The notes: generated from the letters alone by a model not told the origin. Shown: positions 1 to 52,028, numbered from the stretch's first letter. The stretch: 52,028 nucleotides of DNA from a virus (IMGVR_UViG_3300037189_013547:1-52028); one strand, 5' to 3'. Program-made: numbers and translations.

Positions 1-2
1 CT

Positions 3-3000
3 AGTGGCTGTTTATCACAAGTCGTAAATATACTTCCTTCTTATCAACCGGAGGGAATAACTAGAACCTATATTAATTACAATAATACATTTGTTGGTCA
101 CGGTGTGGCTGATATTAGAATGAATATGCCGGATCATTTTACGCGATACATGGACAACTGTAATCTATGGAATAAAAAATGTAAATTACCATTAGCTGAC
201 CAGGGTGATTTACGTGCTAATTGGAATTACCCATGTATAAATGCTAGAGGTAGGGAATTTCTTGGACAGTTTAATTGGGCCAGAGCTTTTAATGCTCAAA
301 ATAAACCCATGTTAGGTGGGTTTATAGCTACAAATTGGGATTATGCTATATATGACTTGCCATCTCAAGAGCCAATTCCTCTATTGGTTGCCGGTGAATA
401 TCTTCCACGGCAAACGATACATTATCCAGCTGATCCGCCAAGATCTGGATTATTTTCTATATATGAAAGTGTTGCTGTGAGATTGGCCGATTTACAACAA
501 CAAGATATTCAAGAATTTTGGTATTGGGATACTGTAGGTGCATTTGAGTATCAAAATGACATTATATTTAAAATAGATTTTGAAAACGGATTACCAATTT
601 TTGATGGCGATTATTTCAATCCAGCCCCTGTTAATTTTAGAGATGCGATAATACAAGGTAAGGCTGAAATAAGAAATTTTGATCCAGTGTTAGGATTTGA
701 GTTAAAATATGATAGGCAAGTTATATGTGCGGAAGAATTATATATTACTCCAGAAGATAGTGATAATAATTCACAAATAGTATTATTGGCTACAGTACTG
801 CCAGAAAGTAAGCTAAATTTAATGTCTGGCAGTCAAGATATTAATATACAATTTTATACTAATTTGATTACTTTAAACTCTAAAGATACGGCTAAATTTA
901 AACAATTATCTTATTCTTGCGATATACCATCGACTATAGGAATTATAGGTGGATGGACAGAAAGATCTAGTTTTAAAGATGGCTATAGTGAATCTTTCTT
1001 AGAAGAATTATATGGAGAAATAGAACAGATACAAGCTGAAGTCAAAGTTTTTAATGGTGCTATTCCAGACCAGATAAATGTGTGTTGGATACCAAATACT
1101 AAAAACTCAAGACCAACTGATGATAATATCAATAATATCAAAAATTGGTTGAATAAAGGAAATAAAAAATTAATAATTACATTTGATGATTCTCAAGAAT
1201 CAGCACTAGCTGTAAGAAATATATCTGACAAATTAGGAATAAAGATAACACCGATTTATTTAAATAACAAAGGAAGATTTGCAAATAGTTATGATCGCGC
1301 ATTACAAAGTGCAAGAAGCAAGGTTACGGGCGGCTGGGTACGCCCAAGCATAAGTAACTTTAATGCACAAAGCAGTATTATTAAGTCTTGTCTATACGAT
1401 TTAGACCAAACTACTAATTTAATAATTGATTCATTATATCCAAGTCAATTGTTTAGTGATGGATTTGATCCGCAAGTATCATTTACTCCAATATTGGGAG
1501 AATTTTATCATCAGACATTAGATCAAATTAAAGATGTGGTTATAGCTAAGTATCCAATATACGATACAATGTTCTATGATATCCCAGCACTATGGGAAAT
1601 AGACGGTCAAGCAAGTGTTAATATCCCAGTTATTCCAAATAGTGGTTATACAATATTTGTTAATTATGTTTCTGATTTTGAGAATGAAAATCTACCTTTA
1701 GAAGTTGAAGTTTCAAATTTTCCAGATTCACCTAATCCAAACGAAAATGATAATAATAACAGATATTTTAATACAAAGACTGAAAATTTATCAGAAGTAA
1801 AAACAAATATAGTTACTGGAAGAGCTTCTAGTAATTCAATAAATATTAAATTTAGCTCACGAAATCGTAATGTTGGATCATTAAATTCGATAAATTATAC
1901 TCCTTATACGCATAAGATTTTATCTATATTCGGGTTTTACCATCCTATTGGACATTATGTATCTAGTACTACTAGAAGCATTCCAGTTTTTTCAACTTAT
2001 AATAAATACATTGGAGAGGAATGGAGATTAACTTATACTGGGAGTCCAGCTTACGATGTTATTATTCCACCAAGACTCAGAGCTATTATGAATGATAATA
2101 CTAAATATTGCAAAGATATTTGTGATTACCATTCTGCTGCCAAAATTCTGCCAGCATTCTACCGACGATCTATTTTTGAGCCATTTTATTTTATGTTTTA
2201 TTGTGATAGATATACAACGTCTAGTAGTGGTTTTAGTGATGATGGTATATATTTAGGTGATGAGGATGATGGAGATGTATTCTCAACACATAGTTGTGCA
2301 AATCAAGAGATAGAGGATGGCCCAGTTGTAGCTGCACATGAAATAGAACACTTTTCGTCATTTTTAAACGGATATAATAGATCTAATATTGTTTTAATAG
2401 GTGAAAAAAGTATTATACAGGGGAACTGTGTCAAAGATTCTAACGATTTATTAAAACCAAATGTAATGAACTTTATTAGAAGTTTGTATCCACAAAATCC
2501 ACCGGAAGAATATACTAGGAGTGGAGGTAGAGTTTATGAAGTATTGTCTAAGATTATATCTCCAGAAAGGGGTAGTTCTAAGAGATATTATAACTACGCC
2601 TCACTTAACAACCTAAGTGGGATTAAGTCTGCTTATTCTCGTGAACAAACTCCGCAGAATATAACTACTAAGTATAAATATAATCTTTCTAAATTTGATC
2701 CAGATAATATTGTCAGAAGAGAAGTTGATATACTATCATTAGATAGTACTGTGTCTGAATTGCTTGATGAAGAAATGAAGTTTTATCCAAGGTGGGGTGC
2801 TTCAGGCATTACAAAGATTGGCAGCTCTTTAGTAGATTATTCTGAGTATTCTGATGCTATTAATGGTGAAATCCCACGAACTGTATCTAAGCTAGGATGT
2901 GACTTTATTGACATACAGCATAGTAATGTTGCGATATCTGGTTTTGCTGGAGATCTGTTCGGGTATTCTATTGCGCTATACAAAAATAGGTTAGTAGTTG

Positions 3001-4355
3001 GAGCGCCATTTGCCGCATTTGACAAAGAGAATAGTATATTTAATTGGGAAGATATAGACAACAATCCCATGCGCTCTGGCTTGACTTTAAGCAACTTCGG
3101 TGGGGCTGGATCTGTTTATGTATTTGAAAATAATGACAGTGGTATTGATGAGCTTGGGAACCAAATGAGGTGGCAGTTTAGGCAGAAATTACGTCCTAGC
3201 ACAATTAACGCTGGGCAAGATATAACTAGCGTTGCGTTATCACAAAATGAAGCAATCTTAGGATCTAATATATATTCTTCTGGATTCTTAAAAGAATATA
3301 GTATGTCTCCAGATAAATTTGGCTCTTCTTTAGATATGGACGGCGACCTATTATTAGTTGGAGCGCCATGCCATGACTTTGGCAATTTAGTGCATAACAT
3401 ATATAAGAGTGGAGAATTTGTTAGAAAAGAATTTGATTTTCAATTTGATATACCTCTGCATAAAGTTTATGACTTAGGATCTGCTCAGAATAGGCAATCA
3501 TTACCTAATAGCGGTGTGCCTATCTTAAATAGAGGAGCGGTATTTAGTTATGAAAATGATATTATTGATTGGAATACTAAAGCCCAAGCTTGGACATTAA
3601 GGCAAAAATTGGTTCCGCAGGGATATAGATCAAACAGTCAAAATTTCTCTGAAAATGATATGTTTGGCAACGCAGTAGCAATTGAAAGGGTAGATAGAAA
3701 AGATGCTAAATATAACGCATTTGTTACTTCATCGAATCATAAGTATGGTTTATCTAACGCTTCTGGTATTCATAATGCTGGGGCTATATACACTTATGAT
3801 GCTATGATTAGAAATCAACCTCCAGCAATTAGTAATAAAAACATGTGGTTAAATGCACAACTATTTTCAGACGGTAGGGAAAAAAGTAATATAGATATAT
3901 ACGTAAACAAGGAAATACACGTTAAGACTAATCAGAGCGTATTTTCTACAGGTATAGTATTTTCTAATACAGACGGGGAAATATATATTGAAGGTTCTGG
4001 TTTTGACGGTAATCCTTATGGTAATATATCTAATAGGCCATTTGTGCATAGCGTATATGGAGAATTGGTAAGAGGAAATAAGCTAGAGAATGGAATCAGA
4101 CTGTTTAATATAGGAGCAGATGAATTCTTACGACAAAGTGGCACCATGCTATTACAAATCGTAGCCCCAGAATCAGCATACGTGTATAATACATTGGATT
4201 TATATACAGATAGCATTATTAGTAGTAGCGTAAGATCGTTGAATTTATTTAATAACGCCGGTACTGTTTCTGGAATTAATAATTCGCTCAATATTTACAT
4301 TAGTGGACAAGGATTACTGCCATCCACTTTATTACTTAGAGGACAAGGTAAATAA
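3..4355 (+). CDS. Giant virion-type protein with FG-GAP repeats (5' end outside window)
   Basis: The reading frame is open from base 3 with no stop upstream of the GTG at 105, so the gene is cut by the left edge and GTG 105 is not its true start. At least 1450 codons are visible. Counting from GTG 105, residues about 325-380 (NVCWIPNTKN onward) look like a Rossmann or glutamine-amidotransferase-like fold, by pattern only. From about residue 950 come FG-GAP-type blades: FGYSIALYKNRLVVGAP (~952), a degenerate ITSVALSQNEAILGS, FGSSLDMDGDLLLVGAP (~1072) and FGNAVAIERV (~1187). They alternate with GSVYVFE and W-x-RQKL segments, as in bacterial FG-GAP propellers. This fold is known from integrin alpha chains and surface adhesins, so a tail or receptor-contact role is inferred. 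It is followed 3 bases later by the next gene of the same block. Confidence 0.75.
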   Translation, partial: SGCLSQVVNILPSYQPEGITRTYINYNNTFVGHGVADIRMNMPDHFTRYMDNCNLWNKKCKLPLADQGDLRANWNYPCINARGREFLGQFNWARAFNAQNKPMLGGFIATNWDYAIYDLPSQEPIPLLVAGEYLPRQTIHYPADPPRSGLFSIYESVAVRLADLQQQDIQEFWYWDTVGAFEYQNDIIFKIDFENGLPIFDGDYFNPAPVNFRDAIIQGKAEIRNFDPVLGFELKYDRQVICAEELYITPEDSDNNSQIVLLATVLPESKLNLMSGSQDINIQFYTNLITLNSKDTAKFKQLSYSCDIPSTIGIIGGWTERSSFKDGYSESFLEELYGEIEQIQAEVKVFNGAIPDQINVCWIPNTKNSRPTDDNINNIKNWLNKGNKKLIITFDDSQESALAVRNISDKLGIKITPIYLNNKGRFANSYDRALQSARSKVTGGWVRPSISNFNAQSSIIKSCLYDLDQTTNLIIDSLYPSQLFSDGFDPQVSFTPILGEFYHQTLDQIKDVVIAKYPIYDTMFYDIPALWEIDGQASVNIPVIPNSGYTIFVNYVSDFENENLPLEVEVSNFPDSPNPNENDNNNRYFNTKTENLSEVKTNIVTGRASSNSINIKFSSRNRNVGSLNSINYTPYTHKILSIFGFYHPIGHYVSSTTRSIPVFSTYNKYIGEEWRLTYTGSPAYDVIIPPRLRAIMNDNTKYCKDICDYHSAAKILPAFYRRSIFEPFYFMFYCDRYTTSSSGFSDDGIYLGDEDDGDVFSTHSCANQEIEDGPVVAAHEIEHFSSFLNGYNRSNIVLIGEKSIIQGNCVKDSNDLLKPNVMNFIRSLYPQNPPEEYTRSGGRVYEVLSKIISPERGSSKRYYNYASLNNLSGIKSAYSREQTPQNITTKYKYNLSKFDPDNIVRREVDILSLDSTVSELLDEEMKFYPRWGASGITKIGSSLVDYSEYSDAINGEIPRTVSKLGCDFIDIQHSNVAISGFAGDLFGYSIALYKNRLVVGAPFAAFDKENSIFNWEDIDNNPMRSGLTLSNFGGAGSVYVFENNDSGIDELGNQMRWQFRQKLRPSTINAGQDITSVALSQNEAILGSNIYSSGFLKEYSMSPDKFGSSLDMDGDLLLVGAPCHDFGNLVHNIYKSGEFVRKEFDFQFDIPLHKVYDLGSAQNRQSLPNSGVPILNRGAVFSYENDIIDWNTKAQAWTLRQKLVPQGYRSNSQNFSENDMFGNAVAIERVDRKDAKYNAFVTSSNHKYGLSNASGIHNAGAIYTYDAMIRNQPPAISNKNMWLNAQLFSDGREKSNIDIYVNKEIHVKTNQSVFSTGIVFSNTDGEIYIEGSGFDGNPYGNISNRPFVHSVYGELVRGNKLENGIRLFNIGADEFLRQSGTMLLQIVAPESAYVYNTLDLYTDSIISSSVRSLNLFNNAGTVSGINNSLNIYISGQGLLPSTLLLRGQGK

Positions 4356-4358
4356 AAT

Positions 4359-6140
4359 ATGATATCTGTAAGTGGAGCAAAATTGGGGGGGCAGTATTTT
4401 ATAAGGCCAACGCCACTCATAACTATTAGTCAACAGAATAACAGGACAGGCTCTGTTAGATTTGGCAATTCCTATAAGATTATATTAAACGGAACAATTG
4501 TTGCTGGTCGAGGAAACCCTAGTAGCAATGGCGTTGGCGTAAATGAAAATCCCGTTTGGTATGGCGGTTCTAATTATTCACAATACAATAATGATGGAAC
4601 TTGGACTCACCAAGGCCCGCCTTACAAGCAGCCGCCGCCAGATAAAAGGCTCGGCTCTATACTTACTCAACAAAGAGGCTTGAGAGAGATATTTGCTACA
4701 GATGGTTTAAACTTACGAGTATATCACACATACGACACTGGCGGTAATCCAGCCCTTAGTTGTAATTGTGTTGTAGACTCTATAAATTTTGAAGAGGGGA
4801 TTTGGGTAGATACTTGTAAATATACTATTGAACTAACTACATATGTTATATATCATAATGAGCAAGGTATAACAAACTACCCGCTCGCTTTACCTCTCAA
4901 TCATCCAGACGCGCATGTTTCTGGATTATCTCCAACAAACTTTACTTTTTTACATGGCGCTAGCGGTTTATCTACTCATCGTGGATATGCAAGCGGTGCA
5001 TATATAGAAGATTTTTCCGAAGATTGGTCAATTGAAGAAGATGATCAATTTTTTAATGTAGATAACGATGGGTTTATTAAAGCCCCAGCTTATAGAGTTA
5101 CTAGAAACTTATCTTCCACTGGGCGTACAGCTTATTTTGATAATGCTAATATTGCCGGTTGGATTATTGCTAAAGACTTTGTAAAAAATTATCTTTTAGC
5201 AGTTAGTGGCGAAAATGCTGCAAACAAAAGTTTAACAGATTTTTATTCCAATACTAGTAATTTAGGTCAGGGTTATTTTATATCAGCTATATCTACTGGT
5301 GATTATTTTAATCACACTGTAAGTGAAAATTTTAGTGTTACAGAAGGAACTTATTCACTTTCTGAAACATTTATTCTATGCTCTGGTGGTTCTAGTAGTG
5401 GAGCTATGGAAACATATACTATGCAAGTGACTAGTGATCATCAAAATCCATTTATTAATGTTTCTATTAATGGAACCGTACAGGGATTATCACGTAAACC
5501 ATCTGGAGTATCTTATCGCCCGTTGATTGGCGATTCTGGTAAATATGACTCAGCCATAAAGCACTGGGGGAACATATCTGGAAGTGGAATTTTTGGAATA
5601 TCATCACCAATTTATAAAAGAGCTAATAGTGCTGTTGGTGTTGCTCTTAATTCTCAACCAAAAAGTATATCTATTGGCTTAAATAAAATACAGGGTACTA
5701 TTGACTATACTTTAGAGTTTGATAATCGTCCTACTAATTTTATATCTGGAGTTTCTTATGAATCAGTATCAATTAATGATACATATCCCGGTGATGTTTT
5801 TGCAACTATTCCAGTTATTGGTCGCAGACAAGGTCCAATTTTTCAATCTATGGGAACTAGAACAGAATACAGAAGAGATGTTTCTTTAGAATTTGTATTA
5901 GATTATTACGACACTTTTTATCCTAGTGGGGCAACTAATGCTGGTAGATTTGCCATGTTAAAAAAACCTATTTTATATGATCCATATAGAACACAAATAG
6001 TTAATTTTATAAGTGGAGTTTCTCCTATTTCAGAACCTGGAATAAGAAAATATTTTATGAATCCTACAACTGAAACGTGGTCGCCCAAGGATGGTAGGTA
6101 TTCATTAAATTTAAGCTGGACTTACGAATTGGATAAATAA
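4359..6140 (+). CDS. Putative tail/baseplate structural protein
   Basis: This 593-residue protein begins three bases after the preceding stop (TAA AAT ATG), so it is translated as part of the same structural operon. It is rich in Ser, Gly, Asn, Tyr and Thr and predicted to be mostly beta. It has no signal peptide or membrane segment. The N-terminus (GAKLGGQYFIRPTPLITIS) and the C-terminal stretch ending in LNLSWTYELDK look like phage tail or baseplate components, but I recognise no named family. Function rests on position between two giant virion-type genes. A role in the tail wedge or tail tip is possible. Confidence 0.6.
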   Translation: MISVSGAKLGGQYFIRPTPLITISQQNNRTGSVRFGNSYKIILNGTIVAGRGNPSSNGVGVNENPVWYGGSNYSQYNNDGTWTHQGPPYKQPPPDKRLGSILTQQRGLREIFATDGLNLRVYHTYDTGGNPALSCNCVVDSINFEEGIWVDTCKYTIELTTYVIYHNEQGITNYPLALPLNHPDAHVSGLSPTNFTFLHGASGLSTHRGYASGAYIEDFSEDWSIEEDDQFFNVDNDGFIKAPAYRVTRNLSSTGRTAYFDNANIAGWIIAKDFVKNYLLAVSGENAANKSLTDFYSNTSNLGQGYFISAISTGDYFNHTVSENFSVTEGTYSLSETFILCSGGSSSGAMETYTMQVTSDHQNPFINVSINGTVQGLSRKPSGVSYRPLIGDSGKYDSAIKHWGNISGSGIFGISSPIYKRANSAVGVALNSQPKSISIGLNKIQGTIDYTLEFDNRPTNFISGVSYESVSINDTYPGDVFATIPVIGRRQGPIFQSMGTRTEYRRDVSLEFVLDYYDTFYPSGATNAGRFAMLKKPILYDPYRTQIVNFISGVSPISEPGIRKYFMNPTTETWSPKDGRYSLNLSWTYELDK

Positions 6141-6141
6141 T

Positions 6142-6480
6142 ATGGCTAATAATCCAAGTAGTTTGGCTAATACTGCTAATATGTATCCGCATAGCGGTAT
6201 ATATGGACGCATTTTGCCAAGTGGTTATGCACACTTTGCAGATTCTTTACAGGAGCAAATTAATAGGGGTGGCTCGTCTTATATTACTGTTTTTCCAAGC
6301 GGCTGGGATGAAAATGTTGCAGAAAAAGAAAGATATGCTAATTTAGACGCTTTACAAAATGCTAATGAAGTCTTTTTTCCAATTCGTACAAGCGGTATTA
6401 ACCTCAATGGAGCAAATGCTTCATATACAGCGTCTCCCGGCGGAATTGGTCATAGTAGTATGTCAAATATTTTTGGATAG
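6142..6480 (+). CDS. Small structural-block protein of unknown function
   Basis: This 112-residue protein starts one base after the previous TAA (TAAT ATG). It has no membrane segment or recognisable domain. It shares a compositional signature with its neighbours: many Ser-Gly pairs (HSGIYG, LPSGYAHF, FPSGWDEN, TSGINLNG) and abundant Asn and Ala. Conserved placement among large virion genes suggests a small baseplate or tail accessory protein, which is an inference from position only. Confidence 0.5.
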   Translation: MANNPSSLANTANMYPHSGIYGRILPSGYAHFADSLQEQINRGGSSYITVFPSGWDENVAEKERYANLDALQNANEVFFPIRTSGINLNGANASYTASPGGIGHSSMSNIFG

Positions 6481-6485
6481 CTTAT

Positions 6486-7262
6486 ATGTTTAGTAATGCA
6501 CAAGAAATGTATAATATTAGTGGCAGCGGAAATTATTTTTTCGACGCCAGTGGTCTAAGAAGGCAGGGTAGCGTCTTAAATAGAGAAGGTTTAGGATTCA
6601 TGTTTACTGATTATACCGGATATGGATCTAGTTCTAATAGTTCAAGCTTTAATTTCAATTCTGCTCCAACTCCATTTCAATATATAATAAGACCTTCTAG
6701 CGTATCTTCTATTTTTAGTAGTAATGCGTATCGTTATTATAATACTATGCAAGGTTTAGGTAGTGGGGTATATCAATATCCAGAAGCTCCAACACCACCA
6801 GAGTTAATTGTGCCGCCAGTTCCACCATTGCCGCCAGTAACTCCACCAGTAACGCCACCACCACCACCACCACCACCACCACCGCCACCACCGCCACCAC
6901 CGCCACCACCGCCACCACCAGAGCCAGAGCCTCAACCTCCCGCTCCACCTCCAGCCACATTGATTTCGTATGACGAATTAATAAATTCGCCAACAACTGT
7001 CGTTCCGGGCTATAACAATACTGATTCTCATTTCGGAATAAAAAAACATGTATCTATAGTAAATTATGAACTATTACGTGATAGTTTTCCAGAGTTATAC
7101 GCAAATGACGTATCTTTTAATATATGGACTATTAGATTTGTAACCGAGTGGTGGAAAGATCCTCCAGAATTAGTGGTTGTAAAGAAAAAGAAGGAAATCG
7201 ATGGGGGTGGATATGAGAGATATAGATTAATAGATGGAAAATGGACCCAAGTAGATGAATAG
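6486..7262 (+). CDS. Proline-rich structural-block protein with a 22-Pro tract
   Basis: The 258-residue protein has three parts. An N-terminal Ser/Asn/Gly-rich region (about 1-95) is followed by a proline-rich linker (about 97-155) with 22 uninterrupted prolines at residues 124-145. A C-terminal globular part (about 157-258) ends in a lysine-rich stretch. The proline tract would form a rigid polyproline-II rod, and translation through it should need host EF-P. The layout (small domain, rod, small domain) suits a spacer or bridging protein in a tail or fibre, but no family is recognised. The coding sequence of the tract is a CCA/CCG repeat prone to slippage. Confidence 0.55.
   Translation: MFSNAQEMYNISGSGNYFFDASGLRRQGSVLNREGLGFMFTDYTGYGSSSNSSSFNFNSAPTPFQYIIRPSSVSSIFSSNAYRYYNTMQGLGSGVYQYPEAPTPPELIVPPVPPLPPVTPPVTPPPPPPPPPPPPPPPPPPPPPPEPEPQPPAPPPATLISYDELINSPTTVVPGYNNTDSHFGIKKHVSIVNYELLRDSFPELYANDVSFNIWTIRFVTEWWKDPPELVVVKKKKEIDGGGYERYRLIDGKWTQVDE
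6855..6920 (+). repeat. Polyproline trinucleotide repeat
   Basis: Nine CCA codons are followed by four copies of CCG-CCA-CCA and a final CCA: 66 bases coding 22 prolines in frame. Length change in steps of three or nine bases would alter the rod length without shifting the frame. Confidence 0.95.
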
Positions 7263-7273
7263 CGAAAATAATT

Positions 7274-10200
7274 ATGACAAAATTTAATAAAAAGTTTCCA
7301 TTAGGACAATATGGAATAGTTCCAGATTCTGGATACTTCGCACTAGATCCACAATTCAGTGGTGTTAGAAATCTTCCCGCAAACGCAGCATTTGTTTCGT
7401 CTGGTTCTTTTCCATCATCATTTTCTAACGCCACCTATGATTCATACGTACAGCAGACTTTCTTAGGAGCAACTATCTTAGATTTTTCAATATCTGCTGG
7501 ATATGGAGACACAGCATCTCAATTGTCAGTTAGTGTTGTAAATGATGAATATAATAATTCTGACGGTACTCCACTTGGCAGTGGTGCTGATGTGTATCAT
7601 TCTGGAAGTGGTGATAAATTCAATCCGCCGCCAATAGGCAGTCCAGTATTTTTTACTTTTGGTAAGGGCAACTTAGTTCCGGTTGAAAATATATATCAGT
7701 GGCAAAGCAGTGGATTGCCATATATGGATAACTGGATGTCTAGTATGGGATTGTATTTTGAACCCCCAAATGAAAGTGGTAGATATCACTTTGCGTTTGG
7801 TGGAATATTACAAGGATGGACTCAGAATAGAAATATAAACGGTTTTACATTCAATGTTAATGTTGTTGATCCAAGGCAAATTTTATCTAGCGTTAAATTA
7901 ATACTTAATAACTACGCAGAGGGAACTTATAGAACAGAAAATTTAATTAATGTATATGGATTTTTAGAACATAATCCTAGCACATCTCTATTAACCACAC
8001 TTAGAGGTCATTATCCTGAGAGTGGTATATTAACTAAGTACTTTGTTGTTGGAGTGGATGGTCAATATACTGGTAAATTTACATATATGGGATCTCCTGT
8101 AAGCGGATTATATGATAACTATCATAAACCAAATTATCACGCAACTATTGCTAATGGTCTACCGAGAAATTTTCCAATAACTGGTACTGGGATGTCTAGA
8201 CGCTCCGCTGTAGGAATACCATTTTATAGGATTATAGACTCTATTTCTGCCCAAATGAGATTATTTGGAGATCTGCCACAAGAATATATAGATAATGGTT
8301 TTGAAGTTTTCATACGATTCCGTGGATATAATTATATTATAGATTTTGGTAGTTTACCCACAGAGTATATTCCTAGATTATATTATGTTGACTTTGAAGA
8401 AGTTTCATTACTAGATTTTATGCAGGAAATTTGTGAAATTGTTAATCATGAATTATTTGTTTCATTACTTCCTGTTAACGGCCACCCAAGGTACCAATAC
8501 ATTAAAGCGTGGAACAAGCATTGCGCTGATAGTACAGATATAAACATAAAAAATAAAATAGTGGCTGGCATTATAAGGATTGATGCTATAGATAAAACAC
8601 CAGCGCAAACATATGGAAGAATTGCTGAATACATTCGTAATTTAGATCAAGTATATAGAGACAATGGCACTTTAATAGATTGCAAAGCGACAAATTTAAG
8701 TGAAGAGGATCGCCAAAAATGTCTCGCAAAACAAACAGTGACAAGTTCTGATATCGGTTTTGAACTTACAGATGTTACAACAGAAAAATTCGTTGCTGGT
8801 GCCAATGAGGTAAATATGTATTTCTTTACTGGCAGTTGCGATAGAGATACATATCAATCTACATCACAGAGAGCATTATTACAAGCAAGACAATACACTC
8901 ACGATGAAATGATTACTCAACAAATTCTTCCATATTATGGAATGTTAGGATTTGGTGAAAATTCTGCCGTAACAATACCAAGAGGATTTGGCGCATATCA
9001 ACAAATATTATTAGATGCTACATCTTTAAACGTTAATGGTGTAGGAAGTTATTACGTTGCAACAGAAATGGAATTAAGATGTGCTATTGTATCTTTTGAG
9101 AGATGGAAAGAGTTCTTGTTAATGTATAACGACGTATACATGGAATCTGTTGAGGAAAACGATATTGTAGAAGGTGCTGCCCTTTTGGCTACACCTCAAC
9201 GTGGTCAAGCGCTTAATCCAAATTTAAGTAATAATTACGCAGTTACTGTTCCAAGATGTATATTTGAGTCTGATAGAAACTATTTAGAAATTGATGGATT
9301 ACCAGCTAGTCCTTGTTCGCCACCTTACGGCTATCCATTATATTATAAAAGAGCTATGAAAATAGGTATACCTGAAGGTGGTTTAACAAACGTAACAGCC
9401 AACTTAACACAGTTAGTAACTGACTTAGCTAAAATGAGACAAGAAGCTAGAGAAAATTTGAATAATAGTCAACAGATGCGCGGTAAAAATTGGCAACAGC
9501 AAATTACTTGGTGGAACGGCGCTTTTGATACAGCGCGTGATATTGTATCATCGGTATCTAAAAGTACAAGATCTGATGGCGTTATTGATTCTATACAATC
9601 AAGTTTTGCTACATTTTTTAATACTATGCGGACTTTAGACGATGATATAAACAATAGAAACTCTCCATATCGTGAACATATAGCTTTAATAGATGATACT
9701 ATGACAAGCGCATCTAAAGCTATTAGCATTATGCCAAGACTAGCTAGAAAGCAAAATGAAAACGCCAAAAAGGTATATGATTTTGTAAAAAATATAGCAG
9801 AAGAATGTTTAGGTAAAAAATTTCTAGTAAAAATACCTAAATACGCTAATTCTTTTTATCAAGATAAAGTTGAATTTTCTTCTAATAATCAAGAGTATAG
9901 AATTACTAAGGGGCCATTTGGATTTAAACCTAGATTAATGAATAGCAATTTTGAAATTAATGGTGTTAGATATAATACCTTTAACCCATTACAATCTTTA
10001 ATGGCACAATGCCCACCAATGAAGAGTTATCTAACTAGTGGTACTTATGATAATGTTCCTATTATTGGCTTATTGAAAGATGGAGCATTAAAATCTAACT
10101 ATCAACCAATATCAGATACTATTGAGTTTAATTATGTTCCATCAACAGAGGGTGGATTTTTTGATTTTGATTTATACGACAACGTATTTAAGTCTAATGA

Positions 10201-12061
10201 AATGTTATATATGATGAATAATTATCCAGATAAAGTACCAAGCGGGGTAAGAAATCTCTTAGTACCACAAGATTTAACACCGTTTATTTCTGAAAATGGC
10301 AGAGTGTCAGCTTATGTTAGATTTGATTGGAGTAACTATCTAAGCTTAGAAGGATTTTCTGCAAACGATTATACGCAACAGTCTATATCTACTGATGGAT
10401 TATTACAAGGAATGATGCCAGATATAGCTAATAACTTAGATAATGTAGGTCAAGATTTATCTTTTGCTGAGACTAAGGGGCTAGAAAGTGGAGTAAATAT
10501 AACCAATTGGACTTGTGCGTTTGTTAAGTGTGACCTTAGTGATAAATTCTATATGCCACCAAAAGCAACTCGCAGACAAATCAAACGTTTTGCTAGAGAG
10601 GTAATTGATATAGGTACTTTTGCTAAACCTAGACAATTATTTAATGAAGAAACATGTGCGTATGAAAATAGTTTTTCTTACTATCTAGCAAAATACATTC
10701 CTAAACCAAACGATGTTGGTGAAATGATACCAGTAACTGATTTTATTAAAATATATGAACCTATTTTTTCTGGTAATTTAATAGATACAAGAAAAGAAAA
10801 TTTGGATTACGATAATGTATATGCTTTAATTACTTTACCCGGTCGCCCCGTACCTCTAAAAGATATGAGATTTAGAGATGCTATGTATTTTAGTCAAAAT
10901 CCAGTTAAGATGAAGCACATTTTAACTCAAGACATTATAAAAGACCCTACCAATATGCTAGGACTTCAATTGCCAGCATTTGTGAAAAAACCCACTAATA
11001 TACTCAAAGATTATTGTTCAGGGTTTAGTGCTAATACTTTAACACAATCCTTTCACATGTACAAAGAAACAATGAAAGGAATGACATTTGGTTTGCCACA
11101 GAGAATGCATATTGCTGTTCCGTCGCCCGTCTATCCAGATTTAGTTTCGCTATCATTAGAGTCCAGAGAAAGATGTTACGGACCTTGGATTACAACATTA
11201 ATGAATCCTGGTGACTTAACTCCACAATTGGCTCAAGAGTTTGGTCTTTCACAATATAGAAATATTGGGGGGAAGTTAGAATACATACGCGATGAGAATT
11301 TAGCACCTTGGAATTTTTTTGGTCACGACTTAATGAATGAGGCTGGTAGACTAAAAGCATCTTATGGAAATAGTCTAATGTTGCATTCTGAACGCGGTGG
11401 ATTTGTTTATCCAGATGCTCCCAGTGGTATAAGTATTGGTAGAGCTTTAATGGAAAGTGGAGCATATGTAACAAGTATAGATGTAAGTGTCTCTACGGCT
11501 GGTGTACAAACAACAGTAAAACTGGATTCTTATACAGCACAATGGGGTAAATTAGACAGACAAAAAGAAATACAAATATCTCAAATAAGTCGTGAAAGAC
11601 AAAAGTTAAGAGATACAAAAAACCAATTTATTAGAAGAGGAATTGGTAAGGCTCAAACTTCTGTAAATTATGGTAATATTATAGGTTCTTTAGAAAAGTC
11701 TATTAATGATTCTATGAATAGAACAAAGTATAAAATTGGCAGTATTCAAACACAAAGTCAAGATAGATATAGAACTTTACCAAACAATCCTTCTTCTACA
11801 ATACAATTAAATAATCATCAATTTTATGTTGGAAATACTGACAATTTAGGTATAGTAGATGAACAACAGTTTTTCCAAGAATCTCAAAATGCTGTTATAG
11901 CACAAGAAAATCAACATGATATTATAGCAACTAGGAATCCGAATGCAAAAAATGGTGCTGTTAAAACTCAAATAGTCAATAATGAACATCGTCAATCACA
12001 ATATAAAGTAGATAGTGACCTTGCTAGCGAACAAGGATGGACTACCCCAGTAATATCTTAG
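7274..12061 (+). CDS. Giant baseplate-hub-like tail protein
   Basis: This 1595-residue protein is the largest in the window. Residues about 45-220 have the look of the first domains of phage baseplate hub proteins: a beta-rich segment (LDFSISAGYG), a PVFFTFGK strand, then FAFGGILQGWTQN and FTFNVNVVDPRQIL, matching the usual pattern in which an excursion is followed by a V-x-D-x-R-x-x-L strand. A second hub-like block follows with VSLLDFMQEICEIVNHELF. The rest is long and unassigned, with a charged helical segment near residue 1420-1480 (RQKEIQISQISRERQKLRD). Family assignment is from pattern memory only. The gene lies between a proline-rich protein and another giant virion-type gene, consistent with a baseplate or tail-tip assembly. 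Confidence 0.6.
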   Translation: MTKFNKKFPLGQYGIVPDSGYFALDPQFSGVRNLPANAAFVSSGSFPSSFSNATYDSYVQQTFLGATILDFSISAGYGDTASQLSVSVVNDEYNNSDGTPLGSGADVYHSGSGDKFNPPPIGSPVFFTFGKGNLVPVENIYQWQSSGLPYMDNWMSSMGLYFEPPNESGRYHFAFGGILQGWTQNRNINGFTFNVNVVDPRQILSSVKLILNNYAEGTYRTENLINVYGFLEHNPSTSLLTTLRGHYPESGILTKYFVVGVDGQYTGKFTYMGSPVSGLYDNYHKPNYHATIANGLPRNFPITGTGMSRRSAVGIPFYRIIDSISAQMRLFGDLPQEYIDNGFEVFIRFRGYNYIIDFGSLPTEYIPRLYYVDFEEVSLLDFMQEICEIVNHELFVSLLPVNGHPRYQYIKAWNKHCADSTDINIKNKIVAGIIRIDAIDKTPAQTYGRIAEYIRNLDQVYRDNGTLIDCKATNLSEEDRQKCLAKQTVTSSDIGFELTDVTTEKFVAGANEVNMYFFTGSCDRDTYQSTSQRALLQARQYTHDEMITQQILPYYGMLGFGENSAVTIPRGFGAYQQILLDATSLNVNGVGSYYVATEMELRCAIVSFERWKEFLLMYNDVYMESVEENDIVEGAALLATPQRGQALNPNLSNNYAVTVPRCIFESDRNYLEIDGLPASPCSPPYGYPLYYKRAMKIGIPEGGLTNVTANLTQLVTDLAKMRQEARENLNNSQQMRGKNWQQQITWWNGAFDTARDIVSSVSKSTRSDGVIDSIQSSFATFFNTMRTLDDDINNRNSPYREHIALIDDTMTSASKAISIMPRLARKQNENAKKVYDFVKNIAEECLGKKFLVKIPKYANSFYQDKVEFSSNNQEYRITKGPFGFKPRLMNSNFEINGVRYNTFNPLQSLMAQCPPMKSYLTSGTYDNVPIIGLLKDGALKSNYQPISDTIEFNYVPSTEGGFFDFDLYDNVFKSNEMLYMMNNYPDKVPSGVRNLLVPQDLTPFISENGRVSAYVRFDWSNYLSLEGFSANDYTQQSISTDGLLQGMMPDIANNLDNVGQDLSFAETKGLESGVNITNWTCAFVKCDLSDKFYMPPKATRRQIKRFAREVIDIGTFAKPRQLFNEETCAYENSFSYYLAKYIPKPNDVGEMIPVTDFIKIYEPIFSGNLIDTRKENLDYDNVYALITLPGRPVPLKDMRFRDAMYFSQNPVKMKHILTQDIIKDPTNMLGLQLPAFVKKPTNILKDYCSGFSANTLTQSFHMYKETMKGMTFGLPQRMHIAVPSPVYPDLVSLSLESRERCYGPWITTLMNPGDLTPQLAQEFGLSQYRNIGGKLEYIRDENLAPWNFFGHDLMNEAGRLKASYGNSLMLHSERGGFVYPDAPSGISIGRALMESGAYVTSIDVSVSTAGVQTTVKLDSYTAQWGKLDRQKEIQISQISRERQKLRDTKNQFIRRGIGKAQTSVNYGNIIGSLEKSINDSMNRTKYKIGSIQTQSQDRYRTLPNNPSSTIQLNNHQFYVGNTDNLGIVDEQQFFQESQNAVIAQENQHDIIATRNPNAKNGAVKTQIVNNEHRQSQYKVDSDLASEQGWTTPVIS

Positions 12062-12070
12062 GAACATAAA

Positions 12071-15000
12071 ATGAAAATTGGAATTCAAGCTCATGGTGAA
12101 AATGGCGCTCATTTATTTACTAATGATTCGCCAGAACTAGAATACGTTGGACTGTCTAGCTATAGCCTATATCAATTAAGTGGTATAGTTATGTCTAGCG
12201 CCGTTTTAAATCTTAAAGCTTCATCTAGAAATGTTATTTTTACAACTTTGATGGGTGAAACAGCGGATGGTGATGCAAAATATTTAAAATTTAATAAAGA
12301 TACTGGTGGATTTTCAGAAGTACAAATACCTAAAGCTAGAATAAAAAATCTTATTGAGTGGCACGAATATTTTAATGAAAATCCTAGATATATATCTACT
12401 CCAACTGGTGGATTTACTAGAACAGAAGCTAAAGATCACCTAGTTGATATTTCTAATAGTTTATCTGGATGCTTAACATTTCTAGTTAGTGGTGCTAATA
12501 TTCAGATTGATTATACTTTACCAGAAGGTAATGGTGGATGCCAAAAAGAATTTGCTACTTATATTAATTTACATTTCACTGCAAGGAATAATGACGATAC
12601 TAATCAGATAGTACAGAAATTTCACTCAATGGCAGGCATACCAAGCACTTCAGCCGGTACTACATATAGCTGGACAGGCACTCAAAAAGCTACATCTGAT
12701 AATCATCCCGGCGTTTTATCTCCAGTTCAAGATGGTGGTGAAGACAATACGGATAATATGATCGCTGCTCCTATCGCTAAATCTTATTGTTCTAATACTG
12801 GAAGGTGGGAATTTGGAACTCAGCAAATACTAGTAAAACTTTTAACTAATGTTGATCCTGTCGAAGAAACAGTTTTAGATGCAGAAACTTTTGATAATTT
12901 ATCTTTTGAAGAATTATCCAATCCCGGTTCTGCATTTTATTTAAGCAATTACAAAACAGGTTACGCATCTCCAATATACCCGCAGAATAAAAATCCTAAC
13001 CTTGCAATGCCAGCATTTGTTACTAAGTCTTGCGACAATAAAAATACAAAAGAAAAAATACAGGTTGTTAATAGAAGTACTAGACCATACGCTATTGGTG
13101 AAACCGCAAAAGCTTCATTAATATGTGGCGAGTGGTTATTATCACCACTGTCAGAGCCAAAACCACAAGTATTTACTCCAGTTATTAATAGGTGGCGCTT
13201 TCAAAAATTTATAGTTGATTCCGACAGTTATTTTAAAAACTATGCATACTATATGAATTTAGATTATGATGGTAAATTAAACAACCTCGAAGCAACACTT
13301 AGCAAGGACGTATCTCCAGAAACATATGAATTCAGTATGACAAGAATGTTTTTTATAGATATGTCTACTGTTACAAGCTTTGGCGGTCCCGCTCACTTAA
13401 ATACCGTCAACAACAAGACGAAAATAGCTAAAGCGAATTTAAATGCTGACAAGTCATTAGAAACATTACGATCTTGGACAGATGGTGAATGGAATGATTA
13501 TACTATTCCAAATAAGCTTGAAGAATTTAATAAAGGTAGTATTATTATACCATCAGATAGGTATTGGCAAAGTACTGCGGCAGATCAATTGGGGGATTGG
13601 ATGGGTGGCAATGGTCCTTATAATATTATTGGTAGAACTAATATTGCGGTAAATAATAACCCTAGCGAGGAAGATAAAGATAGTTGGGCGTATAAGTTTA
13701 ATCACTTTTGGGGACCAGTATTTAATGCTGGATATGATCCTAGTAAAATTGCTAGTATAAAAGATGGACAAGTATTTTTCAAATCTCATAAAAATAATTC
13801 TAAATATTTTAGTTCTTCTCCATCTCTATCTCTTGTATCAATACCACCAATTAATGATAATACTGTAGAAAAAAACATACAATATGACAGCGGTAGATTT
13901 ATGTTTGCTGATAGTCAAGATAGCAATTGGTCACAATTTCCAGCAGAAATGGCTCTTTTGGGTGGCCCTAATGCTAAGAATGGTGGGCCACAAGAGTGTT
14001 TTAATATAATTAGAAGTGGAATTTCACCCATATGCTCTGGCACTAGTAGTACTAGTCAAGCCAATAACTTTTATTCTTTAATGGGAACTGTTATGGGCTT
14101 GGATGCTAATGGTATTCCAGATCGTTGGGATTGGTTATATATTGATGACGATAATGAGGACGATCCCCTCGTAAATGATCTTTATGACTTAAAACCTAAT
14201 ACTTTGCAGTTAACCTTCATGCCCTTATCGGCTGAAATGGTTGGTAGTTCAGATAAGTTTTCGCAAAGTTTGTTGGAAGTTACTCTTGGTAGTAGAGGCG
14301 ATTTAAATCCAAGTATTAATATCTTAAGAAGATTATACATGACAGCTAGAGGTTTTGACGGCAATTTAGATTTAATTGCTGGTTTTGAGGCTGGATCTTT
14401 TTATAAATCCAAGTTTCCCTTTTTGAAAGAGGATTTCTGGTTAACTGGAACGGGTACTGATCAAACCTCAACATTACCTCATGTTTGGGGAACAAAGTTT
14501 TTCGAAAGAGAAAAGCAGCAAAATTTTAATAGCTTCAGATTAATGAAATCTTATAGTAATAGTAGTTCAGTAACAAGAATTTATGATGTTATTCCATACG
14601 ATTATGCCGTGAAGCAAACTGCTGGTCATTCTGCCGGAAGTCCTGGCATTTGGTATGCAAGCAGTCTACTTAACCAAGATGACGATTTTAGGAAAACTGG
14701 CGGATCTAAGGGCAATGCTGACTGTGTTGGTGTTATATGTGCTAAAGTTAGTATGTCTTGGAATCAATCGTCTATACCAATTAAAATTTCAGAAAGATTT
14801 GGCTTAAACGGCGTGGGCGTTACATTGACACCAACTGCTAATAATATGGTAACTTTTGGTATATTTGGACTAGTTAATCTACCAACCATTGGTCAATCAA
14901 CAAGGGTAACAGAGCCACAATGGGGTAGCACAAGAGATAGCGTTGATGGTTTGTATAGTTTTGCAACAAATGCTTTATATGCTAGAGTTTTTACACAGTG

Positions 15001-16090
15001 GCCTGAGAAGCAAACATTATTTGATGGTAGATATTTTGGAGTATTACATTTTCTACCGGGAGCTTTAAGTGGTCACGTTAATATAGACACAGAGATAAAA
15101 GATACTGGTATTACGCCTACTGGTACTTGGACTCCTTCGGTTGGCAGAACTAGCGCTTACGCTAGCCAGAGAACAGCCACTTTGCCACCCTATCAGCGCG
15201 CAGTTGATAAAATAACATCAGCAGTAGATTTTAGAATTCCAACATATGCCCATCCTAAAACTCCTTCCTCTGATAATATAATCTGTAGTGTCGGAACTAG
15301 TGACAGTATTGTTGATAGATGTGGCCCAGGTAGTAAAGTATTGCGCCCAGAGTCAGAGTGGCGAGTTAATCCTATTAGAAGGGGCCAGATGTTTGCTGTA
15401 GGAGCTAATACTCAGCGCGTATTTAGATATTTTAAGCGCGTAATAGGTGTTAGTAAAAATGTAACTCACTGGAAGTATGCACGTAAAGTTGATTCTAATG
15501 GAAGTACTGTTACGGGAGCTAGCGCCGATGATGGTCAAGGCAAAGATTATTCAGTAAAAGATATAATAGGCATAACTGGTGGGGCTGGAGATGGTGCAAA
15601 AATAGAAATTACATCCGTTGACACTACTGGTAAAGTTACCGGATTTATAGTTATTGATCAAGGAGAAGGTTATTTACCAGCCAATTTTAAGGATACTAGT
15701 TGGGATTCTGCTCTTGATAGAAAAGAAGACCCGTTAACAGTTCTTACTTCTATAAATATAAAAGTAAGAAATGCTAAAGCTACTGGATTAAAAGTTGGAC
15801 CTATTGTTGGTGAAGTCTATGATAGATTGATGGAAGATAAGGGTCCATTAGAAGTTTGTAAAACGACAAGATTATCAACACCAAGTGCTGCTGGAGAAAA
15901 TGGTATAATTCAGACAAATAGAACTACGCAACTTCCTATCAGTGCCTCAACTGGAGTCAAGCCTAATTATGATTTATTTTTTCATTATCATAATGATATA
16001 GGACATACTTTATCTGCTTGGAGAGAGTGGAGCGCACAAAAGGATAATACTAATGGCTTGGCTCAATATTGTTCAATCAATATTGGATAA
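12071..16090 (+). CDS. Giant virion-type protein, probably tail or fibre
   Basis: The gene encodes 1339 residues and starts nine bases after the previous stop, with TAGGAA as ribosome binding site. It is beta-rich and Asn/Ser/Gly/Thr-rich throughout, with no membrane segment. Near residues 1170-1215 there is a GGAGDGAKIEI...VTGFIVIDQGEGYL unit. This kind of Gly-rich repeat is common in phage tail and neck proteins and in fibre stalks. Scattered cysteines and no catalytic motif were noted. A tail-fibre or baseplate role is inferred from size, composition and position. The upstream half of a promoter-like element for the next gene lies at its 3' end. Confidence 0.6.
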   Translation: MKIGIQAHGENGAHLFTNDSPELEYVGLSSYSLYQLSGIVMSSAVLNLKASSRNVIFTTLMGETADGDAKYLKFNKDTGGFSEVQIPKARIKNLIEWHEYFNENPRYISTPTGGFTRTEAKDHLVDISNSLSGCLTFLVSGANIQIDYTLPEGNGGCQKEFATYINLHFTARNNDDTNQIVQKFHSMAGIPSTSAGTTYSWTGTQKATSDNHPGVLSPVQDGGEDNTDNMIAAPIAKSYCSNTGRWEFGTQQILVKLLTNVDPVEETVLDAETFDNLSFEELSNPGSAFYLSNYKTGYASPIYPQNKNPNLAMPAFVTKSCDNKNTKEKIQVVNRSTRPYAIGETAKASLICGEWLLSPLSEPKPQVFTPVINRWRFQKFIVDSDSYFKNYAYYMNLDYDGKLNNLEATLSKDVSPETYEFSMTRMFFIDMSTVTSFGGPAHLNTVNNKTKIAKANLNADKSLETLRSWTDGEWNDYTIPNKLEEFNKGSIIIPSDRYWQSTAADQLGDWMGGNGPYNIIGRTNIAVNNNPSEEDKDSWAYKFNHFWGPVFNAGYDPSKIASIKDGQVFFKSHKNNSKYFSSSPSLSLVSIPPINDNTVEKNIQYDSGRFMFADSQDSNWSQFPAEMALLGGPNAKNGGPQECFNIIRSGISPICSGTSSTSQANNFYSLMGTVMGLDANGIPDRWDWLYIDDDNEDDPLVNDLYDLKPNTLQLTFMPLSAEMVGSSDKFSQSLLEVTLGSRGDLNPSINILRRLYMTARGFDGNLDLIAGFEAGSFYKSKFPFLKEDFWLTGTGTDQTSTLPHVWGTKFFEREKQQNFNSFRLMKSYSNSSSVTRIYDVIPYDYAVKQTAGHSAGSPGIWYASSLLNQDDDFRKTGGSKGNADCVGVICAKVSMSWNQSSIPIKISERFGLNGVGVTLTPTANNMVTFGIFGLVNLPTIGQSTRVTEPQWGSTRDSVDGLYSFATNALYARVFTQWPEKQTLFDGRYFGVLHFLPGALSGHVNIDTEIKDTGITPTGTWTPSVGRTSAYASQRTATLPPYQRAVDKITSAVDFRIPTYAHPKTPSSDNIICSVGTSDSIVDRCGPGSKVLRPESEWRVNPIRRGQMFAVGANTQRVFRYFKRVIGVSKNVTHWKYARKVDSNGSTVTGASADDGQGKDYSVKDIIGITGGAGDGAKIEITSVDTTGKVTGFIVIDQGEGYLPANFKDTSWDSALDRKEDPLTVLTSINIKVRNAKATGLKVGPIVGEVYDRLMEDKGPLEVCKTTRLSTPSAAGENGIIQTNRTTQLPISASTGVKPNYDLFFHYHNDIGHTLSAWREWSAQKDNTNGLAQYCSINIG

Positions 16091-16100
16091 TGTGTATAAT
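16072..16100 (+). promoter_or_regulatory. Promoter-like element for the last rightward gene
   Basis: TATAAT at 16095-16100 lies 17 bases after TTCAAT at 16072-16077 (three of six bases match TTGACA), and 33 bases before the ATG at 16133. The ten-base string TGTGTATAAT at 16091-16100 recurs exactly on the minus strand before the GIY-YIG endonuclease gene. A role as a phage promoter is inferred. Confidence 0.4.
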
Positions 16101-16132
16101 ACAATGTATTTTACGTACAAAGGAGACAAATT

Positions 16133-16852
16133 ATGGCTGAAATATTGTTTTTTGCTAATGAAGTAGGATCAAATGGAGACTATCAGATAGCCCACACGGC
16201 TGGCTCTGGACTTGGATTCTACGGCTTGACATATGGCGCATCTGTACCAATTGGTAATCAACAATCTACAACATTCGTTACTAATTCTAATGGTACATCA
16301 ACAGAGAGAATAGAGCTAAACAATACTGCTAAAGTTTCTGTGGGTAATACAACTACTCCCGGCCGCGTTGTAATAAATAGATCTTCTGAAGTAGCTTTAA
16401 ATAATCTTCCAAACAATAAATGTCCTCTAAATGTTAGATTTGTGCATAATGAGTCTGTTAGAGTACAAAATTGTAAGTTAAGAATATTCGATAGAAACAA
16501 TATTAATAGTCATGCTTCTGGCGTAACAACATACGTATACGAAGCCAGACATCCATCCCCAGATCAAGGCGTGAATAATCTTGCATATCGCGGAAGAACA
16601 GCAAATACGTGGGTTGAATTTGACCCAACTGATGGTGGATCTCCAGTAGATATGTTATTTACAGATTCTCCAGGCATGAGTGGTAAAAATACTTCTCCCC
16701 AAGATACAAATATATCGTTAGGATATACAACTACTCAGGGTGCTGCCCATTCTTCACTTAGGCATGATTGGTATTTAGCCCTAAGTTCTGAGCCACAAAG
16801 CATAGGAAGTAAAACAAATTACGGACTCTATTTCACCGTAGAGTATCTATAA
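16133..16852 (+). CDS. Probable abundant virion protein, family not recognised
   Basis: This 239-residue protein follows a 42-base gap holding a promoter-like TATAAT and a near-ideal ribosome binding site (AAAGGAG, seven bases before ATG), unlike the other genes of this block, which are packed end to end. That suggests separate, strong expression. The protein is compact, beta-rich and acidic-neutral, with no signal peptide, membrane segment or known motif. Abundant Asn, Ser, Thr and Gly resemble its structural neighbours. A decoration, tail or fibre-tip protein is plausible, but nothing decides between these. The gene is the last rightward one and its stop lies two bases before the terminator hairpin. 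Confidence 0.6.
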   Translation: MAEILFFANEVGSNGDYQIAHTAGSGLGFYGLTYGASVPIGNQQSTTFVTNSNGTSTERIELNNTAKVSVGNTTTPGRVVINRSSEVALNNLPNNKCPLNVRFVHNESVRVQNCKLRIFDRNNINSHASGVTTYVYEARHPSPDQGVNNLAYRGRTANTWVEFDPTDGGSPVDMLFTDSPGMSGKNTSPQDTNISLGYTTTQGAAHSSLRHDWYLALSSEPQSIGSKTNYGLYFTVEYL

Positions 16853-16887
16853 AAATACTCGTAGCAAAATTTCTTCTGCTACGAGTA
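16851..16887 (-). terminator. Intrinsic terminator at the convergent junction
   Basis: A perfect 11-base inverted repeat (TACTCGTAGCA at 16856-16866 and its complement at 16877-16887) encloses a 10-base loop. Read leftward, the stem is followed by five U (AAAAA at 16851-16855), the classical layout for stopping the long minus-strand operon. In the rightward direction there is no T-run after the stem, so termination of the structural operon here would be weaker or need another signal. Confidence 0.85.
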
Positions 16888-16905
16888 CCAAACTAACAAC
16901 AACGA

Positions 16906-17241
16906 TCACTCTGATTGTTCAGTCTTTGGGTTCCACTTAACCCATCCATTGTCAGGTAGCCACTTGCCCTCAGAGTCTTTTCTCTTTGGGAAAAGTCCTC
17001 CACCCTTCTTATTTACCCCAAATGACAATCTAGCTCCGCAGTCTAAACATCGTAGTTCATAGTATAGATTATCATCTACAGTCCTAACTACAAACCTTAG
17101 ATTTTCAGAACTACACTTTCCGCAGACGCTCTCATCAAATACTTCTTGAAATTTAGATAGTGACTCAAAAACATCTTTTTGTGATTCACCCTCAATTTCT
17201 ACCTTAAGCCTATTATTCTTTGTAGTATATGTAACTTTCAT
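16906..17241 (-). CDS. Zinc-ribbon protein of unknown function
   Basis: The start at 17241 makes an ATGA overlap with the upstream gene and has GGAG just ahead, so it is preferred over a start four codons earlier. The protein has 111 residues. A four-cysteine ribbon, CGKC about 25 residues before CLDCG, lies in the middle. The C-terminal part is rich in Lys, Gly and Trp (GGGLFPKRKDSEGKWL). As the last gene of the operon, directly after a probable single-strand annealing protein, it could be a DNA-binding partner in recombination. This is inferred from coupling only. Confidence 0.6.
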   Translation of the reverse strand: MKVTYTTKNNRLKVEIEGESQKDVFESLSKFQEVFDESVCGKCSSENLRFVVRTVDDNLYYELRCLDCGARLSFGVNKKGGGLFPKRKDSEGKWLPDNGWVKWNPKTEQSE

Positions 17242-17999
17242 GCATTTCTCCAATCTTCGTTATAGCCTAATAAATCACTCGGAATCGTATTTTTATCTCT
17301 CTGATATTCATTCAATTGATCTATAATATCACTTGCTATCTTCTTTGATATTTTTCTATTGTTATCCACCTTGAATACATCCTTGAATAACTTTGATCCA
17401 TTGATATTTAACTGCTTGCACTTAACGTCTATGAAATTATACTGAGCATCACTCATTCTACCTTGGTCATCATAATCTCCGCTCGTTGACGTTTTCTGCT
17501 TAGATATATCACGAACTATTTTAGCAGTATCTTTCTTGGTTAATTCTTCTGCCGCAACACCCTTGATCTTAAGTGCTTTCCTTAATGCTCTAGCTTCTGC
17601 TCTTGTGCTTGCAATGGCAACAGCATACGCACAAAACATATCATCTGTATTGCCCTCCCAAGCGTCAGCAACCTCTGAATAGGTAGACCCGTTAGCGAAT
17701 GTTACTGTAAATACCACCGTGGCTCTTCCGTGATGATCTGGCGTTTGAACTGGAAAGACCTGTGTAGGCCCGCTAAAAACAACTTGGCCTATTACAAGCT
17801 CTGCTACGCGCCTTAAACCCGCAACTAGAGGATGACCATCAACAAGTTCGTCCTCACTAAAAAGCTGCATCGCAAATTCGTGCCACTCCTTAGATAGCAT
17901 ACTTGGAGCATCAGTTAGTACTACATTCTTAACGGACGTATCTGTATTAGAAGGTGTTTGTAGTTCTTCAACTTGTTCGAACAAATTTTCATCTGTCAT
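17238..17999 (-). CDS. Probable single-strand annealing protein (Rad52/Erf-like)
   Basis: The preferred start is ATG 17999 (253 residues) with AAAGGGA six bases ahead. An ATG at 18014 overlaps the previous stop but lacks a binding site. The central part (ELVDGHPLVAGLRRVAEL, then a beta hairpin region, then YAVAIASTRAEARALRKAL) resembles phage Rad52-superfamily annealing proteins, in which an A-x-T-x-A-x-x-RALR helix is typical. The C-terminal MSDAQYNFIDVKCKQLNI segment resembles the small helical domain often attached to such recombinases. Role: annealing complementary single strands during phage recombination, together with the RecA-like protein and SSB of the same operon. The assignment is by motif memory, not a search. 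Confidence 0.5.
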   Translation of the reverse strand: MTDENLFEQVEELQTPSNTDTSVKNVVLTDAPSMLSKEWHEFAMQLFSEDELVDGHPLVAGLRRVAELVIGQVVFSGPTQVFPVQTPDHHGRATVVFTVTFANGSTYSEVADAWEGNTDDMFCAYAVAIASTRAEARALRKALKIKGVAAEELTKKDTAKIVRDISKQKTSTSGDYDDQGRMSDAQYNFIDVKCKQLNINGSKLFKDVFKVDNNRKISKKIASDIIDQLNEYQRDKNTIPSDLLGYNEDWRNA

Positions 18000-18010
18000 T
18001 AGTTTCCCTT

Positions 18011-18778
18011 TCATAATTCAATTTCAATATAGCGATTAGATTCCTCTGGATAATTATCCTCAATATTCTTGAGTACGCTTAATAGAGATTGCTTTAGCTT
18101 GTCTTTATTAGCATACGTTAGATTGTAGTTAAGGTGCTTGATCCTTATCATAACAAAACCTTTACCTAAAACAAGCCCATTTTTTTCCATGTCAGACTTG
18201 ATTTGTTTTCTTAACTTTTCTTCACCCCATATAGGCTCAAAGTGAGAAGGCCCGTCTACCTCTATTATAGCCTTGAGTGCAGGAATGTACATATCCACTT
18301 CCAGCTTATTGCCCGTCACAAGATTGTCAATATGGTATAGAGCATTGTATCCATTTTGTTTTAATATTGATCTCAGATATTTTTCTAACTTCGATCCCTC
18401 TTTACTTGCACGTTGTATTTCTACTAATGCTCTTTGACGCATTTTTTCTTTATCTATATCAGATAAATTATTCCATCTTTCACGCGCCTTATTGCATCGT
18501 TCTTCATATTTTTCTGAAGTTATATCTTCCCAACTTTTACTCAATCCTTTACTGATTTTTAATTTTTCTACATCAGTTCTTTTTCTACCAAGGGTTGGTA
18601 TTACAGAAATTCCCTTTTCTAATGCAATTTTTTGAGCTTCGCTCTTATCTCTAAGTTCTATACCTAGTTTCTTGAGCCTTCTCCTAACTTTATTAGGATA
18701 TGTATTAAGAATCCTAGATATTTCATAAGGACTATTACCTTCATTATACAGTTTAATCAAGTCACTATCTATTATCAT
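18011..18778 (-). CDS. Vsr-like (PD-(D/E)XK) free-standing homing endonuclease
   Basis: The protein has 255 residues. Residues 1-40 form a helix-turn-helix of homeodomain type (SPYEISRILNTYPNKVRRRL), followed by charged DNA-binding helices. The C-terminal half holds a Vsr/DUF559-type nuclease core: KLEVDMYIPALKAIIEVDG followed by PSHFEPIWG, with the catalytic Asp in the LEVD strand and Glu in IIEVDG. The ribosome binding site AAAGGTGG lies inside the end of the previous gene, and the start overlaps that gene by 14 bases. The gene separates the glycosyltransferase island from the annealing protein and was probably inserted there. Role: cutting an endonuclease-free allele so that the gene is copied into it. 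Confidence 0.75.
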   Translation of the reverse strand: MIIDSDLIKLYNEGNSPYEISRILNTYPNKVRRRLKKLGIELRDKSEAQKIALEKGISVIPTLGRKRTDVEKLKISKGLSKSWEDITSEKYEERCNKARERWNNLSDIDKEKMRQRALVEIQRASKEGSKLEKYLRSILKQNGYNALYHIDNLVTGNKLEVDMYIPALKAIIEVDGPSHFEPIWGEEKLRKQIKSDMEKNGLVLGKGFVMIRIKHLNYNLTYANKDKLKQSLLSVLKNIEDNYPEESNRYIEIEL

Positions 18779-19205
18779 AAACCACCTTTACTAGTCCAAC
18801 TAAATCTTGACAAGGTTCTAGAGACTCATAACCAGTTAATCTGTGAAACTCTTTCTTATGCTCTTCTGTACTTGGGATAATCTTACATCCCCTATTGACA
18901 ACATTAAATAGTGATAGGGTATTTCTAATATTTGCTGGTTCATAATACAAAAATGTCGTGAACTTATTAATTATTTTGTCCGTTTTTAACCATGAGTCTT
19001 CAGAAAAAACAATTAAGTTACCAGTAAATGACCATAGTTCAGTAGAATTGAAAAGGGCAACATCGTAACCAAAAGGAAATGGTCCGACATTATCATAAAA
19101 TATAGATATGTTTGATAGATACTTTTTATTTATTTGCGTTTCAGTCACCACCTTGTTAACTAATTCTTGATCTTGCAGATTGTTTATGTAAAATCCTATG
19201 TTCAT
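18765..19205 (-). CDS. Unknown protein of the glycosyltransferase island
   Basis: The protein has 146 residues and is coupled to the upstream glycosyltransferase gene by an ATGA overlap. No named domain was recognised. It has alternating beta and alpha segments (MNIGFYINNLQD, GYDVALFNST, GNLIVFSEDSWLK, GCKIIPSTEEHKKEFHRL) that could be a small Rossmann-like fold, perhaps a truncated GT-B half. No DxD or EX7E motif is present. It is the last gene of the island before the inserted endonuclease. Confidence 0.5.
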   Translation of the reverse strand: MNIGFYINNLQDQELVNKVVTETQINKKYLSNISIFYDNVGPFPFGYDVALFNSTELWSFTGNLIVFSEDSWLKTDKIINKFTTFLYYEPANIRNTLSLFNVVNRGCKIIPSTEEHKKEFHRLTGYESLEPCQDLVGLVKVVYDNR

Positions 19206-20020
19206 AGATATTCTTCTCCAAATGTTACTAATTCTTTAATATGGTTATTCTTTACATAATCCTTGTATTTTTTGACTTTTTCTATATCGTCATAAATTAA
19301 AGGATCTATCTCTATTCCATCATAAATTTCTAACGGTGTGTCAATTTCACAAAAATCTAAATTGTTAACAACTGGATCATAGCGTGAGTTTATATACGGT
19401 ATTGGGTATTTGTATTCATGAAATTCAAAGTGTTTATACCAAAGTTGTTTGAGGGCATAAAACTTTTTATTAATCGCCTGTAAATGTATAAATCCAATAT
19501 CTTTTGTCTGTTTGGTGGGTAGATTTATATTTGGCGTTCTTGGCGTATGCATCAACATATTACAATTATATCTATCTGTTTGATTCATTGGAGCTATAAA
19601 AGACTTATAATTGCTATGATAGCAAGGATCATTTCTCACTTTACTTATGCCCCCAACGACGTTAAACCAAAAGCATTGTAAATTATAATCTAAGTTTTCT
19701 AATAGTATTGATCTTAAATTTTTTTGAAAATTGGATGATAACAATTCATCAGCGTCTATACAAATAGATACATCAGCTTTATTATCTCTAGAATATTCTA
19801 ACATTCTATTTCTAATATATGTTTCATTAAAAAATTCTAATTTGTCATTTATAATTATTGACTTATCTCCAAGTTCACGATTGATTATATCTAACGAGTC
19901 ATCGGTTGAATTATCATTATAAAAAATCCACTTATCAATATCATAATCCTTCCAATACTTAATTACTTCATTCAAGATTATGGCTTCATTTTTAAATGTA
20001 ACATTTGCATGAATAATCAT
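19202..20020 (-). CDS. Glycosyltransferase, GT-A fold (family 2-like)
   Basis: This 272-residue protein begins with a GT-A nucleotide-sugar binding half: VTFKNEAIILNEVIKYW, FYNDNSTDDSLDII, and the metal-binding DADE at about residue 92 (SICIDADELLSS). The pattern matches the Glyco_tranf_2_4 group, where Asp-x-Asp binds the metal and the sugar nucleotide. There is no membrane segment, so it acts in the cytoplasm. The acceptor is unknown: DNA, virion protein or host glycan are all possible. A 35-base gap separates it from the upstream glycosyltransferase gene and its stop overlaps the next start by ATGA. Confidence 0.75.
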   Translation of the reverse strand: MIIHANVTFKNEAIILNEVIKYWKDYDIDKWIFYNDNSTDDSLDIINRELGDKSIIINDKLEFFNETYIRNRMLEYSRDNKADVSICIDADELLSSNFQKNLRSILLENLDYNLQCFWFNVVGGISKVRNDPCYHSNYKSFIAPMNQTDRYNCNMLMHTPRTPNINLPTKQTKDIGFIHLQAINKKFYALKQLWYKHFEFHEYKYPIPYINSRYDPVVNNLDFCEIDTPLEIYDGIEIDPLIYDDIEKVKKYKDYVKNNHIKELVTFGEEYL

Positions 20021-20055
20021 TAGTTTTCCAATCTATATCTCTTGTGTTACTGAAT

Positions 20056-20802
20056 TTAGAGTAAGTCTTTATTTGCCCAAAAAAAACTTTCTATTGTATA
20101 TTGATTTGGCGTTCTACTTTGACATATTAGAGGCATATTTGTTGTTCCATGTATTTTTCCATTTTTCATATCAACTAAATATTTATTTCTAAACATAAAT
20201 TGTCTATTAAAAGTTGAATATTTACCATAAACAGTCTGCATATTCTTACAAGCTCCATTATATTCGATATGATTTATGACATTATCTATCTGTATTGATG
20301 GAAACTCTTTATTATATTTTTCTCCCCATCTAAATTCCATATCTCCATCCTCTTCTCCAATTCCCAAGAATCTCTCGTCAAACCAACCTAATTCGTTTAT
20401 AATAGCCCTATCTACAAAATAGTGACTCCAACTTCCATTAATTTTAAATGTGTTATTATGATTATGATTTTCTAGATCATCAAAGAACTTTTCGCTTGTA
20501 ATAGAGATGTCATCGTTTAATATGAGCATTTTATCACAAGGAGAATGTATAAGCAGTGTATTCCAAAGCTTAGATAATCCCCTAAACACAGGGAATATAA
20601 TTGGGAATACTTTATTTACTTTTGAGCAATAGTCTAAAATATTTGCTCTGTATTCTTCGTTAAAATTTTCTTTATAATTTCCATTAATGGTGACAACAAT
20701 AGGAATATCTGGTCTATATTCTTTGATGCTATTAACCAGTTTAACGAAATAACTATTGAATCTATAATCATAAGTTGTTATACCAATACAATATTTAGTC
20801 AT
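20056..20802 (-). CDS. Glycosyltransferase-like protein, GT-A fold
   Basis: The start chosen is ATG 20802 (248 residues), overlapping the upstream stop by eight bases. A longer frame to 20859 would overlap 65 bases. The order of motifs fits a small GT-A enzyme: CIGITTYDYR, IPIVVTINGN, MLILNDDISIT with the acidic pair for metal, and GEEDGDMEFRWGEKY as a likely acceptor-side acidic motif. No membrane segment is present. It lies in a run of at least eight transferase-like genes, suggesting a multi-step glycan or modification pathway. Confidence 0.65.
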   Translation of the reverse strand: MTKYCIGITTYDYRFNSYFVKLVNSIKEYRPDIPIVVTINGNYKENFNEEYRANILDYCSKVNKVFPIIFPVFRGLSKLWNTLLIHSPCDKMLILNDDISITSEKFFDDLENHNHNNTFKINGSWSHYFVDRAIINELGWFDERFLGIGEEDGDMEFRWGEKYNKEFPSIQIDNVINHIEYNGACKNMQTVYGKYSTFNRQFMFRNKYLVDMKNGKIHGTTNMPLICQSRTPNQYTIESFFWANKDLL

Positions 20803-21493
20803 TTGTAATTTTTTCTGTAGGAAAACCCAAAGCCTTTCTCTTATTATATACCTCTCCATCTCTTCCAGAAAAGAATAAAGTCTTTTTTGCAGAGAAATCT
20901 AGATCTCCAGAATTAATATTACCTTCTCTAGAATAATGTTCATGCTTTATAATGATATCTGGCAAGTACTTTACTTTGCTCAAAGCCTTGACAACTTCTG
21001 TGAATTCATTATCACAATATAGACTTTTATAGTCTGGATGATATATATAACCAAAATAATCGTATAATTTTTTGCCTAGTATAGACAGTGTGATCAAATT
21101 GTTTTCCGTATACCCATCATTAAAATGCAAAGCTCCATCCAGATTTGGGAAGTATTCTTGCATAGCACAACATATGTATTCATCCCACTTGTCAACCACT
21201 GGTATCATATCATCAGAAGCACATAATACAACGTCAAAATCTACATCAATTTTATCGTTTATAGCACTTATTTTGTTGGACTTTTCTAAGTAGTTAATTC
21301 TATATGTGGCTTTATTGATTACGCTTTTGATTGACTGCCTTGTAGAATCATTATTCATCGATCCATCATCTATATCACAGTTGATATTAAAAAATATATC
21401 ATTGTGATCACCGCACAAATTATCATATTTTGCTATACAGTTTAAGAACTTTTCTTTTCTGCACAGCGTGGGAAATTGTACTAATAATTTCAT
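20795..21493 (-). CDS. Glycosyltransferase-like protein, GT-A fold
   Basis: The 232-residue protein has the features of phage GT-A enzymes: an N-terminal LLVQFPTLCRKEKF strand-helix, the acidic pair in VVLCASDDMIPVVDKWDE, and the acceptor-side ALHFNDGYTENN followed by LYDYFGYIYHPDYKSLYCDNEF. The N-terminal Cys and Arg-Lys are typical of small-sugar transferases but do not decide specificity. It is coupled by ATGA to the upstream gene. Confidence 0.65.
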   Translation of the reverse strand: MKLLVQFPTLCRKEKFLNCIAKYDNLCGDHNDIFFNINCDIDDGSMNNDSTRQSIKSVINKATYRINYLEKSNKISAINDKIDVDFDVVLCASDDMIPVVDKWDEYICCAMQEYFPNLDGALHFNDGYTENNLITLSILGKKLYDYFGYIYHPDYKSLYCDNEFTEVVKALSKVKYLPDIIIKHEHYSREGNINSGDLDFSAKKTLFFSGRDGEVYNKRKALGFPTEKITND

Positions 21494-22332
21494 AGTGTTT
21501 CTATCTTAGTTGCAATCTCATGGTTAAAATTTGAAAATATCGCTTTTACTCTATTCGCACCCGTATGCTTATTCTTAATGTGTTCCTGTATATCTTTCCA
21601 CTGGTAATCTTCTTTATTATTAATATCAAAAGTATTTTCTGATTTAGTTATATTTTTAATAGCCTGCTTAATCTTTTCATTATTTGTCTGGTAATACGTT
21701 GGCACTCCATGATATAAGCTAGTATAAAAAGCTTGAGACACTATATTACTATCATCATAAATGGCAAAATTTCTATATTTAGTACATAGAGTTGGTACTT
21801 CTAATATAGTACTCTTTATGTCGGAGTTTTGCGATGTTCCAATGATGTGATATGTTGAAAAATCAGAAGGAACTTTTACTTCTTTGTTTATACTATAGCA
21901 ACCTAGATCTATCTTGTATTCAGGAATTTGATTAATAATTGGGTTATATGGATCAAAACCTAATGGTATATATTGTAGATTGATTTTTGACTTTAGATTT
22001 TTGTTTATCTCATTAGTATATAATAGTGGGCAATTAATATTTTGATCTTTGACAAGATTATTGATATTGTTTATGACATCTTGATTGAGTCCAGTTACAT
22101 TAAATACGCACTCTATATTCTTGTTACTGGATATATATTCTACAGTATCTTTTTTCAAGAATGAAGCATGTGTAAAAAATACATCTGGTTTTACGGTATC
22201 AAAAATATCATATGCACTTATATTATTCTTCCAATATGCTGCACTACACCCACTAATTCTATTTATAGTTTCTGTAATATACATAGACTCAGTACTAAAT
22301 GCTGTGACATAATTTTGTACAATAGCCTTCAT
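21490..22332 (-). CDS. Possible GT-B type glycosyltransferase
   Basis: The protein has 280 residues in two Rossmann-like halves. The N-terminal half includes VKPDVFFTHASFLKK and IECVFNVTGLNQD. The C-terminal half (about 165-260) includes YHIIGTSQNSD, FAIYDDSNIVSQAFYTSLYHG and VPTYYQTNNEKI, in the position where GT-B enzymes bind the nucleotide. No clear EX7E is visible, so catalysis is not assured. Start and stop overlap the upstream gene as TAATG. Confidence 0.5.
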   Translation of the reverse strand: MKAIVQNYVTAFSTESMYITETINRISGCSAAYWKNNISAYDIFDTVKPDVFFTHASFLKKDTVEYISSNKNIECVFNVTGLNQDVINNINNLVKDQNINCPLLYTNEINKNLKSKINLQYIPLGFDPYNPIINQIPEYKIDLGCYSINKEVKVPSDFSTYHIIGTSQNSDIKSTILEVPTLCTKYRNFAIYDDSNIVSQAFYTSLYHGVPTYYQTNNEKIKQAIKNITKSENTFDINNKEDYQWKDIQEHIKNKHTGANRVKAIFSNFNHEIATKIETL

Positions 22333-23030
22333 TAAATTCCTCCAAAATTATTGATAAAGTGTGTGTGTAGTTTGTGTTTCTTTAATTCTATTAGATCGTT
22401 TAGTGCTTCGAATATAAACTTTTTCTTATAAGCTTTACTAGATACTATGCTTCTTAATGTATTTATGCTATGTATATTATTTATCCAAAACACTTCCATC
22501 CATGAGTTATTTAGACCAAACCCTAAGTGGTCTAAGTTTTGTTTCTCATTAGATATTACTCCAACTTCGAATCTTTGGTCTAGTGGCCCAATAATAATTC
22601 CAGATTTAGAAAAGTCTATTTTTGAAAGATTGTGAAGCGGAAATAAGGTTCCCCCTTTAATAACAACCACTCTGTCGTTATTTATGTTATTTAGGCACAA
22701 TCTAAGACTCTCTGAATCATTAGTATCATTAGCAGAGTAATTTTCTACAAATCTTATATTCTTTGAGCTATGTGTTTCTTTAATGTGACTCAATAAATCA
22801 TGCTGTTCGTTATTTATCGATATGATAATCTCTGTCATCTTGAAGTTTTCTAGTATATATGATAGCTGTATATCAATTATAGACTTGTTCTTTACAGTAG
22901 ATAAATATGAGATATTTGTAGATTTTTTATCTCTATTTATTTTATCTGCTAGAATAATGACGCTAATGAGACGATCCTTAGTAACGTTCTCATTTTTTAT
23001 TATATGTATGTGTTTTTTTGTTACACTCAT
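22332..23030 (-). CDS. Nucleotidyltransferase-like protein (GT-A/sugar NTP transferase fold)
   Basis: The protein has 232 residues. After a short basic N-terminus, LISVIILADKIN and STVKNKSIIDIQLSYILENF, then EIIISINNEQHDLL and RVVVIKGGTLFPLHNL, follow the order of a nucleotidyltransferase Rossmann fold such as sugar-phosphate nucleotidylyltransferases. The usual G-G-x-G-T-R-L signature is not intact, so it may be a divergent or inactive member. If active, it would make the activated sugar for the neighbouring transferases. The start overlaps the preceding gene by 41 bases. Confidence 0.45.
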   Translation of the reverse strand: MSVTKKHIHIIKNENVTKDRLISVIILADKINRDKKSTNISYLSTVKNKSIIDIQLSYILENFKMTEIIISINNEQHDLLSHIKETHSSKNIRFVENYSANDTNDSESLRLCLNNINNDRVVVIKGGTLFPLHNLSKIDFSKSGIIIGPLDQRFEVGVISNEKQNLDHLGFGLNNSWMEVFWINNIHSINTLRSIVSSKAYKKKFIFEALNDLIELKKHKLHTHFINNFGGI

Positions 23031-23778
23031 AGTTTTTGTAATATCCTACATCTTTAGATATTTGTATGAAATTGTCTAATGAAATCCAGTAACTTGGGCA
23101 TGTATTAAGATAATCCCTAAAGCCTTTGGTTAGAGCAAATACATTCTTGTCCGCTTCAATGACAGAAAGTTTTTCCATTTTACTAGTTACTAAATCATTT
23201 ATAGTGTGCAGAATAGACAAATCAAATAGATTTATATCAGTCACAGTGTAATATAGAAAATTATTAGCTATATCGTGTTTCATGACTTGTCTAACAAATG
23301 AATTGAACGAATCATCTACATAGTTCATTGTAATAGTTTTAATCGGCACACTTGTAAGCTTATGAAATAAATACAACACATTATGTATATTCTTAGAAGT
23401 TACTGCGCTGGCTAATACTATAGTCAACTTAGATGTTTCATAGTTAGATGAAATTATTCTGTCGAAGATTTTATCAGCAATTTCTTTGGTCATATTGTTT
23501 GTATCTATTATAATACCAAAAGTCAATGCCACTTCCTTTAATACTAAACTAGTATCTAATACGCCATTGTTCCATTCTTGATTTCTATAACCATTACATA
23601 TTCTAGTTATGATATATGATTTTTTTTCTTCTTGTTGAAGTTCATACGCTTCATTTCTTGCTATAAAATGATCTAATCGCTTTATTGCGCAATCAGTTTG
23701 CTCATTGTTTTTATAAATTGCACAAATGCAATCTAAGCAGTTAGTTTGATAACGCTTTTCTTCTTGACGAGATTTCAT
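22990..23778 (-). CDS. Unknown protein with N-terminal cysteine cluster
   Basis: The protein has 262 residues and starts at an ATG with GAAGGA about eight bases upstream, although this lies inside the preceding gene. Cysteines at residues 14, 17, 19 and 30 (NCLDCICAIYKNNEQTDC) could bind zinc or an iron-sulphur cluster. The remainder alternates strands and helices (KLTIVLASAVTSKN, PIKTITMNYVDD) and may be a degenerate GT-A fold, but the acidic metal motif is not clear. Its place inside the island suggests participation in the same pathway. Confidence 0.45.
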   Translation of the reverse strand: MKSRQEEKRYQTNCLDCICAIYKNNEQTDCAIKRLDHFIARNEAYELQQEEKKSYIITRICNGYRNQEWNNGVLDTSLVLKEVALTFGIIIDTNNMTKEIADKIFDRIISSNYETSKLTIVLASAVTSKNIHNVLYLFHKLTSVPIKTITMNYVDDSFNSFVRQVMKHDIANNFLYYTVTDINLFDLSILHTINDLVTSKMEKLSVIEADKNVFALTKGFRDYLNTCPSYWISLDNFIQISKDVGYYKNYECNKKTHTYNKK

Positions 23779-24169
23779 AATATATGTCCTTCATGGTAAT
23801 TTTTTCTACTGTTATTCCAGACGATTTAAGTATGTGTCGTATTTCCGACAAGTCAGATATGAAGACTTTATCTTCTATGATATTAGCATATTGTTCCATA
23901 TTGATATTTCCACTTAGTACATACTGTGATAAAGTGCGCAAATCTATTCCACTTAACACTAATTTGCACCCATATCGCATCTTAGAAAGTATGGAGTTAA
24001 ATGCTTCAGATAAGTCAGCCAGCTTAATTTTTTCAAGCCCATCGATAAAGATAATTTCTTCACATGAATTATTAGATATATCTTCAAGGTTAAACTTCCC
24101 ATTATTTACTGCTATTGTTTCATAGCCACTTATATTTTTACCTACATCGCTCGTAATATATAGTTTCAT
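23741..24169 (-). CDS. Degenerate class I methyltransferase-like protein
   Basis: The 142 residues align in order with the small methyltransferases often found in glycan clusters: MKLYITSDVGKNISGYETI stands where MKLNIGCG-x-x-x-x-GY-x-N-V-D is expected, then IIFIDGLEKIKLADLSEAF, then SKMRYGCKLVLSGIDLRTLS for the usual RVLKPGG-x-L-x-I-x-x-PDL. The glycine-rich SAM-binding motif I is gone, so catalysis is unlikely. It may be a scaffold or regulatory subunit. The comparison is from memory of the family pattern. It is coupled by ATGA to the upstream transferase gene. Confidence 0.45.
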   Translation of the reverse strand: MKLYITSDVGKNISGYETIAVNNGKFNLEDISNNSCEEIIFIDGLEKIKLADLSEAFNSILSKMRYGCKLVLSGIDLRTLSQYVLSGNINMEQYANIIEDKVFISDLSEIRHILKSSGITVEKITMKDIYYEISSRRKALSN

Positions 24170-25155
24170 GTTTGTTCCTCATAAGTTTCATCAAATACAT
24201 TATTCCAACTGCTTATAAATGCTGATAAAGAAAATCTATTTTCAATAGTTTGTCTAGCATTGTTTCCAATAGTATTTCTTAATTCTTTGTCTGCTAATAG
24301 CTTAACGATATATGATCTTAGTTCAGATTCATCGTTAGATATAAATCCATTTACGCCATTATCTATGATTTCTGGAATCATACATGTCGCAGTAGATACA
24401 ACTGCACAGCCACAAGACATTGCCTCTAACAATGACATGGGTATAGGACTTAGTGTAGAAGTGTTGAGATACACTCCACACTCATTATACGCTTTGACAA
24501 GCTCTTCTGTATCCTTTGCTGGTTGGGATAAGCCTTTAGTATCTCCAATCAGTTTAGCGAATAATCCACTTGTTATTCTTTCCCACCCAGAATAATTAAG
24601 ACAATAGTCTCTCTTTATAAAATCATTAGCTACTGTAAGTGTATGATCCTGTTTTACAGAATTGTTATCCTTAAATGTCTCTGTATCTAAGCCATGATGT
24701 ATTATCTTTGTGTTATATGTAATACCCCAAGCGTTTTTAGAATATTCAGATATAAATACATTTTTGTTGCCAATCATCTGCCTCATTTGATCAAATTGTT
24801 CTTTACTAATAGTCTGTGGCGTTGGCACGGTGTGTTCTAAAACGATAATGGGCAACTGTAGCCTCTCGTTTATTTGTTGAGCCACTTGATACTGCCAGAA
24901 TTTACTTTGAACTAATATAAAGTCAAAATCAAGATAACTTGAAACTTCATTTTCTGGTAAAATGTGATAATTGGCTGGAACATCCACCTGTTCCTTATTC
25001 CATTTTTTGCTTCCCTTAAGATGGAATGAATAAAACTCATGCCCAGTTTTACATAGCTGAGTCTCATACCTTTCGTGCGTAGGGAATGTTAATATCCTAT
25101 ACTTCTCTGGCTTTGCACTATTAGCCAGACTAATTATCTTGCCTAATTTACTCAT
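24166..25155 (-). CDS. Glycosyltransferase family 4 (GT-B)
   Basis: The start is ATG 25155 (329 residues), which overlaps the previous stop by eight bases; a frame to 25251 would overlap over 100. The GT4 signature is clear near residues 236-275: LSPIPMSLLEAMSCGCAVVS then MIPEIIDNGVNGF, where the two Glu of the EX7E-type motif bind the donor. The N-terminal half has FDFILVQSKFW and LPIIVLEHTVPT. This is a cytoplasmic retaining transferase with unknown acceptor. Confidence 0.85.
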   Translation of the reverse strand: MSKLGKIISLANSAKPEKYRILTFPTHERYETQLCKTGHEFYSFHLKGSKKWNKEQVDVPANYHILPENEVSSYLDFDFILVQSKFWQYQVAQQINERLQLPIIVLEHTVPTPQTISKEQFDQMRQMIGNKNVFISEYSKNAWGITYNTKIIHHGLDTETFKDNNSVKQDHTLTVANDFIKRDYCLNYSGWERITSGLFAKLIGDTKGLSQPAKDTEELVKAYNECGVYLNTSTLSPIPMSLLEAMSCGCAVVSTATCMIPEIIDNGVNGFISNDESELRSYIVKLLADKELRNTIGNNARQTIENRFSLSAFISSWNNVFDETYEEQT

Positions 25156-26260
25156 TGATATAATCCTTAATAAGTTTTCCAATATTTTCATATGAGAACT
25201 TTTTACCTTGCTCAAAACCACAGTCTTTATTGATATTATCTCTATTCTCATAGTAATATCTCATTGCGGCTTTTATTTCTCTTTCGCTAGGAACAAACCA
25301 CTCTTCTTTTCCTGTAAAGATAAAATCAAAAGCTGCATCTTGTTGGCAACAGACCGAATAAACACCATTGACTAATGTGCCACAATTTTTATCATTACTT
25401 ATGTATTCTTTTGGGCCACCTTCATTGCAAGCAATTGGGGTATTTCCAAAACACATTGCGTCAAATGTAGGTATAGACCACGCTTCTCCGTGCGATACGT
25501 TTATAAAGCAATTACATGAACTGTGAAGGCTTAAGATTTGTTCTTCTTTAAGCGAACCACATATAATAATCTCTTGCTTGTATCTATTTAGATCTTTATG
25601 TATTCTTAACTTCTTTTTTATATCAGAACAAAATTCGTTTACATATCTAAAAAGTACTTCGTCACTAACGCCATACTTCTTTACTTTTAATACCAAGTCT
25701 ACGTTGTCATTTTCTTGAAACTCTGAGTGGAAAGACTTGATTATACTCTCTAAATTCTTACGCTCATTTAGATCTAAAATGGTATAGAACTTAAATGTAG
25801 ATAGGTCTGGAAATGCTATATTATTGTAGAATCCCCTGTACTTTATCATATCAAATGTATGTGGAACTACTTTAACATTAACTAGACCGTCTGATATTAA
25901 TCTGTTTTTTGCATCAGTGTTAGGAACCCAGACTTCATCCATTTGTTTGAGTACACCCAACCACGGTACATGCTTAATTGTACTTGACTCAAAAACAAAG
26001 TACGCAATATTCTTATTGAATTTTTCTGTAGGTACTAAGTGGTGTGGCAAAACGTGTTGAATGCAAACATCTATATCTTGCGCATGTTTTTGCTCAAGTT
26101 CCAAAATTCGTTTAGGTAAATTTTCAACACTATCATTTGTAAGCGTGATATTTCTACAAACCACATTTTCTCCCGCCGCATCTAAAGCTAGAATATAATC
26201 TATCGCTGCTTGTGACCAACCACTACTCTCTTTGTAATGTCCAATGTATAATATATTCAT
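25148..26260 (-). CDS. Glycosyltransferase family 4 (GT-B)
   Basis: This 370-residue enzyme starts with MNILYIGHYKESSGWSQAA, the donor-half opening typical of GT4. The C-terminal half carries NVSHGEAWSIPTFDAMCFG and IACNEGGPKEYI, the conserved donor-binding Glu region. FYTILDLNERKNLESIIKSF matches the usual G-R-x-x-x-x-K-N helix position. It probably transfers a nucleotide-activated sugar in the cytoplasm. The stop of the upstream gene overlaps its start by ATGA. Confidence 0.85.
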   Translation of the reverse strand: MNILYIGHYKESSGWSQAAIDYILALDAAGENVVCRNITLTNDSVENLPKRILELEQKHAQDIDVCIQHVLPHHLVPTEKFNKNIAYFVFESSTIKHVPWLGVLKQMDEVWVPNTDAKNRLISDGLVNVKVVPHTFDMIKYRGFYNNIAFPDLSTFKFYTILDLNERKNLESIIKSFHSEFQENDNVDLVLKVKKYGVSDEVLFRYVNEFCSDIKKKLRIHKDLNRYKQEIIICGSLKEEQILSLHSSCNCFINVSHGEAWSIPTFDAMCFGNTPIACNEGGPKEYISNDKNCGTLVNGVYSVCCQQDAAFDFIFTGKEEWFVPSEREIKAAMRYYYENRDNINKDCGFEQGKKFSYENIGKLIKDYINE

Positions 26261-26889
26261 TTGATAAGATTCCTTAGTACTTCTTCTTTTAATTTAACTT
26301 GATCTTTTAAATTTCCATGAGTTGAGCTAATATTACACGCATGATATATAAACTTGCCTTCGTGATTAAAAGCTTGTGCTGGAAATATTTCTGTATGTTC
26401 TAAAATGTCATGATGATTACATTTCAACATACGCTGTAGTATTGGTTGTTCATATGATACAAATCCTGTATTTTTTCCCTGTTGGATCATTTCGTTAATA
26501 ATTTCTAAGCTATAAGAACTGTTTTTGAAAATTACAGAACCAATATTAATATTCCAATATCTTTCTCGCGGGTCACAATTGGTATGGCATAGTAATATAT
26601 CAGCTTTTTCCCTTGACATACTAATGATGTTCCTTATGTCGATACTTTGATCTACTACAATAGCATCAATATCAAGTAAAAAAATCCAATCGTGGGTTTT
26701 TTCTTCTAGTAATTGTTTAACTAAGAAGATCTTGTCCCAATATTTTTTACTTATAGATTCCTCGCTAGATGTCTTTACTACCTTATAGTCTATCCCATGC
26801 TTATCAAAATAAACTTTATTATGTGGATATACTATATTGTATATGTCTTGAAAATTATCTTCATAATTAGAAATACATATCAGCTTCAT
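26257..26889 (-). CDS. Glycosyltransferase, GT-A fold (GT34/GMA12-like)
   Basis: ATG 26889 is preferred because it makes an ATGA overlap with the upstream stop (210 residues). KLICISNYEDNFQD opens the fold, KIFLVKQLLEEKTHDWIFLLDIDAIVVDQS carries the DxD metal site (LDIDA), and NINIGSVIFKNSSYSLEIINE matches the N-x-G-x-x-x-x-K/R region of galactosyl/mannosyltransferases of the GMA12/MNN10 kind. The assignment at superfamily level is good; the sugar is unknown. Confidence 0.7.
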   Translation of the reverse strand: MKLICISNYEDNFQDIYNIVYPHNKVYFDKHGIDYKVVKTSSEESISKKYWDKIFLVKQLLEEKTHDWIFLLDIDAIVVDQSIDIRNIISMSREKADILLCHTNCDPRERYWNINIGSVIFKNSSYSLEIINEMIQQGKNTGFVSYEQPILQRMLKCNHHDILEHTEIFPAQAFNHEGKFIYHACNISSTHGNLKDQVKLKEEVLRNLIK

Positions 26890-28547
26890 ATATTCATTGC
26901 CCTTATTCTTTTTTGCTCCCAGTGATTTCTTCTTTCGCATAAAGAAACAAAGTGCTTATAAGCATCTTCAAACGAAAATGGACTTAAACGCTTACCGTCA
27001 AATGCAGCTGAACTTTCATTATAATACATTCCACCAGTATTAGAAGTAGACGTTTTATATGTTAAGTCTCTTGTTAACCTAGCCTCCATAAACGTATTCA
27101 ACTTTTCTGGCTCTCTTAAAACTTCAGCTATTAACCACTGAGCTAATTGTTGGTAATTAGATACGCTCTTTAATTGATCTTCTGTTAGTGGTGGAGCAGA
27201 TTGAGCAATTCTAGGTGGAGACTTCCAAGATTTTTCATCTGGAATAATATCTATACTATCGAAATACTTCTCCCACTGCCCGCCGCTTATATGCCACTGG
27301 AAATTCTTTTCAAATAATTCCCTTGTTCTCTTACCAAGCTCTTCTCGTTCTTCCTTGGTTTTATTGAAGAATTCTAGAAATTTTTGGGCTGCAAAATCAT
27401 TGTCTGGAACTGCTCTCATGCACCCAGTTTCTAATTCTTTATACAAAGCCTTTGGTGTTAGTGGAGTTCCACCAAGTTGTCTTATTACGCTTTCCATAGC
27501 TGAGTAATCTGTAGACATAACTGGTATACCACAAGCCGCTGCCTCTACTTGTGGTAGTCCAAAACCTTCACAGTTAGCATATTGAACATATAGATCAAAA
27601 AGATTCATTATCATAGATAGATGTTCATAGCTTGCACCATTTTTGACGCTAGAAATAGTTGCTCCGTACTTTTGAGTAAATGGAGAAACTGTTACAGCAC
27701 CCCTAAATAAGCTAGGAAATGGCTGTTTAGTTTCTGGGCATATGTATGTAAAATATACCTTACTAGCTAATTCGTTTGCTTGAATTAATTCTGGTAAATC
27801 CCATCCTAGATCTGGATAACTTGTGTGACAGTATAGAAAATAATTTTCTGGATCTGGCACTAATGACAAGAACTTCTTAAAAGCTACAAATAGATCTGGA
27901 TAAAGTTTTCTACGCTGATTTCTCATTACAGTGCCGATAATCTTAGCATTAGGACTTAATCCCAAGCTTTGCCTTAATGCTTCCTTATTTTCGATAGGCT
28001 TATATGCAGGATCAGCAGAGGGCGGAGAACTTCCTAAGTAATTAATTCTACCACCAGATTGTTCAGTTAATACCTTACCAGCCCAATCTGAATAAGTAAA
28101 GCAAGCGTCAGCATTTGCGTAAGTTGCAATCCATTGACGCGCCTGTGGAGCGGCATCCACTGTAGGCATGATTGCCCACTTAAAGAAATTTCTAAATGGA
28201 GATCTTTCAACAAAGTCTAACATCCAAAAGTCTCGTATGTCGCATACAACGTCTGGTTTAAAATCTAGACAAACATCGTTGAATATAAATTCACCAAACT
28301 GATTTGTTGGAAGTGAATTGTATGCATCATGCTCTTCTTTTGAACACTTATCATCTGGAGCTACGCCATAGTATTTCCAAGGTAAATTTAAACCCCTTGG
28401 GTCATGCCTATGTCCATACGAAGCCATTTCTGCAATTTCATACTTATTTGTACTATGTAGATACTTCAGTATTTCTCTAGTATAAGTGGCATACCCGGTA
28501 TTTAAAAATGTAGCTTCACTACAAAATAATATTCTTTTTTTTCTCAT
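26886..28547 (-). CDS. Large glycosyltransferase family 4 (GT-B)
   Basis: The protein has 553 residues. The GT-B core spans about 1-440: RILFCSEATFLNTGYATYTR at the start, GTVMRNQRRKLYPDLFVAF at about 205, and YANCEGFGLPQVEAAACGIP then MSTDYSAMESVI near 335-365, the EX7E-type donor site. A C-terminal extension of about 100 residues (PPRIAQSAPPLTEDQ onward) is not part of the usual fold and could bind the acceptor. It is the first gene of the island in transcription order, eleven bases after the SSB stop region, with only a weak binding site (AGAGA). Confidence 0.85.
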   Translation of the reverse strand: MRKKRILFCSEATFLNTGYATYTREILKYLHSTNKYEIAEMASYGHRHDPRGLNLPWKYYGVAPDDKCSKEEHDAYNSLPTNQFGEFIFNDVCLDFKPDVVCDIRDFWMLDFVERSPFRNFFKWAIMPTVDAAPQARQWIATYANADACFTYSDWAGKVLTEQSGGRINYLGSSPPSADPAYKPIENKEALRQSLGLSPNAKIIGTVMRNQRRKLYPDLFVAFKKFLSLVPDPENYFLYCHTSYPDLGWDLPELIQANELASKVYFTYICPETKQPFPSLFRGAVTVSPFTQKYGATISSVKNGASYEHLSMIMNLFDLYVQYANCEGFGLPQVEAAACGIPVMSTDYSAMESVIRQLGGTPLTPKALYKELETGCMRAVPDNDFAAQKFLEFFNKTKEEREELGKRTRELFEKNFQWHISGGQWEKYFDSIDIIPDEKSWKSPPRIAQSAPPLTEDQLKSVSNYQQLAQWLIAEVLREPEKLNTFMEARLTRDLTYKTSTSNTGGMYYNESSAAFDGKRLSPFSFEDAYKHFVSLCERRNHWEQKRIRAMNI

Positions 28548-28551
28548 AGTA

Positions 28552-28866
28552 TTATTCTCTATTTTCTATATTACAAATGTCAAATTCATTGATTCTAAAT
28601 ACTATTCTATCATCGTTTTTTTCTACTTGTCTTGCGCTAGCATTGATAGTTATTTTAGTTCCTTTATTAGCAAACTTTGCAATAGTCTCAGCACCGGTAT
28701 GCCAAGCCTCACAGTAAATATGTGTAGCCAACTTTGTTTTTTCCCCAGTACTTTTAGCTTTTCTATAAGAATATACCACTAATATAAATTCTGCTAAAGT
28801 TACTCCATCCATTTTACTTATGATTGGATCTTCTGTTAAGTATCCAGTAAATAAACAAGAATTCAT
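28552..28866 (-). CDS. ssb: Single-stranded DNA-binding protein
   Basis: The 104 residues form an SSB-type OB fold: CLFTGYLTEDPIISKMDGVTLAEFILVV, then ATHIYCEAWHTGAETIAKFANKGTKITINASARQ, matching the conserved G-R-L-x-x-D-P, F-x-L-A-V, V-x-x-W-x-x-x-A-E and KG-x-x-V-x-V-x-G blocks. It is short and lacks the usual flexible acidic tail (DDDIPF), so interaction with host SSB partners may be lost. Role: covering single strands during phage replication. It sits directly after the polymerase C-terminal gene, with one base between. Confidence 0.85.
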   Translation of the reverse strand: MNSCLFTGYLTEDPIISKMDGVTLAEFILVVYSYRKAKSTGEKTKLATHIYCEAWHTGAETIAKFANKGTKITINASARQVEKNDDRIVFRINEFDICNIENRE

Positions 28867-28867
28867 T

Positions 28868-30427
28868 CTATGTCTCCATTATTTTTTCAATTATTAACGA
28901 ATCGTTTTTACCCTTGGTATTACAACACAAGACTAAATTATTACCTTCATAAAGAACGTACTTATACTTTTCTTTGATTGACGGAAAAGCTACAACATTA
29001 TCTAGTATGCAAGTATCATCTTCAATAGTCAAAAATGCCATTTTTTGTCCTTTAGATTCTCCATTTTTTATAGTGTATTCTGATATGAGTTTTATATTGG
29101 CTACTATGCAAATATTACCACCCTTTTTGCCATTTACAATTTCTTTACACGTTGTATTAGCTAAAGAAGTGTCGGCTGTTTCTACTTTTGTTAAAGTAAT
29201 AGGGCAACCTAGAAATTTGATTTCTTGATCAATAATCCACTTAATACTATCTTCTAGAATGTATGGTGGATTAAGCAGTAGTTGAATTTCATTTTCTACA
29301 ACTTGCTGCCTTTCTTTTTTACTAGTTCCCCCACCAAGCTTTTTCATTGGTGCTAATGATTTAAGGGCTTCTAGTAAATTAGGCCATAGTATTGTATTAT
29401 ACTCCTGTGATAACCATTTTTGCTCTGCCGAAGTCAAAGTTCTAAAAATTTCATATTCATATAATGCCCTTGTTCTACTAATAGACCCATTAAAGTCTCT
29501 AAAAAATCCTACAGAAGCTAAAGACTTAAATGCTGTAGAGCTTATCTTTTCCCCCAGATATAGCAATATTTCCAGCCATGTAAACTTTGTTATCTTCTTA
29601 CCCTTTTCTAATTCCGCCGAATTTATTGCCGCTATTACAGCATCCCCAGTTTTACCAGAAAGAGATTTAATATCTTTGATGCCAAAGAAAACTTTTCCGT
29701 CTTTTATGTTAAACTTTTCTTCGAAATTGTTTAGACTAGGAGTTGCTGCTTGAATATCAAATAGTTTTGCTTCTGAGACTAATTCATATATTTCTTGATG
29801 TGGATCTTGTTTTTCTATAGCGTGATACAAATATGATAAGAAAAATTCTTTTGTATTATGAGCTTTATAGTAGGCACTCCAATATGAACAAACTGCGTAT
29901 GAAACGCTGTGAGATTTATTAAAGGCATATCTTGATGACTTTTCGATCCATCCGAATATCTGCTCTGCCTCTTCCTTAGAAACGATCCCAACGCGCTCTG
30001 CGCCCGCTATAAATGATTTTTTTACTTCATTCATGAGATCGGCTTTCTTTTTTCCAATGGCCTTACGAAGAACGTCAGCTTCTTGTAGGTTAAATCCCGC
30101 TATTTTCTCTGCAATACGCATGGACTGTTCTTGATAAACTAAAACTCCATATGTTGGCTTTAGTATATCTTCTAATGATGAATGTAGGTATGTAACTTCT
30201 TCTCTACCATGTTTTCTATCTACGTAGTGTTGAGTCATAGACTTTCCATCTAACATAGACTTAAGAGTTCCGGGTCTGATGATGGCTATAAGTGCTGATA
30301 ACTCTTCTATATTATTTGGTGCTAATTTTTTTGACCAAGATTTACCTAGATTGCTTTCAAGCTGAAAGACGCCTTTGGTTCTTCCTTCAGCAAAAAGCTT
30401 CCAAGTTTTTTCATCATTATATTCCAT
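28868..30427 (-). CDS. dnaE: DNA polymerase III alpha, C-terminal fragment
   Basis: The gene encodes 519 residues and begins within the polymerase fingers region: TKGVFQLES at about 18, ALIAIIRPGTL at about 45, YGVLVYQEQSMRIA at about 93, RKAIGKKK, and SRYAFNKSHSVSYA at about 165. A helix-hairpin-helix/OB-fold tail follows (GQKMAFLTIEDDTC, KYKYVLYEGN). It lacks PHP and the catalytic aspartates, which are on the other two pieces. It has its own start (TAATG overlap with the HNH stop, AGGA ahead), and no intein sequence precedes EYNDEKTWKLF. So it must join the spliced N-terminal part without a covalent link, or by an unseen route. No obvious beta-clamp motif was found. Confidence 0.9.
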   Translation of the reverse strand: MEYNDEKTWKLFAEGRTKGVFQLESNLGKSWSKKLAPNNIEELSALIAIIRPGTLKSMLDGKSMTQHYVDRKHGREEVTYLHSSLEDILKPTYGVLVYQEQSMRIAEKIAGFNLQEADVLRKAIGKKKADLMNEVKKSFIAGAERVGIVSKEEAEQIFGWIEKSSRYAFNKSHSVSYAVCSYWSAYYKAHNTKEFFLSYLYHAIEKQDPHQEIYELVSEAKLFDIQAATPSLNNFEEKFNIKDGKVFFGIKDIKSLSGKTGDAVIAAINSAELEKGKKITKFTWLEILLYLGEKISSTAFKSLASVGFFRDFNGSISRTRALYEYEIFRTLTSAEQKWLSQEYNTILWPNLLEALKSLAPMKKLGGGTSKKERQQVVENEIQLLLNPPYILEDSIKWIIDQEIKFLGCPITLTKVETADTSLANTTCKEIVNGKKGGNICIVANIKLISEYTIKNGESKGQKMAFLTIEDDTCILDNVVAFPSIKEKYKYVLYEGNNLVLCCNTKGKNDSLIIEKIMET

Positions 30428-30762
30428 TATTTTTTTCCTAGTAAATAATTCAAAGCGTTTACCACACCCTCTATATTATCTCCAAGCTTACCAAGTCCAG
30501 TATTACAACGCTCACATATCCACCCTCTGAACCTATCGGTTTCGTGATCATGATCTAAACACCATTTAAGTGGAACCTTTTTACAACACTCACACAATTC
30601 TGGCTTATCTGGCGCATTTTTATGCAAATCTCTCCTAATAGAAGAATGTTTCTTTATGCAACTCCTACATCGCATATCCAACTTATCTTTGTACATGCTA
30701 TGTTTAGGAAATTGATCTAAAGACTTTTTTAATTTACAGTAAATGCATACTTTATTTGACAT
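30427..30762 (-). CDS. HNH endonuclease, recombination endonuclease VII type
   Basis: The start ATG 30762 gives 111 residues and overlaps the exonuclease end by 11 bases. Cysteine pairs CIYCKLKK and CRSC bind one zinc, and CECC with CERC bind another. The core LKWCLDHDHETDRFRGWICERCNTGLG matches the endonuclease VII family, with the His-Asp-His and the terminal Asn of the beta-beta-alpha-metal site. It lies immediately before the C-terminal polymerase fragment, so it is likely a free-standing homing endonuclease connected with the second break of the polymerase gene. It could alternatively resolve branched DNA, but its size and location fit a mobile gene better. Confidence 0.8.
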   Translation of the reverse strand: MSNKVCIYCKLKKSLDQFPKHSMYKDKLDMRCRSCIKKHSSIRRDLHKNAPDKPELCECCKKVPLKWCLDHDHETDRFRGWICERCNTGLGKLGDNIEGVVNALNYLLGKK

Positions 30763-31432
30763 AAAGATTACCATTAGCAAAAGCTTTGTCAAATTCTATA
30801 TTTTGATAAACGGCTCTATGAGTTTTTAGCAACTTAATGAATATATTTGCAGTGTCTTTTACGTCTTGTAGTGCATCGTGAGCATTTTCTGAACTCAATC
30901 CCATCTTTTCTCTTAGTGAATCCATGCTAATAGATTTAATACTAGGGTCTGCTTCCGTCCACATAAAAACATTATCCATTAAATCTACTTTGTAAACTTT
31001 ACTAAATAACTTTTGTTGATCTTTGGTCTTATCCCAAGGCCCAAATTCTTGACATAGCCTATTAACAATAATCAAGTCGAAGCCTATGATATTATAGCCA
31101 ACTGGTATAGGATTAAAAAATGGCTCACCTTTCCAATTGTATTGATCTACAAACTTTGTGAATTTTGTCCACACAGATTTTAAAGCTGGTGCTTCTGCTA
31201 GCTTTTCTCTATTTTTACCAGTTATCTTTAACGCCCCATCTTCAATTGGGTCTACGCCAGCCGCCACTGCTTCCTCATCATCAAGTATTGGTTTTATCTC
31301 ACTATTAAATGTACCCTTTACGGATAAATTTCTACCGTCTAGTGCAATAGCAGCAATTTGTGTAGGTTGAGTTTTATGAGGATTTCTACTACCCGTTTCA
31401 AAATCAAAAATGATATAGTCCCTGTTAGCCAT
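30752..31432 (-). CDS. DnaQ-like 3'-5' exonuclease (DEDDh)
   Basis: The protein has 226 residues. Exo I is IIFDFETGSRNP near residue 7 (Asp and Glu ligands). Exo II is PVGYNIIGFDLIIVNRL near 110. Exo IIIepsilon is SENAHDALQDVKDTANIF near 183, with the catalytic His and last Asp (H-x5-D), defining the DEDDh class of the polymerase III epsilon subunit. Role: proofreading for the phage polymerase. The ribosome binding site TAGGAGA before ATG is strong. It lies between two polymerase pieces, which fits joint inheritance with the polymerase. Confidence 0.9.
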   Translation of the reverse strand: MANRDYIIFDFETGSRNPHKTQPTQIAAIALDGRNLSVKGTFNSEIKPILDDEEAVAAGVDPIEDGALKITGKNREKLAEAPALKSVWTKFTKFVDQYNWKGEPFFNPIPVGYNIIGFDLIIVNRLCQEFGPWDKTKDQQKLFSKVYKVDLMDNVFMWTEADPSIKSISMDSLREKMGLSSENAHDALQDVKDTANIFIKLLKTHRAVYQNIEFDKAFANGNLYVK

Positions 31433-31441
31433 ATTTATCTC

Positions 31442-32095
31442 CTATTGTAAATTTTGTGAATCTTCTATTATTTTCTTACAGTCCTTATAGGAGCATTCTA
31501 TCTTTTCAATCCTATTGTCAAGCATATTTTTGTGAATATACCAATCTTCAATAGAATTATGCCCATTCAATAAAACGTCTGCACATAATAATTTATATCC
31601 ATTAGAAACAAATTTTTCTCTTGAAATTTCACGCAGTAGTTTAGATTCTTTTTGACTCTTTTCATTAGACCAAGCTGGTTTCGATTCGTAATGAAAGTAA
31701 TTATGTTCAAATGTTATGACATTAAATTGACATAATGACAAATCCATATCATGAAGCACCTTCATTGTTGCATCGTCTACATCAAATGATAAGTAATCTA
31801 TAACTTGTGGAGCCTTACATTCTCTTAGTATATCATTGATATTTTTATTAAATAAGTCGGCATGAATTAACTTACATTTTCTGTATATTGAAGCTTCATT
31901 TATGTAATCAATATCACAGTCTATTGCAATACCATTCCAACCAAGATGTTCAAAATAATATGTATTACTATAAAAGCCATTATATTGACCTCTTAAGCCA
32001 CCTGTTCCAGCACCTATGTCTAGAAAATATCCATTCTTTTTATTTTTAGTAATGATATCTACAAAATTATCCTGACACACTTGAGCGTTATACAT
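31442..32095 (-). CDS. FkbM-family SAM-dependent methyltransferase
   Basis: The 217-residue protein has an intact SAM motif I, GYFLDIGAGTGG at about residues 22-33, preceded by CQDNFVDIITKNKKN. It then has GWNGIAIDCDIDYINEA with the acidic ribose-binding residue, and VIDYLSFDVDDATMKVL, the post-II region typical of FkbM proteins. FkbM enzymes methylate hydroxyls of sugars and polyketides. In this context a sugar made by the nearby transferases is a likely acceptor, which is inference. Its start lies inside the end of the middle polymerase fragment (eight-base overlap), so it forms the front of the cassette that interrupts the polymerase. Confidence 0.8.
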   Translation of the reverse strand: MYNAQVCQDNFVDIITKNKKNGYFLDIGAGTGGLRGQYNGFYSNTYYFEHLGWNGIAIDCDIDYINEASIYRKCKLIHADLFNKNINDILRECKAPQVIDYLSFDVDDATMKVLHDMDLSLCQFNVITFEHNYFHYESKPAWSNEKSQKESKLLREISREKFVSNGYKLLCADVLLNGHNSIEDWYIHKNMLDNRIEKIECSYKDCKKIIEDSQNLQ

Positions 32096-32906
32096 GTTGT
32101 ACCTTTTTTATATACATGATTTTATCTAGCAAAGTCAAACCTAATACATCAAACTTTACATGACCTAGAGCTTCTAGGTCTACCATTTCTAATCCTGCAA
32201 TTTTTTCTGATGAACCCTTTTGTTTGACCATAGGACATACTTTGTATAGTGGCTCTTTAGATATGACAACACCAGCAGCGTGTTTACCTTGAGTTTTAAA
32301 CGTGCCTTCTAACTTAATTGCCTGTTCGAAGTATTCAGCATAGTCTCCATCTAATGATCCATCATCATTTATTCTACAAAAATCTTGAAGCTCATCTGCG
32401 TTATTTATCAACGCCCACCTAATAATAGACCTATCATCGTCATCCATTTCTGCCAACTGATCTGATATTTCTGCTTCATTTGGTATAATTTTTGTTATTG
32501 CATTCATTTCCGCAAAAGAACAAGCTTCATTTACTCTCAATACTTCTTTTATGGCACTTCTGCCCTGTAGTCTCCCAAACGTAATCATCTGACTAACCTT
32601 ATCGTGACCATACTTATCTTTAAGATATTTGATGACATCATCTCTATGATTAGCGGGAACATCCATGTCTATATCTGGCAAAGAAATATGATCTTCTGTG
32701 TTTCTACCAGCATTATAGAATCTAGCAAACAAGAGATCAAATTCTATGGGGTCTATTTGAGTAATACCAATTAAATATGATATTAAACAACCAGCCGCTG
32801 AATTATGCACACCAAGACCTTCTACATTATATGTGTGGCTATTTTCAACAGATAAGTCGTGAACTTTTCCTTTGTATTTAATTATTTGTTTTTTTGTAAG
32901 TTTCAT
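32088..32906 (-). CDS. dnaE: DNA polymerase III alpha, middle fragment with C-intein
   Basis: The gene encodes 272 residues. Residues 1-35 are a C-terminal split-intein half. From Ser36 the polymerase continues as SAAGCLISYLIGI, then SLPDIDMDVPANHRDDV with the two catalytic aspartates, ITFGRLQGRSAIKEV, TFKTQGKHAAGVVIS and HVKFDVLGLTLLDKI with the third catalytic Asp. So this short piece carries the whole catalytic palm triad. It ends abruptly after YIKKVQHV, before the fingers region, which is encoded 1.7 kb further on. AGGA lies about nine bases before ATG, inside the end of the endonuclease gene. Confidence 0.92.
   Translation of the reverse strand: MKLTKKQIIKYKGKVHDLSVENSHTYNVEGLGVHNSAAGCLISYLIGITQIDPIEFDLLFARFYNAGRNTEDHISLPDIDMDVPANHRDDVIKYLKDKYGHDKVSQMITFGRLQGRSAIKEVLRVNEACSFAEMNAITKIIPNEAEISDQLAEMDDDDRSIIRWALINNADELQDFCRINDDGSLDGDYAEYFEQAIKLEGTFKTQGKHAAGVVISKEPLYKVCPMVKQKGSSEKIAGLEMVDLEALGHVKFDVLGLTLLDKIMYIKKVQHV
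32802..32906 (-). other. Split intein, C-terminal half (polymerase III alpha)
   Basis: It spans residues 1-35 of the middle polymerase piece. Block F (VHDLSVENSHTYNVEG) is followed by block G (LGVHN) and then Ser as first C-extein residue. The penultimate His and terminal Asn needed for Asn cyclisation and the +1 Ser nucleophile are all present. A 35-residue C-half is typical of natural split inteins. Confidence 0.93.
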
Positions 32907-33678
32907 TGTGAATATTCCTAGCTGTTTTGTAAAAAATTTTTACAGCATCATCATTATCAAAAATAACTATGTAACTATCAAATTGTTGTCGTGCGGCTTC
33001 AATCTTTAAGATATTTCTTGCATAGTTTTTTCTATACCAAAGTCCACTCCCTTTAATTTCAACAATATCATTTTGATTAATAATAAAATCTGGATAATAT
33101 TTTCTATCAACCCCACTCTCATCTACATATTTTACTGGATCAAGATCATATCTTTTTACCAATATGTTTTCATGCTCACACCATAATACGAACGACAATT
33201 CTAATGCGCTATCATAATATATATTATTATAAACACCCTTTAAGCCTCCACGCCCAAATCCAATCTTAACATTGTTGATATTATTTAAATTATTTTGAGC
33301 TTTTTTGGCAAAAGCTTCATCATTTTTCCATTTTTCTTTTAAAAGCGACGATGCTAAATTGCGCCTTTCATGATTCCAGCTTCTTCTTACCCCATTTCTG
33401 TTTTTTTGTAGTTGCTCTGGTCTATTTTGTGCAATTTTTTGTGATTGTGAATTTTTTATTATCCATTTGTCATCTTCTTTGGTGTTAATAATTAACCAGC
33501 ATTTACCACAAGTTTGCCATAGGTGCTTTTTATCTAATTTATTTTTCCTATTTCTCATAAATTTTTTAACAGATGAATACTCAAAGTTAGTGCCACACTT
33601 TGTGCAATAGCCACTAATGGGTACATTGCTAATAGATTTAGTATTAAACTGTATTTTTTCTAGCTCTGTATAATTCAT
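32878..33678 (-). CDS. PD-(D/E)XK homing endonuclease between the intein halves
   Basis: The start is ATG 33678 (266 residues) with AGGAGG six bases ahead; an earlier in-frame start lacks this. An N-terminal zinc-finger-like region has CTKCG and CGKC about 45 residues apart. A basic middle (NRNGVRRSWNHERRN) follows, then GRGGLKGVYNNIYYDSALEL and the nuclease core YYPDFIINQNDIVEIKGSG. The Asp of YPDF and the Glu and Lys of EIKG are the PD-(D/E)XK catalytic set. It lies exactly between N-intein and C-intein, the layout reported for fractured phage genes. It overlaps the C-intein gene by 29 bases. Its binding site is inside an inverted repeat. Confidence 0.8.
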   Translation of the reverse strand: MNYTELEKIQFNTKSISNVPISGYCTKCGTNFEYSSVKKFMRNRKNKLDKKHLWQTCGKCWLIINTKEDDKWIIKNSQSQKIAQNRPEQLQKNRNGVRRSWNHERRNLASSLLKEKWKNDEAFAKKAQNNLNNINNVKIGFGRGGLKGVYNNIYYDSALELSFVLWCEHENILVKRYDLDPVKYVDESGVDRKYYPDFIINQNDIVEIKGSGLWYRKNYARNILKIEAARQQFDSYIVIFDNDDAVKIFYKTARNIHNETYKKTNN

Positions 33679-33680
33679 AT

Positions 33681-33723
33681 AGCCCTCCTGTGTCTTTATA
33701 CATATAAAGTCCTTGGCGGGGCT
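33681..33723 (-). promoter_or_regulatory. Inverted repeat over the endonuclease ribosome binding site
   Basis: On the minus strand AGCCC (33723-33719) can pair with GGGCT (33685-33681), which overlaps the Shine-Dalgarno AGGAGGG. Between them is a perfect hairpin CTTTATA-TG-TATAAAG (33709-33694). A TATAAAG promoter-like element forms the inner arm. Read-through RNA could hide the binding site, and a transcript begun inside could not. Confidence 0.45.
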
Positions 33724-33730
33724 TCTTTTA

Positions 33731-34852
33731 TTATATCTCACACACATTGTCACTTTCTGTAAGATATTGAGCTTCCACCCAACCCCTGTTGGTGGTTAGA
33801 AATTTATGATCTTTAGTGCATCTTATTACAACATCACCAAACCATAGCTCCAAAATATCTTCATCAATATCATAGACAAGAGTATCGTACACAGTTTCAG
33901 CATTTCCATTACAATCAATAATCTTGTCATTGATTTGAATGTCACATATGTTTTTCATTAAACCATTTGACATCTTTACTCTTGTATCTGGTAAAAAACA
34001 GCCTCTTCCCGGCCCAGACAACCAACCATTGTCATGAACGTGTTTTATTATGTCTTGCACGATTAAGAAATATCCGAAGAGATTTGCGTTTTTGATTACG
34101 TCAAACTCTTCTTTGAATCTATCTAGATACTTCTGTTTGTTTACTTCGTCAGACACTTTCCCCTTATCAATTAGTAATGATTTCCAGCCTTTTCTACATA
34201 GCTCTTTTAAATACTCTTCTTCTGACAAATTATTTGGGCATTTGAATTTTGGCAGAACTGGCTTATTTAGGATATCATAATCTTCGCACTGATCGTAAAC
34301 ATCTTCAAGGACGCGAGACATTTTACCAGCTACTACGTATTTATTCTCATCTGTAAAAAACTGAGACACGTTAGGATCAAGCTCATTCTTGCGTATTTGC
34401 TTTGCAATACTTGGCAGTGTACTCTTTAGTTCTGAGCATATTAATATTCTATGCAAATTGGCTTGATCTTTGTAGCAATAGAAACTTGTAGGTATGCCAA
34501 TATCATGCTCAAGATATATAAGATTATTCTGTTTTAATAACCCCTTAATGTGTTTAATATCTATGTTATTGTCATCATCTATTAATGACATAATTTCAAT
34601 GAGATTATTCCAGCCGTTCTTATTTTTGGCGTATAAGTTATAGCCGTCGAATGAACAACCCAAAATAGGTTTAATCCCAACTTCTTTGCAAGCTTTATAA
34701 AAAGCTACACATCCAGATATGGTTTTATAGTCAGTAATACCACAAGCTGGATAACCATTCTCTTTACAAAGCTTGGCTAGTTCTTTGGGCTTAGAAAAGC
34801 CTTTCAGCAAACTGTAATGCGTATAATTATTTAATGGAAACCAATTCAACAT
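33731..34852 (-). CDS. dnaE: DNA polymerase III alpha, N-terminal fragment with N-intein
   Basis: The gene encodes 373 residues, with GAGG six bases ahead of ATG. Residues 1-284 are polymerase. A PHP domain opens with NNYTHYSLLKGFSKPKELA and ENGYPACGITDYKTISG, with the usual first His of the H-x-H pair missing. Then come IKPILGCSF, the NNLSEEEYLKELC segment, and FGYFLIVQDIIKHV, ending in WLSGPGRG. This is the phosphate-binding GPGRGSAAG loop, cut after its third Gly. Residues 285-373 are the N-intein. The full polymerase from three pieces would be about 1040 residues, close to the family size. The preceding gene has its own terminator, so this gene may need its own promoter or read-through. 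Confidence 0.93.
   Translation of the reverse strand: MLNWFPLNNYTHYSLLKGFSKPKELAKLCKENGYPACGITDYKTISGCVAFYKACKEVGIKPILGCSFDGYNLYAKNKNGWNNLIEIMSLIDDDNNIDIKHIKGLLKQNNLIYLEHDIGIPTSFYCYKDQANLHRILICSELKSTLPSIAKQIRKNELDPNVSQFFTDENKYVVAGKMSRVLEDVYDQCEDYDILNKPVLPKFKCPNNLSEEEYLKELCRKGWKSLLIDKGKVSDEVNKQKYLDRFKEEFDVIKNANLFGYFLIVQDIIKHVHDNGWLSGPGRGCFLPDTRVKMSNGLMKNICDIQINDKIIDCNGNAETVYDTLVYDIDEDILELWFGDVVIRCTKDHKFLTTNRGWVEAQYLTESDNVCEI
33734..34000 (-). other. Split intein, N-terminal half (polymerase III alpha)
   Basis: It comprises 89 residues beginning with Cys1 (CFLPDTRVKMSNG, block A), followed by IQINDKIIDCNGNAETV, and block B with T-x-x-H (IRCTKDHKFLTTN). Essential Cys1, Thr and His are intact. 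There is no endonuclease domain; the frame stops after SDNVCEI. Confidence 0.93.
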
Positions 34853-34865
34853 ATAACCTCAATAT

Positions 34866-34891
34866 AAAAACGGGGGGATATTTCACCCCCC
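34866..34891 (-). terminator. Intrinsic terminator after the small beta-rich gene
   Basis: On the minus strand GGGGGG (34891-34886), an eight-base loop and CCCCCC (34877-34872) are followed by GTTTTTATATT. A six-pair all-GC stem with a U-run is a strong terminator in this AT-rich genome. It ends transcription of the short gene at 34904 and reduces flow into the polymerase genes. Confidence 0.85.
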
Positions 34892-34903
34892 TTACGAATC
34901 AAT

Positions 34904-35194
34904 TTATTCTTCACGCACCAACTTAACATCTAGACCGGGAACTGATGGAGCGATTGTATCATTCGCAACGAATTCTACAACTGCTGGATCGCTCACGTTA
35001 CCAACATCATCTACGTCTACAAAAGAGAGTGAAACAATATCACCTTGAACGAATGTTCTCTCTCCTAAGTTAGTAACGTCACCGGCATAAACGTCTGTAG
35101 CAACTGAAACGCCGTTTACTGTGACTGTTAATCTACGCTCAACGACATCAGTATCAACTGGTGACGCACACGTTACTTCATATACTAAACCCAT
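34904..35194 (-). CDS. Small beta-rich protein, probably highly expressed
   Basis: ATG 35194 has an ideal AAGGAG seven bases ahead, giving 96 residues. The pattern of alternating hydrophobic strands (YEVTCASPVDTDVVERRLTV, VATDVYAGDVTNLG, DIVSLSFVDVDDVGNVSDPA) resembles an Ig-like or fibronectin III-like sandwich, with very few Lys. Such small beta sandwiches in phages often decorate virions, but this gene lies far from the visible structural block. A dedicated terminator follows, and TATAAAT lies 21 bases before the ATG (35221-35215), so an independent strong transcript is likely. The same frame is open upstream with another start at 35344 (see next entry). Confidence 0.65.
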   Translation of the reverse strand: MGLVYEVTCASPVDTDVVERRLTVTVNGVSVATDVYAGDVTNLGERTFVQGDIVSLSFVDVDDVGNVSDPAVVEFVANDTIAPSVPGLDVKLVREE

Positions 35195-35344
35195 ATCTAT
35201 CTCCTTTTTAAGAAATTTATACTTTATGAATAGTGGGCGTAATTCTAATTTACGCTTCCATTTCATAGAGTAATACGATAAAACAACAAAACTACATTCT
35301 AGTAGAATAAATAATACGACACAAAATAGCAAATAATTTTCCAT
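35195..35344 (-). other. In-frame 5' extension encoding a membrane segment (alternative start)
   Basis: From ATG 35344, with AAGGA seven bases ahead, the frame runs without a stop into the small beta-rich protein. The 50 extra residues hold a hydrophobic helix (LLFCVVLFILLECSFVVLSYY) then a basic stretch (MKWKRKLELR). A 146-residue membrane-anchored form and a 96-residue soluble form could both be made. The alternative is that the extension is chance in AT-rich leader DNA, since T-rich codons encode hydrophobic residues. A GCGTAA/TTACGC hairpin sits inside (35237-35255). Confidence 0.4.
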
Positions 35345-35368
35345 TAACAATCCTTTTGGTGCAAACTA

Positions 35369-35611
35369 TTATAGCTCTGTTCGCCCATTATTGCAGTTTC
35401 TAGATTTTCTGTACTGATCAAAAGATTCATTAAGTTTTCTAATCAATAATGTTCCAGCCTCTTCAAAAAAGCAAGGGAAAAATCCGTGAATAATTAGTAA
35501 CAATCCAGCTTCTAAACATACCAGACCATGACCTACCGCAAACTTTAAATGTTCACAATAAGTCATATTATTATCTTTTAGGTGCTTAGTCCAGTCTTTG
35601 TAAAGCTTCAT
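35369..35611 (-). CDS. DUF6356-like small membrane protein
   Basis: ATG 35611 makes an ATGA overlap with the GIY-YIG stop (80 residues); an ATG three codons earlier is possible. The pattern WTKHLKDNNMTYCEHLKFAVGHG, then a hydrophobic helix LVCLEAGLLLIIHGFFPCFF and EEAGTLLIRKL, is that of DUF6356 proteins as I recall them. These are small one-helix membrane proteins of unknown function found in bacteria and aquatic phages. It probably sits in the host inner membrane. Confidence 0.65.
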   Translation of the reverse strand: MKLYKDWTKHLKDNNMTYCEHLKFAVGHGLVCLEAGLLLIIHGFFPCFFEEAGTLLIRKLNESFDQYRKSRNCNNGRTEL

Positions 35612-36327
35612 ATTATCCATAATCTATATACTATAGCCTTGCTTTGACTTATAGTTAATCCAGACTTTAGAGAGTATTCATTAATTATATCTTGTTTTTT
35701 TCTTGTATCTTTATTTGCAATAGATTTAAATATCTCACTTTTTCTTCTTTTTGTTAAGCCTATATATTGCGGCCTATACAGTCTAATCCAATCTTTTAAC
35801 TTCGATCTTGATATTCCGTTCCTGTTCGCAAAATCTTGCTGTGACTCCAGTGGATTTTTAGCCCAATCTTCTATTAATTTTATTATTTCATCATATGGTT
35901 TAGTTAAATTTCTATCTCTATTAGCTAATCTTACGTCTTTTTGCTCGTTAATTTTTTTTAAAGCCTTTGATATTTTCTGTTTAGTTGTATCAGTTTTTGG
36001 TCTATGGCATAGAGAAAGATCATATGTAGACGATAAAATATTTGTTAATGTACCTCCCTCTGACTTTTTTCCAAACCATCTTATTAAGAATTCTTCTCTA
36101 TCTTTTGATTCTTGACTATTTTCTGTTGTCCATAATATTTTTAATTCAAAATCATATTTAGCTATTATATTTAATTTGAATGGATTAGATTTATCTAATT
36201 TATGATTTTTGCTTCTGTGATATAAATTTTTTTCGTTACTAGCTATTCCTATATAAAATAAATGTTCATCTATAGTATTAGTAGCATAAGTTATGTTCTT
36301 TTTGTATAGGCCATAAATATAGTTCAT
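35608..36327 (-). CDS. GIY-YIG homing endonuclease
   Basis: ATG 36327 has GGAGGAT eight bases ahead and gives 239 residues. The nuclease domain fills about residues 1-100: NYIYGLYKKNITYAT then LFYIGIASNEKNLYHRSKNH, giving the two-part GIY-YIG signature with the catalytic Tyr and Arg, and a likely metal-binding Glu in DREEFLIRWFG. The C-terminal part has two DNA-recognition helices (QQDFANRNGISRSKLKDWI and KSGLTISQSKAIVY). It is free-standing and inserted between the DUF5872-like and DUF6356-like genes. Its ribosome binding site overlaps an inverted repeat with a promoter-like loop, as described for I-TevI. Confidence 0.85.
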   Translation of the reverse strand: MNYIYGLYKKNITYATNTIDEHLFYIGIASNEKNLYHRSKNHKLDKSNPFKLNIIAKYDFELKILWTTENSQESKDREEFLIRWFGKKSEGGTLTNILSSTYDLSLCHRPKTDTTKQKISKALKKINEQKDVRLANRDRNLTKPYDEIIKLIEDWAKNPLESQQDFANRNGISRSKLKDWIRLYRPQYIGLTKRRKSEIFKSIANKDTRKKQDIINEYSLKSGLTISQSKAIVYRLWII

Positions 36328-36330
36328 TTT

Positions 36331-36372
36331 GGTGATCCTCCAGTTTATTATACACATAATTGAAGGATCGCC
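36331..36372 (-). promoter_or_regulatory. Hairpin with promoter-like loop before the GIY-YIG gene
   Basis: On the minus strand GGCGATCC (36372-36365) pairs with GGATCACC (36338-36331) with one C-A mismatch; the second arm shares bases with the Shine-Dalgarno GGAGGAT. The 26-base loop contains TGTGTATAATA (36356-36346), whose first ten bases are identical to the string upstream of the gene at 16133. Long operon RNA would mask the binding site, and RNA begun in the loop would lack the first arm. Confidence 0.5.
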
Positions 36373-36384
36373 TAAAATAACCAA

Positions 36385-37377
36385 TTAGTCTTCTACTGGT
36401 GAGCTTGCTCTCCACTGCCTGCAACTCCAGTATCTTGCTTTATATTTTGGACCCGGATTTTCATCGCATCCATGTCTCGCTCTAAAACTTTTACGCCTCG
36501 CTGGATCATCTCTTTTAATTTCCATGTCTGGGCTTCCAAAATTTACTTTAACCACATTACCCTTTTCATTCTTAACATAAACACTCATTTTCTTTGGACC
36601 CTTTGGAGTCCTAAATGGCTTATTAAGAGTAACTTTTCTTCCTTGATATTCACTTGCCTCTCCAACGTATATTAAAGTATTGCCATCTTTTTCATAATAG
36701 CCCTTTTTTCTATACGTATAAATTTCTCCACTATCTGGATCTCTATATTGATATTTGGCTTCTGATGTATATTCGTCTTCATATTTCCCCGGCTCATAAT
36801 ATTTTACAAAGTCATAGACATTTTGAATATATATTTCGGCCTTAGAAATCATGTCTTTTGTCCACTCTTCAAACTCGATATCCATAGTCGAGTCTTTTAC
36901 TTTCATAGCTACTTCCATTAACTGGTCGTGCATCTTCTGAATTTGCTCTACAGCCATTGCACTATCTCCAGATTGAGCTTTCTTCCAAGCGTCTTTTTTT
37001 GGCCTATCTTTATCCCCCGGCTTTGCTGGCCTATAGTTCTTACCTTCGCGTTCCTTCTTTTTTCTTATGTTTTCCCAAAGCCCCGGTTTAGCCATAGAAA
37101 TATCATATTCTTCTGTCTCTTCGCCAAAATCTACATAATCTGCTTCTGCTGGAACTTCAAAATTATCTTCTGTAATTTCTTCTTCATATCCATATGTATT
37201 GATATTAAATTCAAAATCAGCAGCTTCTATTTTATCACAGAACTCAGTAGCTTGTGCTATACAGATTGCTGTTCTTTGGTCAACATTTGGGTATTCTTTA
37301 TTCATTACGCCATCAGACATACAGCGTGACATAAAGGTACTTTTATCTTCATTTTCTTTTTTTGACGGTATTGGCAT
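36385..37377 (-). CDS. DUF5872-like protein, possibly virion-associated
   Basis: The start MPIPSKKENE at 37377 has AAGGAG seven bases ahead (330 residues). Residues about 1-45 (PIPSKKENEDKSTFMSRCM and RTAICIAQ) form the small N-terminal motif seen in several phage prohead or protease-linked proteins. The middle is acidic and helical, and a lysine-rich part (KPGDKDRPKKDAWKKAQSG) follows. The C-terminal FRARHGCDENPGPKYKARYW then SCRQW is the DUF5872 signature as I recall it. Function of that domain is not known to me. Confidence 0.6.
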   Translation of the reverse strand: MPIPSKKENEDKSTFMSRCMSDGVMNKEYPNVDQRTAICIAQATEFCDKIEAADFEFNINTYGYEEEITEDNFEVPAEADYVDFGEETEEYDISMAKPGLWENIRKKKEREGKNYRPAKPGDKDRPKKDAWKKAQSGDSAMAVEQIQKMHDQLMEVAMKVKDSTMDIEFEEWTKDMISKAEIYIQNVYDFVKYYEPGKYEDEYTSEAKYQYRDPDSGEIYTYRKKGYYEKDGNTLIYVGEASEYQGRKVTLNKPFRTPKGPKKMSVYVKNEKGNVVKVNFGSPDMEIKRDDPARRKSFRARHGCDENPGPKYKARYWSCRQWRASSPVED

Positions 37378-37390
37378 TGAATTCTCCTTA

Positions 37391-38416
37391 TTATCCTGGG
37401 GCTTCATAAAAGCCTATATTAAAGTTTTCTCTAGTACAATTGGCAACAGTTTGTTCCATACCATGTTTTTTAATGTGGTTCTCTATATACATACACATAC
37501 TTTCATCAGTGTCTTTCCACTTGTTCTTGCAAAAATGGCATAGCTTGGTACATTTCCAGTTACTTCTATCTACGGATATTGGTCTGGGCTTATTATTCTC
37601 TTGAATATCCTTAAATCTTACTCTTAGCATATCAAGAAATTTGCTACGATCTGATTTGTCAAAGCACATTGAAAATGGCCCGCCGTCTTTAATGAAAAAT
37701 ATAGACATAATAGCTTGATCATACTCAGGAAATAGTTTAGAAATGGCATAATTGTATAGTAATAATTGTGGATCTGAACATAGCTTTTCATAATCTTTCT
37801 CTGCTCCTGTTGCCCAATCTAGTCTTCTTCCAGTTTTATAGTCTACAACCTCAATTATTTTTTCATCTACTTTTGTTACTAAGTCTATAGTTCCTTTAAT
37901 TGCTAATTGTCCATTAACAACTTGTCCATCTGGTAACGTGTAAGTATATTTAGCCCAATCTTCTTCAATTGGAATATCAAAATGTGGCTCTGCCGCTACA
38001 ATGTTTCTATTCCTAGGATCAAACTGTCCATTGTTAAACTCTAGTGTAGTCCAAACTAAACTTTCACACATTTCTTTGTCGAGCTTGGTAAAGTCATGAT
38101 GTGAATTAGCTGAATAATATCCAAAACTTTTATCTAGTAATTCTGGAACTATCTTATCTGAGAATAGGTGTTGTTTATCTATACTAATCTTACCAATATT
38201 ATCATCAACGAACAGTAACTTCTTTGCTTTACTGCTAGTGTCTTGATGAGTTTTTTTCAAAGATGCTAATAATTCTAAAGTCTTATGAACAATTGTGCCA
38301 ATGTCTGCCTTCTTACCACTTATAGCTTGATGACCAAGCACATAGGTGATAAAATACTGCATTTGGCAATAATCGTAATTATTATAACTAGATGATCTGA
38401 TATATGTTACTAGCAT
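37391..38416 (-). CDS. Cas4/RecB-like PD-(D/E)XK nuclease with Fe-S cluster
   Basis: The 341-residue protein begins with SSSYNNYDYCQMQYFITYV (first Cys of the cluster, ~17) and ADIGTIVHKTLELL. The nuclease core is AIKGTIDLVTK then KIIEVVDYKTGR (catalytic Asp, Glu-x-x-Asp-Tyr-Lys), and QLLLYNYAISKLFP follows. The last three cluster cysteines are in CTKLCHFC with another Cys 14 residues on. This is the AddB/Cas4-type iron-sulphur nuclease arrangement. Role: end resection in recombination or degradation of DNA. Overlaps upstream kinase as TAATG. Confidence 0.85.
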   Translation of the reverse strand: MLVTYIRSSSYNNYDYCQMQYFITYVLGHQAISGKKADIGTIVHKTLELLASLKKTHQDTSSKAKKLLFVDDNIGKISIDKQHLFSDKIVPELLDKSFGYYSANSHHDFTKLDKEMCESLVWTTLEFNNGQFDPRNRNIVAAEPHFDIPIEEDWAKYTYTLPDGQVVNGQLAIKGTIDLVTKVDEKIIEVVDYKTGRRLDWATGAEKDYEKLCSDPQLLLYNYAISKLFPEYDQAIMSIFFIKDGGPFSMCFDKSDRSKFLDMLRVRFKDIQENNKPRPISVDRSNWKCTKLCHFCKNKWKDTDESMCMYIENHIKKHGMEQTVANCTRENFNIGFYEAPG

Positions 38417-39156
38417 TATGATTTCCAGATGTGGTTAATTTTGTCTAATTCTTTACAAGTATCTGTAATAGAAAAGTTTTCATTGTCTATTACATAGTCA
38501 AAAAGCGACCAATCAAACTTGTCTTTATCTAGTGCTGACTCACACTCTACTGTAGATTTACATACGTTTCTTGTTAATCTAATTACTACGCCGCCATTGT
38601 CTTTAATTGCCTGAACTTCATTTGGAAATCTAATATCTGGTATGATAGCTAGATTAGAGTTCTCATTAAATATTTTTGTAATGGTCGTATTAACCCACGC
38701 ATCATTCTTAATCTTTCTAACAATGCTGGTTCCAAAATATTCTAAAAATTCTCTATATGTTAGATAGCCAGACTTTTTTTCTTGTGTGGGCAAATCTTCC
38801 CACTGTATTTTAGTCTTTGCATTCTTTTGCTTATCAGTACCATAAAGGTTTTCAATTTTTAGGCCAAAAAGCGATGCGGACATATCCTTCAAAGAGTCTG
38901 CAAAATGATATACTTTAACATAAGGCCACAACTCATATTCTGCGTAGTTTGTAAATTCCTTGTCCTTTCTACAGACATCAAATATGCCCCAATCTTTTTG
39001 CATATTCTTATCAGTAGTCAAGATTTCCAAAGCTCCGTCAGTGTTAACCTTGAAATCTTCCACCATGCCTCTTTCTTTTAAAACTAAGCCATTTATGTAG
39101 TTTGCTGCTGTATTTTTACCAGACTGCTTTCTTCCAGATATGCCAACAATTTTCAT
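38416..39156 (-). CDS. Deoxynucleoside monophosphate kinase
   Basis: The 246-residue protein begins KIVGISGRKQSGKNTAANYI, an unusual P-loop (GRKQSGKNT) typical of phage dNMP kinases like T4 gene 1. VKVYHFADSLKDMSASLFGL, TYREFLEYFGTSIVRKI and NLAIIPDIRFPNEVQAIKDN follow, the last being the conserved D-x-RF-x-NE segment that binds the nucleotide. It phosphorylates dNMPs to feed dNTP synthesis, together with the reductase and dUTPase of the same operon. Coupled to the primase gene by ATGA. Confidence 0.85.
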   Translation of the reverse strand: MKIVGISGRKQSGKNTAANYINGLVLKERGMVEDFKVNTDGALEILTTDKNMQKDWGIFDVCRKDKEFTNYAEYELWPYVKVYHFADSLKDMSASLFGLKIENLYGTDKQKNAKTKIQWEDLPTQEKKSGYLTYREFLEYFGTSIVRKIKNDAWVNTTITKIFNENSNLAIIPDIRFPNEVQAIKDNGGVVIRLTRNVCKSTVECESALDKDKFDWSLFDYVIDNENFSITDTCKELDKINHIWKS

Positions 39157-40169
39157 ATTAAATCCTTAATTTGTGGAATAAATTCTTTTCTTATTAACTC
39201 TACGCTCATCTCTCCAATGTCCTTACAAGATATTTGTGGAAAAATAAGATTATAGCTGCGATTAAACTTACGAAAAATTTCTATCTTGCACTCATTTCCA
39301 GCTTGATCATTATCAGTTACTACTACGATATTAATAATAGGCAGTTTGTGCAAAAGTTCTTCGTGAGATTCTATAATAGACTTGCCAAAAATACCAACAG
39401 CATTTTCTATACCGGCCTCATAAAGTCTCCAAATATCACTTTGCCCCTCAGTAATGATGACAGTTTTGGTGCTACATATTTTATTATACGCTCTATGGTA
39501 GTTGTAGAGGTATTTGTTTTTGTTAAAACCGCTTGGGTAAAATAAAAACTTGGGGTCTTTATACTCCTTAATAGATCTTCCTAGTAATCCTACTATACTG
39601 CTACCATCTTGATTATGTATTGGTATAATAGATCTGTCTTTTAAGTTTTCGTGCTTACAACAATCACTGACACCAAAATAACTCAAGGTGTTTTCCAAAA
39701 ATCCTCTACTTATAAAGTATTTTGACGCCTTTGTATACTGATATTCTACAACGCTATCGTTTTCACTTGTATTTTTATCAGTAAATATTCTTACAATGTC
39801 AAAGAATTCATCGTTTACAACTTTATCTTTTTTGACTGACGCATTGGTTGATCTATCTAACTGCTTAATATTTGTATTAACCCACTTTAATACTTCTTTG
39901 AATTCAACATTATATCCACACCTTTTAGATAAGGCTCCCCTTATTAATCCAAAAACATCATTACTAAAATCTTGCTGACAATCTCTAGTCCAACATTTCC
40001 ATATATGCTTTTTAGTAGAAAAGGAAAACCCTCTTGGGTTGTCACTCTCTTCGTGTGCTGGACAATTAGAATAAATATTGTCAGAAAACTTTTCATAATC
40101 CATGTCAAGTTTCTGAAGAACTAATTCTATATTTGTATTCAGTTCAGCTTTCAGGTTCTGCAAGTTCAT
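39153..40169 (-). CDS. dnaG: DnaG-type DNA primase
   Basis: The protein has 338 residues, shorter than bacterial DnaG (about 580). The zinc-binding domain is at Cys36, His39, Cys59 and Cys64 (NCPAHEESD then WKCWTRDCQQDF), and the Toprim domain has VIITEGQSDIWRLYEAGI (catalytic Glu) and IVVVTDNDQAGNEC (DxD). The C-terminal helicase-binding domain is missing, so contact with the helicase must differ from E. coli. It makes RNA primers for lagging-strand synthesis. The start overlaps the helicase gene by 26 bases. Confidence 0.9.
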   Translation of the reverse strand: MNLQNLKAELNTNIELVLQKLDMDYEKFSDNIYSNCPAHEESDNPRGFSFSTKKHIWKCWTRDCQQDFSNDVFGLIRGALSKRCGYNVEFKEVLKWVNTNIKQLDRSTNASVKKDKVVNDEFFDIVRIFTDKNTSENDSVVEYQYTKASKYFISRGFLENTLSYFGVSDCCKHENLKDRSIIPIHNQDGSSIVGLLGRSIKEYKDPKFLFYPSGFNKNKYLYNYHRAYNKICSTKTVIITEGQSDIWRLYEAGIENAVGIFGKSIIESHEELLHKLPIINIVVVTDNDQAGNECKIEIFRKFNRSYNLIFPQISCKDIGEMSVELIRKEFIPQIKDLI

Positions 40170-41604
40170 TTATTATCTTCTTCATTGTGTCTTTGTCTAA
40201 TAATCCAGAATCACCAACAGGCTGATTTTTAAATTCGTTTCTAGTTTTTAACTCTGTCAATTTGGCGTGTGATCCATCCATCTGCACATTAATGTAATCA
40301 CCGTCGTTTAATCCAGCACCATGCCTAGTAACAACTGTAACTAGTTTTCTATTTCCAGCTTTCGGCCCATCTTCTGCTAATTCTTCTGGAGACTTAATCT
40401 TAAATATACTAAAAGATGTGCATAGCCATATTAATCTGTCTGATCCGCTTACCGCGTCCGTACTCTCTTTAGTTATACCATCACGATTTAACTGAACGAA
40501 TGATAGGCAGGGTATATCAAGCTTAACGCATAGATTATGAAGTGATGTAATTTGAAATCCTAATGCTTGATATTCTTGCATGTTACTATTAATTGATTCA
40601 GAAGACATGAGCTTCAAGTAATCATATATTATTAGACATTCATTTGTTTGTCCACTATCATTTGTTTTGACTTCTTGGGTTACCCACCTTTTAATCAAAT
40701 TGATTATTTGCTCAAACGGTTTTCCAGCTACACTGATGTAGCTATAGGGTATAGATGATAATTTTTTTACAGCTTCCTGTACCTTTTCGTTCTTCTCTCT
40801 GTTGTCAACAAACTTACCAGTAGCAACTTCATTGATTGGCACCCCACTCAAATTAGCTATTAATCTATTCAAATGGTCTTCTTTAGACATTTCTGTATCT
40901 AGCATAAGCACTGGGATATTCTTAGATGAAACGTTTAATGCCACATTGTCAGCAAAAACGGATTTACCCACTTTTGGCCTAGCAGATACTAAGTCTACGC
41001 ATTTTCTCCTAAGACCTCCACCAATTGCTTCGTCGTATTTTTGAAATCCAGTTGGTATTCCTATGATGTCGCATTTATTTTCTGATAAGAATTGAATGTA
41101 ATCATCTATATTACTTCCTATCTTTTCTGGATGTTCGCCACCATCATCTTCTCTCAAGAAGTCAGTCACTGGATTCTCTAGTATTCCTATAATGTCTGAA
41201 ATTTTTTCAGTACCATCTATCTTTTCTATATCTTGATGAATTTTTTGAGTAAGCTTATGTATCTTTCTAGCAAACTCAAACTTCTTTATCTGTGCAGCGA
41301 ATGGTAATATGTTATCTGCATTGATTGGGAATACCATTAATGATTTTATATACTTTAATTCTTGCTCTGTATTTATGGCATCTTCTAGACCTAAGTATTT
41401 AGCTGAAGCAAAAATTGATGGTATGTCTATTTTCTGATCGTTACTTATAATATTCTCTAAGCACCTATAGATAATTTGATTGTTTGTGTGATCAAACGTA
41501 TCAACAGATATTAGATCGGAAACTGTTACGTATCCATCAATACCATGCTGGAGTATGCCAGCTAATACTGCCCTCTCTGCCCCAATATCATTTAGTTTTA
41601 CCAT
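40144..41604 (-). CDS. dnaB: DnaB-like replicative DNA helicase
   Basis: The 486 residues follow DnaB order: an N-terminal domain (GAERAVLAGILQHGID), a linker, then the RecA-like motor with GIPTGFQKYDEAIGGGLRR, Walker A ARPKVGKSVFADN at about 205, MLDTEMSKEDHLNRLIANLS, Walker B LIIYDYLKLM at about 325 and the arginine-finger region. LNRDGITKESTDAVSGSDRL near 370 matches the Q-L-x-R motif and following helix. It is a hexameric 5'-3' helicase at the fork, partner of the primase downstream. Confidence 0.92.
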   Translation of the reverse strand: MVKLNDIGAERAVLAGILQHGIDGYVTVSDLISVDTFDHTNNQIIYRCLENIISNDQKIDIPSIFASAKYLGLEDAINTEQELKYIKSLMVFPINADNILPFAAQIKKFEFARKIHKLTQKIHQDIEKIDGTEKISDIIGILENPVTDFLREDDGGEHPEKIGSNIDDYIQFLSENKCDIIGIPTGFQKYDEAIGGGLRRKCVDLVSARPKVGKSVFADNVALNVSSKNIPVLMLDTEMSKEDHLNRLIANLSGVPINEVATGKFVDNREKNEKVQEAVKKLSSIPYSYISVAGKPFEQIINLIKRWVTQEVKTNDSGQTNECLIIYDYLKLMSSESINSNMQEYQALGFQITSLHNLCVKLDIPCLSFVQLNRDGITKESTDAVSGSDRLIWLCTSFSIFKIKSPEELAEDGPKAGNRKLVTVVTRHGAGLNDGDYINVQMDGSHAKLTELKTRNEFKNQPVGDSGLLDKDTMKKIINELAEPES

Positions 41605-41606
41605 TT

Positions 41607-41975
41607 TTACCCCGTGCAGTTATTGCATCTATAAAATTCGCCACACACAAACCTACTATCTACTTCAGTTGTTCTTGCACATATATGACACTTGATTTTT
41701 ACTTTTTCTGGAGCTTCTCTATTTCTTGGAACTGGGGTAAATTCTGGAGTAACAACATCTCTTTTTTCACCAGTGTCACTCCAAGTATTTTCTTTGGCCC
41801 TAACCGCCTCTTTCCTCTTACGATTATTATCTACAGACCTTTTCATCTGAAAACTATTTTTGTCTTCCTCTATAGGCTCTTGTTCAGCTTTAGCTTGCTG
41901 CGTGTTAATAAGTGCTAATTTAAGTGCCTCTATTTGTTCTGGACTTAATGTTTGTATAAACTTGTCTATATTCAT
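41607..41975 (-). CDS. Small protein with C-terminal zinc finger
   Basis: The 122-residue protein has an N-terminal helix (MNIDKFIQTLSPEQIEALKLAL), a disordered charged middle and a four-Cys ribbon at the C-terminus (KCHICARTTEVDSRFVCG then YRCNNC). It ends two bases before the helicase start and is ATGA-coupled to the gene ahead. A helicase-loading or accessory role is possible from position but unproven. Confidence 0.55.
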   Translation of the reverse strand: MNIDKFIQTLSPEQIEALKLALINTQQAKAEQEPIEEDKNSFQMKRSVDNNRKRKEAVRAKENTWSDTGEKRDVVTPEFTPVPRNREAPEKVKIKCHICARTTEVDSRFVCGEFYRCNNCTG

Positions 41976-42433
41976 GATCTCTTGCCCTTCTCTAATAATA
42001 TGTCAGCCTTACGCTTTAATTCATATACTTTACCGTCAAGGCTTTGTAGTCTAGCATGTGCTATGCTTCGATAATTATCTATGGATTTAGCGTACTCGTT
42101 ATCATTGACTATTAACTGTATCTTTGCTTCATGCTTAGTATATTTGCTAAAATCTTCACTGTGTTGTGCTACAAGTTTTTCTAGCTGATCTGTACACAAG
42201 TCATAAACAATTTTCTGTTTATTTATTTGGTCCTGTATGTATGAAGCATAGCTATAGAGCATATATGATGCGTCAAATAATTCTTCTTTTGTTAACTTCT
42301 TTAACTTCTCTTCAGATAAATCAGAAACTATCAAAAATTCTTCTCTAAAATGAGAAAAGTTAGTATTAGTTTGATGTATAAAATCGTCTAAAGACTTTAG
42401 AAAATGCTCAACTGTTTCTTTAGCTGTTTTCAA
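41972..42433 (-). CDS. All-helical protein of unknown function
   Basis: The 153-residue protein is highly charged and almost entirely helical by pattern, with heptad-like stretches in KLKKLTKEELFDASYMLY, YIQDQINKQKIVYDLCTDQL and RLQSLDGKVYELKRKADILL. It suggests a coiled-coil dimer. There is no catalytic motif. It lies between the nuclease and the zinc-finger gene in the replication operon, overlapping the former by 14 bases. A role in fork or recombination complexes is an inference from position. Confidence 0.5.
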   Translation of the reverse strand: MKTAKETVEHFLKSLDDFIHQTNTNFSHFREEFLIVSDLSEEKLKKLTKEELFDASYMLYSYASYIQDQINKQKIVYDLCTDQLEKLVAQHSEDFSKYTKHEAKIQLIVNDNEYAKSIDNYRSIAHARLQSLDGKVYELKRKADILLEKGKRS

Positions 42434-42842
42434 TTTGTTGTCTCCACTCTTCGTCAGTGTTTGAGTATTTTAATACTACTATGTCTATATTGTTCAGCTT
42501 GCACCACTCTATTTTATCTTCGTCTTTGGCTTTTGCAATAGTAAAATCCGCTAGGTTCTTATGGAAAAAATTGCAGAACTCATAGTGCTGTTGACCATGT
42601 ACTTCTATAGCTTTCATAATTTGTGGGATATAAAAATCTAAATAAAGCACACCTTTTCTATGAGTAGCTGTGCTTCCCGGCAACTTAACTTCTTCTAAAA
42701 TTCTGTAGCTGTGATATATTTCTTTTAATAAGCTTCTAGCTCTTAAGTGATACTTAGATCTTTTTCTGTTATCGTCAGCCTTTACATCATAGCCAGTTAA
42801 GTTCCAAGCGTATACTTTGCCATTTAGGCCAGTAATCTTCAT
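42420..42842 (-). CDS. Vsr-like PD-(D/E)XK endonuclease, stand-alone catalytic domain
   Basis: The protein has 140 residues, essentially a bare Vsr/DUF559-type core. VLYLDFYIPQIMKAIEVHGQQHYEF (~65-89) carries the catalytic Asp, Glu and the usual GxQH. KAKDEDKIEWCKLNNIDIVVLKY (~104-126) is the closing strand. It lacks the helix-turn-helix or finger modules of the two homing enzymes in this window and is tightly embedded between RecA and a helical protein, so it may be a resident repair or nicking enzyme, not a parasite. The longer motif strings are cited here by position and in part. Confidence 0.7.
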   Translation of the reverse strand: MKITGLNGKVYAWNLTGYDVKADDNRKRSKYHLRARSLLKEIYHSYRILEEVKLPGSTATHRKGVLYLDFYIPQIMKAIEVHGQQHYEFCNFFHKNLADFTIAKAKDEDKIEWCKLNNIDIVVLKYSNTDEEWRQQIENS

Positions 42843-43948
42843 TAGTATAATTCCTTGATTTTCTCATAAACAAAATTGGCTAAAGCATCATGCTTTGTTA
42901 AAAACTCATATAGATTGTTAGCACCTTGAAACTTGAAGAATTTTTCTATATCTTCTGGAGTATCTGGTACATTATTAGACTTTAAAATACTTTGCACTAC
43001 TTCATTGTCTTTATTATCTACTGCGCATTGTATAGTATACCAAGCTCCAGAAGTTTTTATCAATCTAAATTCACAAGCTATTTGGGTGATCTCTTGAACT
43101 TCATCTACGCCCACCCCATACCTTATCCAACTTTCTGCCGCACTGTTTGGCTTACCACCGGCACAAGATGTTTTTATATTCCAATTAGCTATCTGACCAA
43201 CGTGTGGGCCAGTATCTTTAGGAACTTGCCACTTGCCTCTATGTGTTATTACCATATTAGTTCCAGCTTGGTACTGTAACATATTCCCGCAGTCTGCCAT
43301 TTTTGCTGGTGCATATGGCGATCCACCAGTGTTTGCTATATTATGTGTTATACAAATTAATATTGTTTGGTTCTTCATAAGAGTCCCGCTAATCCTTTTG
43401 AAGAACATTGATAATAATCTAGGTAAAGCGTTTCTTACCCCCGTTCTTACTTCTCCCTCTAATTCACAGGCTGGCACCATGTTTGATATTGAGTCAGTAA
43501 TAATAACGCAGCCGGGATCATTGTTGATATAATATTCCAAGATGTTAAGAAAATCTTCAGCCGTCAAAACTCTATCATCAGTTGATTCTACTATTAGGAT
43601 TTTATCTGCATCTAAACCTTTTATGCCTTCAAAGTTCTGCTTGGAAAGTCTACCCTCAGTATTAACATATACAACCTTTTTATTCAGCTTTTGACATTTA
43701 GAAGCAAAATGGAGAGCAGTTGTTGTTTTTCCACTCTTTGGATCACCCGTCATAACAACTACTGACCCTTCTCTTAGACCGCCCCCCAAGGCTATATCTA
43801 GTGCTGGAGACATACCAATAACTTTTAAGCTATTTATTGACTCTAATACTTCTGTGCCACTGCGTACAATATCTCCATACTTGTTTAATATTGAGCTTGT
43901 TATTGTATCTTCTGAAAATTTACTTGGGCCGTCCTTTTTCTTTTTCAT
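42842..43948 (-). CDS. recA: RecA/UvsX-like recombinase
   Basis: The 368-residue protein has a RecA core: KVIGMSPALDIALGGGLREG, Walker A GDPKSGKTT near residue 68, KVVYVNTEGRLSKQNFEGI, VIITDSISNMVPACELEG (Walker B Asp), and loop L2/Q region THNIANTGGSP then MADCGNMLQY. The C-terminal domain is a phage type, not the bacterial one. Role: strand exchange with SSB and the annealing protein. GAGGG ahead of ATG, with ATGA coupling, supports the start. Confidence 0.9.
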   Translation of the reverse strand: MKKKKDGPSKFSEDTITSSILNKYGDIVRSGTEVLESINSLKVIGMSPALDIALGGGLREGSVVVMTGDPKSGKTTTALHFASKCQKLNKKVVYVNTEGRLSKQNFEGIKGLDADKILIVESTDDRVLTAEDFLNILEYYINNDPGCVIITDSISNMVPACELEGEVRTGVRNALPRLLSMFFKRISGTLMKNQTILICITHNIANTGGSPYAPAKMADCGNMLQYQAGTNMVITHRGKWQVPKDTGPHVGQIANWNIKTSCAGGKPNSAAESWIRYGVGVDEVQEITQIACEFRLIKTSGAWYTIQCAVDNKDNEVVQSILKSNNVPDTPEDIEKFFKFQGANNLYEFLTKHDALANFVYEKIKELY

Positions 43949-44478
43949 AAATCCCTCAGTTTGTTTATCATTGACTTTGTTTTAAATGTGGATTGAGTGC
44001 GTCTAATTCTAGTGTCTTCTACATTTTGAACTACATCTAATTCATTTGCTTGTTTTTCTATCTCTTTAGACTTACTTAAGGCTTTTACTTCCTTCTTATA
44101 GTTCTCTATAGCCTTGATGGCTAGCTGATTATACTTCCAACCGCGAGGACCGTAACACTTCAAGCCAACGTGATAAATTTTATCAAAATGCTTAGACTTT
44201 ACAGCTTCAAGGATTAACTTCTCTTCAAATTTATTTTTCAAACCTTTAGAGGCTTTCATATTCCTCATGAACATGTCATGATATTTATCTCCAACTGTCC
44301 AGAATTTATAAGACGGTTTATCCATCTTAAAAGCATCTGTCCATCTCAATATCAAAAGCTCTGCTAAGTACGCTTCAAAAGTGCAATGTTCACCAGTGTG
44401 AATATGTTTATAGCTATACTCTTCAGACCACTCTTTTTGAAATTCTTTGCTAAATAGTCTCGGTTTTTTGTTTGTCAT
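43945..44478 (-). CDS. Unknown basic protein upstream of recA
   Basis: ATG 44478 (177 residues) is preferred to a TTG at 44511, which would enlarge the overlap with the preceding gene to 62 bases. It is rich in Lys and aromatic residues (FSKEFQKEWSEEYSYKHI, YKFWTVGDKYHDMFMRN, RGWKYNQLAIKAIENYKKEV) and mostly helical, with a basic tail (TRIRRTQSTFKTKSMINK). Composition suits nucleic-acid binding. No domain recognised. Confidence 0.55.
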   Translation of the reverse strand: MTNKKPRLFSKEFQKEWSEEYSYKHIHTGEHCTFEAYLAELLILRWTDAFKMDKPSYKFWTVGDKYHDMFMRNMKASKGLKNKFEEKLILEAVKSKHFDKIYHVGLKCYGPRGWKYNQLAIKAIENYKKEVKALSKSKEIEKQANELDVVQNVEDTRIRRTQSTFKTKSMINKLRDL

Positions 44479-44887
44479 TATAAATGATTGCTTCTTCAAA
44501 ACAGTTTTCAATTACATCATGATCATTTAATTGCTCAACTAACTCTGGAACAACCCACATAGTCTTGTATACTATTTTATTATACAATTTACCTATGGTG
44601 ATAGTCTGCTTAGTGACTTCACCCATTGCACCAAGTGCTGATCTTATCAAGTATACCCCATCGGCATCTATAGTATCAACATTGCATGAATTTGATTTAT
44701 ATTGTAGACCTATAGAAATGACATTGAGTTTATTTGATTCACAAATGCGCTTAATATCAGCCCAATCTGAATAATTACTAAAATAGTAATCCAGTTTATC
44801 AGATAGGGTCACTTTAAACCAAGTCAAAGTTTTATCTTTTTTGTACTCTATCAACCAATCGTTGTGAGTATGTATAAACTGTTTCAT
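44450..44887 (-). CDS. Unknown protein
   Basis: The 145-residue protein has mixed alpha/beta character (WLIEYKKDKTLTWFKVTLSD, LNVISIGLQYKS, GVYLIRSALGAMGE, IVYKTMWVVPELVEQL). Neither motif nor membrane segment is seen. It is ATGA-coupled to the small HTH gene, and its tail overlaps the next gene by 29 bases. It may belong to the recA-adjacent recombination group. No function can be stated. Confidence 0.5.
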   Translation of the reverse strand: MKQFIHTHNDWLIEYKKDKTLTWFKVTLSDKLDYYFSNYSDWADIKRICESNKLNVISIGLQYKSNSCNVDTIDADGVYLIRSALGAMGEVTKQTITIGKLYNKIVYKTMWVVPELVEQLNDHDVIENCFEEAIIYNDKQKTETI

Positions 44888-45180
44888 TTCTTAATCTTAG
44901 TAACACAAGGGGGCTGTTTACGATTTAATTTCTTTGTACTATCAGCAAGCGAAGACGCATTTTCTGTCATTATGGTTGCACCATTTTGACTAATAAACTG
45001 ACTGCCAACATTGAATGGATTAGTATTGCTAGGCTTATTGTAGTGCTTATCAATATAGTTCTTAACAGTACTCATATTTCTATTCAAATCTGTAGCAATT
45101 TGATCTAAGCTTACGCCTAGCTCTATATTTTTCTCTAGATAGAATATTTCAACCTTACCAAGTGGACCCTTTTTAACCAT
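44884..45180 (-). CDS. Small helix-turn-helix DNA-binding protein
   Basis: The first 47 residues form a trihelical HTH of homeodomain/sigma-4-like type (KVEIFYLEKNIELGVSLDQI, ATDLNRNMSTVKNYIDKHY). A flexible Asn/Ser-rich tail with a basic end (NRKQPPCVTKIKK) follows. At 98 residues it may be a transcription regulator of the phage or a DNA-architectural protein. Position does not decide. It overlaps the neighbouring gene by eight bases. Confidence 0.6.
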   Translation of the reverse strand: MVKKGPLGKVEIFYLEKNIELGVSLDQIATDLNRNMSTVKNYIDKHYNKPSNTNPFNVGSQFISQNGATIMTENASSLADSTKKLNRKQPPCVTKIKK

Positions 45181-45496
45181 TTATAAAACTCCTTTGCGCT
45201 TTAGTCAAATATGTACTATTTCTGCTATTCAAATATGCTATGTACAAATCAAATGTTTGCTTAGAAACATCTTTATACTGTAGATCTAAATAGGTTTCTC
45301 TATGAGAATCTATTCCATATGGATCATATATAATATTTCTGAATGTCTGTACAAAGTATTTTCCGCTACCATTTATAAAAACAGTCTTAGCAAATGAATC
45401 TTTTTCACTATCAATAATTTTACCTACTTTGTCATAATGTATTTTTGTTATATCTTCCTTGAAATCATTCTTGTTGTATTCGTTTATATATTTCAT
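45173..45496 (-). CDS. Unknown small protein
   Basis: The 107-residue protein is charged and soluble, with an N-terminal KYINEYNKNDFKEDITKIHY, a central beta hairpin (FAKTVFINGSGKYFVQTF) and a helical end (TFDLYIAYLNSRNSTYLTK). No motif was recognised. It is coupled by ATGA overlap to the FmdB-like gene. Confidence 0.5.
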   Translation of the reverse strand: MKYINEYNKNDFKEDITKIHYDKVGKIIDSEKDSFAKTVFINGSGKYFVQTFRNIIYDPYGIDSHRETYLDLQYKDVSKQTFDLYIAYLNSRNSTYLTKAQRSFING

Positions 45497-45828
45497 GTTC
45501 CACCTTTAAGAATGTAGTTCTTTTTTTGATCTGCGGTCATTGCGTTAATATCTCTCATCAATTTACGCTTTTTGCCGCTATCTGATAAATTATTATTTTT
45601 AGATTCAATTTCTGAGCGTTTGTAAGACCCCATGTTCTTCCAATTTCTATCAGCAAGTTGTCCCACAGTTTTTACGTCTTTTACAAACAATCCTAGCCCA
45701 CCATATACTACTCTGTCTAGGCTATCTTTGCTACATGATGGGCATTTTGTCAGTGCGTCCTCTTTTATAGATTGATAAATATCTTCCATAAAATACCCAC
45801 ACTCATTACACTTATAATCGTATAACAT
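45493..45828 (-). CDS. FmdB-type zinc-ribbon protein
   Basis: The 111-residue protein starts MLYDYKCNECGYFMEDI followed by LTKCPSCSKDSLDRV: two CxxC pairs 20 residues apart with the YxCxxCG opening of the FmdB family. The C-terminal helical half (KSSEIESKN-like, then GKKRKLMRDINAMTADQKKN) is basic. FmdB-like ribbons occur widely in phages, with suggested regulatory roles. Here it sits between PhoH and a small unknown. Confidence 0.7.
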   Translation of the reverse strand: MLYDYKCNECGYFMEDIYQSIKEDALTKCPSCSKDSLDRVVYGGLGLFVKDVKTVGQLADRNWKNMGSYKRSEIESKNNNLSDSGKKRKLMRDINAMTADQKKNYILKGGT

Positions 45829-46505
45829 TATTTCTCCAAGGCATATAAAACAGCTCCTAGTATTCCATTCCTCTGTATGTCATTATAGTCTAATTTGCAT
45901 ATACCAACACCTGGAACTTGAGATAATCTATCTATACAGAAGTTTAATCCACTATCTCTATATAAGTCCGTCTGTTTAATGTCTCCATTAATAAGAACTT
46001 TAGAGTCTTTTCCCATTCTTGTAATGAACATTTTTATTTGTTCTAATGTGCAATTCTGAGCTTCGTCTAATATCATATATGAATTATGAAATGTAGCACC
46101 CCTCATTGTTTCTAATGGCTCAAACCTAATTCTACGTTGATTAAAATATAAACCAAACTTATCTCGTCCTAGGAAGTATTTTAAATTCTCTTCCATAGGT
46201 TGTAAGTATGGCTTAATCTTATCTCCTAGTTCTCCCGGTAATGAACCAATGTCTTTACCAGTACATACTAATGGTCTAGTAATGATTAATGTATCTATCT
46301 CATCTCTTAGTAATCTTTGTGATGCTAATCCAGCAGCAATAAAAGATTTACCGCTTCCAGACGGACCAGAACAAAAAATAATATCATTTTCTATAGTTAG
46401 TCTTATGTATTGTTTTTGATTCTCTGTCTTGGCTTCCAGTTGGTTTTGTTTAGGTTTTTTTTCTTCTTGACGCTTTTTTCTGTTGTTATGTGCCTGTGCT
46501 GCCAA
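45828..46505 (-). CDS. phoH: PhoH-like P-loop ATPase
   Basis: The 225-residue protein has a basic Lys/Gln-rich N-terminus, then Walker A GPSGSGKSFIAAG at about residue 47, IITRPLVCTGKDIGSLPGEL (typical PhoH), FEPLETMRGATFHNSYMILDEAQN with Walker B, and ITRMGKDSKVLINGDIKQTD (sensor). PhoH-like proteins are predicted RNA helicase/ATPases common in aquatic phages; their role in infection is not settled. The start is a TTG at 46505 (GGGAG ahead) inside the dUTPase end, a 20-base overlap, with no in-frame ATG before the P-loop. Confidence 0.9.
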   Translation of the reverse strand: MAAQAHNNRKKRQEEKKPKQNQLEAKTENQKQYIRLTIENDIIFCSGPSGSGKSFIAAGLASQRLLRDEIDTLIITRPLVCTGKDIGSLPGELGDKIKPYLQPMEENLKYFLGRDKFGLYFNQRRIRFEPLETMRGATFHNSYMILDEAQNCTLEQIKMFITRMGKDSKVLINGDIKQTDLYRDSGLNFCIDRLSQVPGVGICKLDYNDIQRNGILGAVLYALEK

Positions 46506-46914
46506 AGCCGTTACTCCCGCGTTGCGAGGAACCTAGTGATTCATGAGCCGTCATAATTACATGAGGAACCTCTTGGAATATAATCTGAGCGATTCTATCC
46601 CCGGTACGTATTACTACATCGTAATCTGATGTATTATACAAACATACCATGATCTCTCCCCTATACCCACTATCTATTACTCCTGCTAAAACATCTATAC
46701 CTTGTCTAACAGATAAGCCAGATCTTGGCCATATTAAACCAGCTAAATTATCTGGCATTTGTAATGCTATCCCAGTACTAACGGTCTTTCTTTGTTTTGG
46801 CGTAATGATAGTGTCAATAGTAGAATATAAGTCAAATCCAGCATCATTATTATTTGCCTTTGTTGGCATTTGTGCTAATACGTCTATTAGCTTTACTTGT
46901 ACTCCGTATATCAT
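46486..46914 (-). CDS. dut: dUTP diphosphatase (trimeric)
   Basis: The 142 residues have the five dUTPase motifs: NNDAGFDLYS (1), IWPRSGLSVRQG (2), GVIDSGYRGEIMV (3), GDRIAQIIFQ (4) and SQRGSNGFGSTG (5, the mobile Gly-rich tail). It hydrolyses dUTP to dUMP and pyrophosphate, preventing uracil incorporation and supplying dUMP. The start overlaps the stop of the reductase small subunit as ATGA, with GGAG ten bases ahead. Confidence 0.95.
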   Translation of the reverse strand: MIYGVQVKLIDVLAQMPTKANNNDAGFDLYSTIDTIITPKQRKTVSTGIALQMPDNLAGLIWPRSGLSVRQGIDVLAGVIDSGYRGEIMVCLYNTSDYDVVIRTGDRIAQIIFQEVPHVIMTAHESLGSSQRGSNGFGSTGT

Positions 46915-47990
46915 AGCTCAAATTCTCCAAGGTCAATTTGTTCAAGATCATTCGTACTTGCACCAATTTTATAAGATGTAATTTCGTGTTCTTGTGGTGC
47001 AACTTGTACCGCTTCGCTATTCATCCAAGGGTCAGTCCATCCAGATATAGGATTCTTCTTACCCTTTTCATATGGTAATCCTATATTTTTACGTCTACTC
47101 ATACATAGCCAATCAACATATTCACATAAAACTTTTTCGTTTAATCCTATAATAGATCCATCTTTAAACAAGTATGCCGCCCAAGCTTTTTCTTCATTAG
47201 CAGCAGAGTCAAACATCTTGCAAGCTTCTTCTTCGCATTCCCATGCGATTTCTAGGAAGCCCTCTTCTGGAACTGTTCTTAAGATTTTAATTATTTCTTG
47301 AGTATTGTACAAATGCAAAGCCTCGTCGCGTTTGATTAACTTTATTATATCTGCATTACCTGACATTTTCTTATTTTCAGCGAAAGCAAATGAACAGATG
47401 AATGATACATAAAATCTTATTGCCTCTAATATGTTTACACTAATCAATGTAAGATATATTTGTTTTTTAATATCACTTTCCTTACCAGAGTAACCGATAT
47501 TTCTAAGGGCATTATATTCTCTGACGGCAACTTCAGATCTCTTTAAAATCTCTTTATTAATTAAGCAACTATCTAGAACTTCTGTTGGGTTGCTATATAC
47601 ATTTTTAATGATATATGTATAACTATAGCTGTGAATTTGCTCAAAGAATTGCCACACGTTCATACACGCTTCTAATTCTGGATTAGATACGTGCTGTAGT
47701 AACGTTGGTACTCCGCGACATATAACGCTATCTAAAGCAGTTTGATACAATAGATTAGAAGTAAAAATAAATTTCTCATTTTCACTCATTACGTCTTCAT
47801 TTTTGAAGTCGTTTCTATCTTTTTTAAGCTCAATTTCTTCTGGCCTCCAAAAGAATTCAAGTTGCTTCTTGTATAGATCGAAGAAAACTGGATACTTAAA
47901 TCTGTCGTATCTTTGTAATGAAAGGTCTTCACCCATGAAGAGTGGTTGTAATGTATAATCTACATTGTTTTTATTTAATATAGTCTTCAT
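46911..47990 (-). CDS. nrdB: Ribonucleotide reductase class Ia, beta subunit
   Basis: ATG 47990 makes an ATGA overlap with nrdA (359 residues). Metal ligands are all present: Asp in LLYQTALDSVI, Glu and His in FFEQIHSYSYTYII, Glu in SFAFAENKKMSGNAD and Glu-x-x-His in RDEALHLYN. The radical Tyr is the first of SYTYII, matching E. coli Tyr122. The C-terminal tail (DLEQIDLGEFEL) matches the docking peptide for NrdA. It houses the di-iron tyrosyl radical for dNTP synthesis. Its binding site AGGAGG is formed by the nrdA codons for the terminal Gly-Gly. Confidence 0.95.
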   Translation of the reverse strand: MKTILNKNNVDYTLQPLFMGEDLSLQRYDRFKYPVFFDLYKKQLEFFWRPEEIELKKDRNDFKNEDVMSENEKFIFTSNLLYQTALDSVICRGVPTLLQHVSNPELEACMNVWQFFEQIHSYSYTYIIKNVYSNPTEVLDSCLINKEILKRSEVAVREYNALRNIGYSGKESDIKKQIYLTLISVNILEAIRFYVSFICSFAFAENKKMSGNADIIKLIKRDEALHLYNTQEIIKILRTVPEEGFLEIAWECEEEACKMFDSAANEEKAWAAYLFKDGSIIGLNEKVLCEYVDWLCMSRRKNIGLPYEKGKKNPISGWTDPWMNSEAVQVAPQEHEITSYKIGASTNDLEQIDLGEFEL

Positions 47991-50227
47991 ATAGCGCATG
48001 AACCTCCTTCGCAAGTTTCTTTCTTGTGCATATCTTTTTCTGTATCACCATCAGAGTCTGGAGTATTACAGTAATAAAAATTTTTGACTCCATATTTAAA
48101 ACCGTACAACTGATCTTTAATTAATACACTCAATGGGATATTTCCTTCTGGATAATGTGCGTAATTATAATACAAATTAACGCTAATACTCATATCTACA
48201 AACTTCTGTAAAATTGCACAAATATTAAGTATTGCTTTATTATCTTTCATGTCCCAAGCTAAAGTGTAATAGCTTTTTCGACTAGAATAATTTGGCACTA
48301 GTTGTTTTAATATCCCATTCTTTGCCTTCTTGTATGACATCAAACTTCTTACTGGCTCAATGCCATTGGTGCTATTCTGAATCACGCTGGATGACTCACA
48401 GGGCATGATCGCTGTTAAAGTGGAATGGCGTAGGCCAAACTTTTTAATTCTCTCTCTAAGTCCTTCCCAATCCATAGTATACTCTGGAGACACTAGTTCG
48501 TCAACTGTTTTTTTGTACCAATCTATTGGTAACAATCCACGAGAATACTTTGTCTCTGAAAACTTGCTGCATGGTCCTAATTTTTCAGCAAGCTTGCAAG
48601 ACTCATTAAGCAGATTCCATTGAATTTTTTCCATAGTTTTATGTGTCAATTTTAATGTTTCTGAATCATCGTACTTAAGCTTATTTTTAGCTAGAAAAGC
48701 AGCAAAGTTAGTTATTCCAATACCTAAAGATCTACGGTTCTTAGTAAAATTTTCTCCAGCTAAAATTGGATAATCTTGATAATCAATGATGGATTCTAAC
48801 ATTTTTACAGCCATGCAGCAAGCATTTTCTATACTTTCATCACTATTTAATTCTAACAGATTAAGTGCTGATAAAATGCAGATTCCGATCTCACCCTCTT
48901 TATCATCAATAGATGAAATAGGTTTTGTTGGATGAATAATTTCTTGACATAGATTACTCATATATACAGGGGCGTCCCAAGACCCATGCTCATTAGCATT
49001 ATCTATATTCATCACGTAGATACGCCCAGTTTCTAGTCTTTCTTTAGTAAATATTTCTGCTAATTTTCTAGCATTAATCTTTTTCTTCATTTTGATTTGG
49101 CGACTATTCTCATACTTTTCATATAGCTTTTTAAAGTCTTCATTATTATTCATTGAGCTATAAAGACCGCCTGTTTCTTCTGGACTAAAAAGCGTAATGT
49201 CTTCATTTTTGATGAATCGTTCATAGAACAATTTATTAAACTGAATTGAGTAATCTAGCTTACGCACTCTATTATCGTCAGTTCCAGCATTGTTTTTTAG
49301 AACGATAATGTCCTCAATTTCATAATGCCAAAATGGCACATGTACTGTAGCTGAACCGCCACGTATTCCATTCTGGCTTGTTGCCTTTACGGTAGACTCA
49401 AAGATTTTCAGATAAGGAATTAATCCAGTGTGTATTACTTCTCCACCACGAATTTCTGAGTTGATTGGTCTAACTCTTCCAATATTTAGACCTATGCCAG
49501 CCCTACGTGCCGTGTACTTTCCAACTGCGTGTACGCTAGAAAAAATAGAAGCAAGATTGTCTTCTACATCTACTAAAACACAGCTAGCAAACTGCTTAAT
49601 CTTTGTTCTTACGCCAGCCATGATCGGTGTGGGTAAGTTAATCTTGAATGTAGAAAAACACTCATATGCCTCTTTAACTTCGTCTACAGAATCAAAAAGA
49701 GCCATTGCTATACACACGTAAGCAAACTGTGGGGTTTCATACATCTTTCCAGTAATTCTATTCTTGACAAGATATTTGTCAATTAACTGCTGCAACCCAG
49801 CATATGTAAAAAGATAATCTCTATTGTGATCAATGCACTGTTCAATTGAGACTATATCTTCCTTTGTCCATTTACTTAATAAGTTATCGTCGTATACTGC
49901 ATACTCAATATTCTTTTTAATATGATCACATAGTGGGGGCGGGCAATCATACTTATCCCACAAATCTTTTCTTAAAGACATATTCAATAGTCTTGATGCC
50001 ACATATTGATAATTTGGATTTTGCGGGGATGTTAAATCATTTGCTGACTTAATAAGAATCTGATGTATCTCTTTAGTAGTAATGCCATCTCTGATAGATA
50101 GATTAGCATTCATCTCTATTTCTGACAAAGATACGTTATTTAAGCCGCGAATCGCCCAATCTACAACCTTGTGAATCTTTTCCACATTATATATTTCAAT
50201 ATTTCCATTACGCTTAGTTACATTCAT
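47987..50227 (-). CDS. nrdA: Ribonucleotide reductase class Ia, alpha subunit
   Basis: The 746-residue protein has an N-terminal ATP cone (VTKRNGNIEIYNVEKIHKVV). Redox and active-site residues are visible: FASCVLVDVED (first Cys), MSNLCQEIIHPTKP (catalytic Cys with Asn and Glu), GICILSALNL (second Cys), KNFYYCNTPD (Tyr-Tyr radical relay) and C-terminal ETCEGGSCAI (shuttle cysteines). It converts ribonucleoside diphosphates to deoxy forms with NrdB. The ATP cone implies allosteric dATP/ATP control. AGGA seven bases ahead of ATG supports the start. Confidence 0.95.
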   Translation of the reverse strand: MNVTKRNGNIEIYNVEKIHKVVDWAIRGLNNVSLSEIEMNANLSIRDGITTKEIHQILIKSANDLTSPQNPNYQYVASRLLNMSLRKDLWDKYDCPPPLCDHIKKNIEYAVYDDNLLSKWTKEDIVSIEQCIDHNRDYLFTYAGLQQLIDKYLVKNRITGKMYETPQFAYVCIAMALFDSVDEVKEAYECFSTFKINLPTPIMAGVRTKIKQFASCVLVDVEDNLASIFSSVHAVGKYTARRAGIGLNIGRVRPINSEIRGGEVIHTGLIPYLKIFESTVKATSQNGIRGGSATVHVPFWHYEIEDIIVLKNNAGTDDNRVRKLDYSIQFNKLFYERFIKNEDITLFSPEETGGLYSSMNNNEDFKKLYEKYENSRQIKMKKKINARKLAEIFTKERLETGRIYVMNIDNANEHGSWDAPVYMSNLCQEIIHPTKPISSIDDKEGEIGICILSALNLLELNSDESIENACCMAVKMLESIIDYQDYPILAGENFTKNRRSLGIGITNFAAFLAKNKLKYDDSETLKLTHKTMEKIQWNLLNESCKLAEKLGPCSKFSETKYSRGLLPIDWYKKTVDELVSPEYTMDWEGLRERIKKFGLRHSTLTAIMPCESSSVIQNSTNGIEPVRSLMSYKKAKNGILKQLVPNYSSRKSYYTLAWDMKDNKAILNICAILQKFVDMSISVNLYYNYAHYPEGNIPLSVLIKDQLYGFKYGVKNFYYCNTPDSDGDTEKDMHKKETCEGGSCAI

Positions 50228-50246
50228 TATTTATCCTATGTTTTAT

Positions 50247-50867
50247 TCAACTATATAATCTACTTAAAATTTTCGCAACAACCCACTTAATAATCATCGG
50301 AAGTGCTATGTAAATAAATAGCCAAGTTAGTATGACTGAGCCATACTCTTTTTCAAGTTCTTTATGTACGTTTTCTTCTACGAATGAATAGCACTCTCTT
50401 TTTAGCTTTCTTCGCGTCTTGATATCAGCATTACTAAAATCTACACCAGACGATTGACATATTGTAGCCCACTCATTAGCAAATTGCAAGCACATCTTTG
50501 CGACTTCACGATCTTGCTTGTTTCCATACTTATTATCAATTTCTAAATACATTGGATCAAGACTTACACATTGATCACATTCACTGAAAACCTTGTCGTA
50601 TGAAAATCTAATAATTGGAAAATATTTAAACTTTATGTAACCGCCAGTAGTTTCTAAACATATTTGTTCAACATTAACAGATAGTGTTATAATCTTTTTT
50701 ATAGATGCTTTAGGAGTATTGCCATTGAAGGTAATAAGAATATTATTGTCTTTGGTTTCTATTTTAGTATCTAGTGGCGTATTGCACTTAATATTAAATC
50801 CATTCAATATGAATCCATTTGGTGAAAATATACTATTTAAAGCAGACTTTAATTCTTCTGGCTTCAT
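50247..50867 (-). CDS. Tail-anchored membrane protein of unknown function
   Basis: The 206-residue protein is soluble for about 170 residues, beta-rich at first (NGFNIKCNTPLDTKIE, NNILITFNGNTPKASI), with several Cys (ECDQCVSLD, MCLQF) and helical later (IKTRRKLKRECYSFVEENVH). It ends in a hydrophobic helix (VILTWLFIYIALPMIIKWVV) with a short basic tail, suggesting C-terminal anchoring in the host membrane. AAAGGA lies eight bases ahead of ATG. It is first in a membrane-protein set with the next three genes and precedes the reductase genes. Confidence 0.5.
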   Translation of the reverse strand: MKPEELKSALNSIFSPNGFILNGFNIKCNTPLDTKIETKDNNILITFNGNTPKASIKKIITLSVNVEQICLETTGGYIKFKYFPIIRFSYDKVFSECDQCVSLDPMYLEIDNKYGNKQDREVAKMCLQFANEWATICQSSGVDFSNADIKTRRKLKRECYSFVEENVHKELEKEYGSVILTWLFIYIALPMIIKWVVAKILSRLYS

Positions 50868-50868
50868 A

Positions 50869-51339
50869 TCATTTCCTTTGTATTAGAACCCAAGCAACGC
50901 CATCAAAATATGCGCTGACTGTATTTTTTTCTTCTTCTGTTAATATGTGATTCTCGTCAGTCAATAGTTCTTTTAATAAGTCGGTAATGTTTGTAGACAA
51001 CCCGCTATATTTATTGACTAAAGAATCTTGAAAAAATATTTTACCAGCTAATGTATATACGTCGTTTACTTGTTGATTATTTGTTTTCCAGGTTTTTATC
51101 CTGTTCGCAAAATCATTATTAAATATAGCTATCTTTGCTCTATCAGTTGGGTCTGTAATTAAGTTAGAGAAAACTTGTACTCTAGCTATAATACTATCAG
51201 TTGGCCTATCTATATTTAGTATTGCTACAGGCTTTGGCTCTGGTGATGGTTTTGGTATGATGTTCTTTAAAACGTCTGACAATCCACCCCCAAAAAGAGC
51301 ATACAAAATAAGCACTAATGCAATGAGATTCTTATACAT
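50869..51339 (-). CDS. N-terminally anchored envelope protein, unknown
   Basis: The 156-residue protein begins MYKNLIALVLILYALFGGGL, a signal-anchor or signal-peptide-like segment, followed by a proline-rich linker (IPKPSPEPKPVA). The rest is helical and soluble (DPTDRAKIAIFNNDFANRI, FFQDSLVNKYSGLSTN) and would face the periplasm. AGAGGA eight bases ahead of ATG supports the start. Confidence 0.5.
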   Translation of the reverse strand: MYKNLIALVLILYALFGGGLSDVLKNIIPKPSPEPKPVAILNIDRPTDSIIARVQVFSNLITDPTDRAKIAIFNNDFANRIKTWKTNNQQVNDVYTLAGKIFFQDSLVNKYSGLSTNITDLLKELLTDENHILTEEEKNTVSAYFDGVAWVLIQRK

Positions 51340-51583
51340 TTTCTTCCTCTTTATTCAACAGTGGAAAAGTCTCATCTAGCTTTATTACCGCATCTTTTAA
51401 ATTTGCTTGTTCGCACTTATCTCTTAGGATATGCCATAAATTAACAATTTCAATAAAAGTGTCTGTTTTACCCTTTAGTTTTTGTGATAAAAATTGGTAT
51501 GCAGACATTAAGTTTACGCTTGATAGCATCAATAATATGGCAGCTAAAACAGCAACAGTTCTTAAAATATTATCAATATTCAT
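51332..51583 (-). CDS. Small one-helix membrane protein, unknown
   Basis: The 83-residue protein has one hydrophobic helix (TVAVLAAILLMLSSVNLMSA) after a short N-terminus and a charged C-terminal part that ends in acidic residues (NKEEENV). TGGAG lies seven bases ahead of ATG. Coupled by overlaps to both neighbours, it seems part of an envelope-associated set. No family recognised. Confidence 0.5.
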   Translation of the reverse strand: MNIDNILRTVAVLAAILLMLSSVNLMSAYQFLSQKLKGKTDTFIEIVNLWHILRDKCEQANLKDAVIKLDETFPLLNKEEENV

Positions 51584-51969
51584 TTGTTCTCCAGTATTAT
51601 AAGTGGCTTAAATTTTAAATCTTTTTCCTTGAGTATTTGTTTGTTTACTCCATGATATTGACATGGGGTTTTATGACCGTCTCCATGTACTATTATACCC
51701 GTACCCTTACAAATACATTTTGCTGGATCTGGATCTTCCATAGGTATTACAACTACTGGAGGTTTAGGTACAATAAATATTTTAGCTTCTGCCTCATCGA
51801 AAGCCTTTTTGGATTGTAGCTTCCAATCTTCTACATAGTTTTTGTACATATCAGTAATATCTTTTGTTTCAAGATTATAGCAAGTGCGATCTTGCAAAGT
51901 CATATTAAAACATGAAAATATTAAACTGATACCTATTAGAGAAAATAGCAATATATCTTTTTTTTTCAT
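51580..51969 (-). CDS. Lipoprotein-like protein with CxCxGxG zinc motif
   Basis: The 129-residue protein begins MKKKDILLFSLIGISLIFSC, a basic start, hydrophobic core and Cys that could serve as lipidation site (IFSC is an imperfect lipobox). A helical middle and a proline-rich stretch (VPKPPVVVIPMEDPDP) follow. Then KCICKGTGIIVHGDG and PCQYHG give a DnaJ-like C-x-C-x-G-x-G plus C-x-x-H set that may bind zinc. TAATG overlap with the upstream gene. Confidence 0.5.
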   Translation of the reverse strand: MKKKDILLFSLIGISLIFSCFNMTLQDRTCYNLETKDITDMYKNYVEDWKLQSKKAFDEAEAKIFIVPKPPVVVIPMEDPDPAKCICKGTGIIVHGDGHKTPCQYHGVNKQILKEKDLKFKPLIILENK

Positions 51970-52028
51970 TATTCGTCCTCGTTTGATTTTGCAATAAATA
52001 AATATTGTAGTTCTTGTATTCCAGAATC
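51969..52028 (-). CDS. C-terminal end of a gene entering from the right edge
   Basis: The frame read from base 52028 is open for 19 codons (ends LQYLFIAKSNEDE) and stops with TAA at 51971-51969, overlapping the next ATG as TAATG. This coupling fits the rest of the operon. Nothing can be said about function. Confidence 0.5.
   Translation of the reverse strand, partial: DSGIQELQYLFIAKSNEDE

What the first reader, a model, noticed from the sequence alone, without database searches (positions are those of the whole stretch)
32802..34000. Split intein in DNA polymerase III alpha at the GPGRG|SAAG loop
Seen: the N-terminal gene ends with an 89-residue N-intein whose Cys1 follows GPGRG, and the middle gene starts with a 35-residue C-intein ending HN before SAAG. 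Cys1, T-x-x-H, penultimate His, terminal Asn and +1 Ser are all intact. Established: cyanobacterial DnaE split inteins break the protein later, with a Cys at +1. Here the break is upstream of all catalytic aspartates and uses Ser. Inference: the polymerase is inactive until trans-splicing joins the pieces, and this could be a new fast-splicing natural split intein.
Basis: partly seen in the sequence, partly recalled or inferred. Interest (0 to 1): 0.85.

Follow-up and report, generated by a model that had tools for sequence, protein, structure and literature searches.

The report
Split intein in phage DNA polymerase
A phage makes the front part of its DNA polymerase as two proteins that a self-splicing element (a split intein) should join, with a cutting-enzyme gene lodged between them; this is a new example of a known kind of mobile element, in a polymerase that is also broken a second time without any intein.

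Summary
An 89-residue N-intein starts with Cys1 after GPGRG (33734-34000, minus strand). A 35-residue C-intein ends HN before Ser+1 (32802-32906). All class-1 splicing residues are present. The same site is occupied in at least 26 viral loci. Cys1, TxxH, HN and Ser+1 are intact in 26/26; 25 are split and one is a contiguous 129-residue mini-intein that folds as an intein. Contiguous inteins also sit here in Bacillus phage G, Lactococcus phage 949 and a Clostridium dnaE.

Its 3' end overlaps the C-intein start and contains that gene's ribosome-binding site. Close relatives (98% identical) have an empty, contiguous site. Distant phages carry closely related inteins, and some keep only a fossil of the endonuclease. 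This is the 'fractured gene' arrangement of Dassa et al. 2009: a mobile split intein plus endonuclease.

Splicing alone does not restore a one-chain polymerase. The fingers half is a third gene, separated from the palm in about 75 relatives, with no intein at that break. Trans-splicing speed and endonuclease activity remain untested.

The parts
34001..34852 (-). N-extein of DnaE: PHP domain and start of the palm, 284 aa, ending GPGRG
   Evidence: Pfam PHP 1.4e-18, DNA_pol3_alpha 1.2e-11
33734..34000 (-). N-intein, 89 aa, Cys1 and CTKDH (TxxH); stop codon at 33731-33733
   Evidence: Hint/intein profiles, PDB intein matches, alignments A1 and A5
33679..33730 (-). Non-coding leader between the N-intein stop and the endonuclease start; promoter-like/hairpin element (CTTTATATGTATAAAG) and ribosome-binding site, similar between loci
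   Evidence: Alignment of 14 spacers, fold -12.6 kcal/mol; function not tested
32878..33678 (-). Free-standing endonuclease gene, 266 aa: Cys-rich zinc-ribbon-like N-terminus, helical linker, PD-(D/E)XK core (ALE160LS, PD197F, E207IK209)
   Evidence: A4: 15 homologues; weak TnsA-like/Phage_endo_I/DUF7487 matches; AF2 pLDDT 89
32878..32906 (-). 29-nt overlap: the endonuclease 3' end contains the start codon of the C-intein gene, and the sequence just upstream its Shine-Dalgarno (GCTAGGAA)
   Evidence: Same overlap frame in 19/19 loci examined, 17-41 nt
32802..32906 (-). C-intein, 35 aa, block F VHDLSV, ending VHN
32091..32801 (-). Middle extein of DnaE (palm), 237 aa, starting at Ser+1; holds the catalytic motifs PDIDMD and KFDVLGL
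   Evidence: DNA_pol3_alpha positions 66-260, 1.4e-50
30752..31432 (-). RNase T/epsilon-like 3'-5' exonuclease gene sitting in the second (intein-less) break of dnaE
   Evidence: PF00929 4.7e-14, phrog_192 'DNA polymerase exonuclease subunit'
28868..30427 (-). Third DnaE piece, 519 aa: fingers and helix-hairpin-helix; separate chain in about 75 relatives
   Evidence: DNA_pol3_finger 1.1e-47; junction table

Best explanation
This is a naturally split, trans-splicing class-1 intein that, with the endonuclease gene lodged between its halves, forms a mobile 'fractured gene' element in a phage dnaE. Two precursors are made: (PHP + start of palm)-IntN and IntC-(palm). The acidic IntN and basic IntC associate into a Hint fold. 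Cys1 and Ser+1 carry out the acyl shifts, Asn cyclises, and a continuous PHP-palm chain with ...GPGRG-SAAG... results, restoring the Gly-Ser nucleotide-binding motif. The spliced chain then works together with the separately encoded fingers chain, without a covalent link. The PD-(D/E)XK endonuclease cuts intein-less dnaE at the empty GPGRG|SAAG-coding site, so that repair copies the whole element. When the endonuclease decays, its last ~20 codons remain because the ribosome-binding site and start of the C-intein gene lie in them, so the intein stays split. Shown here: anatomy, intact residues, empty sites, horizontal transfer, decay series, overlap. Inferred: splicing, cleavage, homing, non-covalent assembly.
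For: Splicing residues intact in 26/26 loci, 25 split. A contiguous 129-aa version at the same site (L109) is modelled at pLDDT 95 and matches gp41-1 (TM 0.85, 3.9e-9) and NrdJ-1. Purifying selection, window versus L084: dN/dS N-intein 0.11, C-intein 0.04, flanking palm 0.04. Charge complementarity: IntN -9, IntC +3; IntC never net negative and IntN always negative in 19 loci. Empty site in L005 (98% identical on both sides) and L006-L008. Intein presence needs at least 7 changes on the extein tree. L085: N-intein 76% and endonuclease 68% identical while the extein is 56%; its intein rejects grouping with its extein kin (p-AU 0.003). Decay series: L085 internal stop, L093 truncated, L084 and L092 deleted to a 3' fossil. 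Overlap with the C-intein start in 19/19. Only one dnaE set per contig, up to 182 kb.
Against: No biochemical evidence. The endonuclease model has no significant fold match (best E 0.2; the list includes XisH, an alkaline exonuclease and homing endonuclease I-Bth0305I, all PD-(D/E)XK by own knowledge) and its target site is unknown. The window's N-intein has an unusual C-terminus (DNVCEI) and an extra cysteine (C19), of unknown effect. The tree-test groups were chosen after seeing the identities.
Confidence: 0.88

Rival explanations
1. The halves no longer splice; they assemble without a covalent bond, as the two NrdA pieces of phage Aeh1 do after insertion of the mobE homing endonuclease, and the intein pieces are relics.
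For: The same dnaE is also broken between palm and fingers with no intein and both pieces stay intact, so this polymerase tolerates a break; Aeh1 nrdA-a/nrdA-b is a precedent (PMC3653736).
Against: All four splicing residues kept in 26/26 loci, low dN/dS of both intein halves, and the intein interrupts the Gly-Ser nucleotide-binding motif, where 124 extra residues should block activity.
Confidence: 0.06
2. An ordinary contiguous intein with an in-frame endonuclease, made to look split by sequencing or assembly frameshifts.
For: Contiguous inteins exist at this site (L109, Bacillus phage G, Clostridium), and one locus has the endonuclease fused to the N-intein (L099).
Against: Stop codon, leader and overlapping out-of-frame start recur in 19 separate loci with the same relative frame; another IMG/VR contig is identical here (L003).
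Confidence: 0.02
3. A cyanobacterial-type DnaE split intein (AEY|CFN site) moved to a new place.
For: Same host protein family and detectable similarity to the cyanobacterial DnaE inteins (1e-4 to 1e-5).
Against: Different insertion site and +1 residue; closer to NrdJ-1 and gp41-1 in sequence or fold; same-site relatives are contiguous inteins of phages and Clostridium.
Confidence: 0.02

Closest known systems
'Fractured genes' of Dassa et al. 2009 (NAR 37:2560; split intein + free-standing endonuclease gene, mainly phage)
   Same: Conserved DNA-synthesis gene broken by a split intein with an endonuclease gene between the halves and a control element in front of it; phage origin
   Different: Here DnaE at GPGRG|SAAG; the endonuclease carries a PDF...ExK motif, not the Vsr-like EDxHD motif (recalled) of half of those loci; overlap with the C-intein gene. 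The paper is not held here, so whether DnaE is among its eight gene types is unknown
gp41-1 and NrdJ-1 natural split inteins
   Same: Fold (TM 0.85-0.87), split position, about 90-100/35-40 residues, Ser+1
   Different: Host protein and insertion site; 22-26% identity to the L109 relative; speed unknown
Cyanobacterial DnaE split intein (Ssp/Npu)
   Same: Natural split intein in a DNA polymerase III alpha subunit
   Different: Different site (GPGRG|S versus AEY|CFN), Ser instead of Cys at +1, halves close together with an endonuclease gene between them rather than far apart on the chromosome
Contiguous DnaE inteins at the same site: Bacillus phage G gp329, Lactococcus phage 949 ORF116, Clostridium sp. 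K13
   Same: Exact insertion site, Cys1...HN|S
   Different: One open frame across the intein; those of 949 and Clostridium are of the size of inteins with an embedded endonuclease
Genes-in-pieces NrdA of Aeromonas phage Aeh1 (mobE insertion)
   Same: Like the second break: essential enzyme in two chains, nuclease gene between, no intein or intron
   Different: DnaE, break between palm and fingers; the gene in the gap in all relatives is the proofreading-type exonuclease

Membership tests
Natural split intein (class 1, Hint fold) | Cys/Ser1 directly after the N-extein | tested here: met
   Cys1 after GPGRG; 26/26 loci
Natural split intein (class 1, Hint fold) | Block B TxxH, terminal HN and Cys/Ser/Thr+1 | tested here: met
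   CTKDH, VHN, Ser+1; 26/26
Natural split intein (class 1, Hint fold) | Hint fold | tested here: met
   On the contiguous same-site relative L109: pLDDT 95, PDB inteins at about 1e-8; not modelled on the window's own two chains
Natural split intein (class 1, Hint fold) | Halves on separate polypeptides | tested here: met
   Stop after N-intein, separate ATG for C-intein in another frame; 25/26 loci
Natural split intein (class 1, Hint fold) | Trans-splicing activity | not testable with these tools
   Needs co-expression and mass spectrometry
Fractured gene (Dassa 2009) | Free-standing endonuclease gene between the two split halves | tested here: met
   32878-33678; homologues in the same place in most split loci
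Fractured gene (Dassa 2009) | Mobility: empty sites and horizontal transfer | tested here: met
   L005-L008 empty; p-AU 0.003 for L085
EDxHD/Vsr-like homing endonuclease (I-Bth0305I) | E-D-x-H-D catalytic motif (as recalled) | tested here: not met
   Invariant E160, PD197F, E207-x-K209 instead; I-Bth0305I only at E 0.29
PD-(D/E)XK nuclease superfamily | E...PD...(D/E)xK motif on the common alpha/beta core | tested here: inconclusive
   Motif invariant in 15 homologues and matching order of helices and strands in the model, but no significant family or fold match
Homing endonuclease | Cuts the empty allele of its own insertion site | not testable with these tools
   Needs purified protein and cleavage assay
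Cyanobacterial DnaE split intein | Insertion at the (A/E)Y|CFN site, Cys+1 | tested here: not met
   Site is GPGRG|SAAG; the YAFNKSHS site in the third piece is empty

The most novel reading that the evidence does not exclude
The catalytic core of this phage replicase is built from three separately translated chains joined in two different ways: PHP and palm covalently by trans-splicing through the Gly-Ser motif, and palm and fingers without a covalent bond. In addition, the overlap of the endonuclease gene with the C-intein's start codon and ribosome-binding site acts as a ratchet: once the endonuclease gene has split an intein, its later decay leaves the intein permanently split. That would explain how endonuclease-less natural split inteins arise.
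Probability: 0.45. Interest if true: 0.7.

Novelty: new member of a known kind. Interest (0 to 1): 0.5.

Why it matters
It adds a large set of same-site natural split inteins in a phage replicative polymerase, with every stage present: empty, contiguous, split with endonuclease, split with broken endonuclease, split with only a fossil. That makes the origin of natural split inteins directly testable. The inteins are candidates for protein-ligation tools. The conserved palm/fingers break raises a separate question: whether a C-family polymerase can work as two or three chains.

Tried and rejected
Rfam and tRNA scans of the window found nothing, so no known self-splicing intron accounts for either break. 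Sequence search of the PDB with the endonuclease: no hit. tblastn of the endonuclease in INPHARED phages: none. The leader in front of the endonuclease was folded in 10 loci: hairpins differ between loci, so I do not claim a conserved RNA structure. A second split intein at the palm/fingers break was considered and rejected: the middle gene ends within about 5-30 residues of the conserved LDKIM and the third gene starts directly with extein sequence. An exonuclease-fingers fusion was considered and rejected. A dN/dS for the L085 endonuclease was spoilt by an internal stop and is not used. Dassa 2009 and Carvajal-Vallejos 2012 are not held, so their gene lists could not be checked.

Full report
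OBSERVATION. N gene 33731-34852 (-) encodes 284 residues of DnaE (PHP, start of palm) ending ...WLSGPGRG, then CFLPDTRVKMSNG...IRCTKDHKFLTTNRGWVEAQYLTESDNVCEI and a stop. Middle gene 32088-32906 (-) encodes MKLTKKQIIKYKGKVHDLSVENSHTYNVEGLGVHN followed by SAAGCLISYLIG... and both catalytic motifs (PDIDMD, KFDVLGL). Cys1, TxxH, HN and Ser+1 are all there, and 32802-34000 is exactly Cys1 to Asn. By residue count against E. coli DnaE (own knowledge: D401, D403), Ser+1 corresponds to S364 of the Gly363-Ser364 nucleotide-binding motif, so the intein sits inside the active site and the unspliced halves should be inactive (inference).

THE INTEIN IS REAL. A profile of four same-site N-inteins finds solved inteins by sequence alone (2LWY 3.1e-8, NrdJ-1 1.1e-7, cyanobacterial DnaE about 2e-5). 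A profile-driven scan of viral contigs and later calls gave 26 loci with an intein at the same DnaE site; Cys1, TxxH, HN and Ser+1 are intact in 26/26 and 25 are split (a few of these loci are close relatives). One, L109, is a contiguous mini-intein of 129 residues; it is modelled at pLDDT 95 and its best PDB match is gp41-1 (TM 0.85, E 3.9e-9), with NrdJ-1 close behind. Window against L084: dN/dS 0.11 for the N-intein, 0.04 for the C-intein, 0.04 for the palm. N-inteins are net negative (-3 to -14) and C-inteins neutral to positive (0 to +5) in 19 loci; opposite charges on the two fragments are reported for Npu DnaE (PMC11923092).

THE GENE BETWEEN THE HALVES. Fifteen homologues, the window's included (the others 24-53% identical to it), share a Cys-rich N-terminus (in most), a helical middle and an invariant E...YxPDF...ExK set, the signature of PD-(D/E)XK nucleases. 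Pfam matches are weak (TnsA-like, Phage_endo_I, DUF7487). The model is confident per residue (pLDDT 89) but pTM is 0.47, and no fold match is significant; the first three are PD-(D/E)XK enzymes by own knowledge, among them the homing endonuclease I-Bth0305I (E 0.29). Most split loci carry this gene in the same place; L124 instead has a NUMOD4/HNH protein fused to the C-intein, and L099 has the endonuclease fused to the N-intein. A leader of about 55 nt between the N-intein stop and the endonuclease start is similar between loci.

THE OVERLAP. In all 19 loci examined, the open frame of the endonuclease (or of its remnant) runs 17-41 nt past the start codon of the C-intein gene, always in the same relative frame; the codons just before (GCTAGGAA and similar) look like that gene's ribosome-binding site. 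L084 and L092 have lost the endonuclease except a short 3' remnant, which keeps the same frame and stop; L092 also keeps the first bases of the leader, so this is an internal deletion. L085 has an internal stop and L093 a truncated endonuclease, while their intein halves are intact. I infer that the overlap prevents a clean loss and leaves the intein split.

MOBILITY. L005 is 98% identical on both sides and reads GPGRG-SAAG without interruption; L006-L008 are also empty. On a tree of 69 exteins, intein presence needs at least 7 changes. L085 resembles the window in intein (76%) and endonuclease (68%) but only 56% in the extein, and its intein rejects grouping with its extein relatives (p-AU 0.003, groups chosen after inspection). 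Contiguous inteins at the same site occur in Bacillus phage G gp329, Lactococcus phage 949 ORF116 and Clostridium dnaE, so the site itself is a recurrent intein target. PHROG 13169 and 21652, both 'DNA polymerase', match through the N- and C-intein halves, so other phage genomes with the arrangement are probably already in databases, not named as such.

THE SECOND BREAK. The middle gene ends a few residues after LDKIM and the fingers gene starts directly with extein sequence; between them lie an exonuclease gene and, in the window, also a FkbM-type methyltransferase and an endonuclease VII-like HNH gene. All junctions examined in relatives with at least 52% palm identity are broken in the same way with the exonuclease in between, except L097 and L165, where palm and fingers are one open frame and the exonuclease lies upstream of dnaE. 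Contigs of 132-167 kb contain only this one DnaE. So the two-chain palm/fingers polymerase is the only one on those contigs, and I infer that it works without a covalent link, as the NrdA pieces of phage Aeh1 do (PMC3653736).

COMPARISON. The arrangement is that of the 'fractured genes' of Dassa et al. 2009 (content recalled; the paper is not held); the PolB of Pseudomonas phage MIJ3, with an HNH endonuclease gene between the halves, is another published case (PMC6892783). It differs from the cyanobacterial DnaE split intein in site and +1 residue. The EDxHD motif of the Vsr-like homing endonucleases (recalled) is not met.

VERDICT. Observation confirmed; interpretation right about the split intein but incomplete: it missed the endonuclease and the empty sites, and trans-splicing joins only two of the three polymerase pieces.

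Noticed in passing
30427-32088 and relatives: dnaE is broken between palm and fingers with a 3'-5' exonuclease gene in the gap in about 75 related loci, with no intein or intron; unbroken in L097 and L165. A C-family polymerase that seems to work as two chains.
   Followed up: partly
L167 3265-6865; L172 1810-5390: Isolated phages Cellulophaga phi13:1 and Tenacibaculum Larrie have DnaE in two adjacent ORFs; in phi13:1 the break is just before the catalytic PDIDTDF motif, with extra tails at the break.
   Followed up: partly
35608-36384: GIY-YIG plus helix-turn-helix protein, phrog 'homing endonuclease', a little upstream of dnaE.
   Followed up: no
18011-18778: HNH homing-endonuclease-like gene near glycosyltransferase-like genes.
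   Followed up: no
30427-30792: Endonuclease VII-like HNH gene directly in front of the fingers gene, present in only some relatives; a candidate for the agent of the second break.
   Followed up: partly
31442-32095: FkbM-type methyltransferase inserted in the second dnaE break; some relatives have a 43-46% identical copy some 2 kb downstream of the fingers gene instead.
   Followed up: partly
105-16090: Four very large plus-strand proteins (593-1595 aa); no PHROG match for any of the four.
   Followed up: no
L109 (182,840-base contig): Contiguous 129-residue mini-intein at the same DnaE site, with the rest of dnaE further interrupted downstream.
   Followed up: partly
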